From: a virus
Strand: one strand, 5' to 3'
Length of the DNA stretch: 52,608 nt
IMG/VR virus record: IMGVR_UViG_3300027896_000058
Span: 1-52,608 of that record
A program made the position numbers and the translations under genes. The notes under the pieces are model-generated. The model searched no databases. It was given only the letters and a program-made list of their open reading frames with translations, and was not told the origin of the DNA. Below are positions 1 through 52,608 of this stretch, one piece after another. Numbering within the stretch: position 1 is the first letter of the stretch; each line of letters begins with the position of its first letter.

Positions 1-207
1 GTCGGCCGGCAGGTCAGGGAAGTCAATCGTCTGCGGAACAGGTGCAACCCTATCCGAAGGTGGCGGGGTCTCCAAGGGAACCGGCGCAGGGGCAACAGGG
101 GCCGGAGCCACTGGAGCCGCAGGAGTTACAGGAGGAGGAGTGCTGAGCGGATGGTTCATTATCTTTGCCATCACGCCCTTGTTGAGATCACTTAACTGAT
201 TTGCCAT
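1..207 (-). CDS. Probable scaffolding protein, N-terminal fragment (runs off left edge)
   Basis: The minus-strand frame opens at ATG 205-207, beginning MANQLSDLNKG, behind the purine-rich stretch AAGGTAAAG, and stays open to base 1 (69 codons). After about 18 residues it becomes a Pro/Ala/Val linker. It overlaps the end of the 188-577 gene by 20 nt. Its C-terminal remainder appears to be the ORF entering the right edge (51653-52608), which has a similarly Pro-rich start followed by coiled coil and lies just before the capsid gene, the usual place for a scaffold. The direct join is off by one base. The scaffold role is inferred from position and composition; no catalytic motif is visible. Confidence 0.6.
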   Translation of the reverse strand, partial: MANQLSDLNKGVMAKIMNHPLSTPPPVTPAAPVAPAPVAPAPVPLETPPPSDRVAPVPQTIDFPDLPAD

Positions 208-577
208 TCTTTACCTTGCCTTTCTTGTCTTTCGTTTCTTCCTTCTTGCCGTTCAATTCTGCCTGTTCCTTTGCCATGATCGCCATCGCTCCGAAGTCCT
301 CGACAGGTTCTTCAAACACTGCCAGGTCTCCAGCATCTTGCAGGTTCGTGAGGATGTCGATGACCTCCCACTTGCCGAGCGCAATGCCGTAGAGTATAGG
401 AGCCGCGTGGTTGGGATCTACGTTTCCGAAACTGACCTTCTCGATACGAGGATCCGGCGGGCGCATGCAACTTGTCTTTGCAACGTCCATCAACGCCGCC
501 CATACGCCCGACCGAATCATCTTGCCGTACTCATCCATCAGCGCCCTGTTGCTGATGAATTCCTTGACCGTCATCAT
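188..577 (-). CDS. Hypothetical protein between portal and scaffold
   Basis: This 129-aa protein starts MMTVKEF behind a good AAGGAGAA ribosome site and lies 12 nt after the portal stop. It is soluble, with an Ala/Met-rich middle and a very charged Lys/Glu tail (residues about 105-129). I recognise no family. A small acidic-to-basic protein between portal and scaffold is common in podoviruses, so it probably belongs to head assembly, but that rests on position only. Its stop overlaps the next gene's start region, which suggests translational coupling. Confidence 0.75.
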   Translation of the reverse strand: MMTVKEFISNRALMDEYGKMIRSGVWAALMDVAKTSCMRPPDPRIEKVSFGNVDPNHAAPILYGIALGKWEVIDILTNLQDAGDLAVFEEPVEDFGAMAIMAKEQAELNGKKEETKDKKGKVKNGKSVK

Positions 578-589
578 TCTTGATTCTCC

Positions 590-2914
590 TTATTGTTTCC
601 TGTTCTTGGACTGCATGTCGCGAAGCTTCTGGCTTGTGATGGCATCTTTTAAACCCATCATATGCTGTGTCTTAGCTTCCCTGATCTGCTGTTGATTCTG
701 TTCCTTCATGATCGACACCTTCATGTCTGAATCAATCTTCGCCAGCTTCACCTTGAGATCCGGATCTTCAGTGCCTTGCTGAGCCTGCTGGATGGCTTGC
801 TGTTGATCCTGCTGATCCTTCTGGCGTTGTTGCTGGATCTGCTGGAAGTCCCGAGCGATACGCATGTACACCTTTGCGAACTGGTGAAGCTCTTTGATGT
901 ACTCTTTGTACTCATTGGCCCGGGCCGGATCTTCCTTCATCGCGTCAATATGTTGCGAGAAGTGAGGCATAGCAACCTGCAATACAGGGAAGATCTTCTC
1001 TACTGGTTCGCCCTGTCCCTGCATGTATGCTTCGATCATCGGCTTGATAAGCTCGCTATGCGTAAGGCAATGGATAACGTGCATCTGATCCACGCCGACG
1101 ATAGAGTCCACGCCCATCTTGAAGAAGTTATTCTCCATGGTGGCAATGACATGCTCGTTCGTGGGGATCATGTTCCTGTTGGTGAAGGACAGATACTCCT
1201 CTGCCTTCTTGACTCCAACGCGAACCATGAGCCAGTCAAACATAGCGGCCTTCTTGCCTTTCTCGTCCATGTACGGAGCAAGGCTAAGAGTCTCGTTCGT
1301 TACCATGTGAGCATAGGCAGGAGATCCGTATCCAATGGCGCGTGTTGCTGTCACGTTCCAGTTGTCTACGTTCCTGAGAAGCTCCATCGGAATTCCGTCT
1401 TCCTTGCACCGGCTTATGAACTTCTCTCGCTCTTCGTATCCATCGCTTACCGTTGTCCAGTTCGGGCTAAGGATCCTGCGAACGATCTCTTTGTAGAGCT
1501 GATCAAGATGGATGTAATAGAGGTCGATCTCTGAATGTTCAAGCCGGTATTCCCGCATGAACTTCATCTTTGATTCACCGAGAGTCTGTGACTCCTTGGC
1601 GCCTGGAGCGTCGATCACTTCCGGCCTGTCAGTTCCTACGTTGTGAGACATGCCTCCATCAATGATCTGGGCCACTTCAATAAGGGGCTTTACGTTCGGG
1701 GACATGCCGTTCGGAACAGCAGTGAATCCTTTCTCGATTACGGTGAACGCTCCAACCCTCATCATCTTCATCTTGTTGATCGAGGAAGAGTCCGAGTCGC
1801 CTTGAAAGACCATCGAAGCGCCAAGCATAGCGCCATCAACAGCAGAGTTCTTCATCCTATTCGTCACGACACCGGACGCATAGATCTTCTGTCCAAGCCC
1901 CTTGACTGAATGGAACTCACCATCACCAACGTCAGACATGAAGAAGTTGATGAACCTCTGCATGTTCTGATAACGGTTCAGCTTCTTGTACAGGAACTCG
2001 TTGTCTGCTTCTTCCGAGGTGGCAATGTAATGGGAGATCTTGCCGTCATATTCTTTGACCATCAGGTGATGAACATAGATCGGATCACATACCCCGTAGG
2101 AGTAATAGTAATCGTTGTTCTTAATCATCTGCTGGACTTCTTCGTACTGCGAGGTGGAGTACTGTCCATCCTTCGGCTGGATCGTTCTGTTCGCACGAAG
2201 CAGGGAAAGCTTGATGAGATCAGTATCCCATCCATCCTTCTTCGATGCCGCTTCCTTCTCAGGTGTGGCTATACGTGCATACAGTTCATGCGCCCTGTAC
2301 TTGTGCTTGATGCAAACCATTTCGAGTGTGTCGATGGAAGCGTCAGCATCGTTAGGGACAAGGATAGATCCATGCTTCAGTCCTCTGAACTTCCAGGTTA
2401 TCTCGTCAGGGAAGTAGACAGGTCCGACTCCGAACTTGACCATCTCCGACTGGTGCAACTGCATGTTGAACATGAAGCCGTTCCATCCCCTAAGCATCTC
2501 ATCGAGTCGCGTAGAGAATAAACGGCCATAATCCATGTTCGTGTTCTGAGGATCAGTGACCTCAGATGCGACCTCAGCAAGACAAGGAACGTTGGTGAGC
2601 AGGGTATAATAGGAGGTTTTCCTCGCATCGATATGACCTTCGGCATCGCGGAAGTTGACGTTACTCCGATGACCCTGCCCGAGTCTCTTCAACTCATCGG
2701 GATCATACGGAGGGTTCCCGTCGATCAAGCCCTGAACCATCGCTCGTTTCTTTGCACGAACGTCGTCCATCTCACGCATCTTGTCGATTACGGAACGCGC
2801 TGCAACCATGTCCTTTATACGGGACTTTGGTGCATTGCCGTCAACATCCGTTGTCTGCAGTCCAACGATATTTATATTATGCTCGGCGTTAACCTTGTCT
2901 GCTGTGATCGTCAT
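590..2914 (-). CDS. Portal protein
   Basis: A 774-aa protein, in the size range of the long podovirus portals (P22 and N4 type) rather than the roughly 535-aa T7 type. It would form the dodecameric ring at the packaging vertex. The N-terminal part (about 75-110) has the QGHRSNVNFRDAEG-like region typical of portal wing/clip segments. The C-terminal 90 residues are strongly Gln/Lys-rich and helical, fitting the barrel or a long tail helix. It lies four genes after the large terminase and before the scaffold, the classic packaging-to-head order. The start ATG at 2912-2914 abuts the stop of the upstream gene. No catalytic residues are expected. The family assignment rests on length, composition and order. 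Confidence 0.85.
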   Translation of the reverse strand: MTITADKVNAEHNINIVGLQTTDVDGNAPKSRIKDMVAARSVIDKMREMDDVRAKKRAMVQGLIDGNPPYDPDELKRLGQGHRSNVNFRDAEGHIDARKTSYYTLLTNVPCLAEVASEVTDPQNTNMDYGRLFSTRLDEMLRGWNGFMFNMQLHQSEMVKFGVGPVYFPDEITWKFRGLKHGSILVPNDADASIDTLEMVCIKHKYRAHELYARIATPEKEAASKKDGWDTDLIKLSLLRANRTIQPKDGQYSTSQYEEVQQMIKNNDYYYSYGVCDPIYVHHLMVKEYDGKISHYIATSEEADNEFLYKKLNRYQNMQRFINFFMSDVGDGEFHSVKGLGQKIYASGVVTNRMKNSAVDGAMLGASMVFQGDSDSSSINKMKMMRVGAFTVIEKGFTAVPNGMSPNVKPLIEVAQIIDGGMSHNVGTDRPEVIDAPGAKESQTLGESKMKFMREYRLEHSEIDLYYIHLDQLYKEIVRRILSPNWTTVSDGYEEREKFISRCKEDGIPMELLRNVDNWNVTATRAIGYGSPAYAHMVTNETLSLAPYMDEKGKKAAMFDWLMVRVGVKKAEEYLSFTNRNMIPTNEHVIATMENNFFKMGVDSIVGVDQMHVIHCLTHSELIKPMIEAYMQGQGEPVEKIFPVLQVAMPHFSQHIDAMKEDPARANEYKEYIKELHQFAKVYMRIARDFQQIQQQRQKDQQDQQQAIQQAQQGTEDPDLKVKLAKIDSDMKVSIMKEQNQQQIREAKTQHMMGLKDAITSQKLRDMQSKNRKQ

Positions 2915-3370
2915 TTAGAATGCTTCTTTCTTTTTCCCGCCTTGGGCGTCGATGGCATCCATTACCAACTTCTTCCTCAACTCGCGTGTTGCGCCGAAGG
3001 GGAACTTGATCTTGATGTCATGGACTCTCATTAATTCCTTCAACTCTTTCGCCTCACTGATGTCTGCCTGCTGAGCCTTCGTGCCTATCTTCGCCTCTGC
3101 GTTTGGCTCCGACTTCTCTGCCGAGGATCCTTCGATCATGCGCCTGACGATACCGGCTATCTGCATGGGCTTGCGCGCCATGTCTGCCTGGAGATCGTCG
3201 ATTGCTGATTCAAACGTCTTGCCCTTACCTGAAGCAGATGTCGCCCAGATGCGACCATCCCTGTCTGCTGTCTCTGACTGCACGAGTACTATCGTTTCTG
3301 CGTCGCTCTCCATGATTGTGACCATGAGAGGAATCTTGAGGTTCGATACTTTGTTGCCGTTCTTTGCCAT
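2915..3370 (-). CDS. Hypothetical protein in packaging operon, KEAF C-terminus
   Basis: 151 aa, starting MAKNGNK behind AAAGGG; an in-frame start 24 nt upstream is possible but has a poorer site. The first 70 residues look like a compact beta-rich domain, followed by a charged linker and a helical end. It ends in KKKEAF immediately before the portal start. The role is unknown. It sits between a Cys-rich protein and the portal and may be a small head or packaging accessory. The terminal EAF recalls several early proteins in this genome. Confidence 0.7.
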   Translation of the reverse strand: MAKNGNKVSNLKIPLMVTIMESDAETIVLVQSETADRDGRIWATSASGKGKTFESAIDDLQADMARKPMQIAGIVRRMIEGSSAEKSEPNAEAKIGTKAQQADISEAKELKELMRVHDIKIKFPFGATRELRKKLVMDAIDAQGGKKKEAF

Positions 3371-3372
3371 TG

Positions 3373-3957
3373 TTATTGCCCTTTCAACCAGCACTTATCG
3401 GGACACTTTGACAAGGCGGCCCCCAACACCTTCGATAGAACTTCTATCTCTGTGAACACCGCGAACTCGTTCATGATCCCTGTGCTTGAACACGCCTGCA
3501 GGTCAGCACTCTGCGGAACAGAACAGCCGGCCATCATCTCCGCCTTGATTGCCCTGACACCACGGCAGGATGAACAGCCAGTAAAAGAAACGTTGTTGGC
3601 GCATGACACGCAGATCTTTGCGCGCCGGATAGCCTCTGTCTTCGATACCTTGGCTCGATCCTTGCCGGCCTTGTAGACTGCAATGGTCCGGTTGACCGTG
3701 TTCGCTGCGAACATATGAGGCCCGCCGGAGAGCCTTGCATTCTCGTCCTCGCAGATCCCGTAAGGCATCTTGGTGCAAAGCCAGTCCTCTACGATGACGG
3801 CCATGTCCTTGACGTCGAGCTTGTTCGCGGATCTGTGAGCAATGACAGCCTTCACAAGATCGCCCATGTTCATCGCATTGAAGTGAAAGCCTGTGTCTTT
3901 GTCTGTGTAGTGGAACGATCCTGGAGGAGCCGTGTTCGTCTTTATTAACTTGAGCAT
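3373..3957 (-). CDS. Cysteine-rich protein with MLKLIKTNTAPPG N-terminus
   Basis: 194 aa. The N-terminal 60 residues (PPG, then a TDKDTG-like turn and HRSANK) resemble a small domain seen in other phage packaging-region proteins. The C-terminal half carries CVSC (116-119), CSSC (128-131), Cys145, Cys156 and a final C-x3-C (184, 188), which suggests one or two metal sites. The start has a good GGAG site. The end of the HNH gene overlaps its first codons in another frame. The first 13 residues are nearly identical to those of the HNH protein upstream although the codons differ. Function unknown; DNA or metal binding is inference. Confidence 0.75.
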   Translation of the reverse strand: MLKLIKTNTAPPGSFHYTDKDTGFHFNAMNMGDLVKAVIAHRSANKLDVKDMAVIVEDWLCTKMPYGICEDENARLSGGPHMFAANTVNRTIAVYKAGKDRAKVSKTEAIRRAKICVSCANNVSFTGCSSCRGVRAIKAEMMAGCSVPQSADLQACSSTGIMNEFAVFTEIEVLSKVLGAALSKCPDKCWLKGQ

Positions 3958-4478
3958 TTCAATTTCTCCAAAGCCGAAACAACAAGTTTCAATTCTGCAA
4001 GACTGGCATTATTTTTTATAGTATTCGCCTTGTATGATATGACCCAAATGTTGTCCTTGGTGTATCCCTTTTTGTTATCTATTCTGTCTATTGTAGGAGA
4101 TCCATCATGTGGCTTTCCTGTGCCAACAGATATAGGTATTCCCAGAACAGGGCAAAAAAGAGGAATGATTATGTCGGAAAGCTCTATGTCTATATCAAGC
4201 CAATTAGCCTTTGCTCTTACTTTTGCATGATGAAGCATCTTAAATTCTGGATGTTCAGCATGCCTTTTTTTCTTGTATGCAACTATATCAGGCCTTCTAT
4301 GAAAATCTTTTGGTCTATGAGCCTTTGAGTAATCATACCCACATGATCTGCACCATCTGTTTAGTTTATCTTTCTTACTATTATCGACAGAGAAAAAAGA
4401 AACATGAAGAGTGGCTTTGCATCTCTTGCAGATTTTATATCCAGGCGGTGCGGTATTTGGTTTGATTAGCTTCAACAT
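3945..4478 (-). CDS. HNH homing-type endonuclease, probable insertion
   Basis: 177 aa. After MLKLIKPNTAPPG come two zinc-knuckle pairs (Cys17/20 and Cys43/46), then a basic helical region. The C-terminal nuclease block follows: CPVLG (109-113), SPTIDRIDN (127-135) and NIWVIS with a following Asn, the signature of free-standing phage HNH endonucleases. Its base composition is visibly more AT-rich than both neighbours. It sits exactly between terminase and the 3373-3957 gene, and its last codons overlap that gene's start. It is best explained as a mobile endonuclease that inserted at the 5' end of the downstream gene. The family is fairly certain; the homing behaviour is inferred. Confidence 0.85.
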   Translation of the reverse strand: MLKLIKPNTAPPGYKICKRCKATLHVSFFSVDNSKKDKLNRWCRSCGYDYSKAHRPKDFHRRPDIVAYKKKRHAEHPEFKMLHHAKVRAKANWLDIDIELSDIIIPLFCPVLGIPISVGTGKPHDGSPTIDRIDNKKGYTKDNIWVISYKANTIKNNASLAELKLVVSALEKLKCSS

Positions 4479-4494
4479 GGCCTATATGTTCCCA

Positions 4495-6207
4495 TTAAAA
4501 TATTGAGTCGGTCAAGTAGCTTTTGTCCGACGAGTCAACGTCATACATCTGCAACTCTTCATCAGATGTACCGGATTCCCTCATGTCTCGGGTCGTGAAC
4601 CTTGAACCCGGGATAGTTCCAAACCTCCTTCTTGCAACCTCAAGAACCATCGTTGCCGCGTCAGCCTTGTTCGGACTGGCGCCCGTCCTCATCCTCATCT
4701 CATGCTTCGTTTCAACGCAGATCTTCTGCTTTGAATTGTCCATCATCCTCGACACGAACTCGACAATGGTATCATCATCTATCCCGAAGATCTGGCCATG
4801 GATAGCAAACTTCCTCATCGAATACCAAAGCTCAGTGATCTTGTTCTGATAGATGTCACATCCCCTGCGCTCATCATTGTCCTCAACCTTGAAGTCTGAA
4901 GCCGCGCCGCCGCACTGGATTCGAAGGATCTGCGAGTTCCATTCGTGCTCAAGGATAGAGGCAAAGGCTGTCTGCGTGCCTGAGCAATCGAGGCCCAGGT
5001 TCTGAGGCGTGACATGGTACTTGCCGCAAAGGTCAATGATCTGCCTTGCGAGATCGTACTCAAGGGTAGTGCCAGCCGATACCTTGAGCCGGATGTTTAT
5101 CGCAGGGGAGAAGTAGATCCCAACGAGTCCAGACCGGAGGATCCCGACCTTCGCGTGCTGCATGATTGCCGCATCTCCACCGGTTGTGAAGGCCGGATCG
5201 ACTGCCGCTATGTCTACCTGCGCTCCTGACCAGACTGGTTTCTCCTGCATCTTGTGTTGGACTGCGAAGCTTTCGGAGAAGATTGATTGGGATACACCGT
5301 CAGGGCAAACGAATCCTATACGCTGACTCCAGAATCTCGGGCTATCTTCTCCTGGATCTTTTCGCATCGCATCAATTTGCGAAGTGTTAAGCATGAAGAA
5401 GAAACGTTCGGGGTCATCGACTCCAGGACTTTTTCTACCGTCAAAGAACAGGGTCTTGCCCTTTTCAGTTTCCCATTCTTCATCCTCTGTGGAAATAGAA
5501 TCCCATCCATGCTTGGGTTTACTCGCACGCCCAAGCGGGTCCATTCGAGAGACTGGGTTTCCCATGCCAAGGAATTTTGCTTCCTTACCTGTTGACAAGT
5601 TATCAAACGCTTCGACCGCGGCTTGCCGTGTGGCTTGCATCTCGTCAATGATAAGACAGTTGTAAGTGTTATGCACACCGACGATGTTTCCGACTGCTTC
5701 TTCAACGGTTCCTTTCTGAACAGCAATACCGAAGATTCCGTTACGACTGTTCTCATCGCCAAGGATGATGGCAAACTTGGTTGCGTAATGGATCCCGGGA
5801 AAGCCAGGAACCATACGATGATACTTCAAGATGTCATTCCAGATGCGGCGTTCCAGCATCTTTCCCGTAGTTGAGCAGATCGTGATAGAAGTCTCTGATG
5901 GCGCACTGAGCCAATGTACCAGAGCAATGACAGCCGCATCTGCGGACTTGCCCACGCTCGACGGCCCCCACCATGTCTGGAAATCGTAGGCACACCAAGC
6001 CTTTACCCGCCTCACCGTCCACTTGCTTATGATGTGACCCTTGCCCCCGTTCGGCATCTTCTCCGGCCAGAGTGCCTCGATCACGTTCATCATGTGCTTC
6101 CATTTGGGAGTCTCCTTGTCGGTGAGGTTATAGTTGCGGTAGCACCAAAGGCTTATCGTATGCGGGTGAGTGTCGTCAGGGAAGTTGGTTCCATGGGCCT
6201 TGATCAT
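4495..6207 (-). CDS. terL: Terminase large subunit
   Basis: 570 aa. It is the ATPase and nuclease that drives DNA into the prohead through the portal. Visible motifs are Walker A GPSSVGKS (81-88), Walker B with catalytic acid CLIIDE (184-189), a coupling segment around GMGNP (214-218), and the RNase-H-like nuclease acids: AVDPAF (Asp337), LGLDCSG (Asp407) and NKADAA (Asp516). Length and motif order are normal for the family, so it looks active. The start overlaps the stop of the upstream-transcribed membrane protein (ATGA). A divergent small-subunit-like gene lies at 9212-9778 rather than next to it. Confidence 0.95.
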   Translation of the reverse strand: MIKAHGTNFPDDTHPHTISLWCYRNYNLTDKETPKWKHMMNVIEALWPEKMPNGGKGHIISKWTVRRVKAWCAYDFQTWWGPSSVGKSADAAVIALVHWLSAPSETSITICSTTGKMLERRIWNDILKYHRMVPGFPGIHYATKFAIILGDENSRNGIFGIAVQKGTVEEAVGNIVGVHNTYNCLIIDEMQATRQAAVEAFDNLSTGKEAKFLGMGNPVSRMDPLGRASKPKHGWDSISTEDEEWETEKGKTLFFDGRKSPGVDDPERFFFMLNTSQIDAMRKDPGEDSPRFWSQRIGFVCPDGVSQSIFSESFAVQHKMQEKPVWSGAQVDIAAVDPAFTTGGDAAIMQHAKVGILRSGLVGIYFSPAINIRLKVSAGTTLEYDLARQIIDLCGKYHVTPQNLGLDCSGTQTAFASILEHEWNSQILRIQCGGAASDFKVEDNDERRGCDIYQNKITELWYSMRKFAIHGQIFGIDDDTIVEFVSRMMDNSKQKICVETKHEMRMRTGASPNKADAATMVLEVARRRFGTIPGSRFTTRDMRESGTSDEELQMYDVDSSDKSYLTDSIF

Positions 6208-6473
6208 AATCCGAACTTCCTCTCAAGACAACTCTCCATGAAGCTCTGAGCCCCTGCAACGGCCAGAATGAGCAAAGGGATATCAAGGCCTGCCTTGAGC
6301 ATAATAATCGTTCCTAGAGCCATCCAGACCCCTGTACAGTGCGGACAAGAGAGGAGCGCTGTGTACCTCAGAGAGAGCGCGCGCACCCTACTCATTGCTG
6401 AGAAAGGCCCCTCGTCGGTACACAGCAAGATAGTCAGCCTGTAGCAAGCAAGCGAACATATCAAAACATCCAT
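6204..6473 (-). CDS. DUF1360-like small membrane protein
   Basis: 89 aa when started at MDVLICSL, which has a clear GGGGAG site; a longer frame upstream lacks support. The pattern of a leading hydrophobic helix, RLT, TDEGPF, an arginine-rich stretch, then CPHC-GVW and two more hydrophobic helices matches the DUF1360-type membrane proteins frequent in phage packaging regions. The CPHC pair could bind metal. It overlaps the terminase start by 4 nt, so it is co-translated with terminase. The function is not established for the family. Confidence 0.75.
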   Translation of the reverse strand: MDVLICSLACYRLTILLCTDEGPFSAMSRVRALSLRYTALLSCPHCTGVWMALGTIIMLKAGLDIPLLILAVAGAQSFMESCLERKFGL

Positions 6474-6481
6474 GACTCCCC

Positions 6482-6583
6482 CTACCTGTCTATGCAGATC
6501 ATCCCAAGCACAAGCGAGAATGCCATCCCCATCACAAACCCCCAGATGAATATCTCGATAGGAGGCAATGAAAGTATAAACAT
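6482..6583 (-). CDS. Possible 33-aa single-span membrane peptide
   Basis: A short frame starting MFILSLPPIEIF and ending at TAG 6482-6484. It is almost wholly hydrophobic (one membrane helix) with IDR at the end. The start lies 3 nt beyond the stop of the 6587-7156 gene, so it could be translated by coupling, and the next gene's ribosome site follows at once. It fills the gap between the two neighbouring genes exactly. Evidence is limited to composition and packing. Confidence 0.4.
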   Translation of the reverse strand: MFILSLPPIEIFIWGFVMGMAFSLVLGMICIDR

Positions 6584-6586
6584 AGA

Positions 6587-7156
6587 TCACCCAGGAAACT
6601 TGACCGTGTTCTCACCACTCACATCACCGACCTGCTCAGGCTTGCTCATCCCCTCGATCTGTATATTCTGAGCCATTGCCCTGTTCTGTATATCGCACAT
6701 CCCGCAGTGCTGCATACTCCCAACCTTGGGTTGCTTGTCCTCAGGGATCTTCAACCACTCCTGTTCAGTCAACTGGATCGTGTGACCACACATCAACTGC
6801 AGGGTCATACTCTTCCGCTGGGGATGCTTGATAATATGCACAAGCTTCCTGAATGCCGTCTGGATACCGAGCTCCTCGTTGCGAGCCTGAGCACTTGCCT
6901 GCTTCTCGTGATGCTCTGCAAACTCATCTACCCAATGAGCCGACACGTCCAGGAACATCTGGTCATCAATCTCTTCCCATCCTTCAGCGTGCTTCTCCTC
7001 ACTGCCAACTGCGCGGAGAGCAGGTAAGCTTCCTCGGATATTCACCTCTCCAATCAACGTGTCCCCGAACACCTTCGTCGTAAGCCGACCGGCAACGAAC
7101 ATCACCATTGCCTGAGATCCCTTGAACCCGTAACACTTGCCTGCTTCAAACTTCAT
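6587..7156 (-). CDS. Hypothetical soluble protein with CxxC
   Basis: 189 aa, starting MKFEAGKCYGFKG behind GGGAGG. The first 60 residues look like a small beta barrel. The middle (70-110) is charged and helical. A CGH ... HCGMC segment (about 135-167) may bind metal. No recognised family. It is the second gene of the leftward late block, so it may be expressed before the bulk of the structural genes. Confidence is in the coding call only. Confidence 0.7.
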   Translation of the reverse strand: MKFEAGKCYGFKGSQAMVMFVAGRLTTKVFGDTLIGEVNIRGSLPALRAVGSEEKHAEGWEEIDDQMFLDVSAHWVDEFAEHHEKQASAQARNEELGIQTAFRKLVHIIKHPQRKSMTLQLMCGHTIQLTEQEWLKIPEDKQPKVGSMQHCGMCDIQNRAMAQNIQIEGMSKPEQVGDVSGENTVKFPG

Positions 7157-7172
7157 TGCCGTTCCCCTCCCT

Positions 7173-7370
7173 TTACTTCTTGCTTCCAAACCGAGCCTTA
7201 ACCGCTTCCGCTACCATGTCCCTCTGCCTGCCTACCTTCACCCCAAGCTTCTGCATCCCCTTCAACCTCTCCATCGCCATAGGATCATACTTCACCCCAA
7301 CCTTAACCACCGGCTTCTCCTGATCCACCTCAGGGAAGTCCACATCCACATCTACCTTGCCTTTTCCCAT
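7173..7370 (-). CDS. Small hypothetical protein, first gene of the leftward block
   Basis: 65 aa from MGKGKVDVDVDFPE, chosen because GAAAGG lies at proper spacing; an upstream extension would include the leader hairpin. The N-terminus is acidic with alternating Val/Asp, and the C-terminal half is a basic helix (Lys/Arg/Met-rich). Unknown function. It could be a small DNA-binding or assembly protein. It is the first gene after the divergent control region. Confidence 0.65.
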   Translation of the reverse strand: MGKGKVDVDVDFPEVDQEKPVVKVGVKYDPMAMERLKGMQKLGVKVGRQRDMVAEAVKARFGSKK

Positions 7371-7389
7371 ATTGTCCTTTCCGTACACC

Positions 7390-7440
7390 CGCAAAACGAA
7401 AGTGAGCCCAGACACGAACACCCGTTCGCCGGACTCACTT
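7390..7440 (-). promoter_or_regulatory. Leader hairpin of the late block, attenuator-like
   Basis: On the minus strand AAGTGAGTCC (7440-7431) pairs with GGGCTCACTT (7409-7400) over 10 bp with one G-T. An inner CGAAC/GTTCG stem (7428-7424 with 7419-7415) lies in the loop. The base is followed by TCGTTTTGC and, within 20-30 nt, by the ribosome site of the first late gene. It resembles an intrinsic terminator with a weak U tract placed in a 5' leader, so it could be an antitermination or attenuation point. Confidence 0.45.
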
Positions 7441-7558
7441 CCTTCGTACTGCGGACATGTACACCATCCATTCCTCAATGTTGTTGAGATACAGTACCTC
7501 TTACCAATGCCGACACACTACACCATTCCACGAGGGATGTCAAATCCCCGACACGGAC

Positions 7559-7613
7559 GGACAAATTCAACACGGAATAATTCATTTTGTCCACCGCGTG
7601 ACAAACCTATAAT
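7559..7613 (+). promoter_or_regulatory. Candidate promoter with overlapping inverted repeat
   Basis: A perfect TATAAT at 7608-7613 lies 15-17 nt after the TTTTGTCC segment (7585-7592). That segment is also the right arm of the 7-bp inverted repeat GGACAAA (7559-7565) / TTTGTCC (7586-7592). The -35 match is weak. The layout suits a regulated rightward promoter whose operator covers the -35 region, feeding the 8030-9071 operon. Evidence is motif-level only. Confidence 0.3.
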
Positions 7614-7933
7614 TTCATTGGGGTTTTTGGAAAATTACCAGAGGGAAGCGAAGTCACTGCGAAACCACTTTTCGCTTTCAGCGAAGCCGGTTTTAGCACC
7701 TTTAGTTTTTTAGAGATTTATAATATGAAGCTCGTGGATATATTGATCTATGTGGTGGGTCTTCCCTGTGTGGCTACTGACCCTCCCGGTAGGGTGGGGT
7801 GGGTGGATCGTGTGGGGATAAGCATCCTTTTAATTCCTGCCTTGTGCGTGTGTACCCGCACTCACTACGCTCGTGCTACGTTCTCTGCATCGTGTCCACT
7901 CACACACACTCTACACTAGCACACACGCACATA

Positions 7934-7970
7934 TGCACTCACTTCATATCCCAAGTCTTATGTTCTTTCT
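7934..7970 (+). repeat. Leader repeat, copy A
   Basis: A 37-nt segment containing CACTTCATATCCCAAGTCTT recurs with only a few changes at 10400-10437. Both copies lie 46-60 nt before the first ribosome site of a rightward operon. They are followed by pyrimidine-rich TTCTTTCT tracts. It is probably a shared promoter or 5' leader element; nothing like it is seen before internal genes. Confidence 0.6.
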
Positions 7971-8029
7971 CTTACATCTTCTTTCGGAGATGGGAGCAAG
8001 AGCTAACGCAGTAACTAGGAGTCCAACAC

Positions 8030-8278
8030 ATGAACAACGATACAACCAACACCCAGGACGAACGCGTGCTCTTGATGACAGGCGCACCTGTCGAGTACAA
8101 GACCAAGGCTGGCAAGCCGGGAGTCATCTTCCCGATGTCGTTCAACATCGATGAGCTGATCAAGCTCAAAGGGTCAGGCATGAGCGTAATCGCTCAGGTT
8201 TGCGCGGACGGTAAGTTGAGAATCAACGCTCAGCCAACACGTCAGCGGACAGCAAGTAAGTTCACGTCTGTAGCGTGA
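8030..8278 (+). CDS. Hypothetical early protein
   Basis: 82 aa, with an AGGAG site 12 nt before ATG. The sequence runs from a polar N-terminus to a compact beta-rich core (about 20-65) and a basic end. No family is recognised. It is alone between the leader repeat and a strong terminator (8287-8317), so it forms a single-gene first transcription unit. That suits a strongly expressed early product. Confidence 0.7.
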   Translation: MNNDTTNTQDERVLLMTGAPVEYKTKAGKPGVIFPMSFNIDELIKLKGSGMSVIAQVCADGKLRINAQPTRQRTASKFTSVA

Positions 8279-8286
8279 GAAATCAG

Positions 8287-8317
8287 GGGAGGGAGCACGT
8301 GCTCTCTCCCTTTTTTT
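8287..8317 (+). terminator. Intrinsic terminator after the first early gene
   Basis: GGGAGGGAGCAC (8287-8298) pairs with GTGCTCTCTCCC (8299-8310), a 12-bp stem with one G-T and almost no loop beyond the inner turn. Seven T follow. A textbook rho-independent shape. Confidence 0.85.
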
Positions 8318-8400
8318 GTGAAGGAAATGTGATACCCCTGCTAACTGACGCAGTGGCATTGCGAGCGTATTGGCGTTGCGATTAACTCGGAGGATGTGCG

Positions 8401-8568
8401 ATGAGAACGATTAAGTGGCTGGCTGAGAAGGCGGATGCGAGTGTGGAGGATGTGGTTTGTTACATAACGGCGTTGTGTGTAGGGATACTGAGTGTCTTGT
8501 GTGCGTACGTACTAGGTATGCTTACATGTGACAGTGTATTGGAGTGGATGATGAAGCGTATGGGCTGA
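8401..8568 (+). CDS. Small single-pass membrane protein
   Basis: 55 aa, starting MRTIKWLAEKAD behind CGGAGG. It has an amphipathic N-terminus, one hydrophobic span at about 21-43 with several Cys, and a short Met-rich basic tail. It is first in a three-gene early unit with 8626 and 8811. Small membrane proteins early in phage genomes often act on the host envelope or exclusion, but nothing in the sequence proves a role. Confidence 0.65.
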   Translation: MRTIKWLAEKADASVEDVVCYITALCVGILSVLCAYVLGMLTCDSVLEWMMKRMG

Positions 8569-8625
8569 CGCCCTATTGTTTGGGATGATGGTATACTCCC
8601 GCTTGATGCGGGAAGGGAGGATAGT

Positions 8626-8814
8626 ATGTGGACAGACATCATGTTCAGGACATTGCGAGTGATGAGTTTGACTCCGCGCATGAGTGTGGAGCAAGGCAGG
8701 CTGGCAATGCTTGAGTACGAGAGTAGAGGTGAGCTTGAGTGTGCGGTGGTAGTGCTCAAAGCTCAAGGGTATCGAGTTGAGGATCTGGGCAATGCACTGG
8801 AGGTGAGGGTATGA
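8626..8814 (+). CDS. Small hypothetical early protein
   Basis: 62 aa, starting MWTDIMF behind GGGAGG. It is helical and charged, with an EYESRGELE-type middle and a VEDLGNALEV end. The stop overlaps the next start (ATGA at 8811-8814). Unknown function. Confidence 0.65.
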   Translation: MWTDIMFRTLRVMSLTPRMSVEQGRLAMLEYESRGELECAVVVLKAQGYRVEDLGNALEVRV

Positions 8815-9071
8815 AGTTGTACAAGATTATGCAGCATGAGAACAATGGTCACGACACATACGATTCTGCTGTTGTGATAGCTGAGTCGATGGAGGAAGCG
8901 TGCAACATGCACCCTGATGTAGTTGACTACGATGATCCGACAAGAGATCCGTGGAAGTCGTGGCCTCACTGCTGGGCATCAAGTCCTAAGCATGTGACCG
9001 TTCTTTATTTGGGCGAAGCAGATATAGGGCTCAAGAAAGGGTTCGTGCTGAAGTCGTTCAACGCAGGTTGA
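8811..9071 (+). CDS. Hypothetical early protein
   Basis: 86 aa, starting MKLYKIMQHEN. It reads as a short alpha/beta protein rich in Trp/His/Asp around 35-60 (DPTRDPWKSWPHCW). It is coupled to the upstream gene by the ATGA overlap and closed 6 nt later by a terminator. I do not recognise the family. Confidence 0.65.
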   Translation: MKLYKIMQHENNGHDTYDSAVVIAESMEEACNMHPDVVDYDDPTRDPWKSWPHCWASSPKHVTVLYLGEADIGLKKGFVLKSFNAG

Positions 9072-9077
9072 AACAGA

Positions 9078-9110
9078 GGGAGATGGGCAAGTGCCTGTCT
9101 CCCTTTTTTT
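9078..9110 (+). terminator. Intrinsic terminator closing the 8401-9071 operon
   Basis: GGGAGA-T-GGGCA (9078-9089) pairs with TGCCT-G-TCTCCC (9092-9103), followed by seven T (9104-9110). On the minus strand the same hairpin has a weaker T tract, so it may partly stop leftward transcription from 9212-9778. Confidence 0.85.
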
Positions 9111-9211
9111 GTGATCATGCTACAGAACCTCTAAATGGCTCTAGGATCGATTATCTCTCTCGAACCATGTCTTCGTACAGGTCAGGGGGAGATTGTCAAT
9201 TCTAGGGGCAA

Positions 9212-9778
9212 TCAGAAGGCTTCTTCGTCGGCTGGTGAGGCAGGTGTTGGCACATCACTGAAGTCATGGCATTCGATGGGCTTATTGCCTGAATTGTGCG
9301 TCCGGTCCGGGATTGGCTGGACGTTGAGCTGGAAGAACATTGGGTTCTTGGGTATGTCATCGTGGTGCTGTTGACGATTCGAGTCCTGACGGCGCTGGAC
9401 GATGAGCGTCTTGGACACGGCATGGCTGGACTTGATGGCATTGACGAGGGCAGTGAGTTCTTTGATGCTCTCGGTGTCCTTGAGTTTGCCTCTGAGCTTG
9501 CCGACTGCTTCTGCGAGTGCATCGAGTTCCCTCCGGTGATTGTCGATACTGACTTCCTGGTTGGCTGATAGCTTCTGATCAATGCGAGACATGCCTCGAT
9601 TGATCATGGCTATGCGCTTATCGTTCCACCGTTCAACGCGCATCCAGTTCTTGAGCGTGTTGAGTGGTGTGCCTGCTTCCTTAGCGATCTCACTGCACTT
9701 CTTGTCAGTGGTCATGTAGAGATCGTATGCTTTGACTTTGACTGCTGGGTTGATGTGACGGTTTTGTGTCTTGCTCAT
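9212..9778 (-). CDS. Terminase small subunit-like HTH protein
   Basis: 188 aa, beginning MSKTQNRHINPAVK. Residues about 10-50 fit the helix-turn-helix of small terminases and DUF1804-like proteins (AYDLYMTT, EIAKEAGTPLNTLKNW, then W-ND-KR). Residues 70-115 are a helical oligomerisation-type segment. The tail is Pro/His-rich and ends ADEEAF. It is the only minus-strand gene in this stretch and lies away from the large terminase. The ribosome site is weak, and the frame stays open upstream without a better start. It could instead be a transcriptional regulator. Confidence 0.5.
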   Translation of the reverse strand: MSKTQNRHINPAVKVKAYDLYMTTDKKCSEIAKEAGTPLNTLKNWMRVERWNDKRIAMINRGMSRIDQKLSANQEVSIDNHRRELDALAEAVGKLRGKLKDTESIKELTALVNAIKSSHAVSKTLIVQRRQDSNRQQHHDDIPKNPMFFQLNVQPIPDRTHNSGNKPIECHDFSDVPTPASPADEEAF

Positions 9779-9830
9779 GTCCGACAGAGTATCAAAACGA
9801 GCTTCCTTCCAGCAACTCGAAAAAAGAATG

Positions 9831-9860
9831 TTGACGGAAACGATGTCACGGATGTACAGT
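9831..9860 (+). promoter_or_regulatory. Candidate sigma70-type promoter
   Basis: TTGACG (9831-9836), an 18-nt spacer and TACAGT (9855-9860). It points into the structured non-coding stretch before the main rightward block. Matches are 5/6 and 4/6 to the usual boxes, so this is only suggestive. Confidence 0.3.
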
Positions 9861-10192
9861 ACCGACTCATGCAGTTCAGCGGGAATTGAAAACACCCGTT
9901 CAAGGACTTGAACTACGAAGCATGATAATTTCGATCTTGAACTTCGCAGGAGCGGTAAGCCGCAAGGCCCGCACAAATACTTGAATAAACGTTTTCACCT
10001 GCGAGGTTCACTTTTCAACCTCAGAACTACAGACTCAATTCTATTCGGACAAGCAGGCAACGTGTTGCAGAGTCACGACCTGGATAAGCTCAAGTGAGCG
10101 TGGTGCGAGGTAAGTCTCGGTAACAGTTTCCGCATGGGCTCGGGTTCACACCCACCTGGAGCCGGAAGGAAGACTGATAAAGCGATGGCCTT

Positions 10193-10288
10193 GATGAGAG
10201 GTGATACTCATCCCGAAAGTCAGTACGCTGAATAGAACGGTCGAAAGAAGAGTAATGCTCTGCTTTTCCGAAAGTCAGTATTACTCTT
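10193..10288 (+). ncRNA. Paired hairpins with a 13-nt direct repeat
   Basis: GATGAG/CTCATC (10193-10212) is followed directly by CCGAAAGTCAGTA (10213-10225). A second, longer hairpin AAGAGTAAT/ATTACTCTT (10248-10288) carries the same 13 nt (10268-10280) in its 3' side. The repeats are 55 nt apart. It looks like a structured RNA or an iteron-like site. No known family is recognised. Confidence 0.4.
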
Positions 10289-10342
10289 GCTTCTCGCAGG
10301 ATAGCGAGAGAAGAGAAGATCTGTATCTTGTGTATGTGCATC

Positions 10343-10362
10343 GAGAGGGTATTAACCCTCTC
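10343..10362 (+). terminator. Hairpin with pyrimidine tail in leader
   Basis: GAGAGGGT (10343-10350), ATTA loop, ACCCTCTC (10355-10362), followed by a CT-rich tract rather than pure T. It could be a weak terminator or attenuator upstream of the 10483 gene. Confidence 0.45.
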
Positions 10363-10399
10363 TCTTTCCAATCTCTTCTTTCTTCATTCGTTCTCTTCC

Positions 10400-10437
10400 T
10401 GCATTCACTTCATATCCCAAATCTTTTGTTCTTTTCT
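10400..10437 (+). repeat. Leader repeat, copy B
   Basis: It contains CACTTCATATCCCAAATCTT and TGTTCTTTT, closely matching copy A at 7934-7970. It ends about 45 nt before the start of the first gene in the main rightward block. Confidence 0.6.
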
Positions 10438-10482
10438 TTCTTTCAAACGCGGTAATAAACAACACAACAAGGAGACAGTGCC

Positions 10483-10644
10483 ATGCTACGAGACAATGCA
10501 GTAATAGACGAGTGCAAGATGCGGTGTAACGATTGCGTGTACGACGGATCCTGCGAGATCCCGGCCCAGCACATGCAGGAGATGCTGGATGAACGTACAA
10601 TCAGCATGAACTACATGATAGATACAGACACGAGGGAGTCCTGA
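10483..10644 (+). CDS. Small four-cysteine protein
   Basis: 53 aa behind an AAGGAG site. The motif C-x3-C-x2-C-x5-C at residues 11-24 would suit a zinc knuckle. The rest is Met-rich and acidic. It is first in the main rightward block. Function unknown. Confidence 0.65.
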   Translation: MLRDNAVIDECKMRCNDCVYDGSCEIPAQHMQEMLDERTISMNYMIDTDTRES

Positions 10645-10742
10645 CAAATCTTGCATTGATTGTGTTGTCCATCTGGGTTGTAGAATCAACAGGTGGACAG
10701 CATCTTCAGTCTCAGTTCTCGGAAAGCATATCCGGTCACTTA

Positions 10743-10994
10743 ATGATGAAGCCGATATTCATCAAAGACATGAACCGGATCCAGGATACCAAGTACACTT
10801 TAGAAGACCGATTCGATAAGCATAAAAGCTTTGAGATGGCTCAGAAGTATATGCGGTATTACCTTCCTAAACATTGGACGATTGAAGATGTGGCAATGCT
10901 CTGGCGATACGGGCCTGAAGGCAGGCGACACCAGAGCAAGAAGTGCAGTTATGTAAAAGCGGTGAAACGAGAATATAGGAGGTTGGTTAAGTGA
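10743..10994 (+). CDS. Hypothetical basic protein
   Basis: 83 aa if started at the double ATG 10743-10748. There is no clear ribosome site there, and an in-frame TTG at 10656 would give 112 aa. The body (FEMAQKYMRYYLPKHW, then a basic C-terminus with KKCSYVKAVKREYRR) looks like a helical DNA-binding protein. Its stop overlaps the next start by 4 nt. Confidence 0.55.
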   Translation: MMKPIFIKDMNRIQDTKYTLEDRFDKHKSFEMAQKYMRYYLPKHWTIEDVAMLWRYGPEGRRHQSKKCSYVKAVKREYRRLVK

Positions 10995-11791
10995 AAACGA
11001 TAATGCACAGTTATTATTTTCATACATCTGATCCAAATCAAAAGATCATGTATGAAAGAGAGATAGATGCTATTCAGAAGCAGCATCCTCGGAAGTGCTT
11101 CAATGTAATTGCAGGGAACAATTACAATCACGAAGCTGGAACAAAAGAGGTAGATCTCGAAACAGACTTCTTGTTCGACAACCAATGGAATACGACAGAG
11201 GCAAGTGGAAACGAAAGAGTGTTCGATTGGTTTGAAGAATACATTGTTAATGGAAATACCATCAAAAGAGGACACTGGCTAGAGATCACTCCTGAAATGA
11301 TTTCGATAAGACAGTCCACGTACAAGTGTCGGTACTGCGGTGCTCATTATCCAAATCATGATTCGTCCCAGGTGTTCTGTACAAAGTGTATTGATTCGCA
11401 GTCTCTGTCTTCAGGAGATCTGAATCTTTTGAGACTGAGAGCTGTGTCAGACAAGTCTCCGTTCAAAGAATTGTCTGATTACGAAAAGAAACTATTGCTT
11501 ACTATGTACAAAGAAGCACAGCTCAAAGGAAATTCAGAAAGAGCAAGAGCAAGAATTGATAGAGAGCGAGTCGAATGTCTTGAGAAAAGAGATGCAGCGA
11601 TCAAGAATGCAGAAGCAGAGTTCAATGGATGGACTTGGCTTCTCGATCATGGTGTAAATATAGACAACGTGATTTTCTACGATCACACAGGAAGATTCGG
11701 ATTCGGCTGGAGACATCCGGTTGATCCAGAAATAAGAAAGGAGTTGGAGACAGTTCTTTGCGAGTTCCCGTTCGATTACGATATTAAGTAA
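10991..11791 (+). CDS. Hypothetical protein with zinc ribbon
   Basis: 266 aa from GTG behind AGGAGG. The N-terminal 100 residues are alpha/beta. A CRYC ... CTKC ribbon sits at about 113-133. A charged helix (about 175-210) follows, then a C-terminal domain ending FPFDYDIK. No family is recognised. It is more AT-rich than the ParB-like gene that follows. Confidence 0.7.
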   Translation: MKTIMHSYYFHTSDPNQKIMYEREIDAIQKQHPRKCFNVIAGNNYNHEAGTKEVDLETDFLFDNQWNTTEASGNERVFDWFEEYIVNGNTIKRGHWLEITPEMISIRQSTYKCRYCGAHYPNHDSSQVFCTKCIDSQSLSSGDLNLLRLRAVSDKSPFKELSDYEKKLLLTMYKEAQLKGNSERARARIDRERVECLEKRDAAIKNAEAEFNGWTWLLDHGVNIDNVIFYDHTGRFGFGWRHPVDPEIRKELETVLCEFPFDYDIK

Positions 11792-11799
11792 ATAAACGC

Positions 11800-11843
11800 A
11801 GTAAGCGCGTGCCGGCGCGTAATCCGGCAGGAGAAAATCAGTT
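11800..11843 (+). promoter_or_regulatory. Leader hairpin before the ParB-like gene
   Basis: TGCCGG and CCGGCA pair around CGCGTAAT just before the AGGAG ribosome site of the 11844 gene. The stem ends at the site itself and could limit or time translation. Confidence 0.35.
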
Positions 11844-13433
11844 ATGAATCAGACACTCAGCACAGTCGAAGTCGATCAGATCGAAACCAAGTTCAACAAT
11901 CCTCGCAAGAACACAAAGGCAGATGCAGAACTGATTGAGTCAGTTCGTCAGTTCGGTGTACGAATTCCGCCCATCGTTACAAATGGCGGAGCAAAAGGAA
12001 AAGAGTACCAGCTCGTAGCAGGTGCTCGTCGCCTTAATGCGGCGATTGCAACTGGACTTCAGACGATCACGGTCATGGTTGTGGACGGTACTCCAGAAGA
12101 GATCTTTGAGTTCACGCTTTGCGAGAATGCAAATCGCAAGAGTCTCACCGTGTTTGAACAGGTGGATGCAGTGAACACGCTGATGAAGATCATCGGAGAC
12201 ATGGATCTCGTTGCAGAGAGATTGTCCATGACAGTTCCGGAGCTTCGTCGCTTGTTGCTTGTGAACAAGATCTCGAAAGGAATCAAACAGTTGATCATCG
12301 AGAATGACGGAGTATTCGCTACGTTGTCGTTGAACTGCCTGGCAGTCATCGCGGCATTGCCCGAGGATCAACAGCAGGATCTGTTTGAGTCTTGGACGTA
12401 CGATGCTCCGGAGAACATCACGGTCAAGTCGTTGAAAGAGTATCTCAACAATAGGTACAGGTTCGATCTGTCCGGTGCGAAGTGGGCTCTTGAAGATGAT
12501 GCGCTTGGTGGTATTGAAGCATGCACAACATGCAAGAAGCAGACTGGCAATGCAAAGCAGGCTGTTCTCTTCGATGAAGATGCGAAGTCAAAGAAAGGCG
12601 TGTGCATGGATCCTGAGTGCTGGAAGAAGAAGACAATCGCGTTCGCGAAGTTGATGGTCGATTCTCACATGACTGCAAATGCAGATTCAGTGATCGTTGA
12701 CTACACAGGCAAGATCAAAAAAGATGCGAGCTACCTTCCGGCAAAGTTCACGAAGGACGAAAAGGGTAAGATCAGCGTGATCGAAGTCGGACGTGATGGC
12801 CAGGTGAAGACGTACAAAGCGAAACTTGAGAAAGGTGAGAAGCTCGATGCTGGCAAGAAGAAGTCAGAAACAATAGACAAGACCAAGCAGTTGCATGGTC
12901 TTCGCATCGGAATCGTGCTCAAGAAAATGCAGGAGTATCTGATCACTCCGGCAGCAGCTTCATATGTCATGGACACTGCAACGACTTCATCGCTTACCGC
13001 GTTGTCCGTGATGAACAGGCAACAGCAGGTTCAATTCAACGAGCCTGATAAGGCGCATGAGGATCTTACCGACGGTAAAGATGTTCTGTTCTCTGTCGGA
13101 TACGGTGGAGAAGAGATCAAGGGTAGCATCGAAGCGGTTCTTTGGCATCAGACAAAGAATTCTTTGGCTGACAACCTGGGATTCAGCAACAGTTCAACAG
13201 CGGCGAATCGCGAGGACTATGCGCAATGGCTGGCAACGTACACAGGCTTCAAGTTCGATGATGCTTTCAGGGAAGCAAAGATCGAGAAGCCTGATCCGAA
13301 AGTGAAGGAAGTTGCTGAAGTGGATCCGAAGCTTGGAAAGGAAAAGATCAAAGCTGAGAAGAAGTCGAAGAAGCCTGCAAAGAAAGTGGACAAGATCAAG
13401 AAAGGAACAGTGACAGACGCAGCTCCGTTCTGA
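11844..13433 (+). CDS. ParB-like nuclease/partition-domain protein
   Basis: 529 aa. Residues 1-90 form a ParB N-terminal (Srx-like) fold with NPRKNT (19-24) and GARR (60-63) in the nucleotide-binding position. An HTH segment lies at about 115-150. Next is a Cys pair CTTC (227-230) with CMDPEC (254-259), a putative zinc finger seen in phage and plasmid ParB-like proteins. The C-terminal 60 residues are Lys-rich and end TDAAPF. No parA partner is present, so plasmid-style partition is unlikely. A DNA-binding or modulating role in early transcription or replication is more plausible. Family certain, role inferred. Confidence 0.85.
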   Translation: MNQTLSTVEVDQIETKFNNPRKNTKADAELIESVRQFGVRIPPIVTNGGAKGKEYQLVAGARRLNAAIATGLQTITVMVVDGTPEEIFEFTLCENANRKSLTVFEQVDAVNTLMKIIGDMDLVAERLSMTVPELRRLLLVNKISKGIKQLIIENDGVFATLSLNCLAVIAALPEDQQQDLFESWTYDAPENITVKSLKEYLNNRYRFDLSGAKWALEDDALGGIEACTTCKKQTGNAKQAVLFDEDAKSKKGVCMDPECWKKKTIAFAKLMVDSHMTANADSVIVDYTGKIKKDASYLPAKFTKDEKGKISVIEVGRDGQVKTYKAKLEKGEKLDAGKKKSETIDKTKQLHGLRIGIVLKKMQEYLITPAAASYVMDTATTSSLTALSVMNRQQQVQFNEPDKAHEDLTDGKDVLFSVGYGGEEIKGSIEAVLWHQTKNSLADNLGFSNSSTAANREDYAQWLATYTGFKFDDAFREAKIEKPDPKVKEVAEVDPKLGKEKIKAEKKSKKPAKKVDKIKKGTVTDAAPF

Positions 13434-13445
13434 ATGTCATAAACT

Positions 13446-13464
13446 AATGGGATAATATCCCATT
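13446..13464. promoter_or_regulatory. 19-bp perfect palindrome
   Basis: AATGGGATA-A-TATCCCATT, 9-bp arms around one base, 13 nt after the ParB-like stop. It is a good candidate for a dimeric repressor site. The neighbouring winged-helix protein or the ParB-like protein could be the reader. Confidence 0.5.
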
Positions 13465-13470
13465 GACGAA

Positions 13471-13500
13471 ACCTCTTCGGCCATGGTCGAAGGGTCTTTC
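13471..13500 (+). terminator. Hairpin after the ParB-like gene
   Basis: ACC-T-CTTCGGCC pairs with GGTCGAAGGGT (11 pairs, one G-T, one bulge) and is followed by CTTTC. A strong stem with a weak T tail, so a leaky terminator is likely. Confidence 0.55.
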
Positions 13501-13558
13501 AGTAATGCGCTATCTGAAACTGATGAGTCTTGCGCATGCAGTAAACAAGGAGAGTGCC

Positions 13559-13987
13559 ATGAGTATATGTTCACGACACAATACAAGCAAATGCCCGGGC
13601 GCATACGCGCAATGTGAAAAGTTCTGTTCTGTCTTTCAAGCAATCAACGTGCTCGATAAGGTTCGCGAAGAACCTCCGATTGCACGCAACACGGATCCTG
13701 AGTCCTCGCACATCGCGGCGAAGGACATCAAAGATTCTGGAAGACAGATGATGCAACAGATCGAGTGCTTGTACTTGGTCAGAGAGTTCCCAGGATTAAC
13801 GTCCAGAGAACTTGCTGAGAAAAAAGGTGCAGATCGTTACATGTTCTCTCGCAGATTGCCTGAGCTTGAACGAAACGGCATGGTAGAACGCGCAAGGAAT
13901 CCGGACGGAAGTTTTCTTCTACGAGTATGCAATGTCGGTGGAAAGAAATCCTGCGTTTGGTTCCCGAAGGGGGTTGACGGTCAGTAA
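13559..13987 (+). CDS. Winged-helix DNA-binding protein
   Basis: 142 aa from MSICSRHN, chosen for its AAGGAG site over a longer frame starting at 13463. The first 25 residues hold four Cys (C-x6-C-x6-C-x3-C), and the centre has the SSHIAAKDI pattern common in phage HTH proteins. Residues about 75-125 form a MarR-like winged helix (LTSRELAEKKG, RLPELERNGMV). Likely a transcription regulator or replication accessory. A palindrome lies 95 nt upstream. Confidence 0.75.
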   Translation: MSICSRHNTSKCPGAYAQCEKFCSVFQAINVLDKVREEPPIARNTDPESSHIAAKDIKDSGRQMMQQIECLYLVREFPGLTSRELAEKKGADRYMFSRRLPELERNGMVERARNPDGSFLLRVCNVGGKKSCVWFPKGVDGQ

Positions 13988-14014
13988 CAAATTCGATACA
14001 GCAAAGGAGGGTCA

Positions 14015-14524
14015 GTGAAGAGATTAATTGAAACACAAAGAACAAGGATAAGAGATCAACTTTCATGGATACGAGTCTCAGATCCAGATTGCGTCCTCGC
14101 AAAGAGGCGCGTCTGGATCAACGAGGAAGCATCCACGAAGACGGTTTCGATACACGATGAAAACGACACGCTTTTCATTCGCTACAATCGCAACTTTGTT
14201 CAGAAGCTTTCTGGAAAAGACATATATCATGTACTTATTCATGAAGCCGAACACATCAAGCGATGCCATTCAGATAGATGCGGACATATTGTTGAACTGC
14301 TATCGAAAGAAGAGATCGTTCGGATGTTCAACATCGGAGCGGATCTTGAAATCAACCAAGAAATAAAGTGTCTTGGTAATGCAGTTCAAGTCGGAAAGGG
14401 AACATACGACAAGTATCAGGCAGGATTAACAGCAGAACAGTATTTCGTCTGCGTCTTGCATGATAGAATCGAACACGAGAAAGTAAAGGAGTCGTTGAAA
14501 TGCGCAAGAAAACCAAGCAAATAA
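14015..14524 (+). CDS. DUF2201-like putative metallopeptidase
   Basis: 169 aa from GTG behind AAAGGAGG. HEAEH at 76-80, His85 and Arg88, then NIGADLEINQ at 106-115, reproduce the HExxH plus (N)xxADxxxNQ pattern of the DUF2201 N-terminal metallopeptidase family. The full-length family usually continues into a VWA-like domain, which is absent here. Zinc and catalytic residues are intact, so it could be active. The target is unknown; an early-expressed protease might act on a host protein. Confidence 0.75.
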   Translation: MKRLIETQRTRIRDQLSWIRVSDPDCVLAKRRVWINEEASTKTVSIHDENDTLFIRYNRNFVQKLSGKDIYHVLIHEAEHIKRCHSDRCGHIVELLSKEEIVRMFNIGADLEINQEIKCLGNAVQVGKGTYDKYQAGLTAEQYFVCVLHDRIEHEKVKESLKCARKPSK

Positions 14525-14682
14525 CATTCACAAAAAAAGACTGTATCTTTTTGATGACAGTGGCAGCTGCATCTGCTTTGGATACAGCAGAAGAGGTTGG
14601 AATTCCTCCTGATGTAATTAGAAAAGATGCAGCAGAAATCACTGCAAAATTAGTAATGAAACTTTTCAAGGAAGGAGTATAA
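14500..14682 (+). CDS. Small hypothetical protein
   Basis: 60 aa, AAAGGAG site. A basic N-terminus is followed by an Ala-rich helix (MTVAAASALDTAEE) and a second helix (DAAEITAKLVMKLF). It overlaps the metallopeptidase by 25 nt and abuts the nuclease start, so it sits in one tightly packed operon. No recognised family. Confidence 0.65.
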   Translation: MRKKTKQITFTKKDCIFLMTVAAASALDTAEEVGIPPDVIRKDAAEITAKLVMKLFKEGV

Positions 14683-15600
14683 ATGCCTCAGTACACAAAC
14701 AAGAAACAGCTCAGTGCGAGCTGGCTCAAAGCGGCAAAGACCAGCAACGAAGAATACAACAAAGTAGGCTGGCATTCGGTCACGACATTGATTGATTCTC
14801 CTCGGGCAAAGTTGCTCGCTGAGCGTCATGACAGTGAGATCTCAGTGGACATAAGCGATTCGATATTCCAGATCTTGGGTTCAGCAGTTCACAAGATTTT
14901 GGAGTTGTCGGCAGAGCCGAACGTCATCACCGAGCAACGGATAATCTTTCCAGTACTCAGAAAGGAAGTAAGCATGAAGGCAGACCGGATCGAGCCGGTT
15001 CCAGGCACGCTTCCTCGTCAGTACATCGGGAAAGATTACAAGATCACAAAGGTCTGGGCGTGGCGCTACGGAGCCAAGCCTGCCCAGATCGCACAGGCGA
15101 ACTGTTACAGGTTCGGGTATTCGCGCGAAATGAAGTTGGACATACGCGCATGGTATCTCGAAATGCTTCTGAGAGATTGGAGTCCTCTCGAAGCAAAGAA
15201 AGGTGGAGAACAATATCCAGATGCAGAAGTCATGTCAGTGCAGGTTCCGTTGTGGGATCTGCCGATGACAGCAAGGTATCTGAAAGATCGAGTCAAGTTG
15301 TTCATGGAATGCGAGGATCTGGCAGATGATGATCTGCCTGAGTGCAATCCAGAAGAGACATGGCAACGTCCCGACAGCTGGGCGTTTCAGAAGAGAGGAG
15401 CAGCACGCGCAAGTCGTGTGTTGAGCACGAAGGAAGAAGCAGATGCGATGCTTGCAGGAAAGAGTGGGACACATGAAGTTGTGTTCCGGCCGGGGTCTTG
15501 TCCTCGGTGTGAAGAGTACTGCAACGCAAAGAAGTTCTGCAATCAGTGGAAACGATACGCAGGTATCAAGGAAGAAAAGACAGAAGAGGAGGCGTTCTAA
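14683..15600 (+). CDS. PD-(D/E)XK exonuclease, Cas4/RecB-like
   Basis: 305 aa. His70 in GSAVHK, Glu84 after a strand, Asp101 and Asp118-Tyr-Lys120 form the expected H, E, D, (D/E)xK series of RecB/Cas4-type nucleases. Four Cys near the C-terminus (CPRCEEYC ... FC, about 273-286) could hold the iron-sulfur cluster seen in Cas4 and AddB; the usual fourth N-terminal Cys is missing. It lies next to an SSB-like-tailed protein and ERF, so it probably supplies 3' overhangs for annealing. The C-terminus reads EEEAF, and its codons also form the next gene's ribosome site. Confidence 0.75.
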   Translation: MPQYTNKKQLSASWLKAAKTSNEEYNKVGWHSVTTLIDSPRAKLLAERHDSEISVDISDSIFQILGSAVHKILELSAEPNVITEQRIIFPVLRKEVSMKADRIEPVPGTLPRQYIGKDYKITKVWAWRYGAKPAQIAQANCYRFGYSREMKLDIRAWYLEMLLRDWSPLEAKKGGEQYPDAEVMSVQVPLWDLPMTARYLKDRVKLFMECEDLADDDLPECNPEETWQRPDSWAFQKRGAARASRVLSTKEEADAMLAGKSGTHEVVFRPGSCPRCEEYCNAKKFCNQWKRYAGIKEEKTEEEAF

Positions 15601-16154
15601 TGGCATGTTCAGAAGCATACAAGAAGAAGATCATCGCTCTATACAAGATCCGAAAGGAAATTGAAGAGTCTGGTGACAGGTGGGCATCGAGGGAATACGC
15701 GGGCAAGGGAACGGAAGCAGGTTTCATCCAGAAGCAGTACTTCTGGAACATCGAGAAGCCAAACGACCGTGACATGTCTGACAAGCAGAAGGCAGTGATA
15801 GACCAACTGGTTGCTCAGTACATCACTGGCAATCCGAACACAGTGCCATCTGTCGAGGACGATCCGATACCAGACGATCCGATTCCTTCCGATACTGAGG
15901 TTTTGAATTGGCTCAACGGAGTCTCTGCAAAACCAACAGATGAAGGATGGGTCATCTACATCAACGACATCCAGGCAGGATTCCCGTTGACGTTGATTCA
16001 CGCCAAAGTTGTTGGCGACTGGTTGCATCGCAGTGTCGAGTACATGATGCTTGCGATGAAGTACGCTGACAAGTTCAAGGACAAGTTGCCCCCTCGGACA
16101 ACAGAAGATCCAGCGGACTCGGAAGCAGTAGTGAGCGAAGATGAACCGTTCTAG
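15600..16154 (+). CDS. Possible single-strand DNA-binding protein, acidic PF tail
   Basis: 184 aa, start fixed by GAGGAGG and a TAATG overlap with the nuclease. The N-terminal half is basic and aromatic, and the centre is Pro/Asp-rich. A compact WVIYINDIQAG segment (about 118-130) is followed by helices. The last 17 residues are strongly acidic and end SEDEPF, like the C-terminal tip of bacterial SSB. With exonuclease upstream and ERF two genes downstream, an SSB or mediator role fits. The OB fold is not demonstrable by eye, so the call is inferential. Confidence 0.45.
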   Translation: MACSEAYKKKIIALYKIRKEIEESGDRWASREYAGKGTEAGFIQKQYFWNIEKPNDRDMSDKQKAVIDQLVAQYITGNPNTVPSVEDDPIPDDPIPSDTEVLNWLNGVSAKPTDEGWVIYINDIQAGFPLTLIHAKVVGDWLHRSVEYMMLAMKYADKFKDKLPPRTTEDPADSEAVVSEDEPF

Positions 16155-16163
16155 GAGGATGGC

Positions 16164-16349
16164 ATGACAAAGAAGAGATCAGTTCTGAATGGACACGACA
16201 TGTTGCAAGCGTTGAACAACTTCAAGATCAAGGCTCAGGCCGACAACTTGAAGACAGGGTTCAATGCAAATGAAGTCGGAGTTCATGAGTTCGATGACGG
16301 AAGCAAGATCAGCGTAAGCGTGGTAGCGTGGTTTGAGAAAAAGCAGTAA
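16164..16349 (+). CDS. Small hypothetical protein in recombination operon
   Basis: 61 aa with GGAGG 6 nt upstream. Basic N-terminus, a short helix, then beta-prone GVHEFDDGSKISVSVVAWF. No family recognised. It is co-transcribed with ERF and the nuclease. Confidence 0.65.
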   Translation: MTKKRSVLNGHDMLQALNNFKIKAQADNLKTGFNANEVGVHEFDDGSKISVSVVAWFEKKQ

Positions 16350-16368
16350 CAAGAAAGGTATAGCGGCT

Positions 16369-17283
16369 ATGGCACAGATACATGAAGCAATGATCGAGAT
16401 CACAAGGGACGTTCAGGCAATCGGCAAAGACAGTCAGAACGTGACACAGGGATTCAAGTTCCGAGGGATCGACGCAGTGATGAACGAACTGCATCCGATC
16501 TTCGCCAAGCATGGCGTGGTGATCCTTCCCGAAGTCGTGGAAGACCGGACAGAAGAACGGCAGGCGCGCAACGGTGGCAACCTGATATACCGGATCCTCA
16601 AGACTCGGTTTCATTTCGTTGCAGCTGATGGCTCGGAGATCTCCTCGGTGATCCTGTCGGAAGGCATGGACTCGGGAGACAAGGCAGTCAACAAGGCGCT
16701 GGCAGTGGGACTCAAGTACGCCCTCACCCAGATGCTCCTGTTGCCCTATGATGAGGTGGATCCGGACTCGGAAAGCCATGATGTGGCGCCCAAGGGTCAG
16801 GTAAAGCAGCCTCAGAAGGCTCAGGAACCTGCTAAAACAGCTCCAGCAGCCCCTAAAACGGCTCCAAAAGCTCAGGGAGGTACAAAGACCGCCCCCCCTG
16901 CAACAAAACCGGTTGTAGAGGCTCCTAGGGCCATAGAAACGCCAAAGGACGACCTGGACATGGGAAAGCCGGTTGACAGGCCGAACATGAGCCCGCCCAA
17001 GGCAGCGGACAAGGGTGAGAAGATCGTGAACGTGGTCAATGGCAAGGCGACAGAGGTCAAGCCTCCCTACGGCCTGCCGAACACAGGTTCACCGATCATC
17101 AGCGCCGGCACGAAGGCGAAGATCATAGCCGCATTCGCGAAGCACAACATCGCAGAACAGTGGTTGATGACCTACTCAGGGTTCCCTGTCGATCAGTGGA
17201 CAGAGGACATGAAGGTGTACGCCCTGGCAGATTACAAGGCGCTTGAAGGTGGCATGAAGCCGATCGACATCTTCGGGTCGTAG
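16369..17283 (+). CDS. erf: ERF-family single-strand annealing protein
   Basis: 304 aa. Residues 1-135 carry the ERF fold: FKFRGIDAVMNELHPIFAKHGV early, and the SSVILSEGMDSGDKAVNKALAV-type core at about 92-114, ending in KYALTQMLLLP. A long Pro/Ala/Lys/Thr linker (about 140-225) joins it to a C-terminal helical domain (230-304). It anneals complementary strands during phage recombination and late replication. The start at MAQIHE has AAAGG; a 12-codon longer frame has none. A terminator follows the stop. Confidence 0.9.
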   Translation: MAQIHEAMIEITRDVQAIGKDSQNVTQGFKFRGIDAVMNELHPIFAKHGVVILPEVVEDRTEERQARNGGNLIYRILKTRFHFVAADGSEISSVILSEGMDSGDKAVNKALAVGLKYALTQMLLLPYDEVDPDSESHDVAPKGQVKQPQKAQEPAKTAPAAPKTAPKAQGGTKTAPPATKPVVEAPRAIETPKDDLDMGKPVDRPNMSPPKAADKGEKIVNVVNGKATEVKPPYGLPNTGSPIISAGTKAKIIAAFAKHNIAEQWLMTYSGFPVDQWTEDMKVYALADYKALEGGMKPIDIFGS

Positions 17284-17290
17284 CAAATAG

Positions 17291-17324
17291 GGGCGGGAGG
17301 GCGTTCCTCTCGCCCTTTTCTTTT
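17291..17324 (+). terminator. Intrinsic terminator after ERF
   Basis: GGGCGGGAGG (17291-17300), loop GCGTT, CCTCTCGCCC (17306-17315) with one G-T, followed by TTTTCTTTT. Good rho-independent form. The helicase operon downstream must then be read through or have its own start. Confidence 0.8.
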
Positions 17325-17325
17325 C

Positions 17326-17505
17326 ATGAAAACGAAATTTCACATCTGTTCGGACTCAGGAATTCACAGGCTTTGTGTCGCGTGCTTCCACTCGGAAGAT
17401 CATGTGAAGTGCGAGAACAAAGACGACTTCGGAACTTGTGCTGATGGTCACTGGTGCAAGCTCATGAAGAAAGAACAAACCTGCAACTGCATCGAAATAG
17501 AATAG
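17326..17505 (+). CDS. Small cysteine/histidine-rich protein
   Basis: 59 aa from ATG 17326. It has nine Cys/His in possible metal pairs (C-x2-C, C-x5-C, C-x-C), which is zinc-ribbon-like. There is no ribosome site because the ATG directly follows the terminator tail, so the start is uncertain or leaderless. The frame ends 10 nt before the helicase. Confidence 0.5.
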   Translation: MKTKFHICSDSGIHRLCVACFHSEDHVKCENKDDFGTCADGHWCKLMKKEQTCNCIEIE

Positions 17506-17515
17506 GGGAAAAACA

Positions 17516-18868
17516 ATGGATGTCATATTAACTGACTTTACATACGCTCCGGAAGCGGAGTCGTACGTCATTGGCGCGCTGCTCAAGGATCCGTTCAAAA
17601 CAATCACAGCAATCGAGACTCTCGGTTGCACACAGGAATGGTTTCAGAAACCAGCATTCATCCGAGTGTTTGAAGCAGCAATGCTTCTTCGCACAGCAGG
17701 ACAGCCAATCGAGATAGATACGATCATCGACAGCTTGAAGCAGAGAAAGCTCTGGACTCTCGTAGGAACTGAGTGCTTGCACAATGCACAGACTTCCTGC
17801 CGGTCATCACATAATGCTTCGGCATATATCCAGATGCTTCGTGACAGGTATCTCAAGCGAGAGATCCTTCAGCAGATAGAGAAAGCGTCGGACATGGTGA
17901 ACAGTGAAACATCTGGACTCGATTGCTTGAGCCAGATCCGGTTCAATCTTTCGACGGTAGACAAAGTCCTGTCGAAGAAGAACTCGGTCAAAGACATAAT
18001 CAGATCAGTAGAGGACAAATACACAAATGCCCAAACTTCAAAATCAGTTGGCATCTCTTCCAGATGGTTATCCTTACAAGCAGTTTTGTGCGGATATATC
18101 GAAGGTAAGATGTCAATCGTCGCAAGTCGTCCGGGACAAGGTAAGACGACACACGGATGCAACGAAATGTACGGATGCATCAATCGTCCTACGCCTGTAC
18201 CTTGCGGGATTGTAAGCATGGAGATGACGGAGGAAGAGATCAGGGAGAAGCTCGCTGCGGATGCTCTCGACATTGATCTCAAGTACTTCCGTCAAGGTCG
18301 TGCTTCAAACGCTCAGATCATTGAGCTGGCAAACAAGATCGAGGATCATTCAAAGGAACCGATCTTCATCTCGGAAGGCAACAAGACAATCGACCAGGTT
18401 GGCATCACGCTGCGAGATATGGCTTCAGATGGATGCAAGTTCGTAGTCATCGACTACATCCAGCGGATCAAAGCGCGTGAGCGTGAATCAAAAGGAGAAC
18501 GTGAACGATATGCAAACTACTCAAACGAGTTGTGCAATCTCGCAAACGAAACAGGGATGCACGTTATGGCGCTCTGCCAGTTGCGCAGGGAAGCTGAGTT
18601 CGATCTACATGATAAGAGGATCTTGCCTCGTATGGAGCATCTTAAGGGGTCAGGTGACTTCGAGCAAGATGCTCACCAGATCGTTCTTATCGGCAGGGCG
18701 ATCACGCTGCAGGGTGATCAAGAGATGTCCGACAATCAGCCGATGGTTATCAAGGTTAGCAAGAATAGGAACGGAGGCTTGTCTTCGGGCCTCGACTTCG
18801 TGTTTGCGAAGTCTCGTCAAAAACTGATGCCGCAAGCGTTGTTTCAAGAAAGTGAAGGAGGGTTTTAA
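17516..18868 (+). CDS. Replicative DNA helicase, DnaB family
   Basis: 450 aa. N-terminal helical domain (about 5-110; EAESYVIGALL, FIRVFEAA), linker helix near 150-170, RecA-like ATPase with Walker A SRPGQGKTT (204-212), SMEM (234-237), Walker B FVVIDYIQ (309-316) and a sensor region at MALCQLRR (about 348). Normal length and complete motifs. It would unwind the phage fork as a hexamer. No primase or loader was recognised, so host DnaG and perhaps host loading are implied. C-terminus ESEGGF. Confidence 0.93.
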   Translation: MDVILTDFTYAPEAESYVIGALLKDPFKTITAIETLGCTQEWFQKPAFIRVFEAAMLLRTAGQPIEIDTIIDSLKQRKLWTLVGTECLHNAQTSCRSSHNASAYIQMLRDRYLKREILQQIEKASDMVNSETSGLDCLSQIRFNLSTVDKVLSKKNSVKDIIRSVEDKYTNAQTSKSVGISSRWLSLQAVLCGYIEGKMSIVASRPGQGKTTHGCNEMYGCINRPTPVPCGIVSMEMTEEEIREKLAADALDIDLKYFRQGRASNAQIIELANKIEDHSKEPIFISEGNKTIDQVGITLRDMASDGCKFVVIDYIQRIKARERESKGERERYANYSNELCNLANETGMHVMALCQLRREAEFDLHDKRILPRMEHLKGSGDFEQDAHQIVLIGRAITLQGDQEMSDNQPMVIKVSKNRNGGLSSGLDFVFAKSRQKLMPQALFQESEGGF

Positions 18869-19042
18869 ATGAAGACAGAATGTAGATGGACTCGTGACAA
18901 TGACGGTATCTATCACACAGCATGCGGACAAGCATGGGAATATCCCGATGGCACGAGATTAGAAAACAAGCAGTATTTTTGCCACTACTGCGGGAAGATC
19001 ATAAATGATTCCAGTGAATCTGCTCAGGAGAAGATTAAATGA
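18869..19042 (+). CDS. Small zinc-ribbon-like protein
   Basis: 57 aa, GGAGG site. Cys5, Cys18, then FCHYCGK near 40-46, the C/W-rich pattern of many tiny phage zinc-ribbon proteins. It begins ATGAAGACAGAA like three later neighbours. The end overlaps the next start (AAATGA). Confidence 0.65.
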   Translation: MKTECRWTRDNDGIYHTACGQAWEYPDGTRLENKQYFCHYCGKIINDSSESAQEKIK

Positions 19043-19209
19043 AAACAGAAGAAAGATACATTGACCTAAAAGCACGGATCAAAACATTGATAGCGATGGC
19101 CAGAGACTGCGAAGAGCAAGTCGTCCCGGTCACGGTACTGCAAGGCACGATTGATCATGTTGAGGGATTGGAATCAATCCCATCAGCCGTGGAGGAGGTG
19201 GAGAAGTGA
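19039..19209 (+). CDS. Small helical protein
   Basis: 56 aa, starting MKTEERYIDLK. Two helices with a Val/Pro break. It overlaps both neighbours by 4 nt. The upstream site is weak and it may depend on coupling. Unknown function. Confidence 0.6.
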   Translation: MKTEERYIDLKARIKTLIAMARDCEEQVVPVTVLQGTIDHVEGLESIPSAVEEVEK

Positions 19210-19406
19210 ATATAGACACTTGGTACGCAAAACTTATTGAACTGGCAAAGGCCCAAAACTTAGAGGGTATTCTGGCCGACAAAGAAGAATACGAGTCCAG
19301 TTATTTTGCAGATGGTTACACGCCAGAAGATACACTGAGCGAAGAGATAAGTTACTGCGATTTTGACGCAACACTTGAGGAGGTCTCCAATGAAAATCAC
19401 GGTTAA
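19206..19406 (+). CDS. Small acidic protein
   Basis: 66 aa from GTG behind GGAGGAGG. Strongly acidic C-terminal half (EDTLSEEISYCDFD). Acidic small early phage proteins can mimic DNA or bind polymerase, but no motif proves that. Confidence 0.6.
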   Translation: MNIDTWYAKLIELAKAQNLEGILADKEEYESSYFADGYTPEDTLSEEISYCDFDATLEEVSNENHG

Positions 19407-19587
19407 ACTTAATGTGCCAAACGTATGCATGGGGCGTATATTTAAATGCCGATTCTGCTATGAGTTAGATCCGATGAACTCAATTGTGGGTACGGCTACT
19501 AGGTGTATTTTATTTGATACCGTCACAAATAACAAGAAACCTTGCCCCGCTTGCCTTGCTGCCCGTAAAGATGCGGAGGGGAAATGA
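19390..19587 (+). CDS. Small four-cysteine protein
   Basis: 65 aa from MKITVKLN, GAGGAGG site. CRFC (about 18-21), one central Cys, then CPAC near 54-57, a zinc-ribbon layout. It overlaps the upstream acidic-protein gene by 17 nt. Confidence 0.65.
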   Translation: MKITVKLNVPNVCMGRIFKCRFCYELDPMNSIVGTATRCILFDTVTNNKKPCPACLAARKDAEGK

Positions 19588-19733
19588 GTGTTGGAGATCC
19601 ACGCATAGACGCATTCCACGCACACTTGGATAAGTGCGAGAAATGCAGAAACAACCCTATGGACTTATGCCCAGAAGGTCACGCTCTTATAATTGCAGTG
19701 GTTGGCGAAGAAGCAAAAGCGAAGGAGATTTAA
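19584..19733 (+). CDS. Small CxxC protein
   Basis: 49 aa with an ATGA overlap upstream and TAATG downstream, GGAGG site. CEKC followed by C-PEGH gives a possible zinc knuckle (FHAHLDKCEKC). Unknown role. Confidence 0.6.
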   Translation: MSVGDPRIDAFHAHLDKCEKCRNNPMDLCPEGHALIIAVVGEEAKAKEI

Positions 19734-19900
19734 TGAAAACAGAAACGATAAACGTAATTTGTTGGTGGATCGTAATAATCATACTGACACTTGCTAGCGT
19801 TATTTGCGGAGTACTTGGCAGGAATGATCCCGGTATTACGTTCTTTGTTATTGCCGCACTGATGTTCGTGTTCACAAATCCTGCATGGAGAGATCAATGA
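19733..19900 (+). CDS. Small two-span membrane protein
   Basis: 55 aa, starting MKTETINVICWW, AAGGAG site. Two hydrophobic helices (about 6-27 and 32-49) separated by GRNDPG, ending WRDQ. A member of the packed early block. It might be a holin-like or envelope-acting peptide, though the lysis genes lie elsewhere. Confidence 0.65.
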   Translation: MKTETINVICWWIVIIILTLASVICGVLGRNDPGITFFVIAALMFVFTNPAWRDQ

Positions 19901-20310
19901 AAACAGAAGAGAGGGTTGCGCGGCTGGTGAAAGGGGGGGCTATGACCTGCCACGAATGCGGTCAGACATTCAGTAAGCTTCAGATGACAACTCAAACAAC
20001 ATACGAAGGGACGTTCAACCGTTGCCTTATCTGCGCAGACAAAGCACTTGAACGTGCATTCGCACATCACAACGAACAACAAAACAAAGGAGTAAGAGTT
20101 CATGCAAAAGTTGCAACTGCCGATGACAAGAAGATCTCTAACCCACAAAGTAAAGATCCACGCGGAGGATGGTCCGGTGACGATCTATTTCACGGTGGGA
20201 CTACAGGAGAACGGACAGCCGGCAGAGTTGTTCATCAAGGAGGACAAGGAAGGCGCGAGCCTGGGGGGCATGTTAAAGTCTTGGGCCCTTGCGGTGTCGA
20301 TGCTTTTTAG
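19897..20310 (+). CDS. Zinc-ribbon protein with an out-of-frame extension
   Basis: 137 aa from MKTEERVARL. Residues 18-50 hold CHEC and CLIC, a clear zinc ribbon. After about residue 68 the frame runs on over the 20102-20467 gene for 209 nt as a Gly-rich shadow-like tail. A TAA one base out of frame lies just before that gene's start (GGAG-TAA-GAG), so the natural product may be about 67 aa and a base may be missing or added. The first half is real; the tail is doubtful. Confidence 0.55.
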   Translation: MKTEERVARLVKGGAMTCHECGQTFSKLQMTTQTTYEGTFNRCLICADKALERAFAHHNEQQNKGVRVHAKVATADDKKISNPQSKDPRGGWSGDDLFHGGTTGERTAGRVVHQGGQGRREPGGHVKVLGPCGVDAF

Positions 20311-20467
20311 AGCTGGATACACTGTCGAGGATCTGTTCAGCAAGTTCGCATTCATCCGTCATCAACCTGCAGGGTTCACGGAGGATCCGTACATTCGCAA
20401 CTGTACGTCGATTGAGGATTACGTTATGCGGTGGATGAAAAATCAGTTCGTAAAGGAGGTAGTATGA
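20102..20467 (+). CDS. Orphan TSCPD-type ribonucleotide reductase C-terminal domain
   Basis: 121 aa, AAAGGAG site. The pattern KVKIHAEDGPVTIYFTVG, ELFIKEDKEGA, GGMLKSWALAVSMLFRAG, FAFIRHQPAGFTEDP, then SIEDYVMRW follows the domain found at the end of vitamin-B12-dependent ribonucleotide reductases. No reductase catalytic gene is in the genome. It may bind or tune host reductase or nucleotides, or be a repurposed small-molecule domain. Family confidence is good, function inferred. Confidence 0.75.
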   Translation: MQKLQLPMTRRSLTHKVKIHAEDGPVTIYFTVGLQENGQPAELFIKEDKEGASLGGMLKSWALAVSMLFRAGYTVEDLFSKFAFIRHQPAGFTEDPYIRNCTSIEDYVMRWMKNQFVKEVV

Positions 20468-20679
20468 AAAGAATGTATGTCGTTCAAGCGTTGGTGAAGG
20501 AAAAAGATGTTGAATCTTACGGGCCGATGATGCCTGTATTCATTCCTTCAAAGATTAAACTGCAATGGGCCGACGGAATGATTGGTGTCCTTCCTGTATT
20601 CTCAAACGAGAAAGATGCAAAGAAGTATGCAGGGAAGAAGTTCTCGATTGCTAAATGCGAAGAAAGGCAGGTGGAGTGA
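20464..20679 (+). CDS. Small hypothetical protein
   Basis: 71 aa from MKRMYVVQAL, AAAGGAGG site. A beta-rich start, Pro-rich middle and a charged helix (SNEKDAKKYAGKK) resemble a small alpha/beta modulator. No recognised family. Confidence 0.6.
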   Translation: MKRMYVVQALVKEKDVESYGPMMPVFIPSKIKLQWADGMIGVLPVFSNEKDAKKYAGKKFSIAKCEERQVE

Positions 20680-20894
20680 TGATAACGAAATGCAAGTGCG
20701 GTCAGGAAATAATCTGGATCAAAACAGCGGCAGGAAGAAACCATCCAATAAACGCAAAGGCTTCAAAACTCTGGGTGAAGGACGAAGACTCCATGGCCTA
20801 CTCACTGGCTGATTGCCATGAGTCTCACTTCACAACGTGTCCAAACGCGGACGAGTTCAGAAAGAAGCCAGTAGCAAAACAGGAGGCATTCTAA
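20679..20894 (+). CDS. Small zinc-ribbon protein, KQEAF C-terminus
   Basis: 71 aa. CKCGQ at residues 4-8, then Cys-x8-Cys near 47-56, consistent with one metal site. TGATG overlap upstream. It ends AKQEAF, and the codons of that tail plus stop form the next gene's ribosome site and start (AGGAGGCATTCTAATGGC). Confidence 0.65.
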   Translation: MITKCKCGQEIIWIKTAAGRNHPINAKASKLWVKDEDSMAYSLADCHESHFTTCPNADEFRKKPVAKQEAF

Positions 20895-21208
20895 TGGCAC
20901 GACGTGGACGAATACATTACACCACTGAGAAGAAGTTGGAATTTGTAAGAAAGCATCTTCAAGTTCTTTTCGAGAGAAGAAGAAGATACGAAGAAGTAGT
21001 TCCAGGACTCATCGGAAGAGAAAGGGATATTGCAGAGTGTGATGTTCTTCACCTTAATGAAAGCATCAAAGAGTCTGAAAGAAATATCAACGTTCTTGAG
21101 AAAGAACTCGGTGAAGAGAAAGCTCGCAAGTCTCTTGACGAGAAACTTGGATTCGATAGAAAAGAAATTAAGGAACCAGAGAAGCAATACTGGTGGAGGT
21201 GGTTCTAA
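20894..21208 (+). CDS. Coiled-coil protein
   Basis: 104 aa, starting MARRGRIHYTTEKK. Residues 15-85 are an almost continuous charged helix with heptad-like Leu/Ile spacing. The end is Trp-rich (QYWWRWF). Site GGAGG. It might be a small structural or host-interaction factor. Unknown family. Confidence 0.65.
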   Translation: MARRGRIHYTTEKKLEFVRKHLQVLFERRRRYEEVVPGLIGRERDIAECDVLHLNESIKESERNINVLEKELGEEKARKSLDEKLGFDRKEIKEPEKQYWWRWF

Positions 21209-21657
21209 TGGCAACAGTTGAATGGACGCAAGAACAGGTGGATGAGTACAAGAAACGTACAGGCAGATCAGTGAACATCATGGGCAAGTCAGGATACGTC
21301 ATTGTAGATACTCCACCACAACAGCCTGCAGTCAAACCGAAGTGCAAGCTCACGAAGACTGAGATCGAGTACGAGAAGATCTATCTCAAGAACTTCGATC
21401 ACAAGTTCGAGGGCATGACTCTCAAGATGGAGAACGGGCATAGGTACACGCCAGATTACTTCGTGTACCAGAAACCAACCATCAACAATAACATGGAGTC
21501 ATGGATCGAGCTTCACGAAGTCAAGGGCTCGTACAAGCTCGGCTCGTATCACAGAGCAAAGCTGGCGTTCGATCAGGCAGCAGTGGAGTATCCGATGTTC
21601 AAGTTCGTGTGGGCAGAAAAACGTAAAGATGGTACATGGAAAATAACAAGGAGGTAG
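21208..21657 (+). CDS. DUF1064-like PD-(D/E)XK endonuclease
   Basis: 149 aa. After an N-terminal 45-residue lead, the family pattern appears: KTEIEYEKIYL, HRYTPDYFV (Asp83), ELHEVKG (Glu104-x-Lys106), then an RAKLAFDQAA helix and YPMFKFVWAEK. These are the metal-binding and catalytic residues of a Holliday-junction or T7-endonuclease-I-like fold. It may resolve branched replication or packaging DNA. Confidence 0.8.
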   Translation: MATVEWTQEQVDEYKKRTGRSVNIMGKSGYVIVDTPPQQPAVKPKCKLTKTEIEYEKIYLKNFDHKFEGMTLKMENGHRYTPDYFVYQKPTINNNMESWIELHEVKGSYKLGSYHRAKLAFDQAAVEYPMFKFVWAEKRKDGTWKITRR

Positions 21658-21659
21658 TC

Positions 21660-22334
21660 ATGCGTGCAGAGATTATAATCAAAGGTCAGAATCAGCAGGT
21701 CATAGTTCTCAATCAGGAAACCGCAGATCTCGTAACGAAAACGATCTGCGCGGCAGAAGCAGTTAAGGACATCACCAGCATTGAACAGTTCAAAGCGGCA
21801 GATGATCTTTGCGCAGTACTTCGTCGGCAGGAGAAGGAGATCCAGGAACACAGGGAATCCCTCACCAAGCCGATTGAAGCATTCAAGAAGCAGATCATTG
21901 CGGCCGCAGATGTGGTCGTGAAGGATCTGGCAAGGGCAAGGTTACATGTCGGGAACAAGGTTCTCGCATACCAGCAGGAAGAGGAACGCAAGGCAACGGA
22001 ACTCAGGAGGAAGCAGGATGAAGAACGAAGACAAGCGGAAGAAGCAGAACGCAAGAGACAGATCGAAGTACAGGCATCTCTCGCAAAGGATGACTTTCCG
22101 GAGATCGCTGTTCTATCTCCAGTGTCGCCAGTGGTGCATACTCCAGTGGCTCCTGTTGTTAAGTCACATTCCTCTACAACGGTCACGAACAGAGAGTTGC
22201 GAATTGACAACGAGCTTCTGATACCGCGTGAGTTCCTCGTTCCGAATGAGGTAGCGATCAGGAAGGCATTGATGGAGGGAATGAAGATTGCAGGATGCAG
22301 GTTGGAAGAAGTAACGAAGGTGAGGGCAAAATGA
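21660..22334 (+). CDS. Coiled-coil protein, DUF1351-like
   Basis: 224 aa, AAGGAGG site. Residues 40-140 form a long helix with a Glu/Arg/Lys-rich stretch, then a Pro/Val linker and a small C-terminal domain with LIPREFLVPNEVAIRKALMEG, the end typical of DUF1351-type proteins that accompany phage recombinases. Probably a recombination accessory. No enzyme motif seen. Confidence 0.65.
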   Translation: MRAEIIIKGQNQQVIVLNQETADLVTKTICAAEAVKDITSIEQFKAADDLCAVLRRQEKEIQEHRESLTKPIEAFKKQIIAAADVVVKDLARARLHVGNKVLAYQQEEERKATELRRKQDEERRQAEEAERKRQIEVQASLAKDDFPEIAVLSPVSPVVHTPVAPVVKSHSSTTVTNRELRIDNELLIPREFLVPNEVAIRKALMEGMKIAGCRLEEVTKVRAK

Positions 22335-22474
22335 CATCTAAAACACTCAAGAGAAAACGACGTGAGTTATATGATTCGTCCAACATAGAAGACTATGACT
22401 GGTACATGCTTATTCTCGAAGGAATGGCCGAGATCCTAAGTCGTCTTGAAAAGTTGAAGGATAAAAAGAAATGA
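22331..22474 (+). CDS. Small basic protein
   Basis: 47 aa with ATGA overlaps at both ends. Lys/Arg start, acidic centre with aromatic residues, Lys-rich end. Unknown. Confidence 0.55.
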   Translation: MTSKTLKRKRRELYDSSNIEDYDWYMLILEGMAEILSRLEKLKDKKK

Positions 22475-22842
22475 AGAAAGGTAAAGGCAAGTATCTTCGG
22501 ATCAATGTCACTGGCATGAAAGAAGTCTTTCGTCCGACGTTAATCCGCAATGACCGTGGCGATTGGGACTGCGAGAAGATCGAGAACCTTCTCGCTCACA
22601 TCGCGGCAGCAATACCGAATGACATCGAAGAGTTGTTTCACAGTGCAATAATGAGGGCAGGAATACATGCAGGAAATAAAAGATCTCCAGCGGCAAGCAG
22701 ATATATTGTGGAGTCAGATCATATGGAAGAAGTTCGGGGGGAAATGCTTCATATGCGGGACAAGCGCTACAAACGCATTCCCGCCCCACTCAGCTCACCA
22801 CATGATCAAGCGTCGGTTCCTGGCAACGCGCTGGGATCTTAA
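22471..22842 (+). CDS. Hypothetical protein overlapping the HNH gene
   Basis: 123 aa from MKKGKGKYLRI. The first 65 residues look like a normal small alpha/beta domain (LIRNDRGDWDCEKIENLLAH). The frame then runs 176 nt into the HNH gene in another frame. TAATGA lies one base out of frame at about 22649, just before the HNH start, so a true product of about 60 aa with a frame disruption is possible. Confidence 0.5.
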   Translation: MKKGKGKYLRINVTGMKEVFRPTLIRNDRGDWDCEKIENLLAHIAAAIPNDIEELFHSAIMRAGIHAGNKRSPAASRYIVESDHMEEVRGEMLHMRDKRYKRIPAPLSSPHDQASVPGNALGS

Positions 22843-23080
22843 CAACGGTGTCCTGCTATGTCATGGACATCACGAGGAAGCAGAACGCGCAACAGTCGCG
22901 ATGCAGAAGATGCTTGAGTACAAGTTCACATTTCACACTGAGTCAGTCAGACGTCAGATAGAAGACATGCTTCTGTTCATAGATGCGAAGCATGGCAATC
23001 CTCCTAGCGTGAGGTTCACGTTCTTGGAGATGCAAGACATAGTATGCGAGCTTGAAAAGAAGTTTGAAATAATGTCATAG
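22667..23080 (+). CDS. HNH-family nuclease
   Basis: 137 aa. CFIC (27-30), the His pair at 44-45, RWDLNNG (55-61) and LCHGHHE (64-70) give the zinc and HNH (beta-beta-alpha metal) residues of phage HNH proteins close to NinG and recombination endonucleases. The position at the end of the replication block fits recombination or packaging rather than homing. The start has only a modest site. The last gene of the rightward block. Confidence 0.75.
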   Translation: MQEIKDLQRQADILWSQIIWKKFGGKCFICGTSATNAFPPHSAHHMIKRRFLATRWDLNNGVLLCHGHHEEAERATVAMQKMLEYKFTFHTESVRRQIEDMLLFIDAKHGNPPSVRFTFLEMQDIVCELEKKFEIMS

Positions 23081-23181
23081 TCATGTGGCATGACGGTTCG
23101 CGCCTAAAGAAATGTCATTCAGTCTATGCAGGGCGCGGCAACTCCGACGGTGGAATCAGGGCAACATCGGTAATAGACTGA
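23080..23181 (+). ncRNA. Structured RNA candidate with H-type pseudoknot
   Basis: GTCATG/CATGAC (23080-23094) forms a small hairpin. Then CGCGCC (23099-23104) pairs with GGCGCG (23132-23137), while TCAGTCTAT (23119-23127) from inside that loop pairs with ATAGACTGA (23173-23181). A small CCGA/TCGG stem lies at 23144-23170. The crossing stems define a pseudoknot. The terminator begins 11 nt later. It could be a 3'-UTR-derived small RNA or a protective 3' structure. Confidence 0.45.
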
Positions 23182-23191
23182 GCCTGTAATT

Positions 23192-23239
23192 GGGGTCGGA
23201 CATTGGGATTGCAGTCCCTCTGTTCGGCCCCTTTTTTTT
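23192..23239 (+). terminator. Strong terminator between converging blocks
   Basis: GGGGTCGGACA (23192-23202) pairs with TGTTCGGCCCC (23221-23231) over 11 bp with two G-T, enclosing GGGA/TCCC, followed by eight T. It ends the rightward block. On the opposite strand the hairpin has no T tract. Confidence 0.9.
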
Positions 23240-23247
23240 GGCCCAGA

Positions 23248-23634
23248 TCAAGGAAGGTTGTTCAGGTAATCTTCATACTGCTTCCAGTTGACTCCAAGCA
23301 GGGCGCATAGAAGTCTTTCGACACTGGTTGCAACGCAATGCTCGTTGACGTATGGAGCATTGGGATCGTCGCCCGGTTCGGCAGTTGCTCCAACAAGCTT
23401 CTTCTTCCTACGCTTCTCGAAGTCAAAGTCGAAGTCATCAACCATCTTCTGAGTGACTCCAGTATGTTCGCATATCAGAACCTCGATGAGTTCATGAACC
23501 GCAACGAGCTTTGCGTATCGAGGATCTTCCATCTCGGACACTTTGATGTGAAGGGTCTTGTTCTTGTAGTACCAATCTCCAACTGTCGGATACCTGTGAT
23601 CCTTATGCGGGATCGTTTCAATGATGATCTTCAT
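23248..23634 (-). CDS. HELIE-motif protein, possible metalloenzyme
   Basis: 128 aa. AVHELIEVLIC (46-55) gives an HExxE in a helix, followed by a VDDFDFDFEKRR segment and a C-terminal part with EPGDDPNAPY and HCVATSVERLLCALLG. This looks like a conserved uncharacterised phage family. If it binds metal, the second ligands could be later His/Glu. Last gene of the leftward block, overlapping the HAD/ATP-grasp stop by 4 nt. Confidence 0.65.
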   Translation of the reverse strand: MKIIIETIPHKDHRYPTVGDWYYKNKTLHIKVSEMEDPRYAKLVAVHELIEVLICEHTGVTQKMVDDFDFDFEKRRKKKLVGATAEPGDDPNAPYVNEHCVATSVERLLCALLGVNWKQYEDYLNNLP

Positions 23635-25316
23635 ATAACTTCACTTACCTCTTCCGGTGTGGGTATTTTTCCGTCCCCGAACTTATACCCGTATTTCTTC
23701 TCGACCAGCGCGATCTCCTTAACCGCGGCAGGTATCGAGTCAAATCGAATGTCAATGTCGTGAGCTTCTATCTGATCCGCATTCTTCTTGCAGTGAGCAA
23801 TAGCTTCAATAATCGAGTTGCCAAGTCCAATGACTGCGCCGATCTGCCCGATCTCCTCGTCCTGAGGAAGACAGTGATACACTCCATCATACCGGCAGGA
23901 GAACTTGAGCTTCACGAAGTCGAGGATCTCCGGAGGGAAGCACACTGGTTGGTCGTTCTTGTCTCCCCACTTGGTGTTTATCATCACCTCTACACCGTAC
24001 TTGAACGGAGCATCAGGCAAGGCCATTATTCCCTGGGCGCCAAGGGTAAGGATCTTTCCCCAGTTTGTGTACTGAGCTTGATAGAGTTCGCTGGGCGGAG
24101 ATCCACATCGCATGCAGTCGTCGATGGAGTAGAACTTCTGATCCTGCTTTCCTCTCCTGAGTTCAAAAGAACAGAATCCACGACAACCAAAGGCAGATAG
24201 GACAGGCGAAATAGCCGCATTCGTTTTTGTAATGATGTCGGGTAACGCTTGGTAGGGAACAACTGCCGATATAAGACCGGCATCTTTAATCTCATACCCT
24301 TGAATCGCAATCTGAGGAAACATGCCATCGACTGAATATCCATCATAACCTATCTCCATGTCTGACTCGATTGGATCCTCGATAATGAACTCCTGTTCCA
24401 TCTGTGCCGGCCCGAGGTCTACGGCAATGCGCTGTAGAATCGGCTTTGTAATAATCCAGTTGCAGTGATGAAAGGTTTCGCAGTCTCCGCGTGTGACCGA
24501 TATCTTGATGAACTTGTTCTCGTTCTTGGGATCCTTGCAGTATACTTCAAGAGCATCCATGCCAACCACTATTTGATACGGGGCAACGGCCATGCCGATT
24601 GACTTCTTAAGCTCCTTGTTTTCCTTGCGGTACATCTCAAGGTGTTCTCCCATTCGATTACCCCAGACGAGTTTGCCGAGGGATTCAAGATGAACCTGTA
24701 GATCTCCGTGGTAGATGTCGGTGAAGATGAAGAGATCTACTTCTGGGATGATGGAGAACAGATCTTCCACACGCTCAACTCCTGGCAGGCCGTGACCGAC
24801 ATTGCGACACACTGACTTCGGGTATGCAGTCTTCCAAGGTTTGAAATGATATAGAACGCGGCCGAAGTACTTGGTCAGCTCGATGGCCCATGACACGAAC
24901 AGGCCATTGTCCACGATGCAGACGGTCATTGCCTTGGTGTCCGGATCCATGTTGATTGGGACCGGAACCTTGCTCTTTGGACTGACGTTGATGAGGCCAG
25001 TATCAGGGATTACGGTGATCGCGCGATCATCCCAATACTCGATTGCATGAGGGCTCTTGTCGGACGTGATCTCAAGTTGTATCCCTAGATGCTGCTGTAG
25101 CCATGCCTGAATGACCCTGTGCTGGACCATAAAGTCGGGGTTGATAGGAGATACCCTTGCGGTAAAGATCTTCACTTGTAGGCCCGCCTGGAGCCATCCC
25201 TTGACACGCTGAACCATGGCAGGGATGGGGTCACCTGTCGCGGTTCTATCGGCGTTCCACTTGTCGTTTAAAGTTGCCAGTGTCCCGTCGAAATCAACCG
25301 CGATGTATTCATTCAT
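23631..25316 (-). CDS. HAD phosphatase fused to ATP-grasp-like enzyme
   Basis: 561 aa. Residues 1-110 are a HAD domain: VDFDGT (7-12; Asp8, Asp10), KIFTAR (49-54) and WDDRAI (95-100). The rest resembles an ATP-grasp ligase of the PurD/carbamoyl-synthase type: IVDNG at the start of a Rossmann-like pre-domain, KFIKISVTRGD in the first ATP lobe, then EFIIEDP, EIGYDGYSVDG and GFCSFELRR. An acceptor substrate cannot be read from sequence. It directly follows the ejection genes and may modify a virion or host molecule. The HAD call is firm; the ATP-grasp call is good. Confidence 0.75.
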   Translation of the reverse strand: MNEYIAVDFDGTLATLNDKWNADRTATGDPIPAMVQRVKGWLQAGLQVKIFTARVSPINPDFMVQHRVIQAWLQQHLGIQLEITSDKSPHAIEYWDDRAITVIPDTGLINVSPKSKVPVPINMDPDTKAMTVCIVDNGLFVSWAIELTKYFGRVLYHFKPWKTAYPKSVCRNVGHGLPGVERVEDLFSIIPEVDLFIFTDIYHGDLQVHLESLGKLVWGNRMGEHLEMYRKENKELKKSIGMAVAPYQIVVGMDALEVYCKDPKNENKFIKISVTRGDCETFHHCNWIITKPILQRIAVDLGPAQMEQEFIIEDPIESDMEIGYDGYSVDGMFPQIAIQGYEIKDAGLISAVVPYQALPDIITKTNAAISPVLSAFGCRGFCSFELRRGKQDQKFYSIDDCMRCGSPPSELYQAQYTNWGKILTLGAQGIMALPDAPFKYGVEVMINTKWGDKNDQPVCFPPEILDFVKLKFSCRYDGVYHCLPQDEEIGQIGAVIGLGNSIIEAIAHCKKNADQIEAHDIDIRFDSIPAAVKEIALVEKKYGYKFGDGKIPTPEEVSEVI

Positions 25317-28300
25317 TACTCAAAATCCCCCGTTGCTTTCTCTTGATCTGGGCCTTGAACTTGTTGAGAGCCTGTACCTCTTCCTGATTCGGTTGCACAC
25401 TCTCGGATGCTTTCTTGAAGATGTCAATAACCTGCTTTGCTTTCTCTGGCGTGAACTTCTGACCAGATGTTTCCATGCGTGTCTGCATCGACTTGATTGC
25501 CTGAGCAACTCCCTTATTCAACCGGATGATTGCTTCGGCTTCATGTTGCATCTCTTTCTGATCGCCACTGTTCATGGCTTTGTAAAACTTAAGGTATGAC
25601 TTTGTGAGAGCGCCGTTGGTTGCCCGGTCCATTGCCTCTTTGACATCAATACCGTTTGCATAGGCGGCCTGAATCACATCACCCATGAGTTGATCGAGCC
25701 GGCCGGTATAGTTGGGCATGCCTTTAAGTTGAGCAGCCGTCCCCCGATTAGCGTATGTTGAGAGTACATCCTCCATTTGATTGAGTGTAGTACCTAACGA
25801 TGCACCTCGGGAGGCGGTTGCAAACCATCCAATAGGCTTGTCGGTTAACGCATTGAGAACCCACATAGGTATTCCTTTCTGCGCTACATAGCCAAGTCTT
25901 GACTCAAGGAACTTACCGTCATGTTCAAACAATCCAAGCAATCCGTCTTTTGCAAATGGAAGAGCAAATCCACTGGTCGATGTACCTGTCACCTGTTCGT
26001 AGACAGTGTGAATTGCCATGCTGGATTTGTTCATTGCAGTTGTGATCGGCTCTGTGAACCATCCACCAACTTCGTAAGCCTGTTTACCCCATCTCATGTA
26101 CACGCGACGCTTGCCGGTGTCTCCACCCTCATAGCCAGGCAGATGACGAAGAAGCGGGGTGACGTCGATGCTCATCTTCTTGCCTACTTCATTCTGGAAG
26201 TTGAACAGTTGATCACCTTCTTCCTTCTTGCCGAACGCGGCATAGATGGAAGCTTGTATTGCATTCGGAAGTCCAAGCAGGAAGATCCCGGCCATTGCCG
26301 GCCAGTACTTCTTTCCAAGAACCTGCGCCTCAGTGCCAGACATTTCAGATCCAAGGAACTGCTTAACTCCAGGAAGCTGAGTAATACCTGCCGCTTCAGC
26401 AACAGATAGAGTCCAGTCAGGAGCAAACATGAGAGCATGAAGCATCTGCTTTGAATGAGGAGTAGCCCACATATACTTCTCCATCTCAAGTCCGCCGAGT
26501 GCTTTGTTGGTGAGCGCGGCAACATTCTCCCGAATAACTTTGTCGTCGAAATGAAGTTGCTTCCGAGTCATTGCATCCTTTGCCTTACCATAAGCATCTT
26601 CATACATCATGAGCTTAAGAGTCGGGTGCATATTGTTCCAAAGGAAATTATCCCATCTCTTCTTGAAGTCAAATACACGTTGACCTACATCCCCGAACGT
26701 AGACTTGAACGAGCTGTCGCTTTCCTTGAGTCTGTCGATTGCAGACTGAACAAGCTTGTCGGTTGCACCAGCATTGATATTCGGATCTGAGTGATGAATC
26801 TGAAGTCCAGACTCGATTGCCCGAGACATGATCTCAGGATCTTCATTGTAACGCTTGTTCGCGGCTCTGTAATCTTCAAGGAACTTGACCGGATGGAAGA
26901 GAGGATTCTTAAAAGAGAGTCCGTGATATGAAAGATAATTCTCCATCAGGGAGAACGGATGAAATGCAGAACCGAAGAGTATGGACTGCTTGGCGAAAGA
27001 GTTATAGTTCTCAATGCCTTTCATCCAGTCACGCCCACCGAACGGACGCCACTCCATCTTCGAGTCGAGAAGCATCTTCATTGTGTTCTCGCCTTCTCGA
27101 CCTGGCATGACATAGAACTTCTCAATTGAATCGAACGGAGAAGCCATCTCTGTGTAGCCAAGCTTCTTCATCTCGGATGCAGGAAGAAGACCGTCTTTGT
27201 CCAGCTCGATGAGTTCACCTTCTCTAGATGCTTTAACTGCATCGTTATTGTTCTTCACATACTCAGCAAGGTTGAGCTTCATCTGCTTGAGCGAACTGTC
27301 TTCGATGATCTTGTCACCCTTGTTACGGGGATTCTCGATTGCAACAACGCTCGGAGTCCCGTCGAGGTTCCTTACTCCAACTGCAGAGTTTAGGAACAGT
27401 TTGCGGAACTTGTTCTTGTAAACCTTCTCTCCCCACATCTTGTAAAGTTGTGCAGCGTTCTGAGTGATCGGCATTAGCCCGTACTTCGCGGCCTCTTCGT
27501 ATGTCGGGATCTTACGAGTCTTTGAACGTGCGGTCTCTTCTACGAATCGCTTTGAGAACGTGGCGAACTCTTCCGGAGTCTGATCGGCAGAACGTCGGTA
27601 CTCGTGATTAACGTACTCATTCAGATACTTGATGTACTCTTTCTGTGTAAGCTTCTGTACATCTTCGTTCACAGTTGTTCTTGATTCATCGTATGCACTG
27701 CGAATGTTAGCCATGAACTCTTCTGCTGTCTGCTGACCTTTGAGTTTGCCGGCATTCCAGTCTGCCATTGCTTGCTTGGCATCATCTCCAATCGGATCCT
27801 CGAATACACGTCTTCCGGTTGGACTTACTCCGGCATACTTGCCACGCTTGCGAACGATCATGTTTGATCCTTCGAGCTGGGCGCCTACTGCTTCGAGCAT
27901 CTTGTTTGCAAGATCTCTTTGGGCTGGAGTCATATCCTTGAAGAACTTGGAGTCAGGAGATATGCCTGCCTCGCGCATCCACTTGTTGAACTGCATGATA
28001 GCGGAGTTGAGGCTTGCCTTGTAGTCACGGTGGAGATCGAGGAACCGTTCGTGAAGTCCTTCGGCTCCATTGAACATCCACGGAGCAATCTCTTTCAGAT
28101 CGTCGGCCGCATTCAAGGAAGCGTTGGCAGTGAAGTTGAGCTCGTCTTGAACCTGCTTCACTCCGTCAGCAGTCCTGAGCATGTTTGCGCGCTGGTCGAT
28201 GTTTGAGTCCTGTCGATCAATGGAGGATTCAAATGCTTCCTTAGATCTGACTGCGAGCTCAGAGAGTTGCTTTGAAGTATATCCAGGGAACTTGTCTCTA

Positions 28301-31300
28301 AGCTCCTGCACGTTGACAAGCTTGCCGCCGGTACGAACAACCATGTCGTGAAGTTCGTCTAGCTTGGAGGAGTCGAGCTTCTCAAAGTCTTTTCCGAGGA
28401 TCTCGCGGTAAGTGTTGCGACGTGATTCGGAAAGACCTGCTTCTGCTTTGAGAGACATGGTTGCTTCCGAGGATGTATCCTGTGCTGCCTTATATGCTGC
28501 ATCCATTGTGTCCAGAAGTCTTTCGCTGGACATCTTCGGCAGGATCTCTTTGATCGACTGGAAGGAATTACGCATGTCGTTTTTTCCAACATAGTCTCTC
28601 ATCGCTTCAGACTGAACCACGGTCAAAGGTCCGGCCGCAGACTCCACCGCAGTCTTGAACTTGACGATCTCAGGGCTCCCAGAGGCAGGAGTACCCTCTC
28701 CAAACCTTGCTTTCAGCTCCGGTTCCTCACGAGTTGGCATGCCCTTCTCGCCTTCAGGAAGGCCTCCAGTTGCCTCTAGGACTGGCGATTCCTCCTCGAC
28801 CAGTGTCTTCATACGGTTTTCGTGCATTGACAAGCCCTTGGGCCCTATAGCGGCCTTGATGACCTGCATGAACTCAGGAAAGCCTTTGCCTCCCACCCCT
28901 ACAGTCTCACCTGTCTTGCTCTTTCCCATCACATCATTCGCATGAATGATAATCTTTGAAGCTCCTGCATCGATCATCTGATCCCGAACCTTGAGAGCCA
29001 GAGCGTCCAGCTCGTTCTTGCTCATGTAGGCCAGCTCCTCCGCAAAGAGAACCGTTGCCGTGTGTCCGTGAGCGTCGGAGATCTTCGTGTCTTCTATCGA
29101 GGTGTCGAGCTGGGTCAGAGTCTTGTCGAAGTTCTTGTCTTCAGGAGCAATGACCTGCTTGTATTCAACCATGCCGGTTTCCGGATCCACTTTCCTCACG
29201 ATCCTTGTATCGAATGGATTCTGGATCTTCATCTCCAGGGGGACGAAGGTTCCTGTCTTTGAAGCATGGAGAAGACGCTGAGCCATGAGTCCATGCAAAT
29301 AGTCGGAGTCATAGTTCATGAGAATGATCATGTGAGAAGGACCACCTTCTGCAGACAACACTGTCTTCATCATATCTTCTGCGATCTGGAAAGGTTTTCC
29401 TTCTGACATGGCAACAACCTTGCGCTTGTCTTCTGGAGACAGAGCTGCTTCAGCATCCTTCCATCTCTGGATGAAATCAACCCTTGCAGGTCCAGGTTTC
29501 CTGAGATCTGGATTGCGAATGAGTTCTTCGACGAACGATTCAAGAGCAGGAGGAACTGAAGGAGGCTTGCCAAGCTTCATCTTCTTGCCAATGCTTTCAC
29601 TCTGAGAAGTAGCGTCTATGATCGTAGCGCCTTTGAGATGATCTCTCAATCCGTAGAACACTGCGTCTTGAACTGCAGAATCTCCAGACACAACAACCTG
29701 CTTGATCTGAGACTTGTGAGTCTTGTCACCTTCCAGCGGAACAGTCGGATCCAGTCTCTTCTGGTCTTCCCAATTCCTTTTCGGGATACCATGCTCATAG
29801 TCCTGCAACTGTCGTGCTGATATTTCTTCGCTACCTTCAGAGGCAAGTTTCTTTTCCATCTCGGTAACGTCATCAGTGATCGCTCCAGGAATCAATTCTT
29901 CTGCAGCTATCTCTTCGGCTGGAACTATGCCAGGAACTTTCTCCACATCAGCAGCTCGAACTTCTTCAGACTTGAGCACAGACTTGACTGAAGGAACCTC
30001 GGTCTTGTTCCTTCCAATCGTAACCATCTTCTCTTTCGACTCTTCAAGGAACCGATCATAAGCAGAATGGAATCTTGACTCGATGGCAGAGAACTTCTCA
30101 ACCCAATCCGCAACCGAAGGTATAGGAGCCGTCTGCTTCCAAGGCATGACGATTGCATCCTTGGCTTTGATCATTTCCTCTTCGTATGCTTGCCATTCTT
30201 TGACTGAAGCATTCTCGTCCGGAGCTTTTGGAACGAACTCAGGATCTCGAATCCAAACCTGAGGAGAAGGTTCATCTGCCTTCGGAATGTAATCGAGTTC
30301 CACATTGGCCGCTACTTTTGCCATCGAAGGAACCTTATCGACCTTGCGCTTTGATTCCCAATACGCCTGCTTCGCAAGACGCTCGATCAACTCTTCCTTT
30401 GTATCAGGCTTATCAGGAGCAAGATCTTCGGGTCGCGCTGCCTTCTTGTGCATCGGAGAGATCATTCCCACCAGACGGTCAAGACGTTCAGCAAATCGCG
30501 CAATAGTGTTTCCTGCAAGACTCTGATCCTCTTTCGAGAATGTGTTGATTACATCTTCTGTCGAATGAGTCTCTTTGAATGCTTCAGGAGTTTGTGTATC
30601 AACCGCTTCTTCAGACACAGGAGCGATAGCATTAACGTGAGTCTTGTAGACTCCTTTGAGAACTTCTTCTACGTGGCCAGGTTGTTCACCTTCTTCTCGA
30701 AGCTTGGCGAAGTATGCTCGATTATATTCTGACTTTGTAATGTCTCCACGCTCCACTGCCGCATTTAGATCCGCCATATGCTTTGCGGCATTCATGGAAA
30801 ATGTAACCGAAGGCTCCATGTCGCGAAGCTCTCGCATCTTGTTCGTGAATGCGTCCTTGTTCACTTGATACCTGAGATCCTGCTGGGAGAGTTTGTACAA
30901 CTCCAGCATCTTCTCTTTTGCGGTATGCTTATAAACATTGTCCATTACGATTGAACGAATTCTTTCAGTTCCACCCTCCATAGGATTGTTGATGAGAGTG
31001 ATGATCTCAGTCTCTCCGGGACCATACTCAACTTTGCGCTGGTTTGGAGAATCATCAAGGATCTTCCAGATGTCTTCACCAATGACACTGTGCATATATT
31101 CAACAACGTCACGACCTGGCTTGAGGCCCAATGCGTCAAGGTTCGCGAACGCATCATTGTTTGAACTCTGGGGATGTTGTCCAAGGTTGTTGAAGACGAG
31201 AGACTTCATCATGCGCTCGAAGTCGCTATGACCGAGGATAGTTTTGAGCTTCTCTATGACTGCAGGATCCGTTTCTGCTGTACCTTTGGACGTCTTTACC

Positions 31301-33174
31301 TTTGCCTTGAGCTGTTCGATAACCTCATTCGGAGTCAGGTTGGAGGAGTCGATTCCATTTTCCTTTGCAATACGTTCCATGTTCTTTGAAACGAATGCAG
31401 GTACTCCATCTCCAAGAGAGTCCAGCAAATCAATCGCATCTTTGGTGACGCCAGTCTTTATATCTTTCCCGTTGATCCGGTCTTCCATCATCTTGCGAGT
31501 ACGGTCAAGATAGTCCCTGCCGGCGCCAGTGAACTCCTGTCCCATGTTCGCCTTGTAAGGAAGTTCAAGGCCGTCCTCAACTAGATCCTGTAATCTGGTT
31601 TCCTTGTTGAGAATCAAGGTTCCTTTGTCATTCACTGCGCCAAGATTGGCGATGATCTTTCCGTTCTTCAGAATTGCACTTGCAGGAAACTTGTAACCCT
31701 TAGCAGCAAAGTCTTCTGGAGTTCCAGTGTACAGAGTCTTCGGCCCGTACTTGACTCCGGCTCCAGGAACGCTGAACTCAGGTTGAGCCATGAGTCCTTT
31801 GAGCTTTGCCATCATCTTTACTGCTTCATCATCTCCTGCAGCTGTGAACAATTTCCTGAAGTCATCAAGCTTCTCGATGTGCTGAGGCTGAATATCACCA
31901 GAGGATATTGTCTCCATGTTCTTGATGTCAGTGAAGAGATTGAGTCCACCCTTGGCAGATGCCTGCTTAATATCTTCATCGGTAAAGAATCGTTTATCAG
32001 AAACGTAAACTTCTGGACCTTCGAAGTGGAAGGACTTTGGATCCTTCGCGTATTCGTCGTTGAGGGTTTTTGCCGTTGCTTCGTCTGGAGTTATGCCGAC
32101 ACCGTATTCATCTCTGATATGTTTCTTGATGTCATCGAACTGCTTCTGAGGATCTTCAGTTTCCGAGAATCTTTGGCGAATACCTTTGAGCGCTGTTCTC
32201 TTGAGGAGATCGTCAACGGTCATGCTGTTGTCAGATCCAAGTATCTTCTCTATTGCAGACTGAAGAGGATTTCCTTTCGATGCTTCCTTCTCTTTCTGCA
32301 AAGACTCTTGAAGATCACGAACCGTCTTGTTGAGTTGTTCGTCTGTCTTGAATCGTGTCTCTGCATCTGCAACCTTGTCGAAGTTCTGGGAGCCAGTGAA
32401 CATGTCCGGAGCACCGCGAAGTTGCTTCATGTACTCAGGGTTATTGAGAAGCAATCCAGAAAGCATTGACTCCATCAGAAGCACTGGCTTGAATCCATCA
32501 CCCTGTTCGATCTGGTTATCTATTTCAGACTTGGCTTGAGTCCCTACACCGAAAGAGATTCCGACAAGATTATGAAGTTGTGCCTTTCCCTCTGCAGTTG
32601 CGGCAAGTTCTAGAACTCCTTTAGTTCCATCTTTGATGATTGTGTCTTTAAGAGTTCCTGCAAACTTGTATGCTTCAAGAGGAGCTTTAACTCCCACTCC
32701 GAATGATAATGCACTACCGAGAAAGTCTCCGAGCATTGCTCCTTGCCGATGTCCTTGAACAAGTTGCTTTTGTTCTTCTTCGTACTTGGAGAGTGTGTCT
32801 TCTCCCAGGATGCCGGATATTGCAGTGTCTCTTAACTTGTCAGCTCCCCATCCACCGATGAACCCACCAACAAGCCCGCCGACAAACTCACTGCCGGCAA
32901 CTATCAAAGGATTGAACGGAGCGGCGGCTCCTGCTGTAGCAACATCTGCTATTCCAGATATTCCTGCTCCGAAAGCAGTTCCGACCATAGATCCTAAAGA
33001 TGAACCTATGAGAAATCCGGCACTTGAAGGAGCCGCATGTATTGCAGTCTTTACTACAGTAGTACCAAATCCAGCCTCTGAATCTCCAAGAACCTTAAAG
33101 TCATCTTGCTGAGGAGTTGAATCACCTAGAACCTTGAACCCGGAATCTTCCGAATCAGAAAGCCCAAAAGCCAT
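25309..33174 (-). CDS. Giant virion-associated ejection protein, 2621 aa
   Basis: The largest gene. It starts with two FKVLGDS copies (13-19, 26-32), then a Gly-zipper hydrophobic zone (about 35-120) able to enter membranes. A long charged helical region follows. An alpha/beta segment (about 1155-1440) contains VVVSGDSAV, IILMNYDS and IIIHAND. Next come coiled coils, and a C-terminal 550 residues typical of phage large polyvalent or internal virion proteins. No lysozyme or transglycosylase motif was found. It probably leaves the head with the DNA and lines a conduit through the envelope. It overlaps the downstream HAD gene by 8 nt. Confidence 0.8.
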   Translation of the reverse strand: MAFGLSDSEDSGFKVLGDSTPQQDDFKVLGDSEAGFGTTVVKTAIHAAPSSAGFLIGSSLGSMVGTAFGAGISGIADVATAGAAAPFNPLIVAGSEFVGGLVGGFIGGWGADKLRDTAISGILGEDTLSKYEEEQKQLVQGHRQGAMLGDFLGSALSFGVGVKAPLEAYKFAGTLKDTIIKDGTKGVLELAATAEGKAQLHNLVGISFGVGTQAKSEIDNQIEQGDGFKPVLLMESMLSGLLLNNPEYMKQLRGAPDMFTGSQNFDKVADAETRFKTDEQLNKTVRDLQESLQKEKEASKGNPLQSAIEKILGSDNSMTVDDLLKRTALKGIRQRFSETEDPQKQFDDIKKHIRDEYGVGITPDEATAKTLNDEYAKDPKSFHFEGPEVYVSDKRFFTDEDIKQASAKGGLNLFTDIKNMETISSGDIQPQHIEKLDDFRKLFTAAGDDEAVKMMAKLKGLMAQPEFSVPGAGVKYGPKTLYTGTPEDFAAKGYKFPASAILKNGKIIANLGAVNDKGTLILNKETRLQDLVEDGLELPYKANMGQEFTGAGRDYLDRTRKMMEDRINGKDIKTGVTKDAIDLLDSLGDGVPAFVSKNMERIAKENGIDSSNLTPNEVIEQLKAKVKTSKGTAETDPAVIEKLKTILGHSDFERMMKSLVFNNLGQHPQSSNNDAFANLDALGLKPGRDVVEYMHSVIGEDIWKILDDSPNQRKVEYGPGETEIITLINNPMEGGTERIRSIVMDNVYKHTAKEKMLELYKLSQQDLRYQVNKDAFTNKMRELRDMEPSVTFSMNAAKHMADLNAAVERGDITKSEYNRAYFAKLREEGEQPGHVEEVLKGVYKTHVNAIAPVSEEAVDTQTPEAFKETHSTEDVINTFSKEDQSLAGNTIARFAERLDRLVGMISPMHKKAARPEDLAPDKPDTKEELIERLAKQAYWESKRKVDKVPSMAKVAANVELDYIPKADEPSPQVWIRDPEFVPKAPDENASVKEWQAYEEEMIKAKDAIVMPWKQTAPIPSVADWVEKFSAIESRFHSAYDRFLEESKEKMVTIGRNKTEVPSVKSVLKSEEVRAADVEKVPGIVPAEEIAAEELIPGAITDDVTEMEKKLASEGSEEISARQLQDYEHGIPKRNWEDQKRLDPTVPLEGDKTHKSQIKQVVVSGDSAVQDAVFYGLRDHLKGATIIDATSQSESIGKKMKLGKPPSVPPALESFVEELIRNPDLRKPGPARVDFIQRWKDAEAALSPEDKRKVVAMSEGKPFQIAEDMMKTVLSAEGGPSHMIILMNYDSDYLHGLMAQRLLHASKTGTFVPLEMKIQNPFDTRIVRKVDPETGMVEYKQVIAPEDKNFDKTLTQLDTSIEDTKISDAHGHTATVLFAEELAYMSKNELDALALKVRDQMIDAGASKIIIHANDVMGKSKTGETVGVGGKGFPEFMQVIKAAIGPKGLSMHENRMKTLVEEESPVLEATGGLPEGEKGMPTREEPELKARFGEGTPASGSPEIVKFKTAVESAAGPLTVVQSEAMRDYVGKNDMRNSFQSIKEILPKMSSERLLDTMDAAYKAAQDTSSEATMSLKAEAGLSESRRNTYREILGKDFEKLDSSKLDELHDMVVRTGGKLVNVQELRDKFPGYTSKQLSELAVRSKEAFESSIDRQDSNIDQRANMLRTADGVKQVQDELNFTANASLNAADDLKEIAPWMFNGAEGLHERFLDLHRDYKASLNSAIMQFNKWMREAGISPDSKFFKDMTPAQRDLANKMLEAVGAQLEGSNMIVRKRGKYAGVSPTGRRVFEDPIGDDAKQAMADWNAGKLKGQQTAEEFMANIRSAYDESRTTVNEDVQKLTQKEYIKYLNEYVNHEYRRSADQTPEEFATFSKRFVEETARSKTRKIPTYEEAAKYGLMPITQNAAQLYKMWGEKVYKNKFRKLFLNSAVGVRNLDGTPSVVAIENPRNKGDKIIEDSSLKQMKLNLAEYVKNNNDAVKASREGELIELDKDGLLPASEMKKLGYTEMASPFDSIEKFYVMPGREGENTMKMLLDSKMEWRPFGGRDWMKGIENYNSFAKQSILFGSAFHPFSLMENYLSYHGLSFKNPLFHPVKFLEDYRAANKRYNEDPEIMSRAIESGLQIHHSDPNINAGATDKLVQSAIDRLKESDSSFKSTFGDVGQRVFDFKKRWDNFLWNNMHPTLKLMMYEDAYGKAKDAMTRKQLHFDDKVIRENVAALTNKALGGLEMEKYMWATPHSKQMLHALMFAPDWTLSVAEAAGITQLPGVKQFLGSEMSGTEAQVLGKKYWPAMAGIFLLGLPNAIQASIYAAFGKKEEGDQLFNFQNEVGKKMSIDVTPLLRHLPGYEGGDTGKRRVYMRWGKQAYEVGGWFTEPITTAMNKSSMAIHTVYEQVTGTSTSGFALPFAKDGLLGLFEHDGKFLESRLGYVAQKGIPMWVLNALTDKPIGWFATASRGASLGTTLNQMEDVLSTYANRGTAAQLKGMPNYTGRLDQLMGDVIQAAYANGIDVKEAMDRATNGALTKSYLKFYKAMNSGDQKEMQHEAEAIIRLNKGVAQAIKSMQTRMETSGQKFTPEKAKQVIDIFKKASESVQPNQEEVQALNKFKAQIKRKQRGILSNE

Positions 33175-33181
33175 GTATCAC

Positions 33182-34732
33182 CTACCTTGGTTGACCGTTT
33201 GCATCTGTATTGATTATGGATCCATCAGCAAGTTGTATGCGCTTATTCGCAGGATAAGTCCTGCTTGTTGTCTTCTTCTTTATTCCGCCAGTCAAAGGAT
33301 CTGTCGTTTCTTCAGTTGTCTGATAATCTTGCGGACCCATCTTTCCAGTACGCATCATTATCTGATTCTGAATTACACGAGCTGCGGCCTCAAACCTTTG
33401 CTTTTTATTTTCAGCGGCCTGAAGCTTTGTCTCTCTTGGAAGTCTTGTTATGTTTGACTCTCCGTAGATGGCTTGATCTATCTCGTCCTTCACTGCTTTG
33501 GATATTCGTTCAGCATCTTGCGGAGCAGTGTGAAGCTCAGTCGAAAACTTCTTTAATTTGGAAACGAACTTAGGATCATTCACAGCTTTGAGAGCTGACT
33601 TAACCTTGCCTTCGTCTCCTTTTACTTTCTGAGCAAAATCATCAAGACGAGTTTCGATCTCTTTGCTCATGATCTTGAACTCTTGAGGAGGAAACTTGTC
33701 TTGAATCTTTTCAGAAACAGCACTAGAAACTTTGCCTAGCCCTTCCGATACGGCTCCAGCAATATTAGATACTGCTTTCATAGCTCTAGGAATCTTTGAT
33801 ACTGCCCATACCGTGGCGTTAATCGGAGCCACTGAGCTTCTCCCAAGAACTTCAACTCCAGTATCTATTGCGTTCATCATTATGTCGCCATAGTACTGAG
33901 ACTTTTCAAGAGGAGTTGCATCAGCAGCCAAAGAGTATCCGACACTATCAGGAATCTTTGAGATCTCTTTTCCCAAAAGAACTTTGCTTACTTCGTCCGG
34001 TCTGTATATCGCAAGACTATCAAACCAAGAATTAACTTCTTGAGGACTGGTCTTTGTCTTTGCAATTTCCTTCAATGACATTCCGCCGAGAGTCGGATCA
34101 GGATCATTTGCAGTTCCTGATACATGAATGTCGGCAGTATCTACAGTGACTCCATCTGCTTGAGTCATCAGATCTGCATACTGTTTTCTCAGTCCGACAA
34201 GTTGCTTGTAGTCTTCAGTCTTTGTTTTGAGTTCTTCTGTCGAAGCTTTCTGATGATCTATACCTGCCAGTTCCTTCTGTTTATCAAGTTCCATCCTCAT
34301 CTTCACTTGCTCTGGAGCGTTGATAAGTTTGTTCATCTCGTTGGTCTTAACCAATGCGTCAGTCTCTGCTTTAGCTTTAGCAACGTTAAGAGGAGCAATC
34401 ATATCTTCGAGTTGACTCTTGTGCTGGATCTCTTCAATGCGAGCTGCAGATTCCTGCGCTTGAGTCTGAGCATTCATTCTATCAAGACCAAGTCTTTCTT
34501 GACTGATCTGAAGATTTTCATGGAACTGCTGTTCCTTAATGGCAGCATCATGCTTCTCGATCTCAAGCTTGGATCGGTTCATCGCAATGTTCTCGTTGGA
34601 AGCTTTGACCTGCTGTCCTTGCGCCATTGCCGCGATCAGATCCACCGGCTTGTAATTCTCTGCCGCTTGCATTGCCGTCCGGCCAACGCCAGCGTAATCA
34701 GGTCCACCAACATGTGATTCATATACTGCCAT
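33182..34732 (-). CDS. Internal virion/ejection protein, coiled coil
   Basis: 516 aa, AGAGGTG site. Residues 40-190 are continuous heptad-rich helix (many Gln/Glu/Lys). Residues 265-330 hold a more hydrophobic segment (SLAADAT ... VEVLGRSSVAPINATVWAV) followed by helices, and the tail is basic. In size and order (third of a trio before the giant protein) it corresponds to a middle ejection protein such as T7 gp15, by analogy only. Confidence 0.7.
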   Translation of the reverse strand: MAVYESHVGGPDYAGVGRTAMQAAENYKPVDLIAAMAQGQQVKASNENIAMNRSKLEIEKHDAAIKEQQFHENLQISQERLGLDRMNAQTQAQESAARIEEIQHKSQLEDMIAPLNVAKAKAETDALVKTNEMNKLINAPEQVKMRMELDKQKELAGIDHQKASTEELKTKTEDYKQLVGLRKQYADLMTQADGVTVDTADIHVSGTANDPDPTLGGMSLKEIAKTKTSPQEVNSWFDSLAIYRPDEVSKVLLGKEISKIPDSVGYSLAADATPLEKSQYYGDIMMNAIDTGVEVLGRSSVAPINATVWAVSKIPRAMKAVSNIAGAVSEGLGKVSSAVSEKIQDKFPPQEFKIMSKEIETRLDDFAQKVKGDEGKVKSALKAVNDPKFVSKLKKFSTELHTAPQDAERISKAVKDEIDQAIYGESNITRLPRETKLQAAENKKQRFEAAARVIQNQIMMRTGKMGPQDYQTTEETTDPLTGGIKKKTTSRTYPANKRIQLADGSIINTDANGQPR

Positions 34733-34743
34733 AGCACACCTCT

Positions 34744-35760
34744 TTAGTAAGACATCCCGGGGTTTAATCTCTGCGCGTTAGCCATTGCCGCGGCCGATCC
34801 TGAAGCCGAGTCATTGCCTCCTCCGCCATATCCAAACGAGGAAGCAGATCCAGATCCTGAAGCATTTGTGAATGCAGCGATCATCCGTTCATTCGACGAG
34901 TCCTTCTCGCTCTGCAGGGCAAGCGCACTTGCCTGCTGTTGCTTCATCAAGGATTTCTGTTGATTCAAGCTCCATACTTCAAACTGGCGGTTCAGGTTAG
35001 ACAGCTCTTTATCCCACGACAACGATGAATCATACTTGTACTTGTCCAGTGCAGTCTGAGCCGCACGAAGTCCAAGTTCTGAAGACTGGATAGCGAGTTG
35101 AGACTGCTTGATCCCGAGATCCGCATAGAACTGAGAGTTCTGGACCCCCATCTCATCGTACTTCTGCATGAGGCTGGCACGCTGGAGATCTGCCTGCTGA
35201 GAAGCATTGTACAAGGATGCCGCGTCAACTGTCGGAGCAACGTACTTTGAAGCGATATTCAGCACATTCTCAAGACCTGTCCTGCCTTGAATCATCATAT
35301 CAAGCGAGGTCTTGCCAATGTCACGAGCCCCACGGTTCGCCGCTATGCCACCGAACAGTCCACCTTGAATGTTCTTCTGGGCGGCAGACATGTTGATCTG
35401 TTCCTGTACGTCCTTTGGCAAGGCGCCTGTCAGCATCTCCTGCGCGTTGGCAGTGAGTCCTGCAATGATCTGGTCATATCCAGGGATCGCGGCCTTTACG
35501 TTGGCAGTGAATGCGTCAGTGGTCTGCTTCTGCAATGCTCCTGCAACTGCAGTCGTGCGAGCCATGAGATCGGCAGTGCTCGGCATTGCCGGCATCGTAG
35601 GGACAACGGCAGGGGTTATCGAACCAGATGCTCCACTGGATGAAATAGAAGTAGTTGTGCCAACTGCTTTGAGAGCTTGGCTAAGACCCTCATTGAATAC
35701 CGACATGGGATCAGACGAGCCGGTTGATGCAGATCCGGATACTGCGCTTGGTGTAGCCAT
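34744..35760 (-). CDS. Internal virion/ejection protein, Ala/Ser/Gln-rich
   Basis: 338 aa, GGAGG site. Low-complexity Ser/Gly/Thr N-terminus, Ala/Gln helices (about 60-290), and a Ser/Gly tail with GYGGGG. No motif. Composition and position suggest a small ejection or core protein like T7 gp14, inferred from order. Confidence 0.65.
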   Translation of the reverse strand: MATPSAVSGSASTGSSDPMSVFNEGLSQALKAVGTTTSISSSGASGSITPAVVPTMPAMPSTADLMARTTAVAGALQKQTTDAFTANVKAAIPGYDQIIAGLTANAQEMLTGALPKDVQEQINMSAAQKNIQGGLFGGIAANRGARDIGKTSLDMMIQGRTGLENVLNIASKYVAPTVDAASLYNASQQADLQRASLMQKYDEMGVQNSQFYADLGIKQSQLAIQSSELGLRAAQTALDKYKYDSSLSWDKELSNLNRQFEVWSLNQQKSLMKQQQASALALQSEKDSSNERMIAAFTNASGSGSASSFGYGGGGNDSASGSAAAMANAQRLNPGMSY

Positions 35761-35761
35761 A

Positions 35762-36007
35762 TTAACCTCCGAGCCTTTCGTTCATAAATTTCATAGCCTT
35801 CATTGTGCTTGAGTTCTTCACTGTGTTCGCGTTCATGATCGAAGGCTTTGCTTGCCCGATCTTATTGCCCAGGCCGGCAGACATCATTGACGGAGATGTA
35901 TCGCCGAACATCGACATGCTTGGCTTGGGAGTTGAAATGAACTGAAGCTCAGGATGCTGTTTGACCATCCTTGCGACTGCCGAGCTTTTGAAGTCCATCA
36001 TTCTCAT
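35762..36007 (-). CDS. Small Met/Ser-rich structural protein
   Basis: 81 aa, starting MRMMDFKSS with its ATGA overlapping the upstream gene. It has a Pro/Ser/Met-rich centre and a helical end. Probably a minor virion or assembly factor. Unknown family. Confidence 0.6.
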   Translation of the reverse strand: MRMMDFKSSAVARMVKQHPELQFISTPKPSMSMFGDTSPSMMSAGLGNKIGQAKPSIMNANTVKNSSTMKAMKFMNERLGG

Positions 36008-36996
36008 ACTGGATTTATCGTGCCAATGGCAACGCCCTCGTTCATTTCAAAGTCCAACTCAGGTTCTTCTGTCTGAGTGTTCGCAAGTTGAGAGTCAAGG
36101 ATCGCGGCCGCCTTTGCTTCTAACTGCATCGACTTCTCTACTTCCGAATCGTTCTCAAAGTTGATCCCGAGGCTCATGCACTTGAATGCACCGATAGACT
36201 GGATGACAGGTATGTCAGTGTCATGCTTCATGTCAACGTGCTGGAACTTAACAACCGCGTCCAGCCTGTGAGCAAGTTCCTCCTGCGTGCTGGGTCTGTT
36301 CTCTGCCTTGCAGGTGAGTTCACCGATGGCAAAGCGCCGGTACGAAGGAACCTCTTCGTCGGGATGGTAAGATGAAAGATGATACCTGACGCAAGTTGCC
36401 GGATCCCATGTGCAAAGGTAGGTGTAGCCCTGTGTCTCGTCCTTGTGAACAGATGTGATCTTCCGGAACTTATTGATGGAATAGACCGGAGAGTTCTTGT
36501 TCAAGACAAGGATTTCGCCCGGTTGACCATTCGTGATAACTTCCTTGTCATACTCGTCAAATCCGCGAATGCAGATCTTAGCTCCGTCATCCCCTTCGTC
36601 CTCCGATAAGCACATGAGGTAACGATTGTCACCGGTTGGTATGTCGTATTGAGTCGGAGCGAATCCGCGGTCAATGAGATCCATGTGCTTGAAAGAGTTA
36701 TCGTCAAGCATACCCGGGCCATTCGACAGGAACTCATACCACTGACTCCAGATATGACTGAAGCGACCATTGATCCGGCTCTTAAGAACTTTCTCGACGT
36801 TGCGCGGTAGCGTGACATAGCCATTCACCACACACATTGTAATTGTTCCGACAGTGTTCTTCCACCGTCCTTTGTCCAGCAAGCGTTCCTCGCACTCGTT
36901 GAGGCGGGAGATTACACGAGGATCTGAAGAAGACATACCACCGGAAACGTATGGAGCAACTGCTCTGCGAAGCTTCTTTAATGTGATCTGTTCCAT
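36004..36996 (-). CDS. Tail adaptor-like protein (gp11-type)
   Basis: 330 aa from MEQITLKK (AAGGAG site); the longer frame upstream lacks one. Helical N-terminus with RLNECEERLLDKGRW, then beta-rich RYLMCLSEDEG and PATCVRYHLSSY, and a C-terminal helix with RLDAVVKFQHVD. This arrangement and length match portal-proximal tail tubular A or adaptor proteins that join the portal to the nozzle. It precedes the nozzle-like gene by one small gene. Confidence 0.65.
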   Translation of the reverse strand: MEQITLKKLRRAVAPYVSGGMSSSDPRVISRLNECEERLLDKGRWKNTVGTITMCVVNGYVTLPRNVEKVLKSRINGRFSHIWSQWYEFLSNGPGMLDDNSFKHMDLIDRGFAPTQYDIPTGDNRYLMCLSEDEGDDGAKICIRGFDEYDKEVITNGQPGEILVLNKNSPVYSINKFRKITSVHKDETQGYTYLCTWDPATCVRYHLSSYHPDEEVPSYRRFAIGELTCKAENRPSTQEELAHRLDAVVKFQHVDMKHDTDIPVIQSIGAFKCMSLGINFENDSEVEKSMQLEAKAAAILDSQLANTQTEEPELDFEMNEGVAIGTINPV

Positions 36997-37004
36997 AATT
37001 CTCC

Positions 37005-37280
37005 TTACGGGGCCAGTGGAACCTTTGTCCACGCGCTGTTGTAATAGACATACCACCCGATAGGCGCTCCGTCAATGTAGGTCTTGAGCCAAGGATAAGC
37101 GCGGTTGTCCGAGTTGGGTTCGTCAGGTCCGAAGTTTACAAGCGAGAGTCCATTAAGACTCTCTGCCAGAACCTCGACGTAATCAGGTATCCGTTCGATC
37201 TCTTCCTTGGCGGAAGCATGCTGAAGCGTTGACGGGACTGTGAGAGTCCGAAGTTTGAATCGTATAGTTGTGTTGCTCAT
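37005..37280 (-). CDS. Small tail-associated protein
   Basis: 91 aa from MSNTTIRF, AAAGG site. Beta-strand-rich, ending PIGWYVYYNSAWTKVPLAP, a tail common to short phage structural proteins. Sits between nozzle and adaptor genes, so likely a tail subunit or connector plug. Confidence 0.6.
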   Translation of the reverse strand: MSNTTIRFKLRTLTVPSTLQHASAKEEIERIPDYVEVLAESLNGLSLVNFGPDEPNSDNRAYPWLKTYIDGAPIGWYVYYNSAWTKVPLAP

Positions 37281-37291
37281 ATTTCCTTTCG

Positions 37292-40200
37292 TTACTGAGG
37301 CCCGACGGCCCATGGTTCATACTTCACATTGTACGGGGCGCCTGGCTGCAGTATCATTCCTACAGTGAGCGACGGGGCTCCATTATCTTCATAGTTCATC
37401 TTTCCAATAAACCATGTCAGTCCACCAGCACCAACGATCATTACCGTGTCGCCTGCCTTGTACGGGGCAGTGTCAACCTTGTACGTGATTACATAAGTTA
37501 TCAACGTGCTGGTTGGGTCGTAATACGACCAACCCCACTTCGCGGTTGGAGTATCCAACATCTGAGTGAAGTATTCACCGACGATGTTTCTCCACACCTG
37601 CCATCCTCCACCGTAGTTCACCCACAAGACTCCGTTTGCTACCATCGGCCCGGGCCAATATACAGGCAGAACTTTTATGGTTATCGTTATCAACTGCTTG
37701 TCACTTGCCTTAAGACCTGGATCTACCTCTATCGTTGCCAAGTAAGTTCCATGAGTCAGACCAACTGCAGATACAGAAGTAACCACATCTGCTTGCTGTT
37801 GCATCTCAAGATCATTCGTAGGAACGTTTGTGATCGAAACCTGACTGCTTGGAACAAGAGAGTAATTAAGAGTTGAAGGTTCGGTAGAGATATTCTTCAC
37901 CGTAAAGGTCAACGCTTCAGTGTTCGTGTTGCCTTCAATGAAACTCACCTGAGCCGTTAGAGGAGTCACCTGAAGAACCGGAGTTCCTCTGATGACTTCC
38001 GTAGTCGCATTACCGTTGATCTTTGGATCAGGAGTTGTCGCATTGATCGTAAGAGTAGCGTTTAACTTTCCACCTGTGACAACACCGGTTGTGTTGGCTA
38101 TTCCATTGTGGAAGGACGTATGAGCTGCAGTGAACGAATCAGCCTTGTCTGAACATACTCCGGTAAGGATGAGATCGTTCTTGAACTCTTTGAGAGTCTG
38201 CTTCGTCTTGTTATCAAACGCACGAACGGAGATGTCAAACGTCTTGGTTCTGTATACCTGTTTCTTGACAGTAACTTCAAGACCGATGGACGGCTTGACG
38301 TATATGTTGATCGAAATAGTATCTCCAGTTATCTCTCTTCCGTTCACGATTCCTTTGATCGTGCATAGAGCAACGTACTGAGGACCAGAGTATCCGCTGA
38401 GCATGTTGGTTGACGTGAGGGTCATCGTAGCGCCATCAGCCTTTTGCATTGATACAGGACCATGCGTAGCGCCGTCGGCCTTGTCCATGAGAATAGTTGC
38501 TCCTGCCGGCCAGTCACCATACTTCTCGCAGGTCACAATGTAGTTCATATCAGCAAGAGCGGCCAGAGGTCCACCCTGAAGCTTGTGAACAGTGAGAGAC
38601 TTCGTTGAAGTAGTGTCGGGCTCGACGAACCAGTTGTATCCGTTGAGTCCTCCAGAAACATACTCAGGCCACCAAGGGTATACCATCAGAGGCTTGTCTG
38701 GATCTTTCGGTTCAATCGGAGTTTGAGGGGTTGGCTTCAAAGGATTGACGGGTGTCAATGGCTTTGGATCCAGAGGTACAGGAGGAGGTGGCTGTCTTTC
38801 AGGATTGGGCATCCCGGGATCGACAGGGAACGGAGGCCATGGCGGAGTACTGGTCCCTGGATACATTGGTCCAGCAGGAACAATCGGAACAGTAGGAGTG
38901 CATCCTCCGCCATTTGTACATACAGGAATGATCCCTCCAGTTATAGGATCGGTCAACCACCAGTCAGTAGGAAATCCAGCATCGGGAATTCCTGCATCTA
39001 TTATGTACGCAACTCCGGGATCGAACGTGCCTTCGGTAATCACAAGCCAGTTGCCGACATCGAGGCCGATGATAAGAGCGTTCTCATTCGCAGACTCAAA
39101 CCAGTTCTTGAAGTTGCAGGTTGAGGTGTAGTCAAAGTCATCACGAGGATTGTCGATCCGCATGTTTACCGGAACGAACGAATCATTGACCGGCTGGGCG
39201 ATTGTCTTGCCAAGGAAGTCCACCCGCTTGATCTCTGCATATCCATCCCACTCAAGGCAGAACTGGAACTCGAATCCTGACAGGTACGCAAGGTGAGCTG
39301 AGTTGTCAGAAATAGATTCGTCAAGTGACGGGAATGAAAGCATGGATCTTGACTGAGGCTGACCGACGATGATGTTCAGGTTAGGGGCCGGAGAGTAGAT
39401 CTGTTGGGCAAGGACTTCCATCGAGGATACTTTGCCGTAGTCAGCTCTGTTGTCGGGCTTGACATAGAGAGTGAACGCAACATCGTTTATAAACTTGTCG
39501 ATCCAGATCTTGCACTCTCTCACGCGCTTGAACACATGAGGCACATCCATCAAGGATCCGCTTGTTGAGAACGACTGGAACGGATAGGACTTGGTGTACA
39601 GGCGACAGTTGATCGGCTTGTCTTCGCAATCATACTTCCTTGTCTCGTCGATCTCGTAGAGAAGATTCCTGTTGTTCTCATCCTTCGTGAACGCAAAGCA
39701 TCTCTGCTTGTCATGGAACAATCCAACGACCAAGTGAGTTGGCTTGATTCCGGTCCATATACCATCCCAGGCGGGACCGAGTTCGTTCTTGAGATCACTC
39801 ATGCCTGACTTGGGAGCCAGATCGAGAGAAGCGATACCCTTGAACCTGTAGTCGCGTGTGTCTGAATTGTCGATTGCCTTAGCACTGCAGATCTCTCCGT
39901 TCACGGTCATCAGGATCCTGTCATTGAACAAGACCGCTGAAGCATACGGGAGAAGCCACTGCGTGTCATTGTCGTTGACGTCCTTCATCTCCTGCCATAG
40001 ACGAGCGAATCGCCGGCGCGCCTTGACCTCAGACTTCATGAGCCTGTACGAAGCAAGACCCTGCCAGCTCATGTAGAACATGTCTTCAAGCACTGTGAGA
40101 TTGAAGTAAGGTGAAGCGGATCCATATCCTTTGATCGAGATGTGGCCGATGTTCTGTTCCTGCCAGAGCAAGCGATCCACGAACACGTCATAGTTCGCTA

Positions 40201-40927
40201 TGCCATTCTCTCCGAATACAACCAACGGTCCTTGTCCTGTGCCTGTTTCAAAGTCTGCAATGAACGCCATGCCGGTGATGTTGCCCATGTCTGTCGGGAG
40301 AGCAAAGGCTCCTCCACCATTCAAGTAGGCTGTCTCAGTGAACTGGAGAACTGTCGTCGGGCTTGTCGCCTGATAGATGTCACCTGCCAGGAACTGGTTC
40401 CTTCCGTTCTTGATGAACAATCTGCCGTGTCCATAAGCCATGACCGTACCGATAGGAAGCTCGCTCTTGGATGGATCTGCACGACGAGCGTTGAGCCCGT
40501 TGATGATCATTGGCGTGTTGATTCCATCCTGCACGATCATGAACTGTTCGGCCTGACAGAAGAAGATCCTGTCAATCCACTGGCTCATTCTACCGATCTT
40601 GTCCGACACATGACCGACTCTTCCAGTCTCTCCGTCAATCACGAACACATGACCATTCACCGCGCAGGCGATGTAACAGGTCTCTGCCGTGTTGTATTCC
40701 TTCGCACCCTGGAACCGACCATAGGTGAAAAGGTTGTATGTGAAGAGATTGTCGAAGACAAGGTTGCGAGCCTTGAACCCGGGCCTTGTCTTGATGACGG
40801 CATTGCGGCAGACGACGTTGATGCCCTTGACGTACTGCTTGTCCGTGATGTCTCTCGACGACGATCCGGAGTCCATCCCCTCGACGAGAGAGGTGAATTT
40901 ATCGTTGCAGTTTGAGACATCGCCCAT
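37292..40927 (-). CDS. Tail nozzle-like protein with Ig/BACON-like C-terminus
   Basis: 1211 aa. The first 640 residues (KGINVVCRNAVIKTRPGF, GDIYQATSPTT, SMEVLAQQIYSPAPN) follow the beta-propeller-like tail tubular B or nozzle pattern of short-tailed phages. A Cys-x5-Cys pair precedes a Pro-rich linker (about 675-745). Then come Ig-like and BACON-like domains (about 770-1080) and a terminal beta domain. The extra C-terminal third probably projects outward and may bind sugar. No enzyme motif. Confidence 0.75.
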   Translation of the reverse strand: MGDVSNCNDKFTSLVEGMDSGSSSRDITDKQYVKGINVVCRNAVIKTRPGFKARNLVFDNLFTYNLFTYGRFQGAKEYNTAETCYIACAVNGHVFVIDGETGRVGHVSDKIGRMSQWIDRIFFCQAEQFMIVQDGINTPMIINGLNARRADPSKSELPIGTVMAYGHGRLFIKNGRNQFLAGDIYQATSPTTVLQFTETAYLNGGGAFALPTDMGNITGMAFIADFETGTGQGPLVVFGENGIANYDVFVDRLLWQEQNIGHISIKGYGSASPYFNLTVLEDMFYMSWQGLASYRLMKSEVKARRRFARLWQEMKDVNDNDTQWLLPYASAVLFNDRILMTVNGEICSAKAIDNSDTRDYRFKGIASLDLAPKSGMSDLKNELGPAWDGIWTGIKPTHLVVGLFHDKQRCFAFTKDENNRNLLYEIDETRKYDCEDKPINCRLYTKSYPFQSFSTSGSLMDVPHVFKRVRECKIWIDKFINDVAFTLYVKPDNRADYGKVSSMEVLAQQIYSPAPNLNIIVGQPQSRSMLSFPSLDESISDNSAHLAYLSGFEFQFCLEWDGYAEIKRVDFLGKTIAQPVNDSFVPVNMRIDNPRDDFDYTSTCNFKNWFESANENALIIGLDVGNWLVITEGTFDPGVAYIIDAGIPDAGFPTDWWLTDPITGGIIPVCTNGGGCTPTVPIVPAGPMYPGTSTPPWPPFPVDPGMPNPERQPPPPVPLDPKPLTPVNPLKPTPQTPIEPKDPDKPLMVYPWWPEYVSGGLNGYNWFVEPDTTSTKSLTVHKLQGGPLAALADMNYIVTCEKYGDWPAGATILMDKADGATHGPVSMQKADGATMTLTSTNMLSGYSGPQYVALCTIKGIVNGREITGDTISINIYVKPSIGLEVTVKKQVYRTKTFDISVRAFDNKTKQTLKEFKNDLILTGVCSDKADSFTAAHTSFHNGIANTTGVVTGGKLNATLTINATTPDPKINGNATTEVIRGTPVLQVTPLTAQVSFIEGNTNTEALTFTVKNISTEPSTLNYSLVPSSQVSITNVPTNDLEMQQQADVVTSVSAVGLTHGTYLATIEVDPGLKASDKQLITITIKVLPVYWPGPMVANGVLWVNYGGGWQVWRNIVGEYFTQMLDTPTAKWGWSYYDPTSTLITYVITYKVDTAPYKAGDTVMIVGAGGLTWFIGKMNYEDNGAPSLTVGMILQPGAPYNVKYEPWAVGPQ

Positions 40928-40929
40928 GA

Positions 40930-41805
40930 TTACAGATTCCCGTTATTTGAAGCTATCCACTGAACATTAATGTTCACATCGTTGATAGCGCCGCATGACT
41001 GCTTGATCGTGAACCCATTCACCGTTATCGCGGTAGGATACACGACAAGGATCGCGCCAAGCGCAGACACAGGATTGTACGACAAGACCACGTTAGGGAC
41101 CGTTGTAAAGGCCTTGGTGAAGGTTACAGTGCCTATCGTTTCATCGGCAGTACTAAGCGTAGGGTTACATCCTGCGACGATCCCAGAGGCAACCAGGTGG
41201 CTTGGTTGGACTGCTGGCCATACCTTGGCGCCGGCTGTCAGGCTCAATCCCGCGGCCATGTTGTTTGAGTCCACGTTCATCACGGTAATGCTGAGAGCGA
41301 TTGTGTCCACTGCCAGAACCTTGTAGAACCCTGCACCCTCTACGAAGATCGTCATGCCAGTCTCGCACCACATGTCAGCGCGCTGGAGGTAGAAGACGGA
41401 CGAAGATGTTCCGGCCGGAGCAACGAAGATCTCGGTTGTCAGGTCGTACAGGGCAAACGGAGAGACTGTCGCGCTATACGACAGATCCGGCTGAGCACAA
41501 GGCATCATGACTGTCCCGATAGGGATAGCAGATCCGGCTGCACCATTGGCGGATACCCCGTCATTGATGACGTAGATGTGAGTTGCGTCAGGTGTTCCTG
41601 TCACTCGGAAGAAGCCTGCGCCGGAGATCCAGATCCACATGCTGATCCGGTACTGACTTGACTGAAGGACTTCAACCGTAGTCTGTGATCCGATGTTTGG
41701 AATCACGAAGGTTTCAAGAAGCTGTTCAGTGAACGGATGAACGTGGTTAACCTGGACTGCAGACTGTTCGATGTTGAATACTGTAAGTGTCGGCGGCTGA
41801 ATCAT
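40930..41805 (-). CDS. Tail protein with internal repeat and lectin-like end
   Basis: 291 aa, GAGGAC site. Two copies of a roughly 45-residue unit around GAGFFRV (about 60-70) and GAGFYKV (about 157-163) are visible. The C-terminal 70 residues (VTFTKAFTTVPNVVLSY, VNGFTIKQSCG, VQWIAS) fit the H-type lectin-like fold of tail tips. Possible receptor-binding or adhesion role. Confidence 0.6.
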   Translation of the reverse strand: MIQPPTLTVFNIEQSAVQVNHVHPFTEQLLETFVIPNIGSQTTVEVLQSSQYRISMWIWISGAGFFRVTGTPDATHIYVINDGVSANGAAGSAIPIGTVMMPCAQPDLSYSATVSPFALYDLTTEIFVAPAGTSSSVFYLQRADMWCETGMTIFVEGAGFYKVLAVDTIALSITVMNVDSNNMAAGLSLTAGAKVWPAVQPSHLVASGIVAGCNPTLSTADETIGTVTFTKAFTTVPNVVLSYNPVSALGAILVVYPTAITVNGFTIKQSCGAINDVNINVQWIASNNGNL

Positions 41806-41823
41806 AGTGTCCTCTCTTTCGTG

Positions 41824-42300
41824 TTAAACAATTCTCGTTGCAATATACTTCAATTCCTCGCTTGTGGCAAGTTCGGCTGGTTCGACCATGAACGAAGGCT
41901 TATTGATTACCGGCCTTCCAGCAACATTACAAGTCTCAGAACAAAGCTCGGAACAGAACCATTTGTCAGAGTTATCGTTTGAGTCTACGAACCATCTGAC
42001 AATAGGAAGGAACCTGAACAAGCCGATGTAATCATACTTCTTGCCAACCTGAGCGAGAAGGAAAGCTTCTGCTTTCATGTTCTCTTCCCGAGTCAAGACT
42101 GTCTTGAAATCAAACAGATCTACCTTTGTACCCTGAGCATGAAAGCATCCGAAGATCTTGTTATGGCAGATCCCGTGACTTCCCCAGGCTTCGATCTCTG
42201 TTCCATCGCTAAGGATCCATGACGCATGTGAATACTTCGACCATGTTCTCGTCTTGATCCACCAACTCAGAAGACCAGTACCTTGATACAGTGCAATCAT
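41824..42300 (-). CDS. Permuted papain-like (YiiX/YaeF-type) amidase
   Basis: 158 aa, GGGAGG site. The permuted order His25 (KYSHASWIL), Glu37 (EIEAWG) and Cys116 (WFCSEL) matches NlpC/P60-superfamily circularly permuted hydrolases. It could cleave peptidoglycan stem peptides or lipid amide/ester bonds. It overlaps the small membrane protein by 4 nt and belongs to the lysis cassette. Confidence 0.7.
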   Translation of the reverse strand: MIALYQGTGLLSWWIKTRTWSKYSHASWILSDGTEIEAWGSHGICHNKIFGCFHAQGTKVDLFDFKTVLTREENMKAEAFLLAQVGKKYDYIGLFRFLPIVRWFVDSNDNSDKWFCSELCSETCNVAGRPVINKPSFMVEPAELATSEELKYIATRIV

Positions 42301-42563
42301 TTGCTTCCTCCCATGTAATACTTCAGAACTTCTATCACGGATACTACAAGAGATGCTCCGAGACTTCCGTGAAGGATGGACTGTCCCTTACTCGATGTGC
42401 AGACCTCTCTTCCTGATACGCATCCATTCTTCTGAAGGTCTTCAACCTTCGTGTTCAATGCGTCAATCTTCTTGAACAGAACATCATTCTGTTTTTCGAG
42501 ATTACCTATATTGGCCTCGATTCTCCCCAGCGCCTCAGATGTCGGGTCAATAGATCCAGTCAT
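42297..42563 (-). CDS. Holin-like coiled-coil membrane protein
   Basis: 88 aa from MTGSIDPTSEALGR with AAAGG upstream. Coiled coil at 10-45, Cys48/Cys55 separated by a short turn, then one membrane helix (about 65-84) and GGSK at the end. Layout resembles XhlA/holin-type proteins. It lies between two cysteine hydrolases, as a holin would. Confidence 0.6.
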   Translation of the reverse strand: MTGSIDPTSEALGRIEANIGNLEKQNDVLFKKIDALNTKVEDLQKNGCVSGREVCTSSKGQSILHGSLGASLVVSVIEVLKYYMGGSK

Positions 42564-42576
42564 TGCTAGATACCTT

Positions 42577-43341
42577 TCAGGATTCGATAAGTGTAATTTT
42601 CCACATGTCCGAGGCAAGACTTGGATTCGAGATGAACGAGTAAGGGAGATAGAAGAATCCCTTATCGCCCCATCCGGATCCCCATGAGTTTTGAACCTTG
42701 AACATCTTTCTCTGGTCGTTGTATCCGACTGCGAGAACCGCGTGTCCGCCCAGAAGCGACTCGTTCCTGGCAGGCATTGGCACGATCCCGGTACGGGCAA
42801 CGATGTCGGATTCAAAACTGTCATAGACAGAGAATCCAAAGACAAAGGGAAATCCAGAAGCAAGGCATGATCTCATGTCGTCAAGACTCTGGATCACTGA
42901 AGCGTATAGCATGACCTGATGTTTGGCCGCATGCGTGTAGCAAGACTTGAGCGGCTTCTTCGTGAACTTGGTCACGTCGTACTTCCACTCAGTTTCCGGA
43001 CAGACTCCAAGAGTTGCGACAGACTTCATCCCGTCACGGATCTGGGCGCCTGAGTCCTGCTTGACAGTGCCTTCCATTTCACGCTCGTTGTAATAGATGA
43101 ACAGGCGGGAAGGCGTAAACTTCTCTTTCGCGTCTTGCTTGATCTGTTCAAAGTAATGGCAGGAAGCAATGGCATTTGCCGTACAGGATCCGAGCTGACC
43201 TTGATTCAAGATCGGGACGATTGGGTTCGCCAGGTCGATCATCGAAGGAAGGTTCTCAGGTATGTGAACCGGCAGGAACTTGAAGTCACGGAAGTCGATG
43301 TGATCCTTATGCCAGCCGTATGATCGTTTGATCTTTTTCAT
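42577..43341 (-). CDS. Papain-family (C1) cysteine peptidase
   Basis: 254 aa. Gln47 and Cys53 in NQGQLGSC, His200 in LLGGHAV and Asn218 in VQNSWG give the complete papain triad plus oxyanion Gln. The YGWHKDHIDFRD start is the usual lead of bacterial and phage C1 enzymes. It may cut peptide cross-links of the wall, or process virion or host proteins. It lacks a signal peptide and a long propeptide, so access to the wall would need the holin. Confidence 0.85.
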   Translation of the reverse strand: MKKIKRSYGWHKDHIDFRDFKFLPVHIPENLPSMIDLANPIVPILNQGQLGSCTANAIASCHYFEQIKQDAKEKFTPSRLFIYYNEREMEGTVKQDSGAQIRDGMKSVATLGVCPETEWKYDVTKFTKKPLKSCYTHAAKHQVMLYASVIQSLDDMRSCLASGFPFVFGFSVYDSFESDIVARTGIVPMPARNESLLGGHAVLAVGYNDQRKMFKVQNSWGSGWGDKGFFYLPYSFISNPSLASDMWKITLIES

Positions 43342-43835
43342 CCTTTCACCTTTTGGCTCGGCTTCACTACGATTGTGATCTGACTGCCATAATTACCATT
43401 CGCGTTTACCACGATCCCGTTGTTGACTGTCGGGGAAGCCGTAGCAGTAGAAGCACTGGCCGAAGACTCGTCCTTATCGCTCAGGCCAAGAAGCTTCGGA
43501 TTGTTGGCAATGATCGGCGTCACAACGACAAGGATCGCGGCTGCGGTAACAGTCTTCGGGAACTGTACGGGAACCTGAGCCATTGTCTTGAAGAACCCTA
43601 CCTTTGCCACGCTATCCTTGAATGTCCAGACATCTGCCGTAACTACCCCGCCAGACAGCGATGGAGCCACCTGGATGCCCGTAGGATCGACGATCTTTGC
43701 AGGTACGGGTGTTTGTATGGCTCCGACTGCTTTGTCGGCTCTGAGAGCCATCTGTGTAGGATCTCGAAACGACATATCTTCCCCTGCTACCACACTGGTT
43801 GCCGCCAATACGATCACTGCCATTATCTTGTTCAT
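43338..43835 (-). CDS. Predicted secreted/envelope protein
   Basis: 165 aa from MNKIMAVIV, AAAGG site. A clear signal peptide with cleavage around VVA-GE (about 17), then a beta-rich part and a second hydrophobic segment (about 95-115). The tail is Ser/Ala/Asn-rich. It overlaps the peptidase start by 4 nt. It could be an envelope-acting lysis helper or a fibre-associated protein. Confidence 0.6.
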   Translation of the reverse strand: MNKIMAVIVLAATSVVAGEDMSFRDPTQMALRADKAVGAIQTPVPAKIVDPTGIQVAPSLSGGVVTADVWTFKDSVAKVGFFKTMAQVPVQFPKTVTAAAILVVVTPIIANNPKLLGLSDKDESSASASTATASPTVNNGIVVNANGNYGSQITIVVKPSQKVKG

Positions 43836-43857
43836 ATCACATACCTTTCTTGTTTTA

Positions 43858-44193
43858 CTATTCATGCCAGTTCCCTCCAAGTTCCGAAAGATGCCACACC
43901 TCATGTCCCAATGTGTATAGGTCAGGGTGTCGCGGCCCGTCAGGTTGCACCCAAATTGTTCTCGTCATCTCATCGTAAAAGCCACGCACCTGTTCGCGTT
44001 TGTGAGCCTCGTGCTTATCCCATTCCTTTTGAATCGTGCCACGATCTGCAACCTTAATCGTGAATGTATCCACCCCATACTCAGCCACGCCCTTATGCAT
44101 CACGCACCCGCAGCCTAGCTGTACGGCTACAACGACACAGAGGATTGCAACCCAGATTAGGCCAAATGCGCGGTAGGTGAGGAGGTGGTTCAT
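43858..44193 (-). CDS. Small membrane-anchored or lipoprotein-like HExxH protein
   Basis: 111 aa. A hydrophobic helix (about 8-27) ends VQLGCGC, close to but not a perfect lipobox. The rest is soluble with LGHEVWHLSELGGNWHE (HExxH 97-101, with later His110 and Glu111). A minimal zinc metallopeptidase-like module on a membrane anchor. It sits between the fibre and lysis genes and could be a spanin-position lipoprotein or an envelope protease. Confidence 0.65.
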   Translation of the reverse strand: MNHLLTYRAFGLIWVAILCVVVAVQLGCGCVMHKGVAEYGVDTFTIKVADRGTIQKEWDKHEAHKREQVRGFYDEMTRTIWVQPDGPRHPDLYTLGHEVWHLSELGGNWHE

Positions 44194-46046
44194 CTCCCCT
44201 CCAACTTGAGCAATCGCGCTTTCAGTGCCTTACGCGCAATAATCTCATCACGCAATGCCGCTTGCAGGTAGCCGCACCAGCCGACGAGGTCAATGCCAGC
44301 GTTAGGGTCGCCATTGGCGCAAATCTCACGGGGTATCTGCGGGTCATCCAGCATGATGCCAACATGAGTCGCTTGGAACTTAGGCAATGCCGCTTTAGCC
44401 GTTGAGAGTTCATCGCGTTTGGCTTCGACCATCGCAGGTTCAAAACTATCAACGATCAACGCCTTTTCTGCCACGGGTTCCGATACACCCTTTTCATCCA
44501 TTGTTGCGAGTTCCATTAAGGCTTCATCGGTCGTGATGATAGCATCGGCCTTATCCATTCTCTGCAACACTTCCTCGTCACGCACAATCGGTTTACGTTT
44601 CCAGCGGTACACGGGAATCAGTGACAATTCGTCGGCGTAGTTCTTGACCACATCGACTTCAACAATATCCTTCGCGTCACGGTTGCAGGTGTAGGTTGTC
44701 CATGAGTCGGCAATGGGATCGGTCGCGGATGTTTGGACGATGGAGAGGATGTTTGTGCCGGTGGTGGTCCCGATTCCCACGTTGCGCCCAGAAGATATAC
44801 GCATTGCCTCTGCATTGTCGTTATTGTTTGTACCAGCAAAAAATGCCATGTACATAGGAACACTATTGCTGGCAACAGTGCCCTCTGAATACACTTTAAT
44901 TGATGCACTATTAATATACGAATAGCCATCATATCCATGAAATTCTACATTTCCTGCACGATCACCGGAGCTAACAGATACAGGAGCATCGGGATTTCCT
45001 CTAGCTTTTTTCAGGGTAATCACCGGAGGAGATGCGTCCGCAGAGAACTGACTGAATATCGCTGTTCTATCTGCAATGCCAGCAGTAGATATTACTCTTA
45101 ATGGTGTGTTTGTTCCTCCATAAATAACCATCACTGCGTTGGTCACATTGTTCGTTCCTATCCCAACTCGTCCAAGAAACGTATTCACAGCCCCCGCCAC
45201 CGTCTGCGTGATGGACGCGCACGAGATGTTAGTGGCCAAAATGTCACCGGCAACGTGGAGCTTGGCGGCGGGAGAGGTTGTGCCGATGCCGACCAATCCC
45301 CCGAAGTAACTCTTCGTCGTCCCGTCAATATACACCCCGTAATTATTTGACGCGCCAATAAGATTCGCCACGCGCAGGCCGTATTGATTTAGGCATGTTC
45401 CACCTCCCATATAGATATCTCTTGCGGCAAAATGCTCCACGTCTGTTATGGCTATCTTGGACCCTGCAACAGTTTCGGCTCCACTATCGAATCCCCTAAT
45501 ATGGGCCACTGTGCCCGAAGATGATGATCCGAACAAGGGATATGCAAATGCGCCCCGTATATACGGAGTACCTGTAAACTGACTGCGTATATCCATGGCT
45601 GTCGTAAAACCTTGAAAAGCGAATCCCCCGGTGCAATCAAAAGCCATACTACTTAAAATCGGTTGTATCTGAAAATTATTATATACACCCGCTCCGGTAG
45701 GCGCGGCAGGAGACACCGTTGTCCCTAATTGCATATCGTAACTGGCATTTACTACCGCTGTTTTGGTGCTAGCAATGTTCACAATATTACTGAACACGGA
45801 CACGCCCTTGAATACATTAGTCGAGGCGGCAGAGCTATTCGTAATCCCGCCGCTGACTTGGAGGGTTGTTGCGGTAATGTTGGATGCAATCACTTGGGCA
45901 ACAACACCAGATACGGAATTGATACTAGACCACTTCAGAGATGACGTACCTAAATTACCTTCGTTACTTGCTCTTGGGACAACATCTCTCGTTGCACCTG
46001 AACACAGCGAAACCAACAACATAAAATACACGATTAGCTTTTTCAT
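44190..46046 (-). CDS. Exported tail fibre with S74-like C-terminus
   Basis: 618 aa from MKKLIVYF; the ATGA overlaps the upstream gene, with GGAGG upstream. Signal peptide of about 20 residues. The centre is Thr/Asn/Ser-rich with two VGIGT repeats (near PAAKLHVAG and TNILSIV). The last 150 residues fit the intramolecular chaperone (peptidase S74) domain: the TYTCNRDAKDI segment, LSLIPVYRWK, HVGIMLDD and a final coiled coil. In normal S74 a Ser-Lys dyad cuts the domain off; here Cys stands at the Ser position. Likely a trimeric fibre or spike. Confidence 0.7.
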   Translation of the reverse strand: MKKLIVYFMLLVSLCSGATRDVVPRASNEGNLGTSSLKWSSINSVSGVVAQVIASNITATTLQVSGGITNSSAASTNVFKGVSVFSNIVNIASTKTAVVNASYDMQLGTTVSPAAPTGAGVYNNFQIQPILSSMAFDCTGGFAFQGFTTAMDIRSQFTGTPYIRGAFAYPLFGSSSSGTVAHIRGFDSGAETVAGSKIAITDVEHFAARDIYMGGGTCLNQYGLRVANLIGASNNYGVYIDGTTKSYFGGLVGIGTTSPAAKLHVAGDILATNISCASITQTVAGAVNTFLGRVGIGTNNVTNAVMVIYGGTNTPLRVISTAGIADRTAIFSQFSADASPPVITLKKARGNPDAPVSVSSGDRAGNVEFHGYDGYSYINSASIKVYSEGTVASNSVPMYMAFFAGTNNNDNAEAMRISSGRNVGIGTTTGTNILSIVQTSATDPIADSWTTYTCNRDAKDIVEVDVVKNYADELSLIPVYRWKRKPIVRDEEVLQRMDKADAIITTDEALMELATMDEKGVSEPVAEKALIVDSFEPAMVEAKRDELSTAKAALPKFQATHVGIMLDDPQIPREICANGDPNAGIDLVGWCGYLQAALRDEIIARKALKARLLKLEGR

Positions 46047-48013
46047 AACGGTTGCAATCCTCCAGTTGTGTTTGTCTCCCATAAAGCATCAGACTGAAAA
46101 ACACTTACAGGTTCCAGTCCTCCAGTTAAGTTAATATCCCAAGCTCCATTGGTCGTAACTTGAATGCTGATATAGCCGACAGCATTGGTTCTGGTGAATG
46201 CAGAAGTTCCCCCAGATACAACAAGATTGGTAATAATATTGTTCGTGCTCACTGGCTGAAGCGCGGTTGCAACCCCACCACTCACGCTGACCATCCAGTT
46301 TGAAATATTATTTATTGAGCTGGCAAACAATGCCTGAGTTGATGCAGACATCGTAAGTCCATTAGACCAAATAAGAGAGGACACATTTGTAACACTGAAT
46401 CCTCCAAGGCTCAAATCAGACAGCATTGGCAACGTGCCATCAACACGTAAATATCCAAGGTCAGCGGTGGACAACGTAATGTCCATCTGCGAGGGATAGT
46501 TTGTACCCACTCCTACAATGATATTGGTTGTAGCTCCACCGCCGGAAGATGATGCAAGTTTTGACCGTACCGCAAAATACCAAGGTACATTGGTGGAAAT
46601 ATTAGGCAATGGAATTACCCAAGATGAGATGACAGGAACCGCGCCTTTATCCACAAGATTGCTTGCCGCCGCATCGCCCCACTCAATGAATAAATGTGTG
46701 GAAGGCTCGTACCTGTAAACTTCTATCTTTGCGTACTTGGTGTTGTTTCCGCCCGTATTGTCGCAGACATAGTAATTAACTTTAGCACTGCCGCCACCAT
46801 ACACGGTAAACAACTGATTCGTCCAAATTGAACAAGCAAAGTAGCCGCCTATGGGTGCGCCATTTGTTCTAATAGCCTGCACTGGAGGGATGCCGTCACT
46901 GATCACATACGTTGCGTTGGTGGGCGTAATATCATTAGTGTACGAAAGAGTTTTATTGGAGGTAAAATACAGAGTCTTATTCGCGTTGATTACGGAGCGC
47001 AACTGAGCCAGTGTCACGGGCTGGTTGCTGATTGTGGCATCCGGAATGGTCATGGTGTAGAGACCGCCGTTGTTGGTGAAATAAGATGATGGAGCAAGTC
47101 CGCCAAGTTTTCCGGAATCTTTCACTGTTCCATTCGTTGCGTTGTCTACATAGGTAACTGATGCAAGTCCATTCGTGACTGTCTGATTTGTGAATGAGTT
47201 TGGATTGTTGGTTGGATAGAAATAGGTAAGTGTCCAACCCTTCAAAGTGTTCGTTGCTGAGTCCACGTACCCGATGGAAGCAAGACCGTTCGTGATCGCG
47301 GCTGTCACATAGTTCTTGAGAGTTACCCAATTCGTAACAGAAGACCAGAGTGTGTTCGTGGATGAATCAACATATGCCAGGGAAGCGAGTCCATTCGTTA
47401 TCGCAGACGTGACATAGTTCTTTCCGAGGATCCAGTTCGTTACCGTAGACCAGAGAGTATTCGTTGCGCCATCGACGTATAGGAGGCTTGCAAGGCCATT
47501 GGTGACGCTTGAATTAACCAACCCTTGTGTTGATATGGGGTAAAGGAGATTGTTCGTTATACCGTATCCTAAGAGGCTTGTAGGTGTGTTGGTGATGTTG
47601 TTCCAGTTGCGGAAGAAGTTCGTATCCACAACGAAAGCAGGAAAGCCTGTGTTCACGCTCATCACGAATGCGCCGTTGCTGTAGACAAAGCCCCAGAAGT
47701 TCGTGAGCTTGAGAACCGTGTTCGTGGATCCGATCTTGTTCGTGTTCGCTACAAGCCAAGCCCAGGCATTCGATCCAGAGTAATCATTCGTGGGAATCGA
47801 GATCCCCCAATTGTGCGGAGTAATCTTCTGAACGTATCCAGTAGACGAAGGAGCCAAGAGCGTGAGCTGGTAGATCGAGCCGGTAGACGAGGAACTATTC
47901 GAAGAGATGTTGCTGAGAACGTAGGGCTTGTAGTACGGCCAATCATTTCCCTGTGCTTTCGTTTCAGAAAACAATGCCAAGAAAATGATGAGCCGTACCA
48001 TCCATCGGAACAT
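46043..48013 (-). CDS. Exported repetitive fibre-like protein
   Basis: 656 aa, AGGAGT site, TAATG coupling upstream. Signal peptide with TKA-QG cleavage (about 20). Asn/Thr-rich throughout, with tandem 35-residue repeats (TNGLAS-YVD-TN-LW-VTNW, see the repeat entry). The C-terminal 250 residues are beta-rich. No enzyme motif. Reads as an elongated trimeric fibre or adhesin. Confidence 0.7.
   Translation of the reverse strand: MFRWMVRLIIFLALFSETKAQGNDWPYYKPYVLSNISSNSSSSTGSIYQLTLLAPSSTGYVQKITPHNWGISIPTNDYSGSNAWAWLVANTNKIGSTNTVLKLTNFWGFVYSNGAFVMSVNTGFPAFVVDTNFFRNWNNITNTPTSLLGYGITNNLLYPISTQGLVNSSVTNGLASLLYVDGATNTLWSTVTNWILGKNYVTSAITNGLASLAYVDSSTNTLWSSVTNWVTLKNYVTAAITNGLASIGYVDSATNTLKGWTLTYFYPTNNPNSFTNQTVTNGLASVTYVDNATNGTVKDSGKLGGLAPSSYFTNNGGLYTMTIPDATISNQPVTLAQLRSVINANKTLYFTSNKTLSYTNDITPTNATYVISDGIPPVQAIRTNGAPIGGYFACSIWTNQLFTVYGGGSAKVNYYVCDNTGGNNTKYAKIEVYRYEPSTHLFIEWGDAAASNLVDKGAVPVISSWVIPLPNISTNVPWYFAVRSKLASSSGGGATTNIIVGVGTNYPSQMDITLSTADLGYLRVDGTLPMLSDLSLGGFSVTNVSSLIWSNGLTMSASTQALFASSINNISNWMVSVSGGVATALQPVSTNNIITNLVVSGGTSAFTRTNAVGYISIQVTTNGAWDINLTGGLEPVSVFQSDALWETNTTGGLQPL
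47163..47520 (-). repeat. Tandem 105-bp repeats in the fibre gene
   Basis: Copies start at about 47490, 47385 and 47280, exactly 105 bp apart, with a diverged fourth 117 bp further on (47163). Each encodes the TNGLAS, YVD, TNTLW and VTNW elements. Copy number may vary between relatives. Confidence 0.75.
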
Positions 48014-48507
48014 TACAACTCCTGTATTGCCACCACGTTTGTCTTCGTCGGGTTGGAGACAGCGTTGATCGGCTGCTGGAGCAGGAACGCAGGAACATCA
48101 ATCTCAGTTGCGGCCGCAAGATGAACTCCATTCGAGTACACCGCAATGTCATCACCGAAGGAAAGCCAGATCTCTGCCGCGCCGCCGTTGTAGATCCGGC
48201 ACATCCCGCGTGACGCATGAGGAACGAACAGATATGACAACCCGTTCGTGGAGTAAGTGCCGTTCAAGTGAGTCGGCATATTGGTTGATGTCCCGCCGGC
48301 CACTGTCACCATGTAGATCTTGTTGCTGGCATTCACCATTGCGCCCTGAGCGTATGCAACGTTCGTGGTCCACAACGGAGCAGACTGAAGATAGTTGAAC
48401 CTCGGGGACACGATCTTCTGGCTCGTAGGAGTCACGGAGAACTGTCTTGGTGCATCTGCGAAAGCCGATACTGCGATCATCATTACTGCAAGAAACATTT
48501 TCTTCAT
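48013..48507 (-). CDS. Exported virion-like beta protein
   Basis: 164 aa, AAGGAGAT site. Signal peptide ending near AFA-DA (17). It then carries a W-TTNVAYAQGAMV-Y-V-AGGTST-THLNG-type phage carbohydrate-binding fold, and a second domain with RIYNGGAAEIWLSFG and EIDVPAFLL typical of virion decoration or fibre proteins. Same direction and tight spacing as the other exported proteins. Confidence 0.65.
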   Translation of the reverse strand: MKKMFLAVMMIAVSAFADAPRQFSVTPTSQKIVSPRFNYLQSAPLWTTNVAYAQGAMVNASNKIYMVTVAGGTSTNMPTHLNGTYSTNGLSYLFVPHASRGMCRIYNGGAAEIWLSFGDDIAVYSNGVHLAAATEIDVPAFLLQQPINAVSNPTKTNVVAIQEL

Positions 48508-48516
48508 TTGATCTCC

Positions 48517-48930
48517 TTACGGTGCGCGATAGATAATAACCCACGTTGATGTTGACGTTCCCATTGAACTGTAAATCATGTTCGTCGTTACCGAATTAGG
48601 AGCCGGTGAAGACAGAACATAAGAATCTCCGATGAACCTGGGCGTCTGATTCGTGGGAACTCCGGTAGAGTTCGTTGTGAAGTACGGAGCAAACATGTTC
48701 GTGATCGCATACGCAACATAGTTCGTGCTGGCCCTTGATGCAAGGTTCGTGGCAAGGACGATGTTGTTATCCATCCAAGTCACCAGATCCGACAGCCGGT
48801 TCGATGTTGAGAGCGTGATGTTGTAGAGCCCGTTTGTCGTGATTGAGATCTGATAATCAGGAACCTTCTGTTCCGCGTGCAGGTTCATTGCAAGGATTAT
48901 CGAGGCAAGGATCAGCGCAAGTTTCTTCAT
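48517..48930 (-). CDS. Exported Asn/Thr-rich protein
   Basis: 137 aa, GGGGGAA site. Signal peptide with LHA-EQ cleavage (about 19). The mature part is Asn/Thr/Ser-rich beta sequence with NYVAYAITN resembling the fibre repeats. Probably a small fibre component. Confidence 0.65.
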   Translation of the reverse strand: MKKLALILASIILAMNLHAEQKVPDYQISITTNGLYNITLSTSNRLSDLVTWMDNNIVLATNLASRASTNYVAYAITNMFAPYFTTNSTGVPTNQTPRFIGDSYVLSSPAPNSVTTNMIYSSMGTSTSTWVIIYRAP

Positions 48931-48938
48931 GGTTCCCC

Positions 48939-49217
48939 CTATACTGCCTTGACGTAGAACGCGCAGATCTGGGCCTGTGCATTCGGAGCCGAAGTAAAAG
49001 TGATTGTCTGGTTGAGGATCGTGTAATCAATCCCCTGTCTCTGCATGACTCCATTGATGAAGATCACTACAGTTGCGACTGCAATCGGAAGACTGCTTAA
49101 GGTGCAGACGTTTCCCCCTACGAGCAGGAGAGATTCCTGAACATACTGAGTGGAGGGGATGGAGTAGTTGTTGACCGTCGTCGTGGTTGTCGGTGGCTCG
49201 CAGCAGTTCTGACTCAT
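48939..49217 (-). CDS. Small structural (tail/fibre) protein
   Basis: 92 aa, GGGGGAG site. It starts SQNCCEPPTTTTT and has the FINGVMQRQGIDYTI ... ITFTSAPNAQAQI pattern of phage fibre and tail domains. No signal peptide, unlike its neighbours. Confidence 0.65.
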   Translation of the reverse strand: MSQNCCEPPTTTTTVNNYSIPSTQYVQESLLLVGGNVCTLSSLPIAVATVVIFINGVMQRQGIDYTILNQTITFTSAPNAQAQICAFYVKAV

Positions 49218-49244
49218 GTGTTCTCCCCCTCTTCCTTCCCCTTC

Positions 49245-49278
49245 GGGCCGGCAGTGCCAAGAATAACACCACCGGCCC
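49245..49278 (-). promoter_or_regulatory. GC-rich hairpin in the late leader
   Basis: GGGCCGG/CCGGCCC (7 bp) between the 49298 stop and the 48939 ribosome site, without a T tract. It may protect or separate messages within the late block. Confidence 0.4.
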
Positions 49279-49297
49279 AGGGTCAGGGAACGGCAAT

Positions 49298-49801
49298 TTA
49301 CCAGATCGCGATGTAGGACAGATTCGTCTGGACCGCTGCCCAGATGATATTGTTCGAGCTGATCGTCGGAAGTATCAGCGCAACAGTGGTGGCAACATTC
49401 GTTGCTGTGCCTGTGTAGCGCCAGCTTACCGAGATCGGGGAGCTTGTATGAACGCGGGCAAACGTGCCAGTGACAGTCGCGCCGGCAATGGCCGCAACAG
49501 TACCACGTTCAATCGCATAGACCGGATCACTGTTGAACTGAACAGTGTTAGCGACTCCATTGGAGCCCGGACCGATCTGGATCGCGCCGTTCGCAGTTGC
49601 CTGCGAGAGACCGTTGCTCAGACCGTTACCGATTACGATTGCACCAGTAGTCCCATTGGCGATGAACCCATCACCAACAAGCGTACCTTTCCACGTCGGC
49701 GCTGACGGCATCGAGGGATTCGTGCCGAGAGTACCTTCACCTGCGAGCGCGTAGCTTACTGCGAGAACAACCGCGAGAAGACCAACCATGATTTTTTTCA
49801 T
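49298..49801 (-). CDS. Exported decoration-like protein next to capsid
   Basis: 167 aa. Clear signal peptide (MKKIMVGLL..., ALA-GE cleavage, about 20). The mature part is a Gly/Ala/Thr-rich beta protein (GAIVIGNGLSNGL, then SPISVSWRYTG). It is the first gene after the capsid, where head decoration proteins usually lie, but carries a Sec signal. Unknown family. Confidence 0.6.
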   Translation of the reverse strand: MKKIMVGLLAVVLAVSYALAGEGTLGTNPSMPSAPTWKGTLVGDGFIANGTTGAIVIGNGLSNGLSQATANGAIQIGPGSNGVANTVQFNSDPVYAIERGTVAAIAGATVTGTFARVHTSSPISVSWRYTGTATNVATTVALILPTISSNNIIWAAVQTNLSYIAIW

Positions 49802-49853
49802 TCGTATTTACCTCTGCTGAATTTCTTTCTGACGTTTGATTGCTTACGATAAG

Positions 49854-49884
49854 GTTCCCTGCCAGGGATCACCCAGCAGGGAAC
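49854..49884 (-). terminator. Hairpin after the capsid gene
   Basis: GTTCCCTGC/GCAGGGAAC, 9 bp perfect, 8 nt after the capsid stop, with no long T tract. It may be a weak terminator or mRNA stabiliser, as often seen behind capsid genes. Confidence 0.55.
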
Positions 49885-49891
49885 TGTTTGT

Positions 49892-51448
49892 TCAGACTCT
49901 TGTACCACCGCAAGTTACTGTGGCAGGGCCACCGTATGCAGCGCAACGACCAGTTGCCACTCCGACAGGGAACACGATCTTGTAGATCGGTGCTGCGAAG
50001 TCCTCAGCGATCACGCCCACAACTGCCGTGGACGGGCTCGTTCCGGTCACTGTGACCATCTGGCCCACGTCACAAGGCAAGCAACTTGCCAGTGTGAGAT
50101 AGTACTCTGTCGCGTCTGCCGCAACGTCCGAGGCATTAACCTGGGCGCATGCGCTGACTGCTATCGGGCTGGATCCAGCTGTCCAACAGGTCGGGCATTC
50201 CGTGATCTCAAGCTCGTTGCACCGGCGATGCAGGATGCAGATTGCGTCGTTGGAATGGATCCAAGGTTCAGGCGCGATCCTGAAGCGACTGAAGAAGAAG
50301 CCTTTCTCCCTCAACAGATTGTCGCAACGCTCCTGTATGTTCAGCCAGTGGAATTCACCGAAGTTGTCCGCAGGGTCGAACTTGTAACCGGACGCCAGCG
50401 AGCTGGGGTTCGGGGTGGGTGTCAACGCCTTGTACACATCCTTCAGGAATACCGCGCTGATTTCGAAGGGAGCCGCGATGTAAGCCGGATTGATGTCGAT
50501 CGCATTGCCGATAGTCGTCGGGCTTTCCAGGAACGGCCACACGCGGGTAAGTGCTGTGCCGAGCGCATTCACGACAAGGCGGGGAGCCGCAGGGTCATGG
50601 ATGTGCGAGAAGCCACGGTACGTCAGCGCTGATCCGTATCCCTGAATGAGATACTCTTCCTGCAGGTATCGGTAGTCCTTGCGGATTTCCGTGTCCTTGG
50701 TGATGACTTCATTCGACGTTTCCATCGAGGTGATCAGACCGAAGATAGGTGAACCGGACTTCATCCCGAGGGCAGCGTCAGCGGCCTGACGGGAGAGATA
50801 CGAGTACACGCGGTCAAGGACGCTCTGGGTCAGGCGACCGATGTCACCAATGCCCGCGGCCGGGATCGCCACGGTGGACGAGAACATGCCCATCGTGAAG
50901 GTCTTGAGTCCGAGGTTCGTGGTGTTGCTGGGATCTGCCTGTGCATAGAACTTCTTGCAGAAGTTGAGATACAGTTCGCGCGTGATCTGTTCCCACTCAC
51001 CCAAGGTCACATTGGCAAGAGCCTGATAGATCAGGGCCAACTGCTTTTCGTACTGCCAGTCGAACATGATGTCGGTCAGGCAGATGTCGTTGGTACGACG
51101 GGTTGCCTGATAGATCGTGTAGGACTTCTGCTCGAAACCGTAGTTGATGACTTCGCTCTGATAAGCGCAAGCATCATAACCGGCATCGTCAGATCCGTTG
51201 GTCTTGGGCGCGCGGCTCTGCTGCATCTGCGACCATGAGGCGCCTGCGTCCTGGACGGCGATACCACCGTAGAAGGTTTCATTGTACTTGGTGTAGCCTT
51301 TGCCGTACTCGAAATTGCCACGCTCAATCAGGTCGCGATATACGGCTTTGTACATCTTGGACTTGTTGGCGATGATCGGGTTGATGTCAGGGACTGCGGC
51401 GATAAATGCGTTGTTGATTTGTTCGACATTACAAGGTGTGGATTCCAT
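49892..51448 (-). CDS. Major capsid protein
   Basis: 518 aa, strong TGGAGGA site. It has the helix-rich N-arm and core elements of an HK97-fold capsid protein: NFEYGKGYTKYNETFYGG, then the long spine-helix region LGEWEQITRELYLNFCKKFYAQ. The C-terminal 110 residues form a Cys-rich appended beta domain (ECPTC, LASCLPC, GGPATVTCGG). It follows the scaffold and is flanked by hairpins, typical of a highly expressed gene. Assigned from position, length and composition. Confidence 0.8.
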   Translation of the reverse strand: MESTPCNVEQINNAFIAAVPDINPIIANKSKMYKAVYRDLIERGNFEYGKGYTKYNETFYGGIAVQDAGASWSQMQQSRAPKTNGSDDAGYDACAYQSEVINYGFEQKSYTIYQATRRTNDICLTDIMFDWQYEKQLALIYQALANVTLGEWEQITRELYLNFCKKFYAQADPSNTTNLGLKTFTMGMFSSTVAIPAAGIGDIGRLTQSVLDRVYSYLSRQAADAALGMKSGSPIFGLITSMETSNEVITKDTEIRKDYRYLQEEYLIQGYGSALTYRGFSHIHDPAAPRLVVNALGTALTRVWPFLESPTTIGNAIDINPAYIAAPFEISAVFLKDVYKALTPTPNPSSLASGYKFDPADNFGEFHWLNIQERCDNLLREKGFFFSRFRIAPEPWIHSNDAICILHRRCNELEITECPTCWTAGSSPIAVSACAQVNASDVAADATEYYLTLASCLPCDVGQMVTVTGTSPSTAVVGVIAEDFAAPIYKIVFPVGVATGRCAAYGGPATVTCGGTRV

Positions 51449-51652
51449 TTGCGTATTCCTCCAAAAGCGTTTTGTAAACTCTTACCCCGGTGTGCGATTC
51501 CGTTTACGCTCTGCTTTGAAGCTTAACGCAACTTCATGCGAACTTGCATTTGCCGGTAACGACGGCCTTCGATTGCTGGATATTATCAAGCAAAAGCCGT
51601 GAGGATGTCAATACCCTCACGGCCTTGCATTCACGATCATCAATAAAAAGCC
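51449..51652. other. 204-nt leader between scaffold and capsid genes
   Basis: Contains the 51596-51623 hairpin and then about 140 nt of unpaired-looking sequence to the capsid ribosome site. No coding frame is supported. Its length suggests a separate capsid promoter or processed 5' end; I cannot name promoter boxes with confidence. Confidence 0.45.
51596..51623 (-). terminator. Terminator-like hairpin before the capsid gene
   Basis: GCCGTGAGG/CCTCACGGC, 9 bp perfect with a 10-nt loop, followed on the minus strand by TTTTGCTTG. It lies 30 nt after the scaffold stop, so it could trim scaffold readthrough and set the capsid/scaffold ratio. Confidence 0.6.
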
Positions 51653-52608
51653 TTATGACCTGCCGAAGAATCTTTCCTTGTTTGCCTTCGCCGCGTCCAT
51701 CGGAGTAGCCTTTTCGATAGCCTTCTGCCCTACTGGATCAGGAGATCCTGATCCTCTTGAGTCCACGCCGGGCCTTACCCCGCCAAGGATCTCAAGCTGG
51801 CGCTGAAGGTCATTGGCCCTTGCCGTTGCCTTGAGCATCATCGAATAATAGACAGGAGCAATGATTCCCTGATGCAGAAGCTTGGTCTGCTGTTTGGGAT
51901 CATTGACCTCAAGCGTTTCCCTCATCTGCTGTTTGAGTGAGGATACTGCCCTGTTCCATGCTTCATTGCCAGGAACCTGCTTCAAGATCGGATGGCCTTC
52001 ATCCTCAAGATCTCTTACCACGCTTGAATGCAGGGCTTCTTTGATAGCACGAACCTTTACCTCTGTCTCTGTTACCTGTTCGGTCTGAAGTCTGGACATG
52101 GTATTCTTCCAGTCATCCAACTCTGCGCCCTGTTCCTGCCGGATCTGGTCATGCTGTATGAGCAAAGGCTCAAGCATGTACTGTGTCTCAGGAGCCTTGG
52201 ACATAAGCAGATCATGTCTTTGCTTCGGGGAAAGCCTTGTCAGCTCACCGAGAAGCGCATCATCTGCACCGAAGTCCTTGAGGATCCGCTTCGCTTCGTT
52301 CTCCACCTTGCCAAGCTTTGCCTGATACTTCTTCGCAAACCGAGGATCATCCATGAGGTTATAGCGGGCAAGCTTGTCCTGTGTCTGCTGAAGCTCCTGC
52401 TTGAGCGTCTGGATCTCTTCCTTCGACTGCGAGAACTCAGGCTTGAGTGTCTTACCATCTTCCGCGAAGTACCTTGCCTTCATCTCTACCAGCTCTGCAC
52501 TGGTGGCCTCCAGCTTCGTTCTGAGCTTCGCAAAGTTCAGATCCTTGTCCGAGGTAGGCTGGGCAGTTCCAGGGGCAGGTAGAGGATCTGGGGTGGCTTG
52601 CTGAGGCT
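51653..52608 (-). CDS. Probable scaffolding protein, C-terminal part (runs off right edge)
   Basis: The minus-strand frame is open from the right edge through MKARYFAEDG (52483) to the stop at 51653, about 318 codons. It begins Pro/Ala/Gly-rich (TPDPLPAPGTAQPTSD), then a heptad-rich helix (about 20-110), more helices, and a short basic tail ending RFFGRS. This is the typical Pro-rich head, helical body and basic C-terminus of a scaffolding protein, and it lies just upstream of the capsid gene. The N-terminal piece appears to be 1-207. Confidence 0.7.
   Translation of the reverse strand, partial: PQQATPDPLPAPGTAQPTSDKDLNFAKLRTKLEATSAELVEMKARYFAEDGKTLKPEFSQSKEEIQTLKQELQQTQDKLARYNLMDDPRFAKKYQAKLGKVENEAKRILKDFGADDALLGELTRLSPKQRHDLLMSKAPETQYMLEPLLIQHDQIRQEQGAELDDWKNTMSRLQTEQVTETEVKVRAIKEALHSSVVRDLEDEGHPILKQVPGNEAWNRAVSSLKQQMRETLEVNDPKQQTKLLHQGIIAPVYYSMMLKATARANDLQRQLEILGGVRPGVDSRGSGSPDPVGQKAIEKATPMDAAKANKERFFGRS

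What the first reader, a model, noticed from the sequence alone, without database searches (positions are those of the whole stretch)
11844..20894. Shared (E/D)-x-(A/P)-F C-terminal tip on unrelated proteins
The ParB-like protein ends DAAPF, the PD-(D/E)XK nuclease EEEAF, the 15600 protein SEDEPF, and the 20679 zinc protein KQEAF. Outside this block the terminase-small-like protein ends DEEAF and the 2915 protein KKEAF. Acidic residues ending in Pro-Phe or Ala-Phe resemble the SSB C-terminal tip that docks host repair and replication enzymes, so the phage may use a common address tag. A competing explanation is that GAG-GAG-GC encodes the next gene's Shine-Dalgarno. But the ParB-like and 9212 genes have no gene directly behind them and still keep the tip.
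Basis: partly seen in the sequence, partly recalled or inferred. Interest (0 to 1): 0.62.

Follow-up and report, generated by a model that had tools for sequence, protein, structure and literature searches.

The report
Shared phage protein ends, mixed origin
Six proteins of a little-known phage do end in nearly the same few amino acids, but two of these endings come from a repeated ribosome-binding DNA cassette, and only one to three look like a real docking tip of the kind carried by single-stranded-DNA-binding proteins.

Summary
The six C-termini are real. Acid-[AP]F ends are 7 of 60 window ORFs (one ORF, 19885, dubious) against 0.08 expected from internal positions; 27 other virus records have 0-2 each. 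Searching for any final dipeptide weakens this: 30 of 5000 shuffles match the AF excess. The set has mixed origins. (1) The exonuclease (EEEAF) and zinc protein (KQEAF) ends are encoded by a DNA cassette, GGAGG-N2/3-TTCTAATGGC, that holds the Shine-Dalgarno and start of the next gene. It occurs three times, expected 0.00; the third copy encodes WRWF, keeping DNA and F but not the tip. Homologues lack both tips: 0 of 88 exonucleases, 0 of 5 zinc proteins. (2) Three tips have no such cause: 15600 SEDEPF, ParB-like DAAPF, terminase-small-like DEEAF. SEDEPF, between exonuclease and Erf annealase, is the best SSB-type candidate. (3) The 2915 tip KKEAF abuts the next start. A genome-wide address tag is not shown. 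Tips shared by unlike proteins are real elsewhere: T7 gp2.5 and gp4, and in other viruses SSB, primase-helicase and some Ref nucleases.

The parts
15600..16154 (+). 184-aa protein of unknown family between exonuclease and Erf annealase; acidic tail ending SEDEPF, best SSB-type tip candidate
   Evidence: no PHROG/Pfam hit; Shine-Dalgarno of the next gene lies after its stop
14683..15600 (+). PD-(D/E)XK exonuclease (phrog_2139), tail ending EEEAF
   Evidence: 0 of 88 homologues carry the tip
15588..15604 (+). initiation cassette copy 1, GGAGGCGTTCTAATGGC: end of exonuclease gene and start of 15600 gene
20882..20898 (+). initiation cassette copy 2, GGAGGCATTCTAATGGC: end of zinc protein gene and start of next gene
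21195..21212 (+). initiation cassette copy 3, GGAGGTGGTTCTAATGGC; protein end is WRWF, not a tip
20679..20894 (+). small zinc-ribbon-like protein (phrog_5984) with added C-terminal PVAKQEAF
11844..13433 (+). ParB-like protein (ParB_N; some plasmid relatives annotated PRTRC ParB), ends DAAPF, no gene starts at its stop
9212..9778 (-). terminase-small/DNA-binding-like protein, proline-containing tail ending ADEEAF, no gene directly behind
2915..3394 (-). unknown protein ending KKEAF; stop directly abuts the start of the portal-sized gene 590-2914
17516..18868 (+).
16333..17283 (+). Erf-type ssDNA annealing protein, no tip (ends DIFGS)
19885..20310 (+). dubious ORF ending GVDAF, overlaps ORF 20102-20467

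Best explanation
The shared ends have more than one cause. In the exonuclease and the zinc protein, the reading frame runs into the translation-initiation cassette of the next gene (GGAGG, short spacer, TTCTAATGGC). That DNA happens to encode E-A-F, so the end is probably a by-product (cassette and tip-less homologues: shown; by-product: inferred). The 2915 end abuts the next start and may be a weaker case. The 15600 protein, between exonuclease and annealase, most likely carries a genuine SSB-type tip, an acidic, probably disordered tail ending P-F, that docks on a host or phage replication or recombination enzyme (inferred from motif and position). The ParB-like and terminase-small-like ends may be of the same kind or coincidence.
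For: Cassette GGAGGN{2,6}TTCTAATGGC: 3 places, all at gene junctions, 0.00 expected; third copy gives WRWF. TTCTAATGGC is in 1 of the 183 loci fetched. Exonuclease: 0 of 80 IMG/VR and 0 of 8 phage homologues end [AP]F. Zinc protein: 5 of 5 homologues read end by about FRKK, the window adds PVAKQEAF. Three tips are not coupled to a following start. 15600 lies in an exonuclease-15600-Erf-DnaB block. Acidic tail plus F: 4 window ORFs against 0.26 expected: exonuclease, 15600, DnaB-like, terminase-small-like.
Against: Elsewhere coupling does not make F ends (5 of 376), so the cassette itself might be kept partly for its residues. Over the whole set, different Ala/Pro codons and different stops encode the same end, which fits selection on the protein. 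15600 has E, not a hydrophobic residue, before PF. Its fold model failed (pLDDT 36.6), so it is not shown to be an SSB or SSB-like.
Confidence: 0.55

Rival explanations
1. Common address tag: one receptor pocket (host RecO, ExoI, PriA or PolIII chi type, or an unseen phage protein) binds the E-[A/P]-F tips of all or most of the six proteins and gathers them at replication or packaging sites.
For: 7 of 60 against 0.08 expected; window has the most acid-[AP]F and acidic-F ends of the 28 records; different codons for the same residues. Precedent for tips shared by unlike proteins: T7 gp2.5 DEDGDF and gp4 SNDTDF (gp4 tail docks on gp5 and its terminal Phe matters, PMC12593628 and PMC12230644, passages); SSB 37 of 39 and primase-helicase 43 of 49 end in F in other viruses.
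Against: Two tips are encoded by a repeated initiation cassette; homologues of three families lack the tip; the 2915 tail is basic (KKKEAF); look-elsewhere test 30 of 5000; no SSB gene (PF00436) and no receptor found.
Confidence: 0.2
2. Pure coincidence plus initiation-site coding: no tip has a docking function.
For: Final dipeptides about as skewed occur in two of the 27 other viruses (IV in W06, AA in G024); strictly canonical acid+PF ends are 2, as in four other records; homologues lack the tips.
Against: Three uncoupled tips where fewer than 0.1 are expected for all ORFs; SEDEPF resembles known phage SSB tails such as HK620 NDYPPF (PMC5928155, passages).
Confidence: 0.2
3. The F-ended tails serve another C-terminal reader, such as a protease or a packaging or assembly partner, not an SSB pocket.
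For: Terminase-small-like and portal-adjacent proteins also carry the end.
Against: 0 of 21 ORFs of the late block carry it against 7 of 39 elsewhere (Fisher P 0.08); I know of no such reader for E-A-F (recalled, not searched).
Confidence: 0.05

Closest known systems
Bacterial SSB C-terminal tip (SSB-Ct, E. coli DDDIPF)
   Same: acidic residues, Pro or Ala before a terminal Phe, at the end of a probably disordered tail (15600, 9212)
   Different: no SSB domain; the residue before PF/AF is E or A, not hydrophobic; four of the six tips have Ala instead of Pro
T7 gp2.5 and gp4 tails (DEDGDF, SNDTDF)
   Same: unlike proteins of one phage share an acidic tail with terminal Phe
   Different: T7 has two such proteins with a known receptor (gp5); here up to six with none known
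HK620 SSB tail NDYPPF binding Sak4
   Same: phage recombination block with a P-F-ended acidic tail
   Different: the HK620 protein is a true SSB; 15600 is not recognisable as one
Translational coupling with Shine-Dalgarno inside the upstream gene
   Same: exonuclease and zinc protein ends hold GGAGG and overlap the next start (TAATG)
   Different: the 17-18 base cassette is repeated three times in this genome

Membership tests
SSB (PF00436) | SSB OB-fold domain in the record | tested here: not met
   no match in the record; the same search rings in 10 of 14 control genomes
SSB (PF00436) | 15600 protein is an SSB-like OB fold | tested here: inconclusive
   no PHROG, Pfam or PDB sequence hit; model pLDDT 36.6
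SSB-Ct type tip | acidic tail with hydrophobic-Pro-Phe end | tested here: inconclusive
   15600 SEDEPF lacks only the hydrophobic residue; the EAF tips lack that and Pro
SSB-Ct type tip | binding to a RecO/ExoI/PriA-type pocket | not testable with these tools
   no complex modelling or binding assay available
Shine-Dalgarno-coded end | tip codons hold the next gene's Shine-Dalgarno and start | tested here: met
   met for 14683 and 20679 only; not for 9212, 11844, 15600
phrog_2139 exonuclease | family match and PD-(D/E)XK-type residues and fold | tested here: met
   E 4.9e-43; invariant D101, D118, K120; Foldseek top 4ic1 SSO0001, E 1.1e-7
Erf annealase | PF04404 match of neighbour 16333-17283 | tested here: met
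   E 5.1e-20

The most novel reading that the evidence does not exclude
A phage has spread one E-[A/P]-F docking tip over exonuclease, 15600 protein, ParB-like, terminase-small-like and (as ESEGGF) DnaB-like proteins, so that one pocket gathers resection, partition, unwinding and packaging proteins; the initiation cassette would be a cheap way to add the tip to a gene upstream of a coupled gene.
Probability: 0.18. Interest if true: 0.65.

Novelty: new member of a known kind. Interest (0 to 1): 0.32.

Why it matters
It shows that a look-alike protein tip can arise from initiation-site DNA, and how to separate the two. If the uncoupled tips are real, phages use SSB-type tips on more protein classes than SSB and helicase. 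The survey of other viruses (SSB, primase-helicase, some Ref nucleases) makes that testable now.

Tried and rejected
Close relatives: single-protein scans of IMG/VR with exonuclease, ParB-like, portal-like, terminase-small-like and 2915 proteins found none; the one hit for 15600 (L001, 40% over 35 residues) I judged not a homologue. Both genome scans found none. tblastn of 15600, 9212, portal-like and capsid-like proteins in phage records: no match. SSB identity of 15600: not shown. Shine-Dalgarno as the general cause: rejected (5 of 376 coupled genes elsewhere end F), but kept for two tips. Circular completeness: the ends seem to carry the two parts of one gene, in different frames, and no exact end repeat of 11-200 bases was found, so the record is probably nearly complete, not proven. 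Gene lists come from a simple longest-ORF choice without a trained gene caller; it misses some genes (for example the DDDIPF protein of MinM2, absent). Records were cut at 20 kb borders and genes across borders were lost; the last bases of four of the 27 records (G015, G025, G026, W03) were not taken. Papers: passages only of PMC5928155, PMC12593628, PMC12230644 and PMC12817073; all others only search listings. Searches of the paper library for phage proteins with SSB-like tips showed no report of a multi-protein tip of this kind in their listings; this is not proof of absence.

Full report
What was checked. The window is a 52,608-base virus record. A seventh ORF, 19885-20310, ends GVDAF, but it overlaps ORF 20102-20467 and is dubious.

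More than chance? With the motif fixed as an acid within the four residues before A or P, then F, 7 of 60 longest-choice ORFs match against 0.08 expected from internal positions of the same proteins. In 20,000 shuffles of the last 40 residues none exceeded 3. In 27 other virus records (1851 ORFs) there are 18 such ends, at most 2 per record, and only one -AF end. These 27 were chosen because they gave loci here (relatives by the exonuclease or the ParB-like protein), not at random. When the motif is not fixed beforehand, the picture is weaker: without the dubious ORF, AF is 4 against 0.19, and 30 of 5000 shuffles have some final dipeptide as extreme. One of the 27 other viruses beats it (W06, IV) and another nearly equals it (G024, AA). 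Strictly canonical acid+PF ends are 2 in the window, as in four other records. Acidic tail plus F, whatever precedes F: 4 in the window against 0.26 expected, others 0 to 3. These four are exonuclease, 15600, DnaB-like helicase and terminase-small-like protein.

What the genes are. 14683-15600 is an exonuclease of phrog_2139 (E 4.9e-43); one relative is annotated N4 gp42-like. Its model, made with 25 of the 80 IMG/VR homologues, has mean pLDDT 92 with the last block at 68, and the best solved match is SSO0001, 4ic1, a Cas4 protein by my recollection. 16333-17283 is an Erf annealase and 17516-18868 a DnaB-like helicase. 11844-13433 has a ParB N-terminal domain, with some plasmid relatives annotated PRTRC ParB. 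9212 matches a DNA-binding family and, weakly, a terminase small subunit. 20679-20894 matches phrog_5984, function unknown; I call it a zinc protein from its Cys pattern. 15600 and 2915 have no family (only a weak 0.093 for 2915).

The DNA explanation. The DNA at the ends of the exonuclease and zinc protein is nearly identical: GGAGGCGTTCTAATGGC and GGAGGCATTCTAATGGC. It holds a Shine-Dalgarno and an ATG that overlaps the stop (TAATG). The pattern GGAGGN{2,6}TTCTAATGGC occurs three times in the window, 0.00 expected, always at a gene junction. The third copy (21195-21212) ends a protein in WRWF: the DNA and the F are kept, the tip is not. TTCTAATGGC is found in 1 of the 183 loci fetched. So for two proteins the residues follow from initiation DNA. 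The 2915 stop (GAAGCATTCTAAATG) abuts the next start and may be a weaker case. As a general cause this fails: in the other viruses 5 of 376 coupled genes end F and 3 of 376 end [AP]F.

Homologues. None of 80 IMG/VR exonuclease homologues nor 8 from named phages ends in [AP]F; 2 of the 88 end in F. By eye, most stop about 8 to 13 residues after the last conserved Cys and a few run to about 20; the window protein has 19, ending YAGIKEEKTEEEAF. Five of five zinc-protein homologues read (3 IMG/VR, 2 of 48 phage records matched) end by about FRKK; the window adds PVAKQEAF. Six of six ParB-like homologues read (of 53 phage and 1003 plasmid records matched) lack the tip, at about 24-33% identity over about half the protein, so this test is weak. 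No relative was found for 15600, 9212 or 2915.

What remains. Three tips have no gene starting at their stop: 9212 DEEAF, 11844 DAAPF, 15600 SEDEPF. For 15600 the next gene's Shine-Dalgarno lies after the stop. This protein sits between exonuclease and Erf and ends in an acidic tail. It has no SSB domain that can be recognised, and its structure could not be modelled. I take it as the best candidate for a working SSB-type tip, by inference only.

Precedent. T7 gp2.5 and gp4 end DEDGDF and SNDTDF. The gp4 tail docks on basic patches of gp5 and its terminal Phe matters (PMC12593628 and PMC12230644, passages). The HK620 SSB needs its last six residues, NDYPPF, to bring in Sak4 (PMC5928155, passages). 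A DnaB-like helicase in G016 ends DEGVPF. Thus tips shared by unlike proteins of one phage do exist; the question is only whether this window is such a case.

Verdict. A single tag on all six proteins is not supported: two ends follow from an initiation cassette, one is doubtful, and three are open, with SEDEPF the most likely real tip.

Noticed in passing
L012, L013, L016, L023, L048, L086 and others: In other environmental viruses, SSB together with primase-helicase, or SSB together with Ref RecA-dependent nuclease, carry acidic-PF tips in the same virus; tips on Ref did not appear in the papers and listings seen.
   Followed up: partly
window 15588-15604, 20882-20898, 21195-21212: A 17-18 base translation-initiation cassette repeated three times at gene junctions.
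   Followed up: yes
window 17516-18868: DnaB-like helicase ends ESEGGF, an acidic tail with terminal Phe like T7 gp4; its end also holds the next gene's Shine-Dalgarno.
   Followed up: partly
window 19885-20467: ORFs 19885-20310 and 20102-20467 overlap by 209 bases in different frames; the second reads like a TSCPD-type domain by eye, so the first ORF's end is doubtful.
   Followed up: no
window 1-187 and 51653-52606: The two record ends seem to carry the halves of one proline-rich scaffold-like gene in different frames, so the record is probably a nearly complete genome with a small gap or trimmed overlap.
   Followed up: partly
L002:4990-5547: Synechococcus phage MinM2 protein annotated as transcription termination factor Rho ends NDDDIPF and lies beside exonuclease and Erf; it may be an SSB (no Pfam match).
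   Followed up: no
L182 (phage D6E): The homologue of the zinc protein is unannotated and lies about 300 bases behind an SSB gene that ends DDFDNLPF, which may link this small family to ssDNA metabolism.
   Followed up: no
window 7500-9200: Stretch without convincing genes, apparently rich in CAC/ACA.
   Followed up: no

What the first reader, a model, noticed from the sequence alone, without database searches (positions are those of the whole stretch)
43338..49801. Run of six Sec-signal-bearing proteins inside the virion/fibre module
The genes at 43338, 44190, 46043, 48013, 48517 and 49298 all begin with a basic start, a hydrophobic core and an A-x-A-type cleavage site, and several are otherwise ordinary fibre or virion domains (an S74-like end, carbohydrate-binding folds, tandem fibre repeats). 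Tail fibres are normally cytoplasmic. Export of a whole fibre set would imply envelope-stage assembly, receptor masking, or decoration of the host surface. Seen: signal shape and repeat domains. Inferred: the purpose.
Basis: partly seen in the sequence, partly recalled or inferred. Interest (0 to 1): 0.72.

Follow-up and report, generated by a model that had tools for sequence, protein, structure and literature searches.

The report
Phage fibre proteins with export signals
An uncultured short-tailed-type virus of bacteria makes several tail-fibre-like proteins that begin with a secretion signal, so they are probably sent into the host's envelope before the cell bursts rather than built onto the virus inside the cell, and a minority of its distant relatives do the same.

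Summary
All six named genes have a Sec-type N-terminus at a plausible start. With one neighbour (44193..43858) they are the only genes of about 40 that score as signal-bearing, all inside a 12-gene stretch next to the major capsid gene. Two starts need trimming (S2 to 46046, S1 to 43835). SignalP could not be run; a calibrated rule-based caller was used.

S2 is clearly fibre-type, S4 weakly, S3 by motifs only; S5, S6 and S1 match nothing. Not the whole fibre set is exported: g48939, the H-type lectin gene and the conserved tail-fibre gene 37005 carry no signal.

Relatives (terminase 28-44% identical) show the trait again: an 842-aa pectate-lyase tailspike, several long fibres, and signal genes as first gene after the capsid gene in L138 and, apparently, L140. 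In one fibre family the signal drifts while the mature start is conserved, as in working signal peptides. But most relatives lack it, and fibre-like genes are not significantly enriched for signals overall.

Best explanation: accessory exported adhesins acting at the host envelope before lysis. Main rival: virion fibres that join particles at lysis. Closest known: Bdellovibrio MAT fibres and lambda Lom.

The parts
49298..49801 (-). S6, 167 aa, first gene after the major capsid gene; signal MKKIMVGLLAVVLAVSYALA^GEG; function unknown
   Evidence: highest caller score in the window (15.85); AGAGG Shine-Dalgarno; no Pfam or PHROG match
48939..49217 (-). 92-aa fibre-type domain protein WITHOUT a signal, inside the run
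   Evidence: phrog_2710 tail fiber E 2.5e-6; no signal call
48517..48930 (-). S5, 137 aa; signal MKKLALILASIILAMNLHA^EQK; function unknown
   Evidence: caller 13.2; AGGGGG Shine-Dalgarno
48013..48507 (-). S4, 164 aa; signal MKKMFLAVMMIAVSAFA^DAP; CBM5/12-like stretch shared with phage virion proteins
   Evidence: caller 14.1; phrog_6005 virion structural E 5e-6; Pfam CBM_5_12 E 0.014, below cut-off
46043..48013 (-). S3, 656 aa; signal MFRWMVRLIIFLALFSETKA^QGN; tandem fibre-type repeats (e.g. NWNNITNTPTSLLGYGITN, VTNGLASLAYVDSSTNTLW)
   Evidence: caller 11.9, the weakest of the six; start overlaps the S4 stop; no family match; fibre assignment rests on sequence motifs
44190..46046 (-). S2, 618 aa from the internal ATG; signal MKKLIVYFMLLVSLCSGA^TRD; fibre shaft, beta-helix domain, possible chaperone-like C-terminus
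   Evidence: phrog_18345 and phrog_9942 tail fiber E 1e-8 and 5e-8; PDB 8OL4 over residues 339-438, E 2.6e-10; ATGA overlap with the S3 stop
43858..44193 (-). 111-aa membrane-anchor or signal-bearing protein with HExxH near its C-terminus (seventh member, not in the finding)
   Evidence: caller 14.4; HEVWH in the translation; Pfam DUF6647 E 0.013, below cut-off
43338..43835 (-). S1, 165 aa from the internal ATG; signal MNKIMAVIVLAATSVVA^GED; not recognisably a fibre; one further hydrophobic stretch
   Evidence: caller 12.9; no family match; max 19-residue hydropathy 1.84
42577..43341 (-). papain-family (C1) cysteine protease without a signal, next gene after S1
   Evidence: Pfam Peptidase_C1 E 1e-12, phrog_16701 E 1e-18
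49892..51448 (-). major capsid protein, directly upstream of the run
   Evidence: 34% identical to the MCP-position protein of L138 and homologous in 35 earlier related loci; identity as MCP inferred from position after scaffold and portal
40930..41805 (-). H-type lectin-domain virion-type protein without a signal
   Evidence: Pfam H_lectin E 7e-7, above cut-off; no signal call
37005..37313 (-). conserved small tail-fibre-type gene without a signal; homologues in relatives include long unsignalled fibres
   Evidence: tblastn to 20 related loci; weak match to L096, whose 562-aa gene 5475-7163 in the corresponding position matches PHROG tail fibre families E 1e-14
49840..49880 (-). hairpin (ttccctgc...gcagggaa) between the capsid gene and S6
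   Evidence: sequence read directly; hairpins at the same place in L138 and L140

Best explanation
These are late-expressed, phage-encoded accessory adhesins. Each is made as a preprotein, carried across the inner membrane by the host Sec machinery and cleaved by signal peptidase I (sequence evidence only). The mature fibre-type proteins S2 and S3, and the smaller S4-S6, then fold and oligomerise outside the cytoplasm and bind envelope glycans or receptors of the infected cell before lysis. There they would block superinfection, or keep newly released virions from sticking to the dying host and its debris. They are built from fibre modules, but in the relatives where it can be seen the signal takes the place where ordinary phage fibres have an N-terminal virion-binding part. 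Shown: signal-type N-termini, fibre-type domains in some members, recurrence in related phages, signal-like evolution in one family, separate unsignalled fibre-type genes in the same genomes. Inferred: actual export, place of action, purpose.
For: Seven signal-type starts in 12 adjacent genes and none elsewhere. S2 carries fibre domains; its closest solved relative, Bd2439, belongs to the MAT fibres that Bdellovibrio exports and displays on its surface (PMC10769870). Recurrence in relatives: first gene after the capsid gene in L138 (MKKFIATLSAVVLGMLAAHVGLAQ, AGGAG site); an 842-aa tailspike with signal MKIFLFALLTCVAALAQ downstream of the capsid gene in G221 (EPS depolymerase PHROG E 2e-16, PDB 5W5P tail fiber E 4e-10, Pfam pectate lyase-like E 2e-8); G008; long fibres in G010-G014, with three signal genes in a row after an unsignalled fibre in G014. 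In the G010/G013/G014 fibre family the signal diverges (pN about 0.5 between G014 and the others) while the adjoining mature sequence is conserved (pN 0.15), yet K-K, hydrophobic core and small residues stay. Against ordinary virion attachment: in the G221 spike PHROG alignments begin at profile position 143 of 786 and 174 of 761 while starting at residues 31 and 38 of the protein. L104 likewise aligns from profile position 149 at residue 67. Unsignalled fibre-type genes are present in the same genomes.
Against: No export, cleavage or localisation has been measured, and SignalP was not run. None of S2-S6 has a recognisable outer-membrane anchor, lipobox or autotransporter end, so how they would reach the outside of a diderm host before lysis is unexplained. 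No blocking activity or receptor is known. S2 and S3 are the only long fibre-type proteins in the window apart from the extended tail gene 37292-40927, so the virion may need them. Among related phages fibre-like genes are not significantly richer in signals than other genes (6 of 174 against 29 of 1732, Fisher p 0.13); most signal genes there are small lysis-type or lipoprotein genes. The host is unknown.
Confidence: 0.45

Rival explanations
1. The signalled proteins are true virion fibres with two-compartment assembly: capsid and tail form in the cytoplasm, fibres are exported, folded and stored in the periplasm, and they attach to the particle during or after lysis.
For: S2 and S3 sit in the virion module directly after the capsid gene, tightly coupled to neighbouring genes, and are the only long fibre-type genes there. 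In G014 the signalled fibre is ATGA-coupled to an unsignalled adaptor-like gene, and in G010 an adaptor-like start and a signal-fibre form one open frame. From general knowledge, P22 tailspikes can be added to finished heads in vitro.
Against: The N-terminal part of ordinary spikes, where virion binding usually lies, is missing in the signalled spike. Unsignalled fibre-type genes exist in the same genomes. No precedent was found in the held literature.
Confidence: 0.25
2. The hydrophobic N-terminus is not used for export: it stays on the protein and serves as a hydrophobic plug or anchor that docks the fibre into the tail.
For: Fibre N-termini are docking regions; the rule-based caller cannot separate signals from anchors.
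Against: Basic n-region, core length and small residues at -3/-1 all fit Sec signals, and the G010/G013/G014 signals vary freely in sequence, unlike a specific docking helix. Small unrelated proteins S5, S6 and L125:5469-5888 carry the same type of start.
Confidence: 0.1
3. The genes are captured bacterial surface-adhesin genes (morons) that still carry their own signals and benefit the host or simply hitch-hike, like lambda lom.
For: S2 resembles a bacterial exported fibre; lom, between J and the side tail fibre gene in lambda, scores as signal-bearing.
Against: No integrase or lysogeny gene was seen among the annotated genes. No bacterial homologue with a signal was found: of 199 Planctomycetota genomes two had weak hits to S2 and none to S3, and the host phylum is unknown. 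Recurrence next to the capsid gene in divergent phages argues for a phage function.
Confidence: 0.12
4. Mixed set: S1 and 44193..43858 belong to the lysis/host-envelope module, and only some of the rest are exported adhesins.
For: S1 and 43858 lie next to the protease and a putative holin-like gene. In relatives most signal genes are small lysis-type proteins or lipoproteins.
Against: Does not explain S2-S6; no spanin family match for S1 or 43858.
Confidence: 0.08

Closest known systems
Mosaic adhesive trimer (MAT) fibres of Bdellovibrio bacteriovorus (PMC10769870; PDB 8OL4/8ONF, Bd2439)
   Same: Phage-fibre-like beta-helix domain (S2 residues 339-438, E 2.6e-10) in exported, modular fibres that carry a signal peptide
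   Different: MATs are chromosomal predator genes with experimental surface display; here a phage encodes them beside its capsid gene, no S74 domain is detected and no display is shown
Lambda Lom (exported outer-membrane protein encoded between J and the side tail fibre gene)
   Same: Signal-bearing protein embedded in the tail-fibre region of a phage
   Different: Lom is not a fibre protein; here the signals are on several fibre- or virion-type proteins
Ordinary podovirus tail fibres and tailspikes, e.g. PDB 5W5P
   Same: Fibre and pectate-lyase domains in S2 and in the G221 spike
   Different: A signal peptide stands where the N-terminal part of the profile, usually the virion-binding part, should be

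Membership tests
Sec-exported preprotein | basic n-region, hydrophobic core, small residues at -3/-1 | tested here: met
   rule-based caller, all six at 11.9-15.9
Sec-exported preprotein | SignalP/DeepTMHMM call, cleavage by signal peptidase, export | not testable with these tools
   no such program; needs experiment
Sec-exported preprotein | signal evolves faster than the mature part while keeping its properties | tested here: met
   G010/G013/G014 fibre family only; not testable for S1-S6, no homologues found in the related phages
Caudovirus tail fibre/tailspike | fibre-family domain | tested here: met
   S2 E 1e-8; S4 only weakly; S3 motifs only; S1, S5, S6 no match
Caudovirus tail fibre/tailspike | cytoplasmic protein with N-terminal virion-binding domain | tested here: inconclusive
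   G221 spike and L104 lack the first 142 and 148 profile positions; for S2/S3 it cannot be judged
Caudovirus tail fibre/tailspike | present in purified virions | not testable with these tools
   uncultured phage
MAT fibre family | fibre beta-helix related to Bd2439 | tested here: met
MAT fibre family | S74 peptidase/chaperone domain (S74 subfamily) | tested here: not met
   Pfam PF13884 no match at E 1; model unusable
MAT fibre family | conserved ~130-aa domain right after the signal | not tested
   no sequence of that domain was in hand
Trimeric autotransporter (YadA/Eib type) | C-terminal YadA-type membrane anchor | tested here: not met
   no Pfam match in any of the six at E 1
Lambda Lom/Ail-type moron | signal-bearing gene inside the tail-fibre region | tested here: met
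Lambda Lom/Ail-type moron | Ail/Lom outer-membrane barrel | tested here: not met
   no Pfam match

The most novel reading that the evidence does not exclude
A tailed-phage lineage that builds its receptor-binding fibres in a second compartment: signal-bearing fibres are exported, matured in the periplasm and joined to cytoplasm-made particles only at lysis.
Probability: 0.2. Interest if true: 0.85.

Novelty: new variant of a known kind. Interest (0 to 1): 0.55.

Why it matters
Tail fibres are taken to be cytoplasmic, and phage annotation rarely looks for signals on virion-type genes; in one survey, five lytic rumen phages had 0 to 2 predicted signals each (PMC5723332). A phage with a block of signal-bearing fibre-type proteins after its capsid gene, echoed by a signalled pectate-lyase tailspike and long signalled fibres in distant relatives, points either to fibre-derived envelope factors (superinfection exclusion or receptor blocking) or to a second route of fibre assembly. 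Either can be tested with a few cloned N-termini. It also warns that 'tail fibre' annotation does not guarantee a virion protein.

Tried and rejected
Scans of viral contigs with the window's capsid protein and with S3 found no relatives; S3 and the L104 and G221 fibres have no tblastn match in cultured phages. Planctomycetota genomes gave two weak hits to S2 and none to S3; the one I could read further (G188) is cut off before its N-terminus and the other gave no clear gene. AlphaFold on single sequences of the S2 C-terminus and mature S4 was useless (pLDDT 41 and 33), so no fold search was run. 'Chance hydrophobic leaders' was rejected by clustering, conserved hydrophobic pattern and recurrence. 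'General trait of this phage group' was rejected: most relatives lack signalled fibres. 'Lipoproteins' was rejected: no canonical lipobox in the six. L028 (signal-like stretch inside a longer frame, TTG start) was kept as doubtful. Exported and unsignalled proteins of the window share no sequence, so no direct 'self-copy' masking pair was found.

Full report
What the window is. The window is a whole IMG/VR virus record of 52,608 bases. A scaffold-like gene appears to run over its ends, so the genome is probably near complete (inference). Recognised genes include a large terminase at 4495-6207, whose relatives were found at 28-44% identity, a portal at 590-2914, a capsid protein at 49892-51448, a tail gene at 37292-40927 with homologues in 46 related loci, a DnaB-type helicase and a ParB-like protein. 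It resembles short-tailed phages, but no cultured close relative was found.

Check of the observation. All six genes exist as described. The starts of S3, S4, S5 and S6 are at the first ATG; S4, S5 and S6 have strong ribosome sites and S3 overlaps the stop of S4. S2 and S1 start at internal ATGs: S2 at 46046 with an ATGA overlap with the S3 stop, S1 at 43835 behind GAAAGG. A rule-based caller, calibrated on known E. coli proteins, T7 and lambda, scores all six between 11.9 and 15.9. The only other real gene at 11 or above is 44193..43858. All seven fall within 12 of 40 genes (p 4e-5). Mature S2-S6 have no further membrane span. The caller mixes signals with anchors, so cleavage is predicted, not shown.

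What the proteins are. S2 matches PHROG tail fibre families and, over residues 339-438, the solved beta-helix fibre Bd2439 of Bdellovibrio (E 2.6e-10). That protein belongs to the MAT fibres, which are exported and displayed on the predator's surface (PMC10769870). The S74-like end of S2 is not confirmed. S4 has a CBM5/12-like stretch shared with virion proteins. S3 has repeats and motifs typical of tail fibres but no family match. S5, S6 and S1 are orphans. Gene 48939-49217 inside the run, the H-lectin gene 40930-41805 and the conserved gene 37005-37313 have virion- or fibre-type features and no signal. So the claim of 'a whole fibre set' is too strong.

Relatives. 82 terminase-related loci, 73 new portal-related loci and larger pieces of some 25 records were scanned. 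Most carry no signalled fibre. The exceptions are informative. L138, among the nearest relatives, has a signal gene directly after the capsid gene with an AGGAG site, and L140 begins one at the same place before its contig ends. G221 has an 842-aa pectate-lyase tailspike with a signal downstream of the capsid gene. G008 has a signalled fibre-type gene near the capsid gene. G010, G013 and G014 share a fibre family with signals and G012 has a related one; G014 has three signal genes after an unsignalled fibre-type gene. Two relatives, L039 and L072, encode a signalled trypsin-like protease; in L072 it lies next to the tail gene.

Are the signals working signals? In the G010/G013/G014 family the signal changes at about half of the nonsynonymous sites between G014 and the others, while the adjoining mature sequence changes at 15%, and lysines, core and small residues remain. 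That is how signal peptides evolve. An overall test was negative: 6 of 174 fibre-like and 29 of 1732 other proteins of relatives carry signals (p 0.13). The trait is therefore a recurring minority, not a rule.

How it may work. If exported, these proteins are separated from the particles forming in the cytoplasm. In the G221 spike and in L104 the family profiles align only from position 143-174 and 149 onward although the proteins begin shortly after the signal. The part that usually binds the virion seems to be replaced by the signal (inference). Unsignalled fibre-type genes are present alongside. I therefore favour accessory exported adhesins acting at the host envelope before lysis (0.45), over virion fibres that join at lysis (0.25), captured bacterial adhesins (0.12), uncleaved docking helices (0.10) and a mixed lysis set (0.08). 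None of these is shown.

Comparison with what is known. It works most like Bdellovibrio MAT fibres and, by location, like lambda Lom, but membership in either is not claimed. Literature searches found no report of Sec-exported tail fibres in tailed phages; the library holds only open-licence papers, so this is weak evidence of absence.

Noticed in passing
window 49840-49880 (-); L138:9518-9548; L140:11550-11572: A strong GC-rich hairpin without a clear T-run lies between the capsid gene and the following signal gene in three phages; possibly a partial terminator or mRNA protector.
   Followed up: partly
L039:134-1021 (-); L072:835-1716 (-): Signal-bearing trypsin-like protease (Pfam Trypsin_2) inside the fibre/tail module of related phages; in L072 next to the tail gene.
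   Followed up: partly
window 42577-43341 (-): Papain-family cysteine protease without a signal between the signal run and the lysis-type genes.
   Followed up: partly
window 43858-44193 (-): 111-aa protein with a signal or anchor and an HExxH...H motif, possibly a small envelope metalloprotease.
   Followed up: no
L028:18845-20994 / L120:23-3106: An adaptor-like fibre start and a signal-like stretch (LQRVALSILAALAIVSSSTAQ) occur in one open frame, suggesting fusion of an unsignalled adaptor to a formerly signalled fibre.
   Followed up: partly
window 3373-3957 and 3945-4478 (-): Two adjacent unrelated genes share the same first 13 residues (MLKLIKTNTAPPG / MLKLIKPNTAPPG, 12 of 13 identical), perhaps a duplicated start.
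   Followed up: no
window 37292-40927 (-): The tail gene has a ~640-aa C-terminal extension beyond the conserved part, with a proline-rich linker.
   Followed up: no
L083 (NHEC01000087.1): The only hit in bacterial genomes to this terminase family is a 9.5-kb contig filed in a Planctomycetes MAG (TMED75); it looks like a phage fragment.
   Followed up: partly
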